The position numbers and the translations under genes are program-made. The notes beneath the pieces were generated by a model that was given only the letters and a program-made list of their open reading frames with translations, made no database searches and was not told the DNA's origin. Shown one piece after another: positions 1 through 42,929 of a stretch of 42,929 nt of DNA (the stretch's first letter is position 1; each line of letters opens with the position of its first letter). The stretch lies in the IMG/VR virus record IMGVR_UViG_3300028372_000017, positions 1 to 42,929 of that record. The stretch is one strand, 5' to 3'. This stretch comes from a virus.

Positions 1-1067
1 TTTTCATATGAGAAAGGGTAGCCTTTTGCCAGAGACCATCCTTTAAGTAAATCCGCCATAGATGGGCCTTTACGTAAAGTGGTGCTGTAAGCCCATGTAA
101 AAAATTTTAAGTGCTTGGCTTTAGCTAAGGCTTTATCTTTTAAACTTAAAGCGCCATACCCTTCTATAGGAGGTTCATAGCATTCTTCTCTTAAAAACTC
201 TGGTAAATCTTTAACTCCAAATATAGGTAAGTAAAAATGCTGTATTCTGGGAGATAAGCAAATAAAAGACTCTCCTAAGAAAGAACTTGTTTTTAAATTA
301 GAGTCTAAATTTAAAGTAGTGGGCACGTCAGCGTCAAATAAAAGCTCTCTGCTATTTACTACCTCATAGTGAGTCCCTTCTTCTAAAGTCTCCTCATTAT
401 AAAACTCTTCTAAAGTAGGTATGCTTAAATAAATAAAATCTGCTGGAAGTTTAAAAGAGTAAGTAGTTAAAGCGGTTGGAGATTCTAAAGGCCTTTTTTC
501 ATCATCTTCAAAATAAGTGCCTGAGTCTGTAAAAGAATTTGTATTAGAGGAGTTTATAAGCTTATCTTCTTTAAATCCTCTTCCGTATATGTTATAGCTT
601 GAAGCCCCTGCCACAACGTCTCAGCTTAAAATTAAACTTTCTGTTGTAAGGGGCAGCGCTCCTGTTACTACTAACATGGTGCTTGCTAAGGATTCTCCTT
701 TGCTGTTTAACGCACTTACTCTGTAATAGAAAACCTTAGCACCCCCGGACCCGTTCTGGGCGTAAGAAAGGTTTGTAGGAGGCTTTAAAAAGTTTTTAGA
801 AACTGTAGCTCTTCCTAAACCACTAAGATCTTCAAATACTATATTCAATCTTTCAGTAATTTTCTCATAATACCCTTTATCTTTTTTAAGGGACCTTAAA
901 GACTCAGCTGAGGCCAAGGAATAGCTCAGCCCTTCCTCTGTCCTTGAAAGAGCTTCCCAATAAACTTCAAACTTTTCCTTAACTGTGGAAGGAAGCCTTT
1001 GAAAAAAGGTTCCTAAATATCCTCAAACGTTTTGAGGATTTGAATTTGAATTTGAAACGTTAAACAT
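1..1067 (-). CDS. Baseplate/tail protein with FN3-like domain (3' end outside window)
   Basis: The ATG at 1067 overlaps the stop of the gpJ-like gene by 8 bases, and the frame stays open to the left edge, giving about 355 residues. It needs two TGA codons read as Trp, at 1023-1025 (N-V-W-G-Y) and 621-623. The second is the conserved Trp of a fibronectin-III-like strand (LSWDVV, followed by GASSYNIYGR), which strongly supports TGA=Trp. A second FN3-like stretch may precede it (VFYYRVSALNSKGES). Later motifs such as LRKGPSMADLLKGW resemble baseplate periphery proteins that follow gpJ in many phages (P2 gpI-like position). Fibre attachment or a baseplate wedge role is inferred from position; the family is not certain. 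Confidence 0.7.
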
Positions 1068-4000
1068 TTATCACCCCATATAAATCATCTACAGTTGTGT
1101 AAAACCTGCTTAAAGTAGTGCTAGGTATTGTATAAGAATCTGAGGTCAAAGTAATGTTTTGAAAGTCACCGTCTGGTGTGTAAGCTTTTAAAGTAATGTC
1201 TATTTGAGTAGTGACCCCAAGAGCTCCAGCTTGAGTTAAAATGTAAATCAAATCACTTTTATCTAAAGTGTTGTCCTCAATAGAGTTTATATAATCTTTA
1301 ATTACAACTTTGGCGCTGTCCTCAGGTAAAGGACCTTTATACTCCAAGCTCTCTATTACAACCTTAGTCGGAGGCATTACTTTCTCTTTTAAAGAAGTAG
1401 CTGGGTACCTATTCTCTGGATCATTTAAATAAGCATGGATATTCTCTGCGCCTGTCCAAGCTCTATAAACTACAGTAACTTCTGCTCCATCATCCTCATC
1501 GTTAAAAGCTATTTTATAAGAATTATCTCTTGAAAAAGCTTCTCCTGGATTAGTGCAAAATATAGAATAATCTGATGAGTTAAAGGAAACTTGCGATAAA
1601 GACTCTCTAACTTCTACTATTTCCTGTATGTACGGCTCGGTTACTATAACTTCTCCAGAAGCTATTGTATCCGTAAAAGTTTTTTGACTTATGCTTGTCG
1701 GGGCGTGACAGTAAATATCTACTGCATTCCCTAAATGCTTTTTGCCTGCATCTGGGTTACTTAATTGAACGTAATAAGTTTCCAAGCTGTGGTCTTTATC
1801 TGAAGAAAAATTAGTACCCCAATTTGCAGCGCTTGCGGCTACGTGGATCTTTCCGTTATCTAAATAAGAGTTTAAAGCGGTAAAGGTCTTGGAAATTTTT
1901 TGAGAAGAAGCGCTATCATTTATAGTACCTAAATGCTCTCCTATCTTTTCCCAGCTAGTGCTTGTAGGATTCCAGATAGCTAACTGAGTTCTGCTATGGT
2001 CTGAGCCATCTTGAGCAAGAAGCCCTGGGTCGTAACCTACTCCCCAGTAATCTACTGAGAAGGAGGAAGAAGGTGTAGGCCACTTGTCTGTATCTACAGT
2101 AAAAGAAAATAAGTGCATAGGAAAAGTTTCTACTATAGATCTAACGCTTGTGCTATTAACTACCCATTCATAGCCTTTTGTTTGACCTACTCCTATACCA
2201 AAGTGGCCCCTTGTAGAATCTAAATCATCTACTTCGCTGTTTCCTGTCTGAATCTTAGTGCCAGCCGAAGGAACATAATTTGGGTAAGTGGGTCCTTTAT
2301 TTATTTTTAAATCGTAAACACTTTCAGCAGCAGGTTTTACCCAACCCTTAGTGCCTAAGTTTGTGTCTATTTTAAGTTTAAAGTCATAAGAAGTATCTTT
2401 CTCTATCCAGTATTTGGATCTTTGTAGATACTGGTTAATGCCGTTTAAGTTATCCCACACTTTATTAGTGCCCATTGTAATTTCTTCGTCTAGGGCGTTA
2501 TTATCTACTAAGTATAAATTAAACATCCAGTACTGATCATTCCCTGCACCTTCTTTTAAAATATTATCTCCTACAAGGCTTTCGTCTACTGGGTTTACTC
2601 CAAAATAGTCTTCAAAGGTCTGGATATCCTTATTTCTTAAAAAAGTATCACCTTCATAATCGTCGTAGTTAAGCCTTATTAAAAACTCCGGCTGCTTTCT
2701 CCAAGCTATACCGTATCCGTCATGAGCCATGTAAAGTACACTATTTCGCAAAAGAGTGATATAGCACATTTCTCCAGACTCAGTTCCATCCGTAGTTTTC
2801 ATCTGAGCTTCTAGGGAAACTCCTGTATGCTGGTTAATCTTTTTATGGACTATCGGGCTTAAGTTAGCGTAATTCTCTGGCTTTCTTTTCTCTTTAATCT
2901 GGGCCAGTGCGCTATCTAAACTTTTTAGCTCAGCATTGTTTATACCGTCTGTTAAGTCTATCTCTAACTGTTCTAGCTCAGAGGGAGAAAGTCTGATCTC
3001 TTTACCTTCTTCGCTTTGAGGGGTTTTGCCTAAAAATAAAGAACTGCCGCTAAGCCTTACCTCGTCTGTCCAAATTAAATTATTATCTAAGCGAGCACCA
3101 TCACTTTTTTGAAACTGGTCAAAATAAGTTTGATTCCAAGCGGGGACTGTTAAAATATTATAATGGTCTTGATTAGCTTTTAACAGGTCATCTAATTTAA
3201 ATATCCCTTTATACTGTGCATTAGTAAATTCTGTAGACCATTCATCGGGATCAGTAGGCCAAACTATGTCTGGGCCTTCTCCGCTATTAGTAAGCATTTG
3301 AAAAGAGTCAACATAAGCTTTATGTCCTTTGTAATACCCAGATAAGTCGTTATCCTCAGATACATACGAAAAGTCTTCTATAGTGTTTGGTGTAAGCTGG
3401 AAATAGGAGACTAAATCTCTTCTCATAAAAGGGCTGCCCGCTCCTATAACTTCTAAAGAGCTAACAGAGGATTCAAGAGCTTTTACACTTTCTTTAATTA
3501 CTTCTCCAGAAGCCAATGAAGAAGACTTAACTGTATTTTTTATTCTAAGTAAAAAAGAAGCGTTGCTTTCTCTTTGCGTTCCTCCGCTGATATCAGAAGT
3601 AACTTCTATTTTCTGAGGGCTAGGATTAAGAAACCCTTTCTCTTTTAAAAGGCCTCCTGAATTTAAAGCTGATCTTTTATCGCGTTCTACACTTCTAACT
3701 TCGATCTCTCCTGTACTGTAAAGACTATTGGCGTCTATAGTTGAAAGCATGCCTACTTTAGTTCCTGCGTAATATGAAATAGTTTCATACTCTTTGCCAG
3801 AGCCTGAACTTACAAATCTAGTGCTTCTGGGAATATTTAAAGACACTGGCTCTTCATAGTAAAGCTTAATAGTGCCTGTATGATACGACCCTTCTTTTCT
3901 TTCTACAAGAAAATTAGCTCCTACAGCGTCTAATTCTTCTTCACTTAAAAGCTCTGGGTCTTTCAAGCTTAAAGTATTAAGGACTCTTAAGTGGTCTGAT

Positions 4001-4128
4001 TGGTACGATTCCAGGATACGTGATAAAGGGTTTACTACTATATCTCTAAAATTAGAACCTACCCTAGTATCTATTTCAGCATCCGCTTCGTTTATTTGCT
4101 TTATTAAAAGTTCTCTTAAATCACTCAT
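1060..4128 (-). CDS. Baseplate J / gp6-like wedge protein
   Basis: A protein of 1022 residues. The N-terminus (DTRVGSNFRDIVVNPLSRIL) and the central ESNASFLLRIKN with ASGEVIKESV are typical of baseplate J-like/T4 gp6-like proteins, which build the wedge ring around the hub. The middle, about residues 240-800, is a large insertion rich in aromatic and Asp/Asn residues, probably an extra exposed domain. The C-terminus (KVVIKDYINSIEDN, then a TLKAYTPDG strand) is the usual J-type end. All Trp codons here, about 16, are TGG and none is TGA, unlike the next gene. The start directly abuts the TAA of the gp25-like gene. The J-family call is firm; the function of the insertion is unknown. Confidence 0.85.
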   Translation of the reverse strand: MSDLRELLIKQINEADAEIDTRVGSNFRDIVVNPLSRILESYQSDHLRVLNTLSLKDPELLSEEELDAVGANFLVERKEGSYHTGTIKLYYEEPVSLNIPRSTRFVSSGSGKEYETISYYAGTKVGMLSTIDANSLYSTGEIEVRSVERDKRSALNSGGLLKEKGFLNPSPQKIEVTSDISGGTQRESNASFLLRIKNTVKSSSLASGEVIKESVKALESSVSSLEVIGAGSPFMRRDLVSYFQLTPNTIEDFSYVSEDNDLSGYYKGHKAYVDSFQMLTNSGEGPDIVWPTDPDEWSTEFTNAQYKGIFKLDDLLKANQDHYNILTVPAWNQTYFDQFQKSDGARLDNNLIWTDEVRLSGSSLFLGKTPQSEEGKEIRLSPSELEQLEIDLTDGINNAELKSLDSALAQIKEKRKPENYANLSPIVHKKINQHTGVSLEAQMKTTDGTESGEMCYITLLRNSVLYMAHDGYGIAWRKQPEFLIRLNYDDYEGDTFLRNKDIQTFEDYFGVNPVDESLVGDNILKEGAGNDQYWMFNLYLVDNNALDEEITMGTNKVWDNLNGINQYLQRSKYWIEKDTSYDFKLKIDTNLGTKGWVKPAAESVYDLKINKGPTYPNYVPSAGTKIQTGNSEVDDLDSTRGHFGIGVGQTKGYEWVVNSTSVRSIVETFPMHLFSFTVDTDKWPTPSSSFSVDYWGVGYDPGLLAQDGSDHSRTQLAIWNPTSTSWEKIGEHLGTINDSASSQKISKTFTALNSYLDNGKIHVAASAANWGTNFSSDKDHSLETYYVQLSNPDAGKKHLGNAVDIYCHAPTSISQKTFTDTIASGEVIVTEPYIQEIVEVRESLSQVSFNSSDYSIFCTNPGEAFSRDNSYKIAFNDEDDGAEVTVVYRAWTGAENIHAYLNDPENRYPATSLKEKVMPPTKVVIESLEYKGPLPEDSAKVVIKDYINSIEDNTLDKSDLIYILTQAGALGVTTQIDITLKAYTPDGDFQNITLTSDSYTIPSTTLSRFYTTVDDLYGVINV

Positions 4129-4554
4129 TTACACTATTACTATATTAGTTCCTGCTAAATCTTTTGTAACTATCTGTATTGTTATTAGCCATGTTCCTGT
4201 TTTCTCTTCAAAGTCTATACTAACTACATCTATGGATTTTAAAGACTCAGAATCTTTTAACCCTCTATCCTTAATTTGCTCTTTTTTTATGTCACTTTCC
4301 ACATTTTTTATAAAAACAGGGAAACTTTCTTTAATTTCTTCAGCTCTTGATAAATCAATAACCCCGTAAAGGTTATAAAAGTTTTCACCAAATTGAGGGT
4401 CAAATAAATTTGAGCCTTTTAAAGTAAGTAGCGTTTTTAGAATTAAGCTTACCAACCTTTTTCGGCCATCAGCCACCCGCTTCTGGGAATACCAGCTAAA
4501 GTCATACTTGCCCGTTTCAGCATCGTAAGAAAGAAAATCTATATCTTTTTTCAT
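4129..4554 (-). CDS. gp25-like baseplate wedge protein
   Basis: A protein of 141 residues of the gp25/gpW family, the small wedge component that joins sheath and baseplate. The diagnostic part is around residues 35-65: LILKTLLTLKGSNLFDPQFG followed by ENFYNLYG, matching the family's pattern of a helix, a G-x-x-x-F-x-P-x-F-G turn and a second helix. The rest (VESDIKKEQ, then a C-terminal beta sheet with TGTWLITIQIV) also fits. It lies between a large unknown gene and the gpJ-like gene, the normal gp25-gpJ order in contractile tails. The ATG at 4554 overlaps nothing and follows the upstream TAA closely, so translation is probably coupled. Confidence 0.85.
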   Translation of the reverse strand: MKKDIDFLSYDAETGKYDFSWYSQKRVADGRKRLVSLILKTLLTLKGSNLFDPQFGENFYNLYGVIDLSRAEEIKESFPVFIKNVESDIKKEQIKDRGLKDSESLKSIDVVSIDFEEKTGTWLITIQIVTKDLAGTNIVIV

Positions 4555-4555
4555 A

Positions 4556-6634
4556 TTAAGCGTAATCTAAATTTTTTGTTGTTGCATCCATAATTACTTT
4601 TTCACGGAAAAGATCGTCTAAAGCTTCATCAGCAATTCCTTGCGCCTCAGACGCCCCTGAGGCTTCTATACCCATATTAGCAGCCATAAATTCTTTTTCC
4701 TCGTCCGCCTCTCCGCAAGATAGGGTATCAATAACTTCTTCTAAAGCGTAAGCTCCTGTACTTACAGCATTGGCTATTGAAGAAAGGTCTGCGTTTTTTA
4801 AACTTTTCACAGTACTCTTAAGCCATTTAACGTCTTCAAGTGATTCTTCTATAGACATGTAAGCCTCATACAAAGCATCAAAAAGAGGATTAGCTCCTAC
4901 TGTTCCTAGAAAGTTATTACATAAAGCTCGTTCTTTAGCGTCTTTCTCTTGTTGCTCCTCAAGTAAAAACTTAATAGCTTGCAAGCTACTAAGAACTCCT
5001 TTTCTCTTATTTGGGTTAAATATAAAGGTGGCGTCTACCACTAGCTTACCTAAATACTGTAAAGCTATATCTAAGATTTTTTCACTTTCAGTTTCAATCT
5101 CTTTTGGCATTCCGTATAAATCATCTTCTACTGTTCTGTTCAGTATGTAATCTATAAGTTCGTCGTACTGCTTATAAGCTAGATCAAATGAGTTTCTTAT
5201 ATCTTCAGGCCTAGTATCTTCCTGAGTAGTTTCCGTGTCACCTCCTCTTAAAGTTACTCTCCTGCTTATAGCTGAAGTAATCAAAGACTTGCCCGCGTTT
5301 AGCTCCACTATCCAATCACCTTTTAAATGAGATACATTTTTACCTTTAGGTTCGTTATTGTAGGAAATCATTTCTCCTTTTACGCCTCTAAGAACTTCCT
5401 CAGCAGGGATTAAAAAACTTTTTAATAAGCTTGACTCAAACTTTATTATATCATAATAAGTGTCAACTGTTAGTACAGCACTTCTACTTAAAGAAATTAA
5501 ATTTGAAGTCCCACCTAGGTTTATTCTAGGAGATTTATAATTCGCTTGTTCTGTGTCTTCTTCTATATTTAAAAAGTCTAGAAAAGCATCAAAGCCCTTT
5601 ACTGCGCTCTCTGCTGTTTTAACAGGTTTGTTTATAAAAGGTCTGTCAATGAAATCAGCTGTTTCCTTTAAAGCAAAGTCTCTAGCTGCTACTTGAGCAA
5701 TAGGCAAATGTGTAGCTAAATTATTTACGTGAGTATAAATTAGCCTTGTGGCTATCAAGGATCTAAAAGTATCACTTACTCCTGGCAAAGATATAAAATC
5801 CAAAATGTAAGCTCTTATCATCTGTGGGTAATTTTCCTCGTAATTCCTCTTAATATCTTCTGCAGCTTTCTCCGCTATTTTAAGAGGATTTAAAGATTCT
5901 ATAGAAAATCCGGCTACAGGGTTATCTATTATGTCAGCTTTATACTTTTTATTCAGCCTATTAACGCTTTCACTGAAAACATTAACGTTAACACTTACCC
6001 CAACTAAGTCTTGTATAGCTCCATCTATTAGCCTGATAGACTCTTCTAAAGATTCGTTATTTACCGGCTCAGGCCCCATACTAAAATAACCTCTAGACTC
6101 TATTTTAGAAGATTCTTTTCCTACTAAAAAATGCGCTCTTTTTACTTTCTCAAGAGAGCTGCTAACCCCTACAGGCTTAGCTTCTTCAAAATCAGGGTCT
6201 AATCCTCTTTCAAATTCTCTTATAAGATCGATAAAGTGGTTAATATCTATTAAAAGATTTCTACTTAAATTTATTCTTTGAGTTAAATAATCTCTTAAAG
6301 ATCTAACAGAGATATACATAGGAACTATTTGCATTCCTTCAACAGAAGCTAAAGCCATTCCTATCATGCTCATAACTCCGCTTGCTAAATTGCCTACAAA
6401 TAAAGAGTAAGCTGAGCTAATAAAGTCAAAAGCGAGTGCCCCTGTCTGGGCGGCCATCAATGTAAAAAATGTTCCAATAAAAGAACCAAAATTAGAAGCA
6501 AGGGTTAGAATAGTATCTAAAGTTTTCTCTGCTTGATCTTTTAAAAGCTCTTCTAGTTTTTCCTTACGTTTTTTAGTATTACAAGGATCTGATATATCTA
6601 CTAAATCTTGTACGTTTTTAGGGACGTCTGCCAT
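4556..6634 (-). CDS. Large unknown baseplate-region protein
   Basis: A mostly helical protein of 692 residues that I do not recognise. Residues about 45-110 are hydrophobic and small-residue rich (TLASNFGSFIGTFFTLMAAQ, later VMSMIGMALASVEG) and could form two or three membrane or buried helices. The remainder is charged, helical and partly coiled-coil-like, ending in an acidic Ala-rich tail. It lies between the sigma factor and the gp25-like gene in the tail operon, so it is probably a virion or tail assembly protein. A membrane-penetrating role is conceivable from the N-terminal hydrophobic block but is only inference. No TGA codons occur. The ATG at 6634 starts just after the sigma gene's TAA. 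Confidence 0.6.
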   Translation of the reverse strand: MADVPKNVQDLVDISDPCNTKKRKEKLEELLKDQAEKTLDTILTLASNFGSFIGTFFTLMAAQTGALAFDFISSAYSLFVGNLASGVMSMIGMALASVEGMQIVPMYISVRSLRDYLTQRINLSRNLLIDINHFIDLIREFERGLDPDFEEAKPVGVSSSLEKVKRAHFLVGKESSKIESRGYFSMGPEPVNNESLEESIRLIDGAIQDLVGVSVNVNVFSESVNRLNKKYKADIIDNPVAGFSIESLNPLKIAEKAAEDIKRNYEENYPQMIRAYILDFISLPGVSDTFRSLIATRLIYTHVNNLATHLPIAQVAARDFALKETADFIDRPFINKPVKTAESAVKGFDAFLDFLNIEEDTEQANYKSPRINLGGTSNLISLSRSAVLTVDTYYDIIKFESSLLKSFLIPAEEVLRGVKGEMISYNNEPKGKNVSHLKGDWIVELNAGKSLITSAISRRVTLRGGDTETTQEDTRPEDIRNSFDLAYKQYDELIDYILNRTVEDDLYGMPKEIETESEKILDIALQYLGKLVVDATFIFNPNKRKGVLSSLQAIKFLLEEQQEKDAKERALCNNFLGTVGANPLFDALYEAYMSIEESLEDVKWLKSTVKSLKNADLSSIANAVSTGAYALEEVIDTLSCGEADEEKEFMAANMGIEASGASEAQGIADEALDDLFREKVIMDATTKNLDYA

Positions 6635-6639
6635 TTTTT

Positions 6640-7365
6640 TTAACCTACTATTGCTCTAATATCTTTTGAAATTTCATCTCTTCTTTTTCTGAATTCACTT
6701 TCGCTTAAATTAAGCTTTGCTTTGATTTCTTTACCTTTAAGCTTTTGCATATTGCCTAGTCCAAAAGTTCACTCCATTATTTTTTTATTTATAGGGTCGC
6801 TATCAAACCACACGAACTCTACAGCTCCTCTTAGCTGGGGATCTTCTTCGTCAGGCATTATATAATACGTAAAACCTCCATCCTCTAAATCTGCTGCAGG
6901 GAGCTCCATATGCAAATCAGCCCTTCTTTCGCTTTGTAGTCTTGTTATTTCAGCTGGAGGCACATGCATTGCGTCTGCTAACTCTTGTATAGTCGGCTCT
7001 CTTCCTTTCTCTTCTTCTAAGTTAGAAAAGATAGTTTCATATCTTCCAAGCATAAGAGCGCGAGGTTCCGGTATGTGTCCTACGTTCTGATAAGTGTTAG
7101 TGAATCTGCTAAGCTTTTGTAAGTAGTTAGTGACATGTGTATTTATTTGAGTGCCTTTATTAGGATCGTAAGTATCTAAAGCGTGAGAAGCCAATTTCTT
7201 CCCTTCCAGCTCTAAAGCTTTATAAGGCAGTCCACTGTTTTTATATTTACCTACTTGGCTTCTAATAAGAGGCGTCAAAGAATGTATTAACTCCTTTTTT
7301 GCTCCTTTATCTCCTTTCTTTTTGTAATCCTCTCAGAGGCCAAACTCTTTTTCTTTTCTATTCAT
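6640..7365 (-). CDS. Sigma-70-family factor inside the tail operon (two TGA=Trp codons)
   Basis: A protein of 241 residues when TGA is read as Trp at 7333-7335 (codon 11, EFGLWEDYK) and 6769-6771 (codon 199, IMEWTFGLG). It has region-2-like sequence (LTPLIRSQVGKY, then YDPNKGTQINTHVTNYLQ), region 3 (GREPTIQELADAMHVPPAEI) and a C-terminal region-4-like helix-turn-helix (LKGKEIKAKLNLSESEFRKR). The order and motifs fit FliA/WhiG-like phage sigma factors that give RNA polymerase new promoter specificity. Read with standard code, the real start gives only 10 residues, and an internal start would lose the end of region 4. It abuts the preceding TAA (7366-7368). A late-gene sigma role is inferred from its place among late genes. 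Confidence 0.8.
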
Positions 7366-8478
7366 TTATTTACTACTGTACATTAATTGAACTTTTCTAG
7401 TTATAAGCGACCCTCTTAAAGTATTTACGCCTCTCAAAAAAGAAATTACTTCTCCAAAAGATTCCTTCTCCGTGAACATGGACCCAACATGGTTAGCCAA
7501 CGTGCTATTAGAGAGATTAAGTATGGACGGTGAATCGTTTGTTTCTTCTTCCCCAGCTATAGAACCGATAAAGTTTATAATACTTTCTCTTATTTCTACT
7601 AATAATTTTCCAAAAGGCTTTTCTTCGCTATCATTTCTAGCCAAAGAAGTTCTTATGGCTAGGTTATCTTTAAAAGATCCTATACTCTCTGAATTAGTAG
7701 AAGAGATAAAGTCCAGTAAATCTAGACTTACTGGCACGTTTCTTCCTCCGCTTTCTTCACCTCCTACTGCTCCAAATGAATTTAATTTTATTATTAAATT
7801 GGTTGAGATTTTTTCTAGCATGGCATTAATATAAACCATGTTTTTTTGACCTTCTTCGGTTTGAGCTAAAGACGTAGTGTTTGATAAATCCTCTAAATCC
7901 TTCTCACTGAAAAGGCCTGGCAGGTTTTGAGTATGCTTTACAACTAACCAACTAAAAGAAAAAGACCCTAGTTTATCGGTAGACGACGAGTAAGAAGTTT
8001 TCAAGCTTAAAGCGTATCCGTAAATTAAGTGATTAAAAATCTTTACTACTCCTATGTTTCCGTCTTGTATTAATTTAGTGGCTCTTAAATGATTATTATA
8101 TAAAAGGTTAAGCGCCCCCATATGCATTGTCCTGTGAGGGTCATCGCCCCCAGAAGGGTAATCCAAAGCTTGCCCGCTTATTTGATAAACTTTGATAGAG
8201 TCTCCAAAAAATGAAACGCTTGAAGCTCCAAAAGTTTCCAGAAGTTGAGCCTTTTCTTGGTAAGACATATTTAAATTAGTTATGTAAAGATTGTTAGTAA
8301 TCTTTTTTATGTCCCCTTTATCTTTCTTTGACATAATCATAATAGACCCTCCGGAGGGAACATGGGACTCATTTACCTGATACATTAAATCCTTAGGCCC
8401 TTCCTTTCTTACTGAAACAGGGAAGTCTTTAATAGGCTGCATTACGTTTATAAATGAGGGACTCTTTGACCAGTTCAT
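7366..8478 (-). CDS. Putative baseplate / tail-tube-initiation protein
   Basis: A protein of 370 residues. The central part (NNLYITNLNMSYQEKAQLLE, FGDSIKVYQISGQALDYP, later KLGSFSFSWLVVKHTQNL) reads as a tail-tube-like beta barrel of the sort seen in baseplate proteins at the hub-tube junction, comparable in role to T4 gp48/gp54. The C-terminal half is helical and Ser/Asn rich. The gene overlaps the hub stop by one base (TAATG) and abuts the sigma gene, so it is co-translated in the baseplate operon. No TGA occurs. The assignment to the hub-tube junction is inference from fold-like pattern and position; I cannot name the family. Confidence 0.55.
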   Translation of the reverse strand: MNWSKSPSFINVMQPIKDFPVSVRKEGPKDLMYQVNESHVPSGGSIMIMSKKDKGDIKKITNNLYITNLNMSYQEKAQLLETFGASSVSFFGDSIKVYQISGQALDYPSGGDDPHRTMHMGALNLLYNNHLRATKLIQDGNIGVVKIFNHLIYGYALSLKTSYSSSTDKLGSFSFSWLVVKHTQNLPGLFSEKDLEDLSNTTSLAQTEEGQKNMVYINAMLEKISTNLIIKLNSFGAVGGEESGGRNVPVSLDLLDFISSTNSESIGSFKDNLAIRTSLARNDSEEKPFGKLLVEIRESIINFIGSIAGEEETNDSPSILNLSNSTLANHVGSMFTEKESFGEVISFLRGVNTLRGSLITRKVQLMYSSK

Positions 8479-11135
8479 TATTTAATCAATTCGATGTTAT
8501 GGGTAATTCCTTCTTCGATATTTTCTGGAAGGCTTTTTAAAGCTGCTGAGATTTGCTTAGAAAAAGCAAATTCTACATGAGTCTTTCTAATTAAATTATA
8601 AGGTTTAAATATGTCGGATTCAAATTCAGGATCTACTCCAGCCTCTTCAAAAGATTTAGCTCTTTCTTTTTCTTCGTGACTCATAGCGTCCGACACCGCA
8701 TTAGCCTTTTCATTAATCTTTTGCCTTTCTTCTAAAAGTTTGTTTTTAGTGGCTTCTAAAGAAGCTATAAGATCTTCTTTATCATTTCCAAAAAAACTAA
8801 ACCAACCTGAGCTATCAGCTATTTTCTCTTGTATAGAAGATATATTAAAGCTCAGAGTCTTTAGTTTAGCCCTTAAAGTTATAAACTTGCTTTGTTTTAT
8901 TTCTGGGGAATCTTCCGGTTGTACAGAATTGTTTGTTTCTTGTGCATTGATGCGGGCCTCTGCATTAATAGCTTTGGAAGTTCCTACTAAAATTTTAGAA
9001 GTGTCCTTGTAATGATCTGGAGAGTCCACGCCTTTGGATAAAGAAACGCCTATAAAAGAAAAGTAGTCTTTTTTACTTATAAGCTTTCGCTCAGTTAAAG
9101 CTAAAGTTCAGTCGTTTAAAAACTCCCCATCTTCTTCTTTTATTTCATTGTAAAGATCTTTATACCTGTAAAGTGCTTCATAAACGTCACGAGTGTATTG
9201 CGTGCTGTTTCTTATATCGCCCTCCTCTTTTAACGTTAAATCTGTCTTAATAAAGTTATTAAATTCGCCTGTTCTCGGGTCTCTTAAAATATCTAATACA
9301 GAAAAATCCCTCTCGTCATTTAAATTGTTATCGTAAATGCCTTCCATATTGCCTTTTCCGCTAGTAAAAGCTTTTTCTTCTCCAGCGTATTCTAAAAACT
9401 TATTTGAGCCTTTTGTGGCCCCTAAGGTTCCCTTCATAAAAACAGGGTAAAGTGTTTCTCCTATTTTTCTAAAAGAATATACTTCTGGATCAAACTGATA
9501 AGAATTTAAATCGTTATAAGGGTCGCTTGTGAAATCGTTTATTAGGAACTCGTAATTATCTTTATTTAAATCTCTTAGATCGAAAATAGTTCTAACGGCC
9601 CTTAAAGCAACAGTACTTACAGCTTGACCACTTGCGTTTATTCTTGTAGTGACTGCTGAAACTACTCCTGTAAAAGAAGGCTCATCGTCTTCCCCTATAA
9701 CTGCCCCTGGTACCCCAATTAACCTATCTGGGTTCCACGGAGTTTGCAAGCTTAAATTTCTTTGGGATAGTCTGGCTTGGGTATGTGCTGTGCGTGTCAT
9801 TTGATTTAAAGGGGGATCAATAAAGTCTTTGTATTGCTCTTTTGTTACTTTAGTTCCTGACTCTGAATCTTTTAAAATTTCTTTACCTTCTACTAAAGCA
9901 AAAATGTCTGAGTAGTCTCTTATCATAGGCTCTATTCCCCTGTAAGTTTCTTCTAGCGTAAACCCCGCTTTATTTTTCTCACTTCCTTTATTAGTAATGT
10001 TAAGCTTAGGCTCCGTTACAAAAGGTTTTAAGCCTTTTATTTTAGATAAAGCTTCATCTGCAAAGGTCGTAACAGCTTGCCCTATAGTTCTGGTGGGCTC
10101 TGCTGTCATATTATGATTGAAAGACAAGGAGGTAATATCATGAGGAAAAAACAAATTGCATTTTGCCGGTGGTGAATTTTCCAAATTAGGGCAAAAATAT
10201 GACCTTACAGGCATTTCTCTGTTGTACTCCTTATTGGGATTCCAAAAGGGTAAAGTGCTTGTGAAAGCTGAAGGGTTTATCTGAGTATAATGTAGTGTAT
10301 TTAAAAACTTTTTTATAGCTCGGGCTAAATGTAGCGGATTATCTACTAAGCCTTCTCTCATGGAATCTGAATACTGGAAAGTGTTTTCAAGAATAGACTT
10401 AAATTTAAATGAGTTGATGGATCCTACATTCGGGAAAGTCACTACACTTTCACTCAGCCCTATAGATAAAGAATCTATTCCGTAAAAAAGATCGTAAAGC
10501 TCAAACTTTTTTAAAAAGAATTGAATAAATAAGTCTAGATCGCCTGAGCTTATTTTTTCATTTCCAAATAACTGATTTACTTCATCCACAAACTCTCCTT
10601 TTTGCGACAATTTGATATCTTTAAAAAGGTCTTTCAGTTCTCCGTAAAGCTCTGTTTGGATTCTTTCCTTGGAAGCAGCTATAGCTTTAGCGTAGTTCTC
10701 ATTTGTTTCTTGTGTGCTTTGTTCATTTCCTGGATTCGTCAGATTTATGTATTTATCCTCTAAGTTTCCGACGGCCTCTGCGTAATCTTTTGTCATTATT
10801 GCATCTGAAGGTCGTACAGTTATTTTATCCCATTTAGATAAATTGCTTAAACAGTTAAAAGAAATTTGCCTTCCCCCAGAGCTTCTTTTAAAATACGCCA
10901 GGGTGGCTATATATCCCTCAAATAGCAGATAATGGTTATCCTCTCTTGGTCCAAAAAACTGTACCATAGTTCCTGGTAAGACCCTAAAAGAAGAAGCTGT
11001 GGCGCTCATAGTGATAGAGGCAGAGGGTGTTTGGCCCTCTCCCTCGCTAATACTTACACTAGAGAAAGGGACTCGTATTCCTTCCAAGTAAAGTTCAAAA
11101 TCGTTAAAATTATTTAGTATAGTTTGGTTAGTCAT
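8478..11135 (-). CDS. Baseplate hub-like protein, joined through TGA=Trp
   Basis: A protein of 885 residues if TGA 9108-9110 is Trp (FLNDWTLAL). Under the standard code it splits into 675 and 183 residues. The N-terminus (FELYLEGIRVPFSSVSISEG, SASITMSATASSFRVLPGTM, LLFEGYIATL) is the typical first beta domain of hub/gp27-like and gpD-like proteins. The middle contains a second barrel-like region (PGAVIGEDDEPSFTGVVSAV). The C-terminal 180 residues are helical. It follows the tape measure gene directly, the usual site of the hub. The ATG at 11135 has no obvious Shine-Dalgarno site. The hub role is inferred from position and N-terminal pattern. Confidence 0.7.
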
Positions 11136-11148
11136 AATTTTCTAATTA

Positions 11149-14100
11149 CTACACCCCTCAAAGCATTTCCTTAGCACTAAGTGGTGTGACTACTTTTAAA
11201 GCAGTACCTGCATCTATATTCATAAATGTGCTATCTAGTCTTTGTAAAACTTCTTCTTGAGTGGAAGTTTCGTTAAATAAGCTCCTACCTCCCTCTGACA
11301 TGCCACTTTTTAATTCTTGGAATGCCTCGTCTGCAGTAATCTTACCTATATTGTTTCTAATACTCTGTTTAAATTTAGTCATATCACCCTTCCTTACATC
11401 AGCTACGGCTGTTTCTATTTGTTCATCCGTTAGGCCTCTTTCTCCTAGAATCTCTTCCATCTTGCTTTGATTCATCCCCAAAATGCTTGCAACTGTAATA
11501 TCTTCTCCACTTACAGCCCCTCTTGCTATTTGGTTCATTAAAAACGCTTGTTCTTCTTCAGGGCGTTTATCAAATGACATTGCTTCCATGTCTAAAGACT
11601 CAGCTAGAGATGCTGCTTTACTAACCATTTTTGTTACACTTAAGTCCACCTCTTTACTGCTTACTTCTTTTAATACTTCTTTAACGATCTTATCCCCTTT
11701 AGATTCCTTATATAAACCTTTTTGCTCTAAATTTAGTTGGGAGACGTTTCCAGTACGTAAGCTTTCAGCTACCTCTAATACCTCGTCTTTATCTAAATCT
11801 TTGTAAGAAAATACACCAGTATTCGCTAAACTATACACTGTAGTTTCTAACTCTTTTTCTAATTCTATAATATCTTCATTTATTTTTTGCTCCATAATTT
11901 CAGTCTGGCCTTCAAGATCTGATCCTTCTTTAGCTGCGGCTACTCTTTTTATAATAGATCTCACGTCTCCAAATATCCTACCGTCACTCCTTTCTTCCTC
12001 TATAACAGATTTAGTCAGCCTTTCAGGGGTTATGTCCAGATCGTTGTTTTTAATGAAAGTCTTTGATTTATCGTAAACATTTATAAATCGTTGATCCTTG
12101 TTTTGAGTTTCATTCCTTATCTCACCACTAGAATAAAAACCAAAAAAGTCTTCCGTAGTTTTATCTACCTTTTCTTGCTCTTCCGGAGTTAAGTCTTCTA
12201 AGTCGCTTATTTTATCTAAAGCTTCTACGTAGACTTTATCGGACATCATAGGATCAGTTAAGAATTCCTTTCTATAGCCCTCACTCAATCCTACTCCCAT
12301 TTCAGCCACTCTTTCCATTAAATTTTCTTGATCTTCGTTGAAGTGTACCATGCCCCCACTATTAGAAAACGCTTTATTTCTCATATAAGCTAAGTTTGAT
12401 TCTGCAAGTTTCTTCTTACCTCGCTCCACCGGTGTTAAGTCTGTAAGTTTCTCCTTACCTTGCTCCTCTATAACAGATTTAGTCAGCCTTTCAGGGGTTA
12501 TGTCCAGATCGTTGTTTTTAATGAAAGTCTTTGATTTCTCGTAAACATTTATAAATCGTTGATACTTGTTTTGCGCTTCATCCCCTATCTCCCTCATCTC
12601 ATCAATAGAATCAAAACCAAGAAAGTCTTCCACTATTCATTCTGTAAGTTCCTCCTTATCTTCTGTAAGTTCCTCCCTACCTGGCTCCGCCAGACCGTTG
12701 ATTTTAGTTCGAGTATTTGATTTCTCGTAAGCATCTATAAACTGTTTATACATGCTTTGCGCTTCCGGTGTTAAGTCTGTAAGTTTCTCCTTACCTTGCT
12801 CCGCCAGATCCCCACCTTCTAATACTTCTGAATCTTTTTTTATTTCCTCATACCTACTTAAAATCGCCATAGGTCCTTCTTTAATAAGCTTTTCTACCTC
12901 ATCTGAAACTGCGTCGCTTACTATTACATCATCCAATCGTACTCTTTCAGTTTTATTAAAAAAATCTGCTGTATCTTCAAAAAAATTTTCTATCCCCTCG
13001 GTAGCTCTTAAATAAAAATCCCCCACTGTATCTTGTACAGGCTGGAAAGTCTGGTCAATGGGGTTCCATACGTTTTCATAAAAACTGGTTTTTAGGTCCC
13101 CTATAAGAGTAGTTTGATTTGCCTTTATGATATCTTGCCTTTCTTTAAATTTCTCTGAAAAAGTACTAAAACCAGAAATTTCTTTTTGATTGTTTAAAGA
13201 AGCTTCTATTAAAGATTTAGCTTCTTGCGGGGAGGTTATAACGTCGCCCATTAACATAGGCATTATACCTTCTAAGACACTTTGATCTATAGTACCGTCT
13301 TCGTTTGTTTGGTTAGTATCTTTAAGGAAATTTACGGCTGTGCTAACCATTAAGTTTTGTTTATCTTTAAGACCCATTTCCGACATAAGCTTTCCTTGAT
13401 TAGATATCATCTTAAAGTAGTTCTGAGGGTCTTCTCCTAAAAATTGAGCAGCGTGGGTGGCCATGCCATTTACACTGTCGTAAGAATCCATACCTCCATA
13501 AAGTCCCGCGGTCAATAAAAGACCTTGAGAGCTAGACATGTAAGTATTAGTTTGGTCTAATTGCTTTAAAGCGAATTGGGCTGCCCCTCCTGCGTCCTCC
13601 ACAAGTTGACGCGTTACAGGGTCTTGCTGGCGCAACTTTTCTGCTTGTATTCTAGCATCTATAGCCATATCAAAGGAATCCGAAGCTTTAATCCCAGTGC
13701 CTTTAAACATTTCTGAAGCTTGCATTCCAAAAGAAGCTAAAGACCCAGGATGCACCCCTGTGACAGAAGAAGCGTGACTTAATTTAGAGGCCATATCTAT
13801 AAAGTCTCCGTCCCCGTCCATTGACATTGAGGAAGCTAAATCAGCCATAATTTGGGTGGCTTCGTCTTTTTTAAGTTTTAAAGTATTAGCAAAGTGCCTT
13901 GTTTGTTCAACTACCTGTCTAAGGGTTTCTTCCATCTCAGTCCCACTAGTAACATTTGAAAAGCCTCCTGCTTCTGAAAAAGAAGCCACATCTTCTTGTA
14001 TAGTATCCAGATCATAATTAAGCCCCCTACTACTCGGATCATAAGCTTGGTTTTGCAGGATAGTAGCTAGTTGCCGAGACTTCTCCTTACTTAGTCCTCC

Positions 14101-14838
14101 AAAATTTTTCTTAGCTATATTATTTAAGCCTTTAGCTAGAGACTCTCTTTCTAGCGTCTCGGCTGCAAAAATATTCCCTGTTAGGTCCGCAAACCCGCCT
14201 ATACTAAATCCCATCAAAGCGCCTGGCACTCCGCCTATCGCTGCCCCCAATGCGGTACCTGACGCGGCAAGGCCTCAATTAGTCGCGAACTCGCTTGCGC
14301 TCTCTCCAGCACTTCTGGCGCTTTGAAGCCTATAATCAGAGATATTCATTCCAAGAGTATCTGGGTTATACCCTGTAAGTCCCGGAGCCACCGTTCCAGC
14401 CGTACCCCAAAAAAGCCCTTCTCTGGCTTTAGGAGTTTCATTTGAGTATCTAGGACCAAATTCTGGGTACTTGGGATCTGTTAAAAGTCCCATCCTTCTG
14501 ACATCGCCCTTAAACTTCTGTGCCCCTATTTCTAAGGTACCAGCAGCTTGTTCTAGCGAACCAGTTACGCCTTCCCATCCACTAGAAGCGGTTTGAGAGA
14601 AGTTAGACCAGAAGCCTTCTTCCATTTTTTTAGTGAACCCGCTTGGGTCACTAATAGGAGTTGGGGGGAGATTCGCCATGCCTCCTGGCATTATTAAATC
14701 AGAACCTTGAGGAGTTTGCATACCTTGGTAAGCTGCAGATCCCATGGATAAGTCTATCTGGTTTCTTACTTCTTCTAGCTCTTGAACTAATTGCTCGCGA
14801 TCTATCTCAACTTTGTATTTAACTTTCTCTTCTGCCAT
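11149..14838 (-). CDS. Tape measure protein, restored from three standard-code fragments
   Basis: One frame of 1229 residues from 14838 to the TAG at 11149-11151, crossing TGA at 14275-14277, 12637-12639 and 11158-11160. The N-terminus (VKYKVEIDREQLVQELEEV) resembles other tape measures. The segment after the first TGA holds a small-residue hydrophobic stretch (GAAIGGVPGALMGFSIGGFA), a common tape-measure feature. The rest is long, helical and charged, and sets tail length. The last third holds near-identical repeats (RFINVYEKSKTFIKNNDLDI and TPERLTKSVIEE occur twice). It follows two chaperone-position genes and precedes the hub gene. Four TGG and three TGA Trp codons are used. Confidence 0.85.
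11997..12812. repeat. Repeats inside the tape measure gene
   Basis: 73 bases are identical at 11997-12069 and 12465-12537, and similarity continues another ~90 bases beyond each copy. A separate 38-base identity joins 12429-12466 and 12765-12802. A third, decayed copy of the first unit lies around 12690-12770. All encode the RFINVYEKSKTF-type helix. Confidence 0.8.
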
Positions 14839-15146
14839 TAGTTATTAGTGCCTTCTCTGTAAGCTTTTAAAACGTCATTTATCTCTCCTTCACTTACTTC
14901 TCCAGCAGTAGCTTGAAGCTCCTGGGGTTTTCTGTTTTTAAAGATGCTATCAAACGTTTGCATAAACTCTTGTTCTTTTTTCTGCCTTTTTTCTTTTGTA
15001 TCTGGGAAAGCGTAGTCTATATATTTCTGTCTCAGCTCGTTAAAACTATCTACTTCCTCTTGTTCAGATCTATTAAGTGTTGCCGAGTTAGAAAGAAGAA
15101 GGGTCCGTAAGTGCTCTATAACCTCTTCTTCTTCTGTTGCCCGCAT
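14838..15146 (-). CDS. Small protein in tail-assembly-chaperone position (second of pair)
   Basis: A protein of 102 residues: acidic start (MRATEEEEVIEHLRT), a helical basic middle (KEKRQKKEQEFMQTFDSIFK) and a polar tail. It overlaps the tape measure ATG by one base (TAATG). In contractile and long non-contractile phages the slot between tube and tape measure holds a chaperone pair, often joined by a -1 frameshift. The frame of this gene is open upstream of its ATG into the preceding gene, so a frameshifted fusion is possible, but I see no canonical slippery heptamer. Function is inferred from position only. Confidence 0.5.
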   Translation of the reverse strand: MRATEEEEVIEHLRTLLLSNSATLNRSEQEEVDSFNELRQKYIDYAFPDTKEKRQKKEQEFMQTFDSIFKNRKPQELQATAGEVSEGEINDVLKAYREGTNN

Positions 15147-15160
15147 TATTACCGCTTCTC

Positions 15161-15625
15161 TTAAGCTTCCTCTCTTTCCGACTCTTCCTTCTTTGAGCTG
15201 GGCTCGGACACGTCGGCTGGCCCGGCCGTTTGGGAAAAAACCTCGTTGATATCTTCCCCATTAATAGCGGCCTTAACTTGTTTTTCTAAGTTATTCTGTT
15301 CCGCTACAATCTTATCTAGAACTACAACAGCCTTAGAGCTTAAAAACTCTTCCCATTGTTCTGGGGCCAATTCTTTTGTTGATCCCCAATAAACAAGAGT
15401 TCTACTTAAAAGTTTAAAAGAGAAAGCTTGCACTGCTTGTCTTCTTGAAAAAGTTTCGGAATCTTTCTGTAGATCAAGCATGTCCTGTTCAAGGCCAAAT
15501 TGATTTGCTACGCTTATAGTACGAACCCCTACTACTAGTTTATCAGGGATTACTTCTACTTTCTTAACAACATAGTCTTTCTCAAAAAGTTGCTCTAAAA
15601 TTTCTTTTGGTGTTATTTTTGACAT
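15161..15625 (-). CDS. Putative tail assembly chaperone (first of pair)
   Basis: A protein of 154 residues and the first gene of the leftward tail operon. It has an N-terminal half with beta strands (VVKKVEVIPDKLVVGVRTIS), a helical core (RRQAVQAFSFKLLSRTLVYW, PEQWEEFLSSKAVVVLDKIV) and an acidic, Ser/Glu-rich tail (SSKKEESEREEA). The helical core and location directly upstream of the tape measure fit a gpG-like tail assembly chaperone. The start ATG at 15625 has no clear Shine-Dalgarno site. The divergent intergenic region at 15626-15746 must carry its promoter. The function is a positional inference. Confidence 0.5.
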   Translation of the reverse strand: MSKITPKEILEQLFEKDYVVKKVEVIPDKLVVGVRTISVANQFGLEQDMLDLQKDSETFSRRQAVQAFSFKLLSRTLVYWGSTKELAPEQWEEFLSSKAVVVLDKIVAEQNNLEKQVKAAINGEDINEVFSQTAGPADVSEPSSKKEESEREEA

Positions 15626-15746
15626 AAAAGGTTATTAAATTTTTAAATTTGGTTATTTTTTATCATCTTTAATGTAAGGCTATTCCTTCTTATAATCAAG
15701 AGTTATTTGGTATAAGAATAATGAAGATACAAATATTATTTTAATT
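15626..15746. promoter_or_regulatory. Divergent intergenic region between tail operon and replication genes
   Basis: This 121-base AT-rich gap separates the leftward tail operon from the rightward helicase operon. On the plus strand it holds the GG-TATAAGAATA-ATG motif at 15709-15723. On the minus strand it holds a related but split sequence (TATAAGAAGGAATAG, about 15681-15695 read in reverse), which could drive the tail operon. I see no good sigma-70 pair for the minus strand. Promoter assignment here is inference. Confidence 0.45.
15709..15723 (+). promoter_or_regulatory. GG-TATAAGAATA motif, copy 1
   Basis: GGTATAAGAATAATG lies 24 bases upstream of the helicase start codon. It is one of five copies in intergenic positions on the plus strand, each before a gene or RNA. 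It is similar to, but longer than, a -10 element or the T4 late promoter core TATAAATA. A phage-specific promoter is inferred from repetition and position. Confidence 0.5.
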
Positions 15747-17114
15747 ATGAAATTTACAATTACTAATAAAGTCCTATGCGAGGGACTGCCTAATCAGGTA
15801 GCCACCTTTATTAAGGATTCACTAACAGTAGTCAACCCAGAGTTTGCTAATCGTATAGCAATGGAGAAAAGCATTTTCGGCGTTGATGAAAAACTTAAAT
15901 ATTATATAAGAAAAACAAGTGACTCTTATCTTATACCCGTGGGGTTTTTTGAGGAGTTGCTAAATTATTGTTTAGAGAACGGATATCCTGTTACAGGAGG
16001 GGATATTTACGATCAAAGAGTTCAAACTTCTGATAAAGAATTTTTCTCTAAATTAAAATTTAAAGCGCAATTACGTCCTTATCAGGAACCCATTGAGGAT
16101 CATTGTTTAGACTACTCTGTGGGCGCTATTCAAGCTAAAACAGGGTCGGGTAAAACCGTCAGTTTCATTAAAGTTATTTGCGAGCGTAAAGTAAATACAA
16201 TGGTCTTGATAGATACTAAAGACTTAGCTAATCAAACCGTTGACGCTTTAATACAGTTTACTAATTTGAAAAAGGACGATATAGGATTTATAGGAAATGG
16301 CCGGTACGAAGTAAAGCCTATCACTGTTTGTATTCTTAAAAGCTTGACCCTAATGGATAAACAAAAAGAGGATGAAGTGCATTCTTTCTTCGGTCAAGTT
16401 ATTACAGATGAAGTTCATATAATAGCTGCTAATACTTATTTCAAAGCTTTAAGTGCTATGCCTGCTAAATTTAAATTCGGCTTCAGCGCTACCCTTAAAA
16501 GAGCTGATGGGTTAACTCCAGTAATATTTTGGGCTAATGGGCCGTTAAGATATAAAGTACCTGACGAAGACGTAGCGCATGCTCTTATAATTCCCAGTTA
16601 CATACAAGTAGATACAGATTATTATTTCCCTTTATTTGATACAAGCGAGTATCAAGCTATGCTTACTCACATGGCAGAGGATGAAGAAAGAAATAAGCTA
16701 ATCTTAGCGGAATTTATGAAACGAAAAGAGCGGCCAAGTGTTTTTCTTTGTATGAGACGAAGTCACGTTGAAATTCTTGCTGATTTAATTCCTTCCTGTG
16801 TTCCTTTAAGTCCTTCTTTAAGTACAAAGGATAGAGCACAAAATATGGCAGACCTTAAAAGCGGTAAAGCGCAAAACGCCGCTACTACTTTTGCATTATT
16901 CGCTAAAGGAATGGATGTACCAAGATTGGAAGTGGCTTACTTATGTGGCCCTATGAAAGCCGAGACTAAACTACGTCAGACAGGTGGCAGAGTAATGCGT
17001 AAAAGCGATGCTACGGGCAAGGAAACTTCACTTATGGTAGACTTTATAGATAAAAGAGTAGGTCTACTTTACGGGCAAAGCAGAACTAGAGCTAAAATAT
17101 TAAGAGACTTGTAA
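15747..17114 (+). CDS. Superfamily 2 DNA helicase (UvsW/RAD25-like)
   Basis: A 455-residue ATP-dependent helicase. Residues about 110-135 contain the LRPYQEPIE Q-like motif and Walker A AKTGSGKT (130-137). Motif II is DEVH (221-224), motif III FSATL (246-250), and the second RecA domain has VFLCMRRSHVEILA and motif VI QTGGRVMRK. The short N-terminal domain (residues 1-100) and overall length match UvsW-like phage helicases, which remodel recombination intermediates and stalled forks. It begins the rightward operon and is followed after two bases by the Cys-rich gene. There is no Shine-Dalgarno site before the ATG. No TGA is present. The family is clear; UvsW equivalence is likely rather than proven. 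Confidence 0.9.
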   Translation: MKFTITNKVLCEGLPNQVATFIKDSLTVVNPEFANRIAMEKSIFGVDEKLKYYIRKTSDSYLIPVGFFEELLNYCLENGYPVTGGDIYDQRVQTSDKEFFSKLKFKAQLRPYQEPIEDHCLDYSVGAIQAKTGSGKTVSFIKVICERKVNTMVLIDTKDLANQTVDALIQFTNLKKDDIGFIGNGRYEVKPITVCILKSLTLMDKQKEDEVHSFFGQVITDEVHIIAANTYFKALSAMPAKFKFGFSATLKRADGLTPVIFWANGPLRYKVPDEDVAHALIIPSYIQVDTDYYFPLFDTSEYQAMLTHMAEDEERNKLILAEFMKRKERPSVFLCMRRSHVEILADLIPSCVPLSPSLSTKDRAQNMADLKSGKAQNAATTFALFAKGMDVPRLEVAYLCGPMKAETKLRQTGGRVMRKSDATGKETSLMVDFIDKRVGLLYGQSRTRAKILRDL

Positions 17115-17116
17115 TT

Positions 17117-17533
17117 ATGAGCGACGATAGATATGACTTTTCTGAGCTAGAGAAAGTTAATGGAACTATAGAAGAAATTTTAGAAGAGGATGCTGACGAT
17201 GATCCCAGAGAAGGATTTAGGATTTCTATGTGTTGCGGCAATTGCATTTACTTTTTCTATACCGGAGTAAAAAGCAGAAGGGGGTACTGTAAACTAACTA
17301 ACGTCAAGCATACTGATATAGGAGCTTGGCATAACCCCCAAATAGGAAAGATAGCTGAAAAATACGGCTGGCCTGAGACCCACACTACTTGCACTTGTGA
17401 AAAACATGAGTTAAGAGGTAGAGGCGGTTCTATAGATAAAGTAGAAGAGTGGGTGGACAAGAAATTTAATTTCGATGGAACACAAAGAGAAGATGGAGAC
17501 TTTTTAGAAGATGAGTTTGATTTTGATTTATAG
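17117..17533 (+). CDS. Small Cys-rich protein, probably metal-binding
   Basis: A protein of 138 residues, not recognised. Acidic ends frame a compact Cys-rich core: C39-C40-x2-C43, C58 within RGYCKL, then C92 and C94 followed by H97. This arrangement suggests one zinc site or an iron-sulfur site. It sits between the helicase and the PDDEXK-type nuclease genes, with ends 3 bases and -23 bases from its neighbours, so it is translated with them. A role in DNA processing is a guess from context. The C-terminal tail is strongly acidic (EDEFDFDL). Confidence 0.6.
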   Translation: MSDDRYDFSELEKVNGTIEEILEEDADDDPREGFRISMCCGNCIYFFYTGVKSRRGYCKLTNVKHTDIGAWHNPQIGKIAEKYGWPETHTTCTCEKHELRGRGGSIDKVEEWVDKKFNFDGTQREDGDFLEDEFDFDL

Positions 17534-17858
17534 TATGGTCCTGTGCTGGATAGCGGGGATGATTTATTTAACATTTAAGAATGGCAAATATTCAAAGCTT
17601 TACAGTCAGAAGAAAAAGAGTGAAGTGCGGCTAGGTTTTATAGCTGAGACTTTATCGCCTTTCTTGAAAGATTTTGATAAAGACCCTAAAAAGCTTTCTT
17701 TTTTAGGGAATCCTATAGATTTTGTTTATTTTGGTGAAGACGAAATAGTATTTATAGAAGTTAAAAGTGGGAAAAGTCAGCTTAACAAAAATCAACGTAC
17801 AGTGAGAGATTTAGTCAAAGATAAAAAAGTTTCTTTTGAGATTTTTAGGGTAGAATAA
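17511..17858 (+). CDS. Predicted endonuclease related to archaeal Holliday junction resolvase
   Basis: A protein of 115 residues with an N-terminal membrane segment (LILIYSMVLCWIAGMIYLTF) and a PDDEXK-type nuclease core: VRLGFIAETLSPFL, GNPIDFVYFG with the catalytic Asp, and IVFIEVKSGKSQL with the E-x-K pair, then NQRTVRDLV. This is the pattern of the predicted Holl-type endonuclease family (PF10107-like). The ATG at 17511 overlaps the previous gene by 23 bases. The ATG at 17535, just after the previous stop, is an equally good start and keeps most of the membrane helix. Membrane anchoring of a DNA nuclease is characteristic of this family. Function in recombination is inferred. Confidence 0.8.
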   Translation: MSLILIYSMVLCWIAGMIYLTFKNGKYSKLYSQKKKSEVRLGFIAETLSPFLKDFDKDPKKLSFLGNPIDFVYFGEDEIVFIEVKSGKSQLNKNQRTVRDLVKDKKVSFEIFRVE

Positions 17859-17859
17859 T

Positions 17860-17888
17860 TTGACTCTTACGATTTAATGGTTTATATT
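17860..17888 (+). promoter_or_regulatory. Sigma-70-type promoter before the exonuclease gene
   Basis: TTGACT at 17860-17865, a 17-base spacer and TATATT at 17883-17888, ending 35 bases before the exonuclease ATG. This is close to the bacterial housekeeping consensus and suggests that the unmodified host polymerase starts here. Confidence 0.7.
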
Positions 17889-17923
17889 GTGGCTCACCAA
17901 ATAACAACTACAAGAATTGAACC

Positions 17924-18562
17924 ATGAAATCACTTACATTCGATATAGAAACTATTCCCCAAAGAGCTCCTCTAAGCGAAATTCAGCAGGAAGAGCTTAC
18001 GAAAAAAATTAATCGCTATATGGCGAGGAGACCAGAAGAGGATGAGGAAGAAGTTAAAAACTTAATAATGGGAACTTCCCCTTATTTTGGAGAGATTGTA
18101 ACAATAGGATTATATTTCAACGACTCTGATGGAGACGAAAGTACTGCCTTAATAGGAGATGAAGAAGAAATTTTAAACAGATTCTGGACTATCCTGAATA
18201 AATTTAAAGGAGTCTTTGTTTCTTACAACGGTTTAACTTTCGACATTCCTTTTATTTTAAAGAGAAGTATGAAGTATAAGATCCTTCCTACAAATAGAGA
18301 ATTTTTAAAAACAAGAAGATACACCACTTACCCTCACTTTGATGTTAAGGAAGTTATAGCTGACTTCAATAAATATGAAGCCCCAACTTTACACTTAGCT
18401 TGTGAGCATTTAGGGATTCCTTCTCCTAAAGAAGGAGAAGTAAAAGCAAACGAGGTAGCTCAAGCTTTTGCCGATGGCCGCATACAAGAAATTGCTGACT
18501 ATTGTGTAAGAGACGTTATCGCAACTTTTAAAGTATTTGAGCGCATAAATTCTTATAGATAA
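17924..18562 (+). CDS. DnaQ-like 3'-5' exonuclease (PolB-exonuclease-related)
   Basis: A protein of 212 residues with the three exonuclease motifs of the RNase H-like DEDD fold: FDIET near residue 6 (Exo I), SYNGLTFDIPF around 100 (Exo II) and YCVRDVIATFK near 192 (Exo III, Tyr type, DEDDy). It lacks a polymerase domain and matches the family of stand-alone exonucleases related to the PolB proofreading domain (PF10108-like). It may proofread, or trim 3' ends for recombination alongside the neighbouring helicase and Sak4-like ATPase. A sigma-70-type promoter precedes it. No Shine-Dalgarno site is seen. Confidence 0.88.
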   Translation: MKSLTFDIETIPQRAPLSEIQQEELTKKINRYMARRPEEDEEEVKNLIMGTSPYFGEIVTIGLYFNDSDGDESTALIGDEEEILNRFWTILNKFKGVFVSYNGLTFDIPFILKRSMKYKILPTNREFLKTRRYTTYPHFDVKEVIADFNKYEAPTLHLACEHLGIPSPKEGEVKANEVAQAFADGRIQEIADYCVRDVIATFKVFERINSYR

Positions 18563-18565
18563 TTA

Positions 18566-18580
18566 GGTATAAGAATAGTG
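18566..18580 (+). promoter_or_regulatory. GG-TATAAGAATA motif, copy 2
   Basis: GGTATAAGAATAGTG begins 3 bases after the exonuclease stop and lies 54 bases upstream of the Sak4-like gene. It has the same core as four other intergenic copies. A promoter role is inferred. Confidence 0.5.
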
Positions 18581-18633
18581 TGCTGGAGTCTATTAAATTA
18601 TTTTTTAAACCAGTAAAAACTTAATATTTTTTT

Positions 18634-19563
18634 ATGTCATTATTTGAAAAAGCAAAACCAAAAGACCGAAGATTGAAAATGTATATCTACGGCAAAACGG
18701 GAACAGGTAAAACTGTTACCGCTTTACACTTCCCTTCTCCAGCAGTAATTGACGCTGAGAAAGGAACAGAGCATTACGCAGATACTTTTGATTTTTATAG
18801 GGTTCCTTCTAGTGATCCTAAAAAATTACATGAAGCTTTAGACGAGCTTCTATTAGATCCGGGAGAGTTTAAGACTCTTGTAGTAGACCCTTTCAGTGTT
18901 ATTTACGACAGGATCCTTAGAAATAAGCAGGATCAAATGAAGGAGCGAACAGGAGACATTCATTACGAATTAGAACCTCTGGATTACAAAAGTATTAAAA
19001 CAGAAGTTAAGATCATCATGGACAAGCTTTTAAGTTTGGATATGAATGTGATCGTTACAGCCAGAAGCAAACCTCTTTACGCTAAAGATAAATTTATGGA
19101 GCAGATCGGAGAGCAGCCCGACGGTCATAAAGATATGCCTTACATGTTTGATGTTGTACTTGAGCTTAGCAAGGACCAAGACGGTACCAGATTCGCTAAA
19201 GTAGAGAAGGATAGAACAAATAAGTTACCCCATGAATTTGAGTTTACTTATGACGCTTTTGTTGAGTATATTGGGCTTGATAGCCTAACGCGCTCAGCTG
19301 ACGCTTCTACCCAGAAAGAAAATATGAATGACAGAAGAAACCGAACGACAAAAATAACTTACGAAGGAGACGAGTTATATACTGCTGGCGTTAACGCAAA
19401 GACTCTTGGAGCTTTAACTAATATCCTGGAAGGGGTAGATGAGGATGAGCTTGTAGAACTTCTTAAAGAGGATTATGGAGTAGAAAGTCTTTTAGACTTA
19501 AACAATATAAAATCCAAAAGCTTACTCAGCTTCTTAGAAAAAGCCAAGGAAGCGGAGAACTAG
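18634..19563 (+). CDS. Sak4-like RecA-fold recombination ATPase
   Basis: A protein of 309 residues. Walker A is GKTGTGKT at 20-27, followed by ALHFPSPAVIDAEKGTEHYA. A Walker B-like strand is TLVVDPFSVIYD, and MNVIVTARSKPLY follows, all typical of the phage AAA_24/Sak4 single-domain RecA-like ATPases that assist single-strand annealing recombination and replication. The C-terminal 90 residues (SLTRSADAS onwards) are an extra helical domain ending in LSFLEKAKEAEN. Directly downstream is a DUF669 protein, a common partner and likely single-strand DNA binder, which supports the call. Confidence 0.85.
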   Translation: MSLFEKAKPKDRRLKMYIYGKTGTGKTVTALHFPSPAVIDAEKGTEHYADTFDFYRVPSSDPKKLHEALDELLLDPGEFKTLVVDPFSVIYDRILRNKQDQMKERTGDIHYELEPLDYKSIKTEVKIIMDKLLSLDMNVIVTARSKPLYAKDKFMEQIGEQPDGHKDMPYMFDVVLELSKDQDGTRFAKVEKDRTNKLPHEFEFTYDAFVEYIGLDSLTRSADASTQKENMNDRRNRTTKITYEGDELYTAGVNAKTLGALTNILEGVDEDELVELLKEDYGVESLLDLNNIKSKSLLSFLEKAKEAEN

Positions 19564-19634
19564 AATTGCTATTTTTGACAACACTGAAAACTATTTTTTA
19601 ACAGATTTATAAATTTTATTAATACAATTATATC

Positions 19635-20120
19635 ATGGGAATTAATTTAGCCAAAGCAAAAGAGAATATTAAGAGCAGAGAATCAAAAGAATTTAAGCCT
19701 ATTACCCCAGGCCGATATAATATGGAGGTTGAAGCTGCTGAGCTTACCACTTTAAACGACAAAGAAGCTATTGAAGTAACTTTTCGTATAGTTGAGGGAG
19801 ATTTTAGAAACCGTAAAATCTGGCACAGATTATTTTTAACTGAAGACGCTTTAACTTACGTAGTTCTTTTCTTACAGGCTACAGGTAACGAAGCGTTGGC
19901 AGACAGTGATGACATGGCAGAGGACAAAATCTGCTCTGCTGTAATAGGCTCCACTGTAAGCGCCTACGTTAAAAACAAAAACTACAAGGGTAAAGTTTAC
20001 TCTAACGTAGAAAGTTTTCAAAAGAGCGGAGAAGAAAGCGAGAGCAAAGCCGCTCCTGCAAGCACTTCCGCTAAACCAGCGGCCCAAACAGGATCTAAAA
20101 AGTCCAGCTTATTTAAATAA
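19635..20120 (+). CDS. DUF669-family protein, probable single-strand DNA-binding protein
   Basis: A protein of 161 residues. The N-terminal 105 residues (GRYNMEVEAAEL, EAIEVTFRIVEGDFRNRKIW, FLTEDALTYVVLFLQATG) match the DUF669 phage family, which has an OB-like beta fold and replaces SSB in many phages. The C-terminal tail is Ala/Ser/Lys rich and disordered (residues about 130-161). It sits with Sak4-like ATPase, RecU and dUTPase genes. A strong terminator follows 15 bases after the stop. A TTGACA at 19575-19580 upstream lacks a good -10, so a promoter there is uncertain. Confidence 0.8.
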   Translation: MGINLAKAKENIKSRESKEFKPITPGRYNMEVEAAELTTLNDKEAIEVTFRIVEGDFRNRKIWHRLFLTEDALTYVVLFLQATGNEALADSDDMAEDKICSAVIGSTVSAYVKNKNYKGKVYSNVESFQKSGEESESKAAPASTSAKPAAQTGSKKSSLFK

Positions 20121-20135
20121 ACCCTAACCCAATAA

Positions 20136-20168
20136 AGGCGAAGATTGATAGTCTTCGCCTCTTTTTTT
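20136..20168 (+). terminator. Rho-independent terminator abutting the RecU start
   Basis: A 9-bp stem (AGGCGAAGA/TCTTCGCCT), 7-base loop and a T7 run at 20162-20168. The RecU start codon begins only 3 bases after the T run, so RecU must come from readthrough of this terminator. Confidence 0.85.
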
Positions 20169-20171
20169 ATT

Positions 20172-20684
20172 ATGGCAGCAAGAGGATCAGAATTAGAGAA
20201 AAAAGCAGATAAAACAAATTTAAATAAAAGGTTATCAAAAGAAGCCTTAATTTTAAAAATACCCGTACCTATTATAAGAACAAGGAATGGTCTTGTACCT
20301 AAACCTTCTACTGTAGATTTTGCAGGGCTTATAAAGGGAGGTAACTTTATAGCTTTTGATGCAAAAGAAACTAAAGTAAAAACCCGGTTTGATTTAAGTA
20401 ATATACACCAGCATCAAGTTGAATATCTAAACGCAGTACGTGATTTAGGAGGTATAGCTTTCTTTCTTATATGATTTAAAGAAGTTCACAAAGAGCACGC
20501 TTACGTAACTCCTTTAAGCCTGATAAATTATTATTATTGGGACGAGGATAAAAGGCAAAGTATCCCTTTTGACGACTTCGATCTCTACGCCAAAAAAATC
20601 AAATTAACCAATTATTTAAACTTTTTAACAGACGATGAATTTAAGAAAAATTTATTCTACCGGGACCGAGTCCTTATTAAGTAA
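20172..20684 (+). CDS. recU: RecU-like Holliday junction resolvase, joined through TGA=Trp
   Basis: A protein of 170 residues when TGA 20472-20474 is Trp (FFLIWFKEV). The N-terminal half holds the RecU nuclease core: ARGSELEKKADKTN, PTIRTRNG-like LIIRTRNGLVPKPSTVDFAG with catalytic Asp, and NFIAFDAKETK with the E-x-K type motif, then HQHQVEYL and GGIAFFLI. The restored C-terminal half (LINYYYWDEDKRQSIPFDDF, LTNYLNFL) matches the RecU end. The ATG at 20172 is chosen because an earlier in-frame ATG lies inside the terminator. It follows that terminator with no Shine-Dalgarno site. The 3' end overlaps the next gene by 50 bases. RecU resolves Holliday junctions during phage recombination. Confidence 0.82.
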
Positions 20685-20925
20685 GGGTGATGATGTTATC
20701 GTTAAAGTAGTCCCTAAAGGAGAGTCTATAGTAGGAGAAATCCTAGACTACATAGAGGACGGCTCTGGCGATTCACTTGTCTTAGCAGTAAAGAGGGGGC
20801 TAGTAGATGACTCGGAAAGAGTTAAAGCTATTGCTAAAGTCTATAACGGTAAATTACCAAACCTTTCTATTATTCCATCTAAAACTATTTTACAAATAAC
20901 TTTATTGAAAGAATATGCCAATTAA
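20635..20925 (+). CDS. Small unknown protein between recU and dut
   Basis: A protein of 96 residues, unrecognised. It looks like a small beta-barrel (DDVIVKVVPKGESIVGEI, DSLVLAVKRGLVDD, ILQITLLKEYAN). The start lies inside the 3' end of recU (50-base overlap), and its stop overlaps the dUTPase gene by 11 bases, which suggests translational coupling in one transcript. No TGA codon occurs. Confidence 0.6.
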   Translation: MNLRKIYSTGTESLLSKGDDVIVKVVPKGESIVGEILDYIEDGSGDSLVLAVKRGLVDDSERVKAIAKVYNGKLPNLSIIPSKTILQITLLKEYAN

Positions 20926-21358
20926 ACGACCTAAATTACAAATTAAAAAACTTTCTCAGAATGCTACTATTCCTACAAGAGCTGAAGGTACTCCAGCAGG
21001 TCTGGATTTATACGCTTTAGTTCCCTTGAGGATTGCCGGTAAAGGCGTTAAACTAATAAACACAGGCCTGGCTATGGCCATTGAGGAAGGGTACTTTATA
21101 CAGATAGAAGAAAGAAGTGGCGTTAGCGTAAAAACTTCTTTATCTAAGAAAGCGGGGATCATTGATAGTGACTACCGTGGAGAAGTAAAAATAGTTATGC
21201 AAAATATAAGTGATGTTTTTGTGGACATAGAAGCTGGGGAAAAGATTGCTCAGTTTATAGTTCACCGTCACTATGATCCAGTAGTAGAAGTAGTTGAAAC
21301 TTTCGATCAAGAAGAGACTGAAAGAGGAGACAACGGCTTTGGAGCTTCTGGATCTTAA
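20915..21358 (+). CDS. dut: Trimeric dUTPase
   Basis: A protein of 147 residues with all five dUTPase motifs in order: AGLDLYA (motif 1, about 28-34), RSGVSVK (motif 2), GIIDSDYRGE (motif 3, with the conserved Tyr), GEKIAQFIV (motif 4) and the Gly-rich C-terminal arm RGDNGFGASGS (motif 5). It hydrolyses dUTP to dUMP and pyrophosphate, keeping uracil out of phage DNA and supplying dTMP precursor. It overlaps the preceding small gene and belongs to the replication block with the ribonucleotide reductase. Confidence 0.95.
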   Translation: MPIKRPKLQIKKLSQNATIPTRAEGTPAGLDLYALVPLRIAGKGVKLINTGLAMAIEEGYFIQIEERSGVSVKTSLSKKAGIIDSDYRGEVKIVMQNISDVFVDIEAGEKIAQFIVHRHYDPVVEVVETFDQEETERGDNGFGASGS

Positions 21359-21433
21359 TTAAAACGAATACGCACGCACGCAATCTTACCGTTTTAAGAA
21401 AAGAAAACTTAAAACAACTACCGATATTATTTT

Positions 21434-21817
21434 ATGAACAACTTATTAAACTTAGGACTTTCAGATGATGTAACTAGTTTCCAACGAACTTTAAAAATTA
21501 TTGATATCAAACAAAAGGAAGTATTATTGAAAAACGAAGAACCGGCAAGCAAAGTAATTTTTGAAACTATTGAGCCTAGTACAGGCAAAAAATTCACTAT
21601 AAGTGATGCTTGGATTCAAAATAAATATAATGAAAACGATAAAAGGGTGGCCGGGATCTGGCTCACTCTTGAGAACAACGAGATCCGAAAGGAAAGCACT
21701 TTAGCTAAGCTTTTGCTTAGATATGAAGCTTCCACTTTAGGAGATTTAATTGGAAACACTTTGGAAGCCTTTCCAGATAAAAACAATTTTTTAGTGTTCA
21801 CTACATGTGAACTTTAA
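21434..21817 (+). CDS. Unknown protein upstream of the sigma factor
   Basis: A protein of 127 residues, not recognised. It begins with MNNLLNLGLSDDVTSFQRTL, followed by a mixed alpha/beta region (EVLLKNEEPASKVIFETIEP, AWIQNKYNENDKRVAGIWLT, NTLEAFPDKNNFLVFTTCEL). The pattern is compatible with a small OB-fold or DNA-binding accessory protein, but that is only impression. It is a single-gene unit closed by a strong terminator, and a 75-base gap with no good promoter precedes it. Confidence 0.6.
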   Translation: MNNLLNLGLSDDVTSFQRTLKIIDIKQKEVLLKNEEPASKVIFETIEPSTGKKFTISDAWIQNKYNENDKRVAGIWLTLENNEIRKESTLAKLLLRYEASTLGDLIGNTLEAFPDKNNFLVFTTCEL

Positions 21818-21819
21818 CT

Positions 21820-21849
21820 ATATGGGGGTTTATGCCCCCATATTTTTTT
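21820..21849 (+). terminator. Rho-independent terminator
   Basis: A 9-bp stem ATATGGGGG/CCCCCATAT with a 6-base loop and a T7 run at 21843-21849, just 2 bases after the stop of the preceding gene. It ends the dut-side transcript before the sigma factor gene. Confidence 0.85.
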
Positions 21850-21872
21850 AGATTATGATTCAACCTTACTAC

Positions 21873-21901
21873 TATGACATGACAAACTAACCTTGTAATA
21901 T
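21873..21901 (+). promoter_or_regulatory. Possible weak sigma-70-type promoter for the sigma gene
   Basis: TATGAC at 21873-21878 (or ATGACA one base later), a 17- or 16-base spacer and TAATAT at 21896-21901, 15 bases before the sigma factor ATG. The -35 match is poor. It lies immediately after a terminator, so some promoter is needed here. Confidence 0.4.
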
Positions 21902-21916
21902 TTAATCCTATTTAAA

Positions 21917-22714
21917 ATGCTAAGCTATTATATAAAAGAAATTAAAAAACACGAACCCCTCCCTAAAGAAGAAGAGGTGGCTCTAATGAAAAAAGCTAAA
22001 GAAGGCCATAAACCTTCCTACGACAAAATAATAAATTCCAACTTACGCTTTGTTTTTCAAGTAGCTAAGTCTTATCAAAATAAGGGACTATCTTTGGAAG
22101 ACTTAATAGCCGAGGGAAATTTAGGCTTAGTTAAAGCTTTTGGTCGTTTTGATCCCGCTAAGGGGGTAAAATTTATTTCATACGCTGTATGATGGATTCG
22201 TCAAAGTATTTTAAGCTCTTTATACACTAATGGTAGTACTATTAGATTACCGCTAAACAAACTAGTTAACGTAAGTAAGATTAATAAGATAAAACAAGGT
22301 TTAGAGCAGGAACTTTTAAGAGAACCTACCCTATCAGAACTAGAAGCTGAGATAGATGATCCTGCTATTAAAGATGATATAGATTATCTGCATACTATTA
22401 TAAGCCTGGATGTTGAAAGGACAGAGAGTGGGGAAGCCACTCTTCATGAGGTTCTGCCAGACCATGCAGCTATTTTTGAGCATAATTTAAATTCTTTTAA
22501 GGACGATTTTGAAGAAGTCATAAGAGACTTCCCTTTAAGAGAAAAGAAAATTTTAAATATGTATTACGGTATAGGGTACAGGAGAACTTATAATTTAAGA
22601 GAGATAGGAAATGAGTTGGATTTAACTCGGGAAAGAATAAGACAAATTAAAGAAAAAAGTTTGGAAAAAATTAGGAATAAAAAAGAAGGCGAAACTTTAC
22701 TAGATTATTTATAG
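21917..22714 (+). CDS. RpoD-like sigma-70 factor interrupted by TGA=Trp
   Basis: A protein of 265 residues with TGA 22190-22192 as Trp. It shows region 1.2/2.1 ([20 protein letters not shown]), region 2 ([39 protein letters not shown], then KFISYAVWWIRQSI), region 3 ([11 protein letters not shown]) and region 4 ([20 protein letters not shown]). The TGA stands for the first Trp of the invariant WWIRQ in region 2.3, the pair that melts promoter DNA, and is followed by TGG. This is the cleanest proof of recoding in the window. With standard code the product stops at 91 residues, inside region 2. It probably directs host RNA polymerase to phage promoters. The DNA polymerase ATG follows after one base. 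Confidence 0.92.
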
Positions 22715-22715
22715 A

Positions 22716-24656
22716 ATGCGAAAAAATACTAAATATATTGACTCTTACCCAAAGCTTACTCACGCTTTAGAGAATTTAAACACTCTGGACGTAGTAGGTT
22801 TTGACGTAGAGACTACAGGTCTTGATCCTTTAAAGGACAAGATAATACTTCTTCAGGTAGGAACACATTGGATACAGTATGTATTTGATGTTTATAAGCT
22901 TGGGGACAGTATTAAAAAAGTTATACATTATTTAAACAAAACAGGATTAACTAAGATAGCTCATAACGCCAAGTTTGACTATTCTATGGTTAAAGGTAAT
23001 TTTGGGGTAAGCTTAGAGAATATTATTTGTACCTGGGTTGGCTCTACTCTTCTTACTAAAGGAATCAAAAGCGCTGATAATTCTTTGGACGGGTGTTTAA
23101 ACAAATACTTAAACGTCAAGATAGATAAAAGCGCTCAGAAAAGCTTTATAGGAATGAAATGGGGTGAGGAGTTTACAAGAGAGCAGATAGATTACGCCGG
23201 AATTGATGTAGGGTATTTAGAGGCCCTTTATAATAAGATAAACGAGCTTATCGAGGACAGAGAAATGTCTTTGCTTTCCGAGCTTGAAAATGAAGCTATA
23301 AGAGTTTGCGGTGACATGGAGATCAATGGTTTTTACTTAGATACTTCTATGTGGCTGGCCTTACGTGATAAGGCTGTGGAAGGTGCTGATAAAGCTAAGG
23401 CCGAGCTTGACGCTTTCTTTAAGCCTCTATGTAGGCTAGACTTATTTGGCAATCCTGTGGTACTGCTTAAAAATAAGCACACTTCTTTAAACTATAACTC
23501 CCCTTCACAGATTAAACCTCTGCTTGAAAAAATAACCGGAGAAGTTATAGAAAGTACTGGGGAGCCCGAGCTGAAAAAGCTTAAGCATCCTGTTATTAAA
23601 AGTTTGTTGAGCTATAGAGAAGCTCAAAAGAAGATTACAACTTACGGTCGAGAGTTTATTGAGAAGCATGTACATCCTGTTACAGGAAGAGTGCATAGCA
23701 GTTTTAAACAGCTCGGAACTGATAGTGGCCGCATGGCTTCTAGGAGCCCAAATCTTCAGAATATCCCGAGTGCCAAAGCTTACAGAGAGTGCTTTAGGCC
23801 ACAGGATGAAAGAACACACGATTTAATTTGCGCCGATTTTTCGGGTCAAGAATTAAGACTGTTAGCGCAGATTAGCAAAGAGAAAGAATTTATCTATGCC
23901 TTAGATAACAATATGGATTTGCACTCTTATAGTGCTTCTCTTATCTTTGGTATTGATTATAAAAGCTTCTTTTATTTCGGAGAAGAAGGAAAAGGCGAGG
24001 CTATAGCAGATAGTGATGGGTACTTTAAAAAAGAAACTCTCGGTCTTCAAGAAGACGGTACTGTTATAGATAGTGCCGGAGATTCTATTATCAGGCCTTC
24101 AATGAAAAAGAAATTCCGTACTCCAGCCAAGAGTATTACTTTTGGGTTAGTTTACGGAATGGGACCAGGCAAGCTTGCTGATACTTTAGAAATAAGTATT
24201 AAAGCAGCTAAGGAGTTAATTGAAAAGTATTTTGAGACTTTCCCTAAGATTAGAGAAACTTTAGATTACTTTACAGACTTGGCCATGAAGAATAAATACG
24301 CTTACTCTCCTCTTGACGGCAGAAGAAGAATATTTAGTGGTGTAGATTGGGATCACGGCGGTAAAGTGGCTCACTTAAAAAACGTATCTAAAAATCACCC
24401 TTTTCAAGGAGCAGGAGCTAGTGTAACTAAACTCGCGCTGTGTAGAATGAAAAGAACTATTGATGATAAAGGATGGGCTCCTTACGCTAAGATCGTTAAT
24501 GTAGTCCATGACGAAATTATAATTGAATGTCATGTAGACTACTCCCAAAAAGTAGCTAAAGAACTAGAAACTCAAATGATTGAAGCTTTTAACTTCTACG
24601 CTCCAGATGTAAGTATGGTAGCTAAAGCTGAGATAGGAAAATACTGGATACATTAA
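22716..24656 (+). CDS. Family A DNA polymerase with 3'-5' exonuclease
   Basis: A protein of 646 residues. The N-terminal DEDD exonuclease carries FDVETTGLDPL (D30, E32), IAHNAKFDYSMV and a YAGIDVGYLEALY third motif. The polymerase domain has SSFKQLGTDSGRMASRSPNL, motif A ADFSGQELRLLAQ, motif B RTPAKSITFGLVYG and motif C VVHDEI. A 5' nuclease domain is absent, as usual in phage PolA. An insertion of about 50 residues between motif A and motif B (YKSFFYFGEEGKGEAIADSD region) is atypical. It is the likely replicative polymerase. All Trp codons are TGG. The macro domain gene follows after one base. Confidence 0.95.
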   Translation: MRKNTKYIDSYPKLTHALENLNTLDVVGFDVETTGLDPLKDKIILLQVGTHWIQYVFDVYKLGDSIKKVIHYLNKTGLTKIAHNAKFDYSMVKGNFGVSLENIICTWVGSTLLTKGIKSADNSLDGCLNKYLNVKIDKSAQKSFIGMKWGEEFTREQIDYAGIDVGYLEALYNKINELIEDREMSLLSELENEAIRVCGDMEINGFYLDTSMWLALRDKAVEGADKAKAELDAFFKPLCRLDLFGNPVVLLKNKHTSLNYNSPSQIKPLLEKITGEVIESTGEPELKKLKHPVIKSLLSYREAQKKITTYGREFIEKHVHPVTGRVHSSFKQLGTDSGRMASRSPNLQNIPSAKAYRECFRPQDERTHDLICADFSGQELRLLAQISKEKEFIYALDNNMDLHSYSASLIFGIDYKSFFYFGEEGKGEAIADSDGYFKKETLGLQEDGTVIDSAGDSIIRPSMKKKFRTPAKSITFGLVYGMGPGKLADTLEISIKAAKELIEKYFETFPKIRETLDYFTDLAMKNKYAYSPLDGRRRIFSGVDWDHGGKVAHLKNVSKNHPFQGAGASVTKLALCRMKRTIDDKGWAPYAKIVNVVHDEIIIECHVDYSQKVAKELETQMIEAFNFYAPDVSMVAKAEIGKYWIH

Positions 24657-24657
24657 T

Positions 24658-25122
24658 ATGATAAATTACGTACAAGGGGATCTTCTGGATCCCTCTTTAA
24701 ATTTCGATGTAATAGTGCACGGCTGTAACTGTTTCCATACTATGAGAAGTGGAGTAGCCAAAGCTATAAAAGAAAAATATCCTCAAGCTTACGAAGCTGA
24801 TAAAAATTTAACTGAGAAAGGGGACGAAAGCAAGTTGGGCTCTTTAAGTATGGCCTTTAATGAGTCCGGAGAAGGCCCAGAGCATATCGTAAATGCTTAT
24901 ACACAGTATCGTTACGGTAGGGATAAGGTACACGTCGACTATGAAGCTTTGGGGGCTGCTATGGTCGCCCTAAGTGAAATTTTTGATGCTGATAAATACT
25001 CTATAGCTTTTCCTAAGATAGGATGTGGCTTAGCTGGAGGAGACTGGAATGTCGTAGAGGCTATAATAAATAAAATTTTTGCACATAAAAAAGTAACAGT
25101 GGTTGAATATGACGGAGAATAA
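24658..25122 (+). CDS. Macro domain protein (Appr-1''-p phosphatase-like)
   Basis: A protein of 154 residues spanning one macro domain: YVQGDLLDP at the start, DVIVHGCNCFHTMRSGVAKA (the ADP-ribose-binding loop), LGSLSMAF, HIVNAYTQYRYG and FPKIGCGLAGGDWNVVEAII near the end. This subclass binds ADP-ribose and removes phosphate or ADP-ribosyl groups from small molecules or macromolecules. The gene abuts the polymerase gene and overlaps the HD gene by 14 bases. In a phage it may recycle ADP-ribose products or reverse ADP-ribosylation-based defence; that role is inference. Confidence 0.9.
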   Translation: MINYVQGDLLDPSLNFDVIVHGCNCFHTMRSGVAKAIKEKYPQAYEADKNLTEKGDESKLGSLSMAFNESGEGPEHIVNAYTQYRYGRDKVHVDYEALGAAMVALSEIFDADKYSIAFPKIGCGLAGGDWNVVEAIINKIFAHKKVTVVEYDGE

Positions 25123-25633
25123 ACTATTAGTGACAAAAGCGGAGCTTCTTGCAAAAGAGACTCACGCCAGAGTTAATCAAACTTACGATGGTAAGCCTTA
25201 TTACTTTCATTTAAAAAAGGTTTACGCAAATGCGGATTATTTCAAGCTTTTAATTCCGGAGGAAGATCATTTCGTAGTCCTTGCGGCCGCATGGGCGCAT
25301 GATATGATAGAAGACTGTCGCTACACTTATAAAGACTTGAAAAAAGATCTTGGTGTTCGGGTAGCAGACATAGTCTATGCTTGTACTGATGAAAAAGGTC
25401 GAACGCGTGAAGAGCGTAAAAATGAGAAGTTTTTTAACGAGCTTGTTAAAAGCCCTCTTGGTGTTTACGTAAAGCTTTGTGATTTAAAGGCTAATATGGA
25501 GTACTCAGCTAGTAGAGTTAAGGGTAACCTGTGGATGAAATACAGAAACGAACTGCCCCATACTAAGGAAAAATTAGCAGAATATAGAGACGCTTACGCT
25601 CCTATTTGGCAATCTTTAGAAAACTTAAAGTAA
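25109..25633 (+). CDS. HD-domain hydrolase, (p)ppGpp hydrolase/MESH1-like
   Basis: A protein of 174 residues. Metal and catalytic motifs are YFHLKKV (H34), AAAWAHDMIEDCRYTYKDL (H64, D65, ED at 68-69) and later VKLCDLKANMEY with the fourth metal ligand Asp. This set is typical of the SpoT/MESH1 branch of HD hydrolases that remove pyrophosphate from (p)ppGpp. The synthetase domain is absent. The ATG at 25109 is preferred over an upstream TTG and overlaps the macro gene. In a phage it may lower alarmone levels or neutralise toxic alarmone synthetases; that is inferred. Confidence 0.8.
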   Translation: MTENKLLVTKAELLAKETHARVNQTYDGKPYYFHLKKVYANADYFKLLIPEEDHFVVLAAAWAHDMIEDCRYTYKDLKKDLGVRVADIVYACTDEKGRTREERKNEKFFNELVKSPLGVYVKLCDLKANMEYSASRVKGNLWMKYRNELPHTKEKLAEYRDAYAPIWQSLENLK

Positions 25634-25772
25634 GCCAAAAAGGCAATAGAACTGACAACTTGCCAAAGACAACTAACTAATAAAAATTACGAGAAATTCA
25701 AGTGGAATAAAGGTTTTCTTATTCATACTTTTTATATCTCAAAGAATAAACAATATTAATTAAAAAACATTT
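25634..25772 (+). other. 139-base intergenic leader before the ribonucleotide reductase
   Basis: An AT-rich gap with no clear -35/-10 pair and no terminator. A TTATTCATAC stretch on the plus strand reads on the minus strand as GTATGAATAA, a weak relative of the TATAAGAATA motif in the wrong orientation. The gap is too short for a normal cobalamin riboswitch, and I see no B12-box-like sequence. Confidence 0.3.
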
Positions 25773-28022
25773 ATGGCAAGTAATAAGACAGATTTTAGAC
25801 AACTGTTATCGGATATTAAGTTTTACAGCGACTACGGACAGTTTGATTATGAAAGAAACGTGTATGAAGCATGGCCCGAGAGCGTTGACCGCGTCATGGA
25901 CATGCATAAGATTAAGTATAAAGATAAATTAAATGATAAGCTTCTAGCTTTAATGAATGAAGCAGAAGAAGCTTATAAAAGTAAACTAGTTCTAGGCTCT
26001 CAAAGAGCTTTACAGTTCGGCGGAGAGTCTCTTTTAAAGCATGAAGCTAAGATGTATAACTGTCTAAGTTCTCATGTAGATAGGGCTAGATTTTTTCAAG
26101 ACTACTTCTATTTTCTTTTATGCGGATGCGGTGTAGGATTTAGTGTTCAAGATCGACACATTTCTAAACTGCCTGCAGTTAAAAAGAGAAGTAAGAGAAC
26201 AAGAACTTACACAGTAGAAGATAGTATTGAAGGTTGGGCAGATAGTGTAGGAGTTTTACTTTCTTCTTATTTTGTAGATGGTGGGACTTACCCTGAATAT
26301 AAAAACTACACTATACACTTCGACTTATCTAATATTAGGGAAAAGGGATCCTTTATTTCTGGGGGGTTTAAAGCCCCCGGTCCTGAGCCTTTAAGGGAGT
26401 CCTTAATTTTAATTGAAAAGATTGTTGAGGGAGCTCTTAAAAGAAACGATAAAGGAGAAAAGCTTAAAAGTATAGAAATTTATGATATTTGTATGCACAT
26501 AGCCGACGCTGTTATAAGCGGTGGTGTAAGAAGAAGTGCTACTATCTGTTTATTTGATAGATGGGATACAGATATGATGAACGCAAAGACTTTTAGTAAT
26601 TATAGCCCTGATCCAAATAACTCTCTTAATCCCCAGAGAGCTAGAAGTAATAATAGCGCTGTTCTTAAAAGAGGAGACGTTACTTTTGAGGAGTTTATGA
26701 TTTTATTCAATAAAGTTAAAGACTATGGAGAGCCTGGATTTATTTTTGTAGATCATTATGATGCTACCTTTAACCCTTGTGTTGAGATTCAAAAGTTCCC
26801 CCTAACTATAGACGGGAGAAGTGGGTTTCAAGGCTGTAATCTAACAGAGCTAAATGGAGGCAAATGTACCACTGTAGATATTTTTTATAAAGCTTGCAGG
26901 GCTGGTGCTATACTTGGTACACTACAAGCGGGTTATACAGACTTCCGATACGTGGAAGATACTTGTAAGGAAATCTTTGATAGAGAAGCTTTATTAGGTG
27001 TTTCCATTACTGGAATGGCTATGAATCCGAGTATCCTGTTTGATCCAGAAGTACAAAGAAAAGGAGCGGAAATAGTAAAAGAAGTAAACAAGGAAGTAGC
27101 TGAACTTATTGGCATTAACCAGGCTGCAAGAACTACTTGCGTTAAGCCTAGTGGTAATGCTAGTGTTATTCTTAAAACTTCTTCTGGTATCCATAGTGAG
27201 CACGCTAAAGATTACTTCAGATTGATGCAGATGAATAAAGATAACGACGTCGTACAGTTCGTAAAAGAAACTAACCCTCACATGATAGAAGAAAGTGTAT
27301 GGAGTAGAGATAAAACAGATTACGTCATCTATGTTCCTATTGAGAACCCAGAAGGAACTTTATATAAAGATGAAGTAAACGGTGTGGACTTCTTAGAGCT
27401 TGTAAAGCTTACACAGGAAAACTGGGTAGAATACGGCACTAATGTAGATCTATGCGTTAAGCCTGAATTGCGACACAACGTTTCAAATACTTGTACCGTA
27501 CCTGAAGGAGACTGGGATGATGTGGCTGAGTTTATTTTTGAAAATAAAGATACTTTCTCTGGGGTTTCTTTGTTAGGATCCTTTGGGGATAAAGATTATC
27601 AACAAGCTCCTAACACTTCGGTAATAACCGACGTGAATAAACTTTACGATACTTACGGAGTAGGTGTGACCTTTTCGAGCGGGTTGATAGTAGACGGGTT
27701 AAAAGTGTTTAATGACAACCTTTGGACTGCTACTCAAGCTGTAAAAGATTTTAATAAGAATTCAGTATCTTTTAAAGATAAAGATATTCTTAAAATAGAC
27801 TGGATAAGGCGAGCAAACAAATTCGCTAAAAACTTCTTTGAAGGAGATTTAGATGCTATGATTCTTTGCTTGAAAAATGTCCATCTCTTACACAAGTGGC
27901 ACACAATTAAAAACAAGTATACTCCTATTGACTGGTCTTCCTATGATTCTATACCTGAATTTACAGATGTAGATACTATGGGAGCTGTAGCTTGTCACGG
28001 AGGTTCTTGTGAAATTATATAA
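25773..28022 (+). CDS. Class II (B12-dependent) monomeric ribonucleoside-triphosphate reductase
   Basis: A protein of 749 residues, the size of the Lactobacillus leichmannii-type enzyme. Key elements are QRALQFGG and MYNCLSSHVDR (active-site Cys), LCGCGVGFSV, SGGVRRSATICLFD, NPCVEIQKF, GCNLTELNGGKC (the radical Cys and second disulfide Cys), GVSITGMAMNP and the C-terminal ACHGGSCEII redox pair. No glycyl-radical site or second subunit gene is present, in line with the adenosylcobalamin class. It makes dNTPs for phage replication and depends on host cobalamin. All Trp codons are TGG despite its length. No Shine-Dalgarno site precedes the ATG. Confidence 0.92.
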   Translation: MASNKTDFRQLLSDIKFYSDYGQFDYERNVYEAWPESVDRVMDMHKIKYKDKLNDKLLALMNEAEEAYKSKLVLGSQRALQFGGESLLKHEAKMYNCLSSHVDRARFFQDYFYFLLCGCGVGFSVQDRHISKLPAVKKRSKRTRTYTVEDSIEGWADSVGVLLSSYFVDGGTYPEYKNYTIHFDLSNIREKGSFISGGFKAPGPEPLRESLILIEKIVEGALKRNDKGEKLKSIEIYDICMHIADAVISGGVRRSATICLFDRWDTDMMNAKTFSNYSPDPNNSLNPQRARSNNSAVLKRGDVTFEEFMILFNKVKDYGEPGFIFVDHYDATFNPCVEIQKFPLTIDGRSGFQGCNLTELNGGKCTTVDIFYKACRAGAILGTLQAGYTDFRYVEDTCKEIFDREALLGVSITGMAMNPSILFDPEVQRKGAEIVKEVNKEVAELIGINQAARTTCVKPSGNASVILKTSSGIHSEHAKDYFRLMQMNKDNDVVQFVKETNPHMIEESVWSRDKTDYVIYVPIENPEGTLYKDEVNGVDFLELVKLTQENWVEYGTNVDLCVKPELRHNVSNTCTVPEGDWDDVAEFIFENKDTFSGVSLLGSFGDKDYQQAPNTSVITDVNKLYDTYGVGVTFSSGLIVDGLKVFNDNLWTATQAVKDFNKNSVSFKDKDILKIDWIRRANKFAKNFFEGDLDAMILCLKNVHLLHKWHTIKNKYTPIDWSSYDSIPEFTDVDTMGAVACHGGSCEII

Positions 28023-28029
28023 TTTATAA

Positions 28030-28044
28030 GGCATAAGAATAATG
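28030..28044 (+). promoter_or_regulatory. GG-TATAAGAATA motif, copy 3 (C for T)
   Basis: GGCATAAGAATAATG. The final ATG of the motif is the start codon of the small Cys-rich gene, so if this is a -10 element its transcript would begin after that ATG and serve genes farther right, or the element works in another way. Confidence 0.45.
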
Positions 28045-28221
28045 GATAACAACCATCCAAATTTTTACGTTAATGATGAAGGGCTCTTTGTTTTAAAAGA
28101 GTCCTTTTTAATTAAAAGAGGCTCTTGTTGCGGATCTAAGTGTTTACACTGTCCGTATGATCCTTGTCAAAAAGGCACTACCGATCTTAAACCTCAATCG
28201 AAAACTGACAATAATTCATAA
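28042..28221 (+). CDS. Small Cys-rich DUF5522-like protein
   Basis: A protein of 59 residues. The centre carries FLIKRGSCCGSKCLHCPYDP, the RG-x-CC-x-x-x-C-x-x-CP-Y signature of the small bacterial DUF5522 family, plus one more Cys soon after. Five clustered Cys residues suggest a metal site. The function of the family is unknown to me. The start codon overlaps the repeated TATAAGAATA motif. It lies between the ribonucleotide reductase and the heat shock protein genes. Confidence 0.65.
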   Translation: MDNNHPNFYVNDEGLFVLKESFLIKRGSCCGSKCLHCPYDPCQKGTTDLKPQSKTDNNS

Positions 28222-28288
28222 ATAAGCTAAAGGCATTATTTTTGAAGAAAACTGGAAAACTTTAATCGGAAACTAAACTAACTTAAAA

Positions 28289-28636
28289 ATGATAATAGTG
28301 AAAAGAAGTATGATTGATTTCCCAATAAAAGAAGTTCTAGGTTTAATGAATACTTTCTTAGAAGATCCTTTAGCTTTATCTTCTTTACTTGACAGCAAAG
28401 AGCTCTCCAAGACCCCTTCCTCTATAATAATACCAGCTCCTGGTATTAGCAAGGAAGAAGTAAAAGTATCAAAAAGTGAGAATACTCTGCACGTTTATGT
28501 TAAAGACTCTTTAGCAAGAAACATTTCTATCCCTAGCAGTGTAAAAGCTGGAGACATAAAAGTTAAAGTTAAGGACGGTCTTATAACCATAAGCCTTAAG
28601 TCTTCTAAAACTTTTGAAGACATTCCTATAACTTAA
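28289..28636 (+). CDS. Small heat shock protein (Hsp20/alpha-crystallin)
   Basis: A protein of 115 residues. The alpha-crystallin domain is recognisable by the PAPGISKEEVKVSKSENTLH strands and the final strands VKVKDGLITISLKS; the C-terminal IPIT is the I-x-I anchor that docks oligomers. The N-terminal arm is short (about 45 residues). It is an ATP-independent holdase. Related genes occur in cyanophage genomes. It may protect phage enzymes or aid virion assembly. A terminator follows 27 bases after the stop. Confidence 0.85.
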   Translation: MIIVKRSMIDFPIKEVLGLMNTFLEDPLALSSLLDSKELSKTPSSIIIPAPGISKEEVKVSKSENTLHVYVKDSLARNISIPSSVKAGDIKVKVKDGLITISLKSSKTFEDIPIT

Positions 28637-28662
28637 TTTAAAATAAAACTTTAATTAACTTT

Positions 28663-28687
28663 AAGGGGCTTCAGGGCCCCTTTTTTT
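28663..28687 (+). terminator. Rho-independent terminator abutting the next start
   Basis: A 7-bp stem AAGGGGC/GCCCCTT with a 6-base loop and a T7 run at 28681-28687. The next gene's ATG at 28691 follows after the three bases ATT, the same arrangement as before RecU. Confidence 0.8.
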
Positions 28688-28690
28688 ATT

Positions 28691-28999
28691 ATGGATATAA
28701 CTAATCAACCTCCTTGGTTCGTAGATCTTTTTTTAGATTGTTATGAGCTTTTGACTTCAAACAGAGCAGAAATGTTTTTAAAGGCTCGAACTGCTTTTTT
28801 AAGAAAAGAGAAAGAACCTAAAGTCTATGCCGGCTGCATGCTGACTGAAGACTTAACCCAATTTATAGTTATAGGTAATACTACCTTGACTAGTGAAACT
28901 CAAACCATTAAATTTATTTACCATTTAAATGAGCAAGAAAAAGAAAACCTACTTAAAAGAAGATCCGATAACAGGGATTGAATTTCCGGCATGGCGTAG
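28691..28999 (+). CDS. Unknown small protein, ends beyond a TGA
   Basis: A protein of 102 residues if TGA 28979-28981 is Trp (NRDWISGMA, then TAG), or 96 if TGA is a stop. It starts MDITNQPPWFVDLFLDCYEL, has a helical basic middle and a beta region (FIVIGNTTLTSETQTIKFIY). Not recognised. It starts right after a terminator T run with no Shine-Dalgarno site and overlaps the next gene by 71 bases under the TGA=Trp reading. This is one of two places where a TGA stop cannot be excluded. Confidence 0.55.
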
Positions 29000-29300
29000 A
29001 GAAGCCTTGGATGAGTACCCTATAACTAACATCCATGTAGGCAAGCCTATATCTTTGGCCGAGGATCCTAAATCAAAAAGATATGACCTAGTAAAGATTT
29101 ACACCCCTGGACAAAAGCTTTATCCAGACGGGGGTTATAAAATAACCGACCCTGACTTAAAAAACGGCCGATCTATTTACCCCGAAGAAGCCCGAGCTTT
29201 CCCTCCCCCTAAAATGAAATCTAACTCTCAGTTAGCCTTGAAAAATAAAACTAAAAGGAAGGCTAAAAGAAAAACTAAAAAGAAAAAATCCTCTAAATAG
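28929..29300 (+). CDS. Unknown basic protein
   Basis: A protein of 123 residues with a very basic C-terminal tail (from about residue 100, many Lys and Arg in KKTKRKAKRK-type runs) and a Pro-rich middle (EARAFPPPKMKS). The N-terminus is also lysine rich (MSKKKKTYLKEDP). The central part (EFPAWRREALDEYPITNIHV, PGQKLYPDGGYKITDP) is not familiar. The charge suggests nucleic acid binding, which is inference. It overlaps the upstream gene and is followed directly by a TATAAGAATA motif. Confidence 0.55.
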   Translation: MSKKKKTYLKEDPITGIEFPAWRREALDEYPITNIHVGKPISLAEDPKSKRYDLVKIYTPGQKLYPDGGYKITDPDLKNGRSIYPEEARAFPPPKMKSNSQLALKNKTKRKAKRKTKKKKSSK

Positions 29301-29315
29301 GGTATAAGAATAGTG
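29301..29315 (+). promoter_or_regulatory. GG-TATAAGAATA motif, copy 4
   Basis: GGTATAAGAATAGTG starts on the base after the preceding stop codon and lies 54 bases before the next ATG, the same spacing as copy 2. The GTG at its end is in frame with that downstream gene, but the intervening residues look non-coding. Confidence 0.5.
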
Positions 29316-29369
29316 AGGCAGACTTGCTTTGTTTTTATCTTAAATTTTAATTTAACTTATCTTACCACC

Positions 29370-29705
29370 ATGAATTATATAGTTTGTTACTTAGACGGAA
29401 ATTACTCTATCGAAGCCCAAGATATTTCTTTGGATGTTTTAGAAAGACTTTTTGAGTCTGGAGAGTTTGATTGCAACGGGTCTGTCATGGACGATGTCAC
29501 CGATTGCGCTTATGTGTTTCATGTAGGGGAGCACTCAGAAGGTGAAGGAGAGTTCTTTATAGTTCCAGAAGGCGTAGTCCCTGAGAGCGAAGCCGAAGAA
29601 CACGAATTTCTGGAAAGCTTGTATGAGTATTTTCCTTCACCTTCTTTTTTACGTTCAGCTTTAGCTGAGTATAATTGGGTAACCGGGGAGGGTTTTTATG
29701 CTTAA
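29370..29705 (+). CDS. Unknown acidic protein
   Basis: A protein of 111 residues, strongly acidic (EHSEGEGEFFIVPEG, ESEAEEHEFLESLYEYF). It begins MNYIVCYLDGNYSIEAQDIS. The ATG at 29370 is preferred over an in-frame GTG 57 bases upstream, because the upstream residues are hydrophobic and unlike the rest. Its end overlaps the NAD kinase start by 8 bases, indicating a coupled pair. An acidic small phage protein could be a DNA mimic or a host inhibitor; there is no direct support. Confidence 0.55.
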   Translation: MNYIVCYLDGNYSIEAQDISLDVLERLFESGEFDCNGSVMDDVTDCAYVFHVGEHSEGEGEFFIVPEGVVPESEAEEHEFLESLYEYFPSPSFLRSALAEYNWVTGEGFYA

Positions 29706-30519
29706 AGATGTAGGCATAATATTCAACCCTTTTATAGAGGATCCTTATTTCAAACAAAAAGTTATTCACTATATTAAGTTTTTAAGATCTTCTTTGGAGT
29801 CTAATTTAATTTTAAGTTCAAAAGCTTGGAAGGTAGTATCGCACTCCTTGGGCGAAATTAAGAATTTAAAAATAAAGGCTGAAGAAAGTGAGGTTTTTTC
29901 TGAGTCTCAGAGTATTATAAGTATGGGGGGCGACGGTACTTTAATTTACTGTAGTCGTAGAGTAAAAGATAGCGGTAAACCTATTTATGGATTAAACGCT
30001 GGAACCGTAGGAAAGCTTTGCGCTTTTGATAAAAAGTCTTATAAGTCTTTACCTAAGGCTAGTACTTACCCAATGAATCGACCCGTGTACTCTATAAAGA
30101 GAGGATATGACTCGGCTGGCTTATCACAATTAAGTTTCATAAACGATCTTTATTTAAGGTCTTTTAAACTTACTGAGTTTTCTTTGCACTTGCCTATGAA
30201 CATACGCTTTGCAAAGTTTAAAGCGAGTGGTTTGATTATCTCTACACCCTTTGGCTCCACCGGTATGAATAAAAGTTTCGGGGGTCCGATAGTAAGCCCC
30301 AATTTAAAATCTTTAATCATAACCCCTGTAGGAGTCTTGAATGCGCCCTCTAGGTCATTTGTAATAGATCCTTCTGTGTCTATAAGTTTTGACGGGAAGA
30401 CTCAAGTAACAGGTGATGGTGTAAGTAGTACATCCATGTTCTCAGAGTCAGCTTATTTTCAAATTATTAAAGATTACGATCAAACTTTTATGACTCCCCA
30501 GGAATACACATTCTTTTAA
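29698..30519 (+). CDS. NAD kinase-like protein
   Basis: A protein of 273 residues with the NAD kinase core: ISMGGDGTLIYCSR (GGDGT at 77-81, the phosphate-binding and catalytic motif), YGLNAGTVGKLCAF in place of the family's GIN-x-G-x-LGFL, FINDLYLRS, and SGLIISTPFGSTGMNKSFGG with PIVSPNLKSLIITPV, the second signature. The late GDG is the usual third. It would convert NAD+ to NADP+ with ATP or polyphosphate. The LGFL motif is altered, so activity is not certain. It is co-transcribed with an acidic small gene and precedes the tRNA cluster. Confidence 0.85.
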   Translation: MLKDVGIIFNPFIEDPYFKQKVIHYIKFLRSSLESNLILSSKAWKVVSHSLGEIKNLKIKAEESEVFSESQSIISMGGDGTLIYCSRRVKDSGKPIYGLNAGTVGKLCAFDKKSYKSLPKASTYPMNRPVYSIKRGYDSAGLSQLSFINDLYLRSFKLTEFSLHLPMNIRFAKFKASGLIISTPFGSTGMNKSFGGPIVSPNLKSLIITPVGVLNAPSRSFVIDPSVSISFDGKTQVTGDGVSSTSMFSESAYFQIIKDYDQTFMTPQEYTFF

Positions 30520-30520
30520 T

Positions 30521-30549
30521 TTGACTTTATAAAAAATAAACCTTATACT
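30521..30549 (+). promoter_or_regulatory. Sigma-70-type promoter of the tRNA cluster
   Basis: TTGACT at 30521-30526, a 17-base spacer and TATACT at 30544-30549, 12 bases before the tRNA-Lys. This is the closest match to the housekeeping consensus in the window, and suggests the RNA genes are made by host polymerase with its own sigma factor. Confidence 0.75.
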
Positions 30550-30561
30550 ATAAGTCATTCT

Positions 30562-30636
30562 TGGCCCGTAGCTCAGCTGGTTTAGAGCTTTCGCCTTTTA
30601 AGCGAAAAGTCGTGGGTTCGAGTCCCACCGGGCCAA
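30562..30636 (+). tRNA. tRNA-Lys (anticodon TTT)
   Basis: A full cloverleaf: acceptor TGGCCCG/CGGGCCA, T8-A9, D stem GCTC/GAGC with GG in the loop, anticodon stem TTCGC/GCGAA with loop CTTTTAA, T stem GTGGG/CCCAC with loop TTCGAGT. The discriminator is A; CCA is not encoded. It reads AAA and AAG, the commonest Lys codons here, including the AAG of a slippery heptamer in the terminase-like gene. Confidence 0.95.
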
Positions 30637-30641
30637 CTTAA

Positions 30642-30725
30642 GGAGTGGTAGCTGAGATAGATTAGCGCAAGTGTGAAGTACTTGAGAGGTAAGAGATTTT
30701 AATGAAAGAAATGAAGAGCATTCCA
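30642..30725 (+). tRNA. Degenerate or unusual tRNA-like sequence (anticodon position GAA)
   Basis: It has GGAGTGG then TA, a D-like stem GCTG/TAGC, and an anticodon arm CAAGT/ACTTG with loop GTGAAGT (GAA in anticodon position, Phe). A 3' strand GCATTCC pairs with six of the seven acceptor bases. It lacks the GG of a normal D loop and I can find no T arm (no TTC-type loop); 33 bases fill the variable and T region. It may be a decayed tRNA or a structured spacer between two intact tRNAs. Confidence 0.3.
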
Positions 30726-30744
30726 TAACAAGATTTTAACACAT

Positions 30745-30817
30745 CGCGGGGTGGAGCAGTGGCCAGCTCGCTTGGCTCATAACCAAGAGGTCGGAGGTTC
30801 GAATCCTTCTCCCGCCA
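30745..30817 (+). tRNA. Initiator tRNA-fMet (anticodon CAT)
   Basis: A full cloverleaf with initiator hallmarks: no Watson-Crick pair at 1-72 (C1 opposite C72), D stem GAGC/GCTC giving A11-T24, and loop CTCATAA. The anticodon stem CTTGG/CCAAG has only two of the three G-C pairs usual in bacterial initiators (T-A at 29-41). T stem GGAGG/CCTTC, loop TTCGAAT. CCA is not encoded. Confidence 0.88.
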
Positions 30818-30827
30818 CAATCAAACC

Positions 30828-30859
30828 AAGAGCAGGAAAACTCCCTGCTCTTTTTTTTT
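30828..30859 (+). terminator. Rho-independent terminator after the tRNAs
   Basis: Stem AAGAGCAGG/CCTGCTCTT around a short A-rich loop, with T's running to 30859. It ends the tRNA transcript 11 bases after the initiator tRNA. Confidence 0.85.
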
Positions 30860-30880
30860 ATTAACTTAATACTACATACC

Positions 30881-31168
30881 ATGCCACATAAAAAAGTTTG
30901 CTTAGTTTGGGTACTTCCCAGCGGAGAAATTAAAAGAACTAGGTTTTTCAAAAGAGATAGTACAACTGTTATTGCTAGAAAGAGAGAATCAATACCTTAT
31001 AAAACAAAGGATATGACAAAAAGGGAATGGGTTCAAGCTTACGGTGAGGTTGACCCTACCCGAAATCCTCCTGCCGCTAATTATGATATCAGGTTTGAAG
31101 AGCCTACCCCAAAGATGCGAATGTGGCGACACATGAACAAGCGTCTTTACCGAAATTCTATATTTTAA
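30881..31168 (+). CDS. Unknown small basic protein between tRNAs and tmRNA
   Basis: A protein of 95 residues, basic, starting MPHKKVCLVWVLPSGEIKRT. A central segment (DMTKREWVQAYGEVDPTRNP) and a C-terminal RMWRHMNKRLYRN are rich in Trp, Arg and Lys. Not recognised. It is a one-gene unit between a terminator and the tmRNA promoter region. Its Trp codons are TGG only. RNA binding is possible from charge and location, but not shown. Confidence 0.55.
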   Translation: MPHKKVCLVWVLPSGEIKRTRFFKRDSTTVIARKRESIPYKTKDMTKREWVQAYGEVDPTRNPPAANYDIRFEEPTPKMRMWRHMNKRLYRNSIF

Positions 31169-31171
31169 CTT

Positions 31172-31186
31172 GGTGTAAGAATAGTA
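31172..31186 (+). promoter_or_regulatory. GG-TATAAGAATA motif, copy 5 (G for A)
   Basis: GGTGTAAGAATAGTA lies between the preceding stop and the tmRNA, ending 37 bases before the mature 5' end. As the last of five copies it links the motif to tmRNA expression. Confidence 0.45.
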
Positions 31187-31220
31187 GTAAGAGGTTCTTA
31201 CTTTGAATCTCTTACTTTTT
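31187..31220 (+). other. Stem-loop just upstream of the tmRNA
   Basis: A 7-bp stem GTAAGAG/CTCTTAC with a 15-base loop, followed by T5, directly between motif copy 5 and the tmRNA. It could be a 5' leader removed by RNase P, an attenuator, or the terminator of the upstream gene. Confidence 0.4.
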
Positions 31221-31223
31221 AAT

Positions 31224-31607
31224 GGGGATGTAACTGGCATCGACGGATACAAAACTGTTATGAAGTGCACGGGAGTGGTTAACCTAAATAACCGACAAGT
31301 CATGCAAATGGCGAAACAAAAACACCTGCTAAGGTTTTCACCCTTGGCGCTGAGTCTAACTACGCTTACGGCATCGCTGTGTAGTAGTTAGTAACTCCCG
31401 CAGAGTATAGAGACGCCTTCTATCTTTACCTGTGTCACTTAAGAGGGCAACCTCAGCGCGGACTCCTATAAAGCGTTGTTGTACTAAATAGGATGCGTGT
31501 GAGCTTAGTGTAGAGACTAAGTGGCACTAAGATTCTTCTCTACTAACGTGTGAACGACTTGATAATAAGAGGTCATCCGGACCCGGGTTCGACCCCCGGC
31601 ATCTCCA
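31224..31607 (+). ncRNA. ssrA: tmRNA (transfer-messenger RNA)
   Basis: The 5' GGGGATG pairs with the 3' CATCTCC to form the tRNA-like acceptor, with a perfect T arm CCGGG-TTCGACC-CCCGG and the 5' GCATCGACGG segment typical of tmRNA. CCA is not encoded. A tag frame starts with a resume codon GCA at 31304 in the context GTCATGCAAATG, begins ANGETKTPAK and ends NYAYGIAV at two TAG stops (31382-31387), 26 residues in all. That is longer than the usual 8-12 of most bacteria, and it ends AV instead of LAA. It rescues stalled ribosomes and tags products for decay. The exact tag start is inferred from context. Confidence 0.92.
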
Positions 31608-31630
31608 CTAACAAAGTTGCCAACCCTTAA

Positions 31631-31678
31631 GGGAGAATGATTACAGGAATGTCGCCTGTAATTGTTCTCCCTTTTTTT
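31631..31678 (+). terminator. Strong terminator after the tmRNA
   Basis: A long hairpin: GGGAGAA pairs with TTCTCCC and an inner ATTACAGG with CCTGTAAT, then a T7 run at 31672-31678. It ends the tmRNA transcript 24 bases after the mature 3' end. Confidence 0.88.
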
Positions 31679-31691
31679 AATTTAAATTAAT

Positions 31692-31949
31692 ATGCTTTAT
31701 TTATACTTCCTAAGTGTAGTGGCTGTTATTCTTGGTCTTTTATTTATTTACCGTAAATTCCATGAAGAGTCTACTTACTTAAAAACTTCCCCTGAAGGGG
31801 ACATAAAAGAAAAACACGAAAAAGTCGAGGGTCTTTATAATAGATTCCAAGACAATATATTAAAAGAAGCCGAAAAAGTTTCATCTAAAGCTAAGAAAGA
31901 CTTAGCTAGCACCGAAGAAATCAAAAACAAGATAACCTATAAACAATAA
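31692..31949 (+). CDS. Small single-pass membrane protein with coiled coil
   Basis: A protein of 85 residues. Residues 2-20 form a membrane helix (LYLYFLSVVAVILGLLFIY) followed by a basic turn, so the N-terminus probably faces out and the rest lies in the cytoplasm. Residues about 35-85 are a charged, heptad-like helix (HEKVEGLYNRFQDNILKEAE). It lies 4 bases before the SPFH gene and is likely its partner. Membrane helix plus coiled coil is also compatible with a holin or spanin accessory, but size and context favour an SPFH partner. Confidence 0.6.
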   Translation: MLYLYFLSVVAVILGLLFIYRKFHEESTYLKTSPEGDIKEKHEKVEGLYNRFQDNILKEAEKVSSKAKKDLASTEEIKNKITYKQ

Positions 31950-31953
31950 ATCT

Positions 31954-33162
31954 ATGCCTATGACACCTAAAAAGATAACACTTTACGTTCTAACAGCTTT
32001 AGCTATTCTTACGCTACTTTTTAGTACTGCTTCTTTAGTAGAGGACGTACCGAATGATAAAATCATAGTTAACCAGTATCCTATAAGCGGTGAGATCGCT
32101 GTGTGGGCTGCGCCTGGATTAAAAACTCAACTTTTCGGCAACACAACCGAATATGATAAAGGTTTTCAATTCTGGTTTGGGTCAGAGAACCAAGGCTCTG
32201 CTCGTAAAATTGTCTTTAACGATGCCGGTAATGGTAAGATTTTAGGCTCTGTAAGGATCCTTCCTCCTCGTGATGAGAAAAGCATGAAAAAGATTCACGC
32301 GGAATTTGGTACTCAAGGAAACTTAGAACGAGAATTAATAGCTCCTACTGTTACTAAGGTTATCTTTGCTACCGGACCTTTGATGAGTTCTTACGAATCT
32401 TATGCAGCTAAGAAAAACGATCTGATCAATTATATTGAGGATCAATTGCGTAATGGTATCTATAAAACAAACATGGTAGAGCGTACTATTACAGATCCTA
32501 TTACCGGTGAGCAAAAGACCATTAAAAAAGCGGAATTAGTTCCAAGTGATAATGTAGAAGACAATGGATGGGTACGTCAGGAAAGTCCCCCATTCAAATC
32601 TTATAACTTAGACTTGGCTCAGCTTTCTGTGGATGATATTGAGTATGACCAAAAGATTATAAATCAAATTCAAACACAGCAAGAAGCCGCTATGTCAGTT
32701 CAAACTTCTATTGCAGAAGCTAAGAAAGCTGAACAAGATGCTCTTAAAGAGGAAGCTATTGGTAAACAGAAAATTGCTAAAGCTCGCGCAGAACAGTTGG
32801 TATCTAAGGAGAAAGCTGTTGTGAATGCCGAGCAGCGTAGAGAAGTAGCAAGGCTTGATAAAGAAGCCGCCGCTTTTACAAAACAAAAACTAATCCTAGA
32901 GGGTGAAGGAGAGGCCGCTAAAAAGCGTTTAGTATTTAACGCTGATGGTGCCTTGACTCAAAAGCTTGATGCTCTAGTTGCCATAAATGAAAAATATGCT
33001 CAGGCTATCCAGAATTATAAAGGAGACTGGGTACCTAAAGTAAACATGGCTTCTGGAGAAGGCGGTTCTGCCGGCCCTCAGAATATCATGAATCTTATGC
33101 AATTGCTTACAGCAAAAACTGCAAAAGACCTTTCTTTAGATTTAGACGTGTCTAAGAATTAA
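31954..33162 (+). CDS. SPFH/band 7 (prohibitin-like) membrane protein
   Basis: A protein of 402 residues: N-terminal membrane helix (ITLYVLTALAILTLLFSTAS, about 8-27), an SPFH-type beta domain (PNDKIIVNQYPISGEIAVWA to about residue 230), then a long Ala/Glu/Lys coiled coil (SIAEAKKAEQDALKEEAIGK, ARAEQLVSKEKAVVNAEQRR) and a Gly-rich linker before a C-terminal helix. This is the prohibitin/HflK-like architecture. Such proteins form large rings on the inner membrane and control proteases or exclude other phages. It ends the rightward block just before a bidirectional terminator. A second ATG lies six bases downstream and would serve equally well. Confidence 0.85.
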   Translation: MPMTPKKITLYVLTALAILTLLFSTASLVEDVPNDKIIVNQYPISGEIAVWAAPGLKTQLFGNTTEYDKGFQFWFGSENQGSARKIVFNDAGNGKILGSVRILPPRDEKSMKKIHAEFGTQGNLERELIAPTVTKVIFATGPLMSSYESYAAKKNDLINYIEDQLRNGIYKTNMVERTITDPITGEQKTIKKAELVPSDNVEDNGWVRQESPPFKSYNLDLAQLSVDDIEYDQKIINQIQTQQEAAMSVQTSIAEAKKAEQDALKEEAIGKQKIAKARAEQLVSKEKAVVNAEQRREVARLDKEAAAFTKQKLILEGEGEAAKKRLVFNADGALTQKLDALVAINEKYAQAIQNYKGDWVPKVNMASGEGGSAGPQNIMNLMQLLTAKTAKDLSLDLDVSKN

Positions 33163-33224
33163 AAGTTTCAAACGTTTTATTTAAGTGATTTTGACATTTT
33201 AATTATATCGAAAACCCTGATAAC

Positions 33225-33264
33225 AAAAAAGGCAAGTTGAAAAACTTGCCTTTTATTTTTTTTT
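33225..33264. terminator. Bidirectional terminator between converging blocks
   Basis: Stem GGCAAGTT/AACTTGCC (33231-33238 and 33243-33250) with a GAAA tetraloop, A6 before and T-rich sequence after. The tail tube gene converges from the right, so the hairpin serves both strands. Confidence 0.9.
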
Positions 33265-33288
33265 AGATTAAGATTTTTTACTCCTTTT

Positions 33289-34047
33289 CTACGCGTCTGG
33301 GTCCGTGCCCGTGCCCGTGTCGTCTTTCGTTCTACTATAGAAATCACTTGCGTCCCCCATAACGCTCGCTTTCACAGGTCTTATCCTTTGAGCTACTAAA
33401 CTAACATTCTCCGCAAGTACTGAAGCGTTAGCGCTTATCCCAAAGTTATGAGCTCTTAAATAGCATCCCTCTAAATAAGCTCCGCCGTAAGCCTGCCCTT
33501 CCATGTCATACAACATAAATCCTATGCCTAAGGGCTTATTAAACATTCTACTAGCTAAGTTTATCCAGAATAATCCTGGAGTGTCACTATCTACTTTAAC
33601 TTTTCCGTCTGAAGGGTAGGGGCTAGCTGGAATTGAGTAAGGATCGTCACTTTGCTTTTCAGAAGGTACCATTATGTCGCCAGTATCTGCTTTACCGCTT
33701 CTATACAGAGCGTAGGCCAAGGAAGGTCCATCAAATAAGATCTTACTAAGGGTCGCGTTTACGCTTACCCTCCCAGGTATAAATATGGGAACACTGCTCC
33801 CTATCTCTAGAATCTGATTTATTTGCTTATTCTGGCTTAATTGAGCCTGTTGGACTAGCCCAATCGGAATTAGTTTATCCATATTTGAATCTGTGGTGGT
33901 GGTTACTAGCTTTTCCGGTCCCGCTACTATTACAGCGCTCTCTCCGGATAAGAAATTTCCTGCCCCTCCATCTGTTTCAGTGGGTTGTACGTGGTCGTTT
34001 TTGGTGAAGTTATTGCTCCACTGTGTTAAGTTTCTAAATGATGCCAT
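33289..34047 (-). CDS. Tail tube protein
   Basis: A protein of 252 residues immediately downstream of the sheath gene, the usual place of the tube. Strand-rich sequence (VPIFIPGRVSVNATLSKILF, LGIGFMLYDMEGQAYGGAYL, EGCYLRAHNFGISANASVLA) fits the tube fold of contractile phages. The end is a disordered DDTGTGTDPDA tail. A Shine-Dalgarno-like AGAGGAT stands before the ATG at 34047, unlike most genes here. No TGA occurs; both Trp are TGG. Confidence 0.85.
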   Translation of the reverse strand: MASFRNLTQWSNNFTKNDHVQPTETDGGAGNFLSGESAVIVAGPEKLVTTTTDSNMDKLIPIGLVQQAQLSQNKQINQILEIGSSVPIFIPGRVSVNATLSKILFDGPSLAYALYRSGKADTGDIMVPSEKQSDDPYSIPASPYPSDGKVKVDSDTPGLFWINLASRMFNKPLGIGFMLYDMEGQAYGGAYLEGCYLRAHNFGISANASVLAENVSLVAQRIRPVKASVMGDASDFYSRTKDDTGTGTDPDA

Positions 34048-34064
34048 CTGTTATTTATCCTCTA

Positions 34065-35648
34065 TTAAAATATAATTGTGTATTTAATTTTGTTTACTGG
34101 GTAAAGAACAGTAGCTTCGACAGCTGCTTTCACATTGTCAGGTTCTACATCGTCCTGAACCACTTCTAAAATGTCTAGAGCTCTTATAAAGCCCCTTTCT
34201 ACTAAAGTATCAGCGCCACCTATTACTGCAGCTTTAAAGTTAGTTATAAAGGTATCGTTTATAACAAATTTTCCTACTAAAGGTTCTGCTAGCTCTCTTA
34301 AAAACTTAGCAGCAAAGTCTAACTGGTTAGTTATACTAAGCTCTCTGGCTTCAATAGTGGTAGTATCCGTACTTAGTTGGTGCCTATTCTCTATAGCCCC
34401 AGACCCTTTATCTACTAAGATCCAATTACCTCCTTCCGCTATAATATCTAAAGCGTCTTCAGAAAAGTAATTGTTACTTCTGTAAAGCTCACTAAAGTCT
34501 CCTACTAATCCCCTTTTTGTTAAAGGAGTTTGAGGAGCTTTGCCCGCTACTTGCCCTGCTAAAGCTGCTGCAAAGAAGTATCCAGGCACAGGGGCTAAAA
34601 CTTCCATTATAGCGTAAGTATCGTTCTTAGAATCTTTTAAATTCTGAAGAGCTTCCGCTGTAATGGTGTCTCCTCTTTTGTAGCTATAAGTAGTATTTCC
34701 TACTACAACATCGATAGGTCCACTGAATTTAGGTAAAAGATCAAAAGAGGCTCCGTAAATAGCTTGTAAGAAATCTACTCCTAGGGTGCTTAAGTGCCTT
34801 CTTTCTGAGATCCAAGAACCGTCTGGGTGAATTGCAAAAAATCTCTTGGATCCTATAAGGGATGCTGTATTTTGTAATTCTTGTGCGCTAACAAGCTTTT
34901 CGGATTTATCTGCGTTTGCTGTATATCCATCATACTTAGTTGAGGTAAAGACTATACGCTCTTTCTTATTTTGAGGTAAGGACATCTGCTCCACATGAGC
35001 CTTAAATACGCTACCTTGAGAGCTAGTCAAAGGAGCTAAAGCATACACTTCATGTAATTCTAGCTCTTCTTTAGCGTTTGTGAAATCCTCTCCTCCTGCA
35101 TTAGGAGCCACTCCCAGAATATTAGTGGCTCTTCCACTGTTATCCATAGTTAACTTAGCTGCATAAGCTAAAGGATTAAAGGTGTAGGGTGCCCCTATTT
35201 CGCTTTCAATATCATCTTTTGAAGTTACCAACTTAAAGCTGTCTTCTAGATCTGTACGGTAAGATAGATAACTAACTCTTACACTAGCCTTATCTGCTGT
35301 ACCTGTAAACCCTGCTAAATCTGCACTTATGATAATATCTTCTCCACTTACTGTGAAGTCTGTATCTTTAATTAATTGAGTTCTCTGGTTTTTATCCGAT
35401 CCAGATACTTTATACAATTCTACTGAAACCGTATTGTCTACGTAATCCCTGTAGTCTGAAAAATTCTCTCCGCTGAGTACTAGCTCAGAACCTGTGTAAT
35501 TTGTTCCGTATGTTGCTTCCTCACTATCCGGATCCAAGTAAAAATATCCTGGGCCAATGACACAAGATTTTAATGTTGGTTCTGGTAAAGGAAAGCTTTG
35601 TGTTTTTTGTTTCTGGGTTACTGTAACTCCAGGTCTTGAATAAGCCAT
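34065..35648 (-). CDS. Contractile tail sheath protein
   Basis: A protein of 527 residues: MAYSRPGVTVTQK start (sheath N-terminal linker), a central variable domain and the conserved C-terminal part with PGYFFAAALAGQVAGKAPQT, PLTKRGL and the C-terminal strand PVNKIKYTIIF that links to neighbouring subunits. This is the myovirus sheath. AGAGGA, a Shine-Dalgarno-like site, lies 7 bases upstream of the ATG. No TGA codon; two Trp are TGG. The tube gene follows after 17 bases. Confidence 0.95.
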   Translation of the reverse strand: MAYSRPGVTVTQKQKTQSFPLPEPTLKSCVIGPGYFYLDPDSEEATYGTNYTGSELVLSGENFSDYRDYVDNTVSVELYKVSGSDKNQRTQLIKDTDFTVSGEDIIISADLAGFTGTADKASVRVSYLSYRTDLEDSFKLVTSKDDIESEIGAPYTFNPLAYAAKLTMDNSGRATNILGVAPNAGGEDFTNAKEELELHEVYALAPLTSSQGSVFKAHVEQMSLPQNKKERIVFTSTKYDGYTANADKSEKLVSAQELQNTASLIGSKRFFAIHPDGSWISERRHLSTLGVDFLQAIYGASFDLLPKFSGPIDVVVGNTTYSYKRGDTITAEALQNLKDSKNDTYAIMEVLAPVPGYFFAAALAGQVAGKAPQTPLTKRGLVGDFSELYRSNNYFSEDALDIIAEGGNWILVDKGSGAIENRHQLSTDTTTIEARELSITNQLDFAAKFLRELAEPLVGKFVINDTFITNFKAAVIGGADTLVERGFIRALDILEVVQDDVEPDNVKAAVEATVLYPVNKIKYTIIF

Positions 35649-35649
35649 C

Positions 35650-36537
35650 TTATCTTAATTCCTCTTTATTTTGTTGTAATTTTTTTATATTTGGCTGTTG
35701 TTTAATTTTCTTTTTATCCCCTCTAAGAAGGATAGAAGCCATGCCCACTGGCGGTGATACAGAGAATAACCCAGCCTCCATAGCTGCTTCCCCTGCTTTT
35801 CCAGCTTTACTTTTTTTCTCACTGGCTGCATAACTAAGCCCTGCTACGCCTAAGCCGTTTACTCCAAGAGCTACCGACACAGGTTGCATTGCTTTTCTTT
35901 TTTTAATTAAATAGGTTCCCCTATCTGTTTTTCCTTGAACTTCCCTGTCCGGTAACCAGGAAGTTTTACTTTTAATGTAATCTTTTCCGTTTTTTCTAAC
36001 TAAAACGTCTCCACTAGTTTGGCCCACTGCTTTGCTTCCCAGTACGCTTACTTCTTTATGAACATCTCCTTTAATTTGTCTACCTACAAGCTCTCCTGTG
36101 TTTTTAATAACTTGCCCAGTCCCTTTAAATAAACCTTTGCCCTTTAAATCTTTCATAAGAATATTTAAGTTAGCTGCAGTGTTACCAAGAGATGTTCTAA
36201 TTCCCCTGCTTAAAGAAGGGTCAGTGTTCTGCATCGGCCTTGTTTGAATTAAATCTTCGTCCGCTATTTTTGAACCTTTAGATTCCCCAAATGATCTTAC
36301 AGGGTCCCCCTTTACAGTTCCTTTAGAATTTTTACCTAATCTTAAAGCGTGTTCAGGGTTTTTAAAAGACTCCATATAATCTAGAGCTCCTTTAGCACCT
36401 CCTTTTTGATATTTAAGCTTAGTAGTCCTAAAAAATTTACCTAGATTCGTCCTCTCGCCTTTAGCTAAAGCTTTTACGCCCTTTGATATAGAGTCAAAAA
36501 GTGCTGCTTGTTTTTCTAATTCTATGTTTGAATTCAT
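35650..36537 (-). CDS. Unknown basic protein of the neck-sheath region
   Basis: A protein of 295 residues, Lys/Gly rich, not recognised. N-terminal helix (NIELEKQAALFDSISKGVKA), a long basic middle with many KG pairs, and a hydrophobic small-residue helix near residues 220-240 (MQPVSVALGVNGLGVAGLSY) before a basic tail (KKIKQQPNIKKLQQNKEE). Its start overlaps the upstream gene. An LEKQAA/LTKEAG-type start and a small-residue hydrophobic helix also occur in the gene at the right edge, so both may be virion-internal or membrane-acting proteins, which is a guess. Confidence 0.55.
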   Translation of the reverse strand: MNSNIELEKQAALFDSISKGVKALAKGERTNLGKFFRTTKLKYQKGGAKGALDYMESFKNPEHALRLGKNSKGTVKGDPVRSFGESKGSKIADEDLIQTRPMQNTDPSLSRGIRTSLGNTAANLNILMKDLKGKGLFKGTGQVIKNTGELVGRQIKGDVHKEVSVLGSKAVGQTSGDVLVRKNGKDYIKSKTSWLPDREVQGKTDRGTYLIKKRKAMQPVSVALGVNGLGVAGLSYAASEKKSKAGKAGEAAMEAGLFSVSPPVGMASILLRGDKKKIKQQPNIKKLQQNKEELR

Positions 36538-37376
36538 TTACTGTCTTCTTTGTAAAATTCTATCGAACTGAGTATTTTATAATACCCGTAAATTTTTCCG
36601 TTATCTGGTACTGTATATAATCTATTATTTCCTTCGGTGGAAGTCAAGTCTGCTCCTGTAATAATGTTTAAAGTCACTGCATCTATATAATCAATAGAGT
36701 AAGTTTGGCCTTCTGGTGGGTCAAATAGAAGCGTAATCTGGGTACCCTCACTCTGTACTACAAAATCATGGTTCTCTAAGTACTCGTTCCCTTCTGAGTC
36801 ATAAACCCTACAATTAAAAAGTCTATCGCTTAAAGAAAGCGTCTCTGCTTTTTTAAAGCCTACCGATACCGGTACATTTACTATTTCCTGGCCCTGAGCT
36901 TGTAGCCTTACAGTACTTTCTTGTCCTAGTCTTGGCCCTTCTAAATCTTGTATTCCTTTAGTCTTTAAAGACTCTTTATACGCTAGTAAAATGTAAAATA
37001 AAATGTTTGCTAACTCATCAGCAACAAAAGAGTTGTCTGACATGCACATAAAAGTCAAAGATCCTCTTCATATATCAGTTATATTATGATTAGACTTACG
37101 GGTCCCACCTATAGTCTGGTGTAAGTAACTTCCGTTGTTTTTATTAGGTAAAGCTTCTCTTCGGGTAGTATTTGTCCATGAAAAATTTCCTCTGTCCAGA
37201 ATAATAGAAGGTCTTTTAGCTGCCACTCCTAGTTCAGTAGAATACTTATCAGTTATAATTATCCCTGTTTTTCTTAAGTCTTCATTCCAAGTGTACTTAG
37301 AATGATTAGAAAAAAACGTTTGTAAAAAAGAAAGAAATACTCATTTAGCCCTAAGGGATGGAGTTACTTTAAACAT
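36522..37376 (-). CDS. Neck/connector protein with three TGA=Trp codons
   Basis: A protein of 284 residues with TGA as Trp at 37341-37343 (RAKWVFL), 37068-37070 (TDIWRGS) and 36534-36536. If the last is a stop, the product has 280 residues and overlaps the next start as ATGA; if Trp, it reads on through IQT to TAG. The first two leave no doubt, since the standard code would keep only the C-terminal 174 residues. Motifs include RPSIILDRGNFSWTNTT and LANILFYILLAYKE. It sits among head-tail connector genes, which is the basis of the call; no family recognised. No strong Shine-Dalgarno site. Confidence 0.65.
37170..37187. repeat. 18-bp repeat, copy in connector gene
   Basis: ATTTGTCCATGAAAAATT is identical at 37170-37187 and at 38871-38888. 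In both places the minus strand reads NFSWTN, in the connector gene and in the -1 extension of the terminase-like gene. Confidence 0.6.
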
Positions 37377-37378
37377 TA

Positions 37379-37507
37379 TTAGCCCCCCCCTTCCTTTTCT
37401 TGAGCCTTACGTCTTAGCTCTTCTTCTATTTGTCGTATGACAGAGTCTTCTTCTAAAGAGGAAGGCTTACGTTTTACTTTTTTTATAATATCTTTTTTAG
37501 TACTCAT
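37379..37507 (-). CDS. Tiny charged protein ending in a G8 tract
   Basis: A protein of 42 residues: MSTKKDIIKKVKRKPSSLEE then a Glu/Arg helix (IRQIEEELRRKAQEKE) and GGG. It starts on a TAATG overlap with the upstream connector gene and stops 2 bases before the next ATG. The GGG end is encoded by eight G in a row, rare in this AT-rich DNA. A -1 slip there would read through into the next gene's frame. The small size makes it less certain, but overlap and spacing support translation. Confidence 0.6.
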   Translation of the reverse strand: MSTKKDIIKKVKRKPSSLEEDSVIRQIEEELRRKAQEKEGGG

Positions 37508-38316
37508 TATTTATAAGCCTCAATGTTATATTCGTAAATTTGGTCATCTGGGTGAGCTAGAGAAATCTGCGCTTGCTGCTCTATTGGCACTCCTAGCATT
37601 TCTACTGGTCTTACTCTTTGTATATGATACCTTAAATCTTTCTTTACGTCAATTACTACATCACCTGAGGTTAAAATAGGTGTCGGTAGAGTGTAAAGCA
37701 CGCTATCACTTGGGTAATATTCTCCTCAAACTAAAATATCTTTATATTTGGGCTCAGTTCTTTTTGTGCCTCTAAAAGGTATAGGTTTGAAAAAGCCTTC
37801 TCTCCACCCTGTTCCCCAGCAATTGCAGTCGTCACAAGTGTTTCCATTTCTTTTAAATAAAGTGCTGTCCCAGGATACTGCACACCTTTGTCCTCAAGTT
37901 CTTTTTTTAAGTAAAATAAAATCGACTCCTGCCTTGTCTTTTTTAAGAGCTAATTTCTTTAATTTAACAATTTTTAGCCAGCGACGATCAGGGGCTTCAT
38001 CGTTTACATAGGCATAGCTTTGCGCAGGTTGTATTTCTTCCTCGTCAGTGCTTGTATTCTTAACTTTGATTTTATAGTACCAATCTCTTGTGTGGGTTCT
38101 TAAGCCATCAACCCCGCTATCTTCAAAAAAAGGCATTGAAGATTCAAGACCGCTGTCTATTAAATCGTAGTCCGTTAAATCATTAGAGGGGGCTTCACTC
38201 CGGTACAAAGAAATGCTGTAATCGCTTAAATCCTCTAAAGTGTCTTTAAAGCTTCAGGAGACGTCTAAGTGATCAGGAGAGTTGCGCTCTATTTTTAACT
38301 TTTTAAGCTCTATCAT
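37507..38316 (-). CDS. Connector protein with FN3-like strand and Cys cluster (three TGA=Trp)
   Basis: A protein of 269 residues needing TGA as Trp at 38254-38256 (DVSWSF), 37894-37896 (KRTWGQR) and 37726-37728 (LVWGEYY). The first is the conserved Trp of an FN3-like opening (LDVSWSFKD then SISLYRSE), good evidence for recoding. The centre has a Cys cluster, RNGNTCDDCNCWGTGW, with an earlier Cys (GQRCAVSWD), probably a zinc site of the kind seen in phage neck proteins. The C-terminus ends DDQIYEYNIEAYK. Under the standard code it breaks into pieces. It abuts the gene before it and overlaps the small gene after it. Confidence 0.7.
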
Positions 38317-38787
38317 CTATAAATTTAAATACTCGGAATGTACCCCTCCGTAGGCTCCATTTATATTTTTACTTCGTTTCCAAGACTGGGCTGCGTTCCT
38401 ATATCGATTAATTACCATATTATAAAACACAGTATACCTTCCATATTGATCTTGATCTTGAATGGTTACGCCTCCTTGATCTGTATAAGTAAGAGTATTT
38501 CTAGCTGAGAGTAAGCCTTTGCTTACTAGTATATTTAGCATAGCTCCTGTTTGTAAGAGCCTTAAAGGGACTTCGCTAAAGGAATTAAATACCATGTCAT
38601 GGGGGCCAAACTCGTAGCTGAGTTCTCCTAAGGTGTCGTCTAAAGCGTAATAAATCTCTAAATCTGTGCTTTCCTCTATACCCTCCAAATCGTTTTTAAC
38701 AGCAGTGTCTTGAATGTAAGATCTAGTACGGTCTACATAAGGCTGATCTTCGGTTGGTACGCTTTCTACTATAATATTGCCTGACAT
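38317..38787 (-). CDS. Putative head-tail connector protein
   Basis: A protein of 156 residues, acidic and helical: an N-terminal strand and helix (SVPTEDQPYVDRTRSYIQDT), a central helical region (EVPLRLLQTGAMLNILVSKG) and a polar end (NRYRNAAQSWKRSKN). It heads a neck operon with its own sigma-70-type promoter at 38814-38842. The stop abuts the next ATG. The length and location between capsid and sheath genes suggest a head completion or adaptor protein. The specific family is not recognised. Confidence 0.55.
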   Translation of the reverse strand: MSGNIIVESVPTEDQPYVDRTRSYIQDTAVKNDLEGIEESTDLEIYYALDDTLGELSYEFGPHDMVFNSFSEVPLRLLQTGAMLNILVSKGLLSARNTLTYTDQGGVTIQDQDQYGRYTVFYNMVINRYRNAAQSWKRSKNINGAYGGVHSEYLNL

Positions 38788-38813
38788 AATTTACTCTTAA
38801 GTGTTTTACTTTT

Positions 38814-38842
38814 AATATAAACTATGTTTAAGGCTTAGTCAA
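38814..38842 (-). promoter_or_regulatory. Sigma-70-type promoter of the neck-tail operon
   Basis: On the minus strand: TTGACT (38842-38837), a 17-base spacer and TATATT (38819-38814), 26 bases before the ATG at 38787. It has the same form as the promoters at 17860 and 30521, and suggests host-sigma transcription of a structural block. Confidence 0.7.
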
Positions 38843-38867
38843 TTTAAATTTAAAGACTAGGTTTCCC

Positions 38868-38941
38868 TTAATTTGTCCATGAAAAATTGAACTTTTCAAG
38901 AATAGGATTATATTGAAGCTCGCCTATGGTTTCATAGACTT
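38868..38941 (-). other. TTTAAAG slippery site and open -1 extension
   Basis: In the zero frame, CTT TTA AAG TCT contains the heptamer T-TTA-AAG (38945 region to 38939), a canonical -1 slip site. After a -1 shift at the AAG, the frame reads VYETIGELQYNPILEKF and ends NFSWTN at TAA 38870-38868, adding 23 residues in place of the last 4. The region has no start codon of its own. Confidence 0.5.
38871..38888. repeat. 18-bp repeat, copy in the -1 extension
   Basis: The second copy of the 18-base sequence also present at 37170-37187, in the same reading frame relation, at the very end of the -1 extension. Confidence 0.6.
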
Positions 38942-39490
38942 TAAAAGATGCTTGTTTCCCTTATAAAAGACTCCCATTTCTGTAAGAGCTCTATCTGTGT
39001 TTCCGTAATTTTGATTTAAAGACTCTACCCAGAAGTTTCTTGTGTAGTTTTCTTCAAGGCAAATACTTATCAACTCTAATATTGGATCTACTTCTTCCAT
39101 TCTTTTATAAGCTTCTACGCTTTCCTTAGTTCTTATAAAGGATGGAGAAGTATTGGCCAAGATAAGGGAAGGCTGCAAAGATATAATAGCCCCAAAAACT
39201 CTTTGCCACTCTTTTATAAAATCAAACTCATCTATAATTACTATGCTTCCTTTTTTAAAATAGCTACTATTTAATTCCCCTCTAGCGTCAACTGAGGATA
39301 CATTAAAATACTTCTTGTCAAAAGATAGAGGCAAATAATGGTAATAATCTCTTTTACTTCCAATCCTAAAAGGGTCTATAAGAACTATAGGTTTTTTAGT
39401 TTTATAATGCTCTTGTAGAGCCTTATTAAAAGATCTGGTCGTCTTTCCTTGCTGTCTTCCGCTTATTTCTAAATGTAGTATATCTGTCAT
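38924..39490 (-). CDS. P-loop ATPase resembling the terminase large subunit ATPase domain
   Basis: A protein of 188 residues. The Walker A motif GRQQGKTTRS at about residues 11-20 has the RQ-x-GKT form typical of terminase ATPases. A hydrophobic Walker B, SIVIIDEFDF, follows near residue 85-95, then SLILANTSPSF may be the coupling motif. No nuclease domain follows, so this is much shorter than a packaging terminase. The ATG lies 11 bases after the T run of the capsid terminator, with no Shine-Dalgarno site. The 3' end carries a TTTAAAG slip site giving a 207-residue product. It may be a packaging accessory or unrelated P-loop enzyme. Confidence 0.6.
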   Translation of the reverse strand: MTDILHLEISGRQQGKTTRSFNKALQEHYKTKKPIVLIDPFRIGSKRDYYHYLPLSFDKKYFNVSSVDARGELNSSYFKKGSIVIIDEFDFIKEWQRVFGAIISLQPSLILANTSPSFIRTKESVEAYKRMEEVDPILELISICLEENYTRNFWVESLNQNYGNTDRALTEMGVFYKGNKHLLKSMKP

Positions 39491-39501
39491 AGGTTTAATA
39501 T

Positions 39502-39532
39502 AAAAAAAAAGGCGCTCTTAACCAAGAGCGCC
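39502..39532 (-). terminator. Terminator after the major capsid gene
   Basis: Read on the minus strand: a 9-bp stem GGCGCTCTT/AAGAGCGCC, 4-base loop and a T9 run, 25 bases after the capsid stop codon. It is the strongest terminator on the minus strand and would set capsid transcripts apart from downstream genes. Confidence 0.9.
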
Positions 39533-39557
39533 TTAAGATTTTAATCTTTCTTATCTA

Positions 39558-40463
39558 CTAAGATAAAGTAAGCTTAGCAGCTGATTTGATGTTGGCGATA
39601 ACCATACCAATAGTTTCGTAAGCTGATAAAGTTACTACGTTTCTCTTCTTATCTATGTCGAACTTAGTATCGTTAAGGATACAAAACTCGCCTAAGAATT
39701 CTGGTGCTGTGAAGGAGTAGATCGTATTTGCTAGCAAGTCTGTCTTGTTAGAAATGATGATTCTACGGCCATAAAGTGTAGGATACTTAAATCCATTAAT
39801 GGCGATTTCTCCTTTAAGAGCTCCGTCTCCAAATGTTCCTTGAGTATTGTTGTTAACAATAAGTCTGTTGAACATTTTGTTATCCATAAGCAAGGTTTCA
39901 GTTTGAAGCTGCTTACCGTCGATTTGATCAAAGAGTTCTCTGATTTTCTTCTCTGGTACTGCGTCGGTTGTACTGTCGTAATTCCCTGTAATCGCGTTGC
40001 TTGAAGCTGTGATAGCTGCGTCAATGTGGTTTAGGAAAGCTTCATCCTCAATCTTCTGAATGTCAAGAACACTATTCTGCTCGATTACCTGTGTTAAAGG
40101 CATTCTGTAGGCAAGTAGTTCTTCTTCAGTCTTCTGAAATTCTTCAGAAGAAATGGCGTGGAAAGCTAGTTCGATTCTTTTACCTTCCATGTAGTTAGTA
40201 GTTGGCTTACCGCGGAAGTTTACTAACATAGCCTTAGAGTCTGGCTCTAATTCTACGATTTTAACTACGCCGTCATGATTTACAGAAACCTGTAAGTCTG
40301 CCTGGCTAACGTACATTGGTGGCAAGATTTGTCTCGCAAACGAGACTTCTCTTAGTTTGTCTCTAACAAAAGCTGCGCCTTCGTTAGCTACTTTTTGCAT
40401 TCCTTCGTTGGTGTCTAACCTTTTAAGAAATACGTCATTAATTGTTTTTGCGTCTATACTCAT
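39558..40463 (-). CDS. Major capsid protein (HK97-fold type)
   Basis: A protein of 301 residues. The sequence reads like a HK97-type capsid subunit: N-terminal helix (FVRDKLREVSFARQILPPMY), the E-loop/beta region (VKIVELEPDSKAMLVNFRG), a spine helix area (LDIQKIEDEAFLNHIDAAIT), and the P-domain to A-domain end (GFKYPTLYGRRIIISNKTDL, then PEFLGEFCILNDTKFDID). It lies downstream of decoration- and scaffold-like genes and has a strong Shine-Dalgarno site (AGGAGG, about 11 bases before the ATG). There are no Trp codons at all. A strong terminator follows. Confidence 0.88.
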   Translation of the reverse strand: MSIDAKTINDVFLKRLDTNEGMQKVANEGAAFVRDKLREVSFARQILPPMYVSQADLQVSVNHDGVVKIVELEPDSKAMLVNFRGKPTTNYMEGKRIELAFHAISSEEFQKTEEELLAYRMPLTQVIEQNSVLDIQKIEDEAFLNHIDAAITASSNAITGNYDSTTDAVPEKKIRELFDQIDGKQLQTETLLMDNKMFNRLIVNNNTQGTFGDGALKGEIAINGFKYPTLYGRRIIISNKTDLLANTIYSFTAPEFLGEFCILNDTKFDIDKKRNVVTLSAYETIGMVIANIKSAAKLTLS

Positions 40464-40481
40464 TTGTATAATTACCTCCTA

Positions 40482-40922
40482 TTAAAGTTTAAAGAACTCA
40501 ATTACTGAGTGATCTTTTTGTAAGTGGGCCAGTGTGTGTGAAGCTTTGGTGCAATAAGCTATTGCATCGCCGTCTGCGGCAGTAGTTTCTGCAAGCTTTC
40601 CATCTGTCCCAACCTTAAGTGGGGTACCAGCAGTAGGTGTACCAGTGAACTGGTCTGTTAAAGCTCTGTACTTGCCTAAAAGTGCAGTAAGTCTAGTGAC
40701 GCCGGTTGCGCTAGCATCAGGCGAGAAATTAGAAGTACCGTCTCTATAAGACTCAGTCCAGATTTGCACAGCACCAATATCTCCATCAGTAGGCCAGTCA
40801 AATTCATCTTCATTTTTTACAACGAAAGATCCTGTAACGGCTTCTCCTGAATTTAAAAGACTAGTACTTGCAACTGCATCAAAACGAGCATTTTCGTTTA
40901 GATCTGTTAATAATCGAAGCAT
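40482..40922 (-). CDS. Putative capsid decoration protein
   Basis: A protein of 146 residues directly upstream of the capsid gene. It is beta-rich with a Thr/Ala/Gly-rich C-terminal half (TGTPTAGTPLKVGTDGKLAE, DGDAIAYCTKASHT, VIEFFKL), a pattern common to small capsid-binding decoration or stabilisation proteins. A Shine-Dalgarno-like AGAGGAT lies before the ATG. The DGKLA...GDAIAY...HSVIEF layout supports the decoration call, which is a family-pattern inference rather than a certain match. Confidence 0.6.
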   Translation of the reverse strand: MLRLLTDLNENARFDAVASTSLLNSGEAVTGSFVVKNEDEFDWPTDGDIGAVQIWTESYRDGTSNFSPDASATGVTRLTALLGKYRALTDQFTGTPTAGTPLKVGTDGKLAETTAADGDAIAYCTKASHTLAHLQKDHSVIEFFKL

Positions 40923-40941
40923 TTTTTATCCTCTTTTTAGT

Positions 40942-41301
40942 TTAAAATTCGTTTAATATATTTCTTATAAAACGGGATTCTGGTGACCCGCCACCTTCAG
41001 CAGGTTCGTCACTTAAAGTCCCAAGTTCAAAAGAGAATTTGGGGTCACTTATAAGTTCGGCTGCTTTTTCAAAAGTTTCAAGCTCTTCATAACTTTTTTC
41101 TTGAAACTTATTATATTGCTCTTCAAAGTCTTCCACAGGGTACGCTCCTATTTTCATAAAGCGCAGGGAAAGCTCATGAACCTTAGCTGTTTTATGCAGC
41201 TGGCCCGAGAGCTCCTCTATCCTATTTTCTAGGTTTTTATTTTCCCTGTTAAGAGTCCTTATTGCTAAGGCAGCTCTTTTGGTTAGACTTTCTTTAGACA
41301 T
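40942..41301 (-). CDS. Small coiled-coil head-region protein
   Basis: A protein of 119 residues. The first 45 residues form a clear coiled coil (TLNRENKNLENRIEELSGQL). A second helical part (QYNKFQEKSYEELETFEKAA) is acidic, and the end has a GGGSPESRF linker before a C-terminal helix. It lies between scaffold-like and decoration genes, so a scaffold or assembly role is plausible. Not recognised. Confidence 0.55.
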   Translation of the reverse strand: MSKESLTKRAALAIRTLNRENKNLENRIEELSGQLHKTAKVHELSLRFMKIGAYPVEDFEEQYNKFQEKSYEELETFEKAAELISDPKFSFELGTLSDEPAEGGGSPESRFIRNILNEF

Positions 41302-41306
41302 TTAAT

Positions 41307-41624
41307 TTACTCTGCGTCTTCGCTAGCTGCAGCTTTAAACCCTTGGTACATAATCTGTCCCATTTCGTAAGCTTCTGCTACTTTTTCACGTTGGTAAAGT
41401 TCTTCGGCGTCGGCTTCCATTTTAGCTTCGGCTAGTTTTTCAACATCTTCCTCGCTATAGTTGCCTTCTCCATGCTCTGAAAGAAGAGTTTCGTCTGCCC
41501 ATGAGGCATACTTATGGATTAGTTCCATTTCTTCGTTTACTTCTTCTTGAGGTGTTTCCTGCGCCTCTTTAGTTAGTTGCGCATCTTCGTCTCTCATTCT
41601 GTTAAATGTGTCCATTAAACTCAT
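41307..41624 (-). CDS. Small acidic head-region protein
   Basis: A protein of 105 residues, very acidic (VNEEMELIHKYASWADETLL, YSEEDVEKLAEAKMEADAEE), helical. GGAGGAG, a Shine-Dalgarno-type site, is close upstream of the ATG. It is one of three acidic genes in a row before the decoration gene; together they resemble a scaffold/assembly set. Identity unknown. Confidence 0.55.
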   Translation of the reverse strand: MSLMDTFNRMRDEDAQLTKEAQETPQEEVNEEMELIHKYASWADETLLSEHGEGNYSEEDVEKLAEAKMEADAEELYQREKVAEAYEMGQIMYQGFKAAASEDAE

Positions 41625-41627
41625 TTA

Positions 41628-42233
41628 TTAATTCTCCTCCGAATTAAGTTTATTATAAAAGTTAGTTAAAAATTCTGTGGTTACTAAGGATGCTTTTTTC
41701 TTCATCATCCCTTCGTTAAGTCCTTGTTGTGCCTTACCTGTATCAGTTGGGGCGTAATTATTCTGCAAGTCATAGCCGTCGTGACCAGCTTGCATCTGTG
41801 CTTCCGCATCAGCTTTAATCACCACTGGTGATTGTTGGGGCATAGAGACGCTTGAAATAGGTGGAACAGGGATATCTTTATTAGTAGGTGGCATAATGCC
41901 CATTGCTACTAATTCAGCGTAAAAAGTATGCGCTGCAATTTGACCCATGTCCTTCGCTATCTTAACAAGCTCTTCGTCGTTCTTTGAAGCTACTTTCTCT
42001 GCTAAAGCTTCTGCACTTTTAGGTGTTTCTTCTTTTGCACTTGCAGTTTTTTCTTCAGATTCCGATTTTGCTTCGGCTTCTTCTTTTGAAACTTCCTCAG
42101 AGGCTTTGTCTGCAGCTGTTTTTTCTGCAGATTCCTCTTTAGAACTTTCTTCTGAGATCTTCGAAGCAAAAACTTCTTCAGCCGTTTTCTCTTGTCCTTC
42201 CAACTCGTTTAGAAGTTCTTCTAGTTTTGACAT
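41628..42233 (-). CDS. Low-complexity acidic protein, possible scaffold
   Basis: A protein of 201 residues. Residues about 25-85 are a Glu/Ser/Lys/Ala low-complexity stretch (EESSKEESAEKTAADKASEE) likely disordered or coiled; the C-terminal half is folded-looking (GQIAAHTFYAELVAMGIMPP, VTTEFLTNFYNKLNSEE). AGGAGG lies about 16 bases before the ATG. High charge, coil and place two genes upstream of the capsid region suggest a scaffold-like protein. Inference only. Confidence 0.55.
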   Translation of the reverse strand: MSKLEELLNELEGQEKTAEEVFASKISEESSKEESAEKTAADKASEEVSKEEAEAKSESEEKTASAKEETPKSAEALAEKVASKNDEELVKIAKDMGQIAAHTFYAELVAMGIMPPTNKDIPVPPISSVSMPQQSPVVIKADAEAQMQAGHDGYDLQNNYAPTDTGKAQQGLNEGMMKKKASLVTTEFLTNFYNKLNSEEN

Positions 42234-42250
42234 ATTATATTAATTACCTC

Positions 42251-42929
42251 CTAGGAAGTTAGTTCGTTATAGATTGTATTTATTGTTTCTTCGTTCAGGT
42301 TGCTCATGTAATTTGATCTTTTCTCGAAAGTTTCTGCTGTTTTGGTAGTAAAGGATTCTCTAATTTTGGGATCTAAATCTTTACTCTTAAACCATTTTTT
42401 AACCATTCCCCCTTCATCTTTTTTTGCAATCGCTTTGGCCGAAGTTCTCATTTGTTTATATAAACTTCGTCCTACTACACTTGTAGTGAAAGCAGTGGCT
42501 AAAGGGTTTTTTCGTACTACGTTTTCCATCCCACTTATAGGTTCTCCTCTCTGTGCCTTTTCTTCTAATTTCGCACTTTGGTAATAACTTAAAGGAGTGG
42601 CCACTGCCATTGTTCCTATAAATTGAGGTACTCCTGCTTCTTTTGTTAAATGTCTTGGAGCTAGTGGTCGGGGATTAGAGTACTCATTATAAGAAGTGCC
42701 GGGAACATGCCCCATTTGCATAGTAGGACTATCTTTAAAATCTTTTTCTTGCTTGGTCTTAATACCGTAAGCTATACCGCCCGCTGCAATAGGAGCTATT
42801 CAGGGATGCTTTCCTATAAATCTAGTAAATTCATCTACATTAGCTGACTCTCCAAAAAGTCTAGCGTAACCGGCATATAAAGTTCCAAGTGCAAACATTG
42901 GTATAAAAGGGTCCTTAACAGGATTTAAT
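42251..42929 (-). CDS. Unknown head-region protein (5' end outside window)
   Basis: The frame is open from the right edge, giving at least 225 residues. TGA at 42800-42802 is read as Trp (GKHPWIAPIA); under the standard code only the last 156 residues would remain. It has small-residue hydrophobic stretches (MFALGTLYAGYARLFGES, WIAPIAAGGIAYG) that may be membrane-like or virion-internal, and a basic C-terminal half (ASAKAIAKKDEGGMVKKWFK). Not recognised. It is placed just before the scaffold-like genes and may be an internal head or ejection protein. Confidence 0.6.

Follow-up and report, generated by a model that had tools for sequence, protein, structure and literature searches.

Recurrent in-frame TGA codons in a replication-operon sigma factor gene of a phage subclade that reads TGA as tryptophan

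Stop codon recoding is reportedly found in lytic and virion genes of phages, and Borges et al. are said to have proposed in 2022 (cited in PMC10879173) that it serves to time the expression of lytic genes. The leading idea for why some phages do so is the timing of late proteins. In crAss-like phages, recoding of TGA to Trp or of TAG to Gln is found mainly in genes presumed to be late, and in their Zeta group recoded stops occur even in the genes for RNA polymerase subunits (Yutin et al. 2021, PMC7886860). For suppressor tRNAs associated with theta ribozymes, release of the suppressor tRNA is proposed to control the switch (PMC10879173).

The phages described here resemble the recoded phages of Borges et al. 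(2022) in that the reassigned stop lies mainly in structural and lysis genes and late proteins depend on recoding. Unlike those phages, they form a contractile-tailed group from IMG/VR in which TGA stands for Trp and a sigma factor of the replication operon is among the recoded genes. With crAss-like phages they share TGA as Trp in putative late genes, quick code switching between relatives and, judging by the UCA-anticodon tRNA of one relative, probably suppressor tRNAs (PMC7886860); in contrast to them, the DNA analysed here encodes a sheath, a baseplate, a sigma-70 factor and a second, probable sigma-70 homologue, has a recoded sigma, and no crAss RNA polymerase was seen. A suppressor tRNA is the proposed switch control, as in the theta-ribozyme systems (PMC10879173), but Rfam found no theta ribozyme in the analysed DNA or beside the UCA-anticodon tRNA of the relative G023, and the latter scores as tRNA-Sec. 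Late-gene recoding in phages is known already, and a recoded sigma gene is what is new here; a literature search for recoded sigma genes found no example, which is not proof of absence.

The whole stretch of DNA that was analysed, referred to as the window, comprises 42,929 bases of the IMG/VR virus record IMGVR_UViG_3300028372_000017. It is best explained as a fragment of a dual-code phage with a contractile tail. Its gene blocks, two sigma genes and RecU are as follows.

3..15625, minus strand: tail operon (baseplate wedge, sigma2, probable tape measure) with TGA as a Trp codon
6640..7365, minus strand: sigma2, probable divergent sigma-70 homologue in the tail operon, 241 aa, two TGA and one TGG
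6769..6771, minus strand: TGA codon 199 of sigma2; relatives mostly have Y here
7333..7335, minus strand: TGA codon 11 of sigma2; relatives have W, Y or F here
15747..33162, plus strand: replication and nucleotide-metabolism block, TGA-free except RecU and sigma1
20145..20684, plus strand: RecU Holliday-junction resolvase, TGA at 20472-20474
21917..22714, plus strand: sigma1, RpoD-like sigma-70 factor, 265 aa with TGA read as Trp (table 4)
22190..22192, plus strand: TGA codon 92 of sigma1, first Trp of the region 2.3 motif YAVWWIRQ (SYAVWWIRQ)
33289..42928, minus strand: operon for head, sheath and neck (sheath, major capsid and further genes) with TGA as a Trp codon

The plus-strand block encodes a helicase, a Holliday-junction-related endonuclease, an exonuclease, an AAA ATPase, DUF669, RecU, dUTPase, sigma1, PolA, RNR and others. 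For RecU, the ATG at 20172 is a more likely start than the listed TTG, which sits within a hairpin. The called genes of the window contain 18 in-frame TGA versus 98 TGG, and under table 4 they end in TAA (33) or TAG (12) and in no other codon, so TGA is not sporadic here. The window also carries a phage tmRNA (31224-31608, plus strand) with an unusually long predicted tag, GETKTPAKVFTLGAESNYAYGIAV, and repeated segments (YEKSKTFIKNNDLDITPERLTKSVIEE and variants) in the probable tape-measure protein (about 11890-12770, minus strand). As hints to the host, related capsid genes on two MAG contigs, one from Bacteroidales and one from Deltaproteobacteria, and weak use of Shine-Dalgarno sites (10/41) are no more than suggestive. 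A scan of viral records with the baseplate protein as query gave no match.

The window and nine other dual-code phage records were aligned with relatives that use the standard code. The 1142 aligned TGA positions face W in 53.5%, Y in 11.5% and F in 8.9% of cases, and the corresponding values for 3605 TGG positions are 53.3%, 10.5% and 9.0%. Because both codons face the same residues, TGA is, judged from these alignments, a tryptophan codon in the dual-code phages of this group; the match between the two profiles also rules out code 25, in which TGA would be read as Gly.

The two strands differ strongly in their use of this codon. Mid-gene counts for the 205-kb G023 (IMGVR_UViG_3300025602_000002) are 30 TGA versus 447 TGG on the replication strand, and 137 versus 159 on the virion strand (p 3e-39 for the split). 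The same split is seen in G028 (p 1e-26), G003 (1e-10), G005 (1.5e-9), G026 (1.4e-8) and G012 (2e-5), and none was found in the standard-code G007. In the window, the virion strand has 15 TGA to 55 TGG and the replication strand 2 to 43; setting sigma1 and RecU aside leaves 0 to 41 on the latter (p 9e-4 versus the virion strand). On the replication strand of most dual-code genomes, those where several TGA-ended ORFs exist, the median run-on from such a TGA to the next TAA or TAG is 3-12 codons, and in alignments the terminal TGAs stand behind complete proteins and look like true stops. These run-ons equal those of standard-code relatives, and there is no sign that backup stops were selected behind terminal TGAs. 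For TGA-ended frames on the virion strand the median run-on is 85-317 codons. As read from these comparisons, TGA ends genes on the replication strand and encodes Trp on the virion strand of the same genome, the stop role being drawn mainly from relatives; the standard-code relatives G004, G007 and G037 use TGA as stop throughout. Since TGA has both meanings on different strands of one genome, the host very probably terminates at TGA, in which case full-length sigma1 would require recoding. The strand split fits such a host combined with a code switch during infection, with the order in time taken from gene content.

The earlier note had placed a TGA at residue 92 of the RpoD-like sigma, here called sigma1; the position is exact to the base. 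Under table 11 the protein ends after 91 aa (ORF 21917-22192). Codon 92 is the single TGA of this gene in the window, the neighbouring codon 93 is TGG, and standard-code relatives have TGG (W) aligned at codon 92. The protein matches SigA over its whole length (E 5e-47) and contains sigma-70 regions 2 and 4 (Pfam E 4e-18 and 2e-11), including the core of regions 2.3/2.4 and the helix of region 4. Downstream of the TGA it is still 55-68% identical, which argues that full-length sigma1 is under selection; together with the genome-wide alignment of TGA to Trp, this conservation rules out a pseudogene or a sequencing error.

The subclade is represented by three lineages, namely the window, G001 (IMGVR_UViG_3300035702_000343) with the near-identical G017, and G012 (IMGVR_UViG_3300007987_000062); further scans for subclade sigma1 genes yielded none besides those of G001/G017 and G012. 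Their replication operons contain seven TGAs in total, four in sigma1 and three in RecU (one in the window, two in G001), and the remaining genes of these operons have 0 TGA versus 126 TGG. The sigma1 sites are W92 in the window, W34 in G001, and W11 and W91 in G012; as the last is equivalent to W92 of the window, the four codons represent three alignment sites. Random placement of TGA would reach sigma1 in all three lineages with P 0.0014 (4e-4 with the window, the source of the idea, left out; about 1e-3 counting independent events only), and any one gene in all three with P 0.004. The distribution of these codons supports sigma1 as a repeated TGA target, in this subclade only, within an operon otherwise TGA-free apart from RecU. 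The sigma1 segment before the first TGA measures 91 aa in the window, 33 aa in G001 and 10 aa in G012. Because these lengths differ while the full length is conserved, it is termination that recurs and not a short product.

The earlier note had suggested a survey for TGA at the same codons of related sigma genes and had counted TGG found there at random against its idea. At the exact codons, relatives carry TGG, F, Y or H, which goes partly against it. For sigma1, TGA does recur in the gene in every subclade lineage, but the more distant dual-code phages G005, G006, G023, G026 and G028 have a TGG-only sigma1, so a gate, if any, is lineage-specific and tied to the gene instead of one particular codon. 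G034 (IMGVR_UViG_3300010883_018845) has TGA in its exonuclease and RecU genes and none in sigma1. TGA-rich cassettes lie on the replication strand of G023 (20976-31631; mostly glycosyltransferases and a GDP-mannose dehydratase), G028 (19663-26771) and L296 (10983-14440), the latter two without annotation. With the G034 genes and the G023 cassette carrying TGA, the codon is not exclusive to sigma genes on this strand. Among other features of the relatives are group I introns (L093 15383-15622, from G001; L202 2638-2865, from G019) and an extra ORF that interrupts the RNR gene in G001 and the PolA gene in G012.

The idea that both sigma factors are gated finds partial support for sigma1, with its TGA read as Trp and its repeated targeting in the subclade, and none for sigma2, whose two codons were likewise given correctly to the base (codon 11 at 7333-7335, codon 199 at 6769-6771). 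Sigma2 matches PHROG 351 (E 5e-13) and RpoD (E 1e-10) weakly, region 3 alone passes in Pfam, and it lacks the WW pair. The homologue nearest to sigma2 (67% identical) is devoid of Trp codons, and homologues carry Y, F, H or W at its TGA sites. As its operon bears TGA generally, the TGAs of sigma2 do not exceed chance; the gene shows the background level of TGA and is in this respect like any other of the virion operon.

Putative transcription signals of the window are as follows.

15668..15699, minus strand: TTG-N19-TTACATTAAA element on the tail-operon side, opposite the TTGGTATAAGAA motif, kept as TTG-N18/19-TTAyATTwwA; candidate sigma-70-like late-side promoter
15709..15718, plus strand: GGTATAAGAA promoter-like element at the head of the replication operon
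20136..20160, plus strand: intrinsic terminator just upstream of RecU
21820..21843, plus strand: intrinsic terminator just upstream of sigma1 (fold 21812-21856, -17.9 kcal/mol, z -4.5)

In G001, a terminator likewise precedes RecU and a strong hairpin precedes sigma1. Given these elements, RecU and sigma1 may be separate transcription units. PolA follows directly behind sigma1, no terminator stands between them, and PolA is TGA-free in 3/3 lineages. The single-block motif TTGGTATAAGAA, which has no -35 partner, precedes replication-strand genes and occurs on the plus strand of the window at 15709-15718, 18566-18575 and 29301-29310, as well as in G001, G004, G005, G007, G012, G023 and G028. Nine genomes hold 55 intergenic copies, with 3 on the opposite strand, all in G037, and in 8 phages the divergent control region carries the motif without any change; from this distribution it is probably an early or middle promoter. 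Promoters of the Bacteroidetes type (TAnnTTTG) showed no enrichment between genes.

A possible agent of the switch is a tRNA with a UCA anticodon, encoded in G023 at 70650-70746 (L216 10650-10746) just behind the tail module. ARAGORN, run with code 4, calls it tRNA-Trp, and Rfam scores it, with its long variable arm, as tRNA-Sec (48.5 bits versus a cut-off of 47), though TGA is Trp in G023. A UCA tRNA-like sequence lies at the matching place in G028. No UCA suppressor tRNA was found in the window and subclade records, all incomplete fragments. RF1 and TrpRS genes were found in none of 15 records, with working controls; the window and its closest relatives, all of them fragments, likewise yielded neither a release factor nor TrpRS. 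Amber (CUA) anticodon tRNAs are encoded in G002 (4202-4275), G023 (105393-105469) and G028 (115365-115439), relatives in which TAG still serves as a stop.

Based on what the comparison of genomes establishes, that is, TGA as Trp, its partition by strand, its role as a stop in the replication genes of relatives, and its repeated presence in sigma1, we propose the following hypothetical scenario, in which (i) the host would terminate at TGA at the start of infection, so that only the short, lineage-dependent sigma1 fragment would be made; (ii) TGA would later be read as Trp, probably via a phage-encoded UCA tRNA such as that of G023, the window fragment ending short of the equivalent place; (iii) virion genes use TGA freely and replication genes avoid it; (iv) in the subclade, sigma1 and often RecU would have shifted into the TGA-bearing class; and (v) sigma1 would serve in the middle or late phase, its supply depending on the code switch. 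We infer the timing, the suppressor in the phage of the window and the promoters targeted by sigma1, with early and late assigned from gene content. That the code switch gates sigma1 in this way, full-length protein appearing only after recoding, seems to us about as probable as its opposite. More tentative, and in our view somewhat short of an even chance, is the further proposal that a phage lineage has placed its replication-operon sigma under its genetic-code switch, so that the suppressor would license a transcription programme along with virion translation in a code-to-transcription relay.

The presence of TGA in other replication-strand genes makes passive tolerance in late-needed genes a serious rival, which we regard as quite possible though not the likelier side of an even bet. 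Sigma1 and RecU would then be late or low-demand genes, perhaps with their own promoters behind the terminators, in which TGA builds up as recoding is already on when they are needed; they would depend on recoding with no regulatory purpose. Junction resolution is a late function, and with TGA in RecU and in the G034 exonuclease the codon may merely mark genes that tolerate late or low expression; that G034 has TGA in these genes and not in sigma1, the TGA-rich glycosyltransferase cassette on the G023 replication strand, and the terminators or hairpin before RecU and sigma1 in both the window and G001 point the same way. However, PolA, right behind sigma1 with no terminator between, has stayed free of TGA in every lineage, and repeated gain of TGA in such a small gene is improbable by chance. 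Chance itself could have let a few TGAs into the replication operon and put them in sigma1, and the sample is small, with only seven codons across the three lineages, some of them inherited in common; but the placement probabilities for independent events alone and for any gene leave this reading very improbable.

A code 4 host, in which TGA is simply read as Trp and nothing would be gated, would agree with TGA as a regular Trp codon in the window and with the lack of a detected suppressor tRNA there. It is nevertheless highly unlikely given the strand-split code and the existence of standard-code relatives: TGA use differs sharply between virion and replication strands, TGA terminates genes on the replication strand of those genomes, G004, G007 and G037 use it only as a stop, and G023 has its own UCA tRNA. 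The earlier note had named a host that reads TGA as Trp as fatal to its idea, and the strand split and the TGA-ended replication genes disfavour such a host. We give equally little credence to programmed leaky readthrough, with a functional short product and full-length sigma1 at a low constant level; a shortened reading frame does exist in the sequence, but products of 91, 33 and 10 aa imply no conserved short protein, and TGA is an ordinary codon throughout the virion genes.

If gating of sigma1 by the code switch is true, a recoding-dependent sigma in an otherwise TGA-free operon would extend the timing role of recoding from translation to transcription. The group, in which standard-code phages occur next to dual-code ones whose genomes use TGA both as stop and as Trp, offers a useful natural series for studying the origin of such codes.
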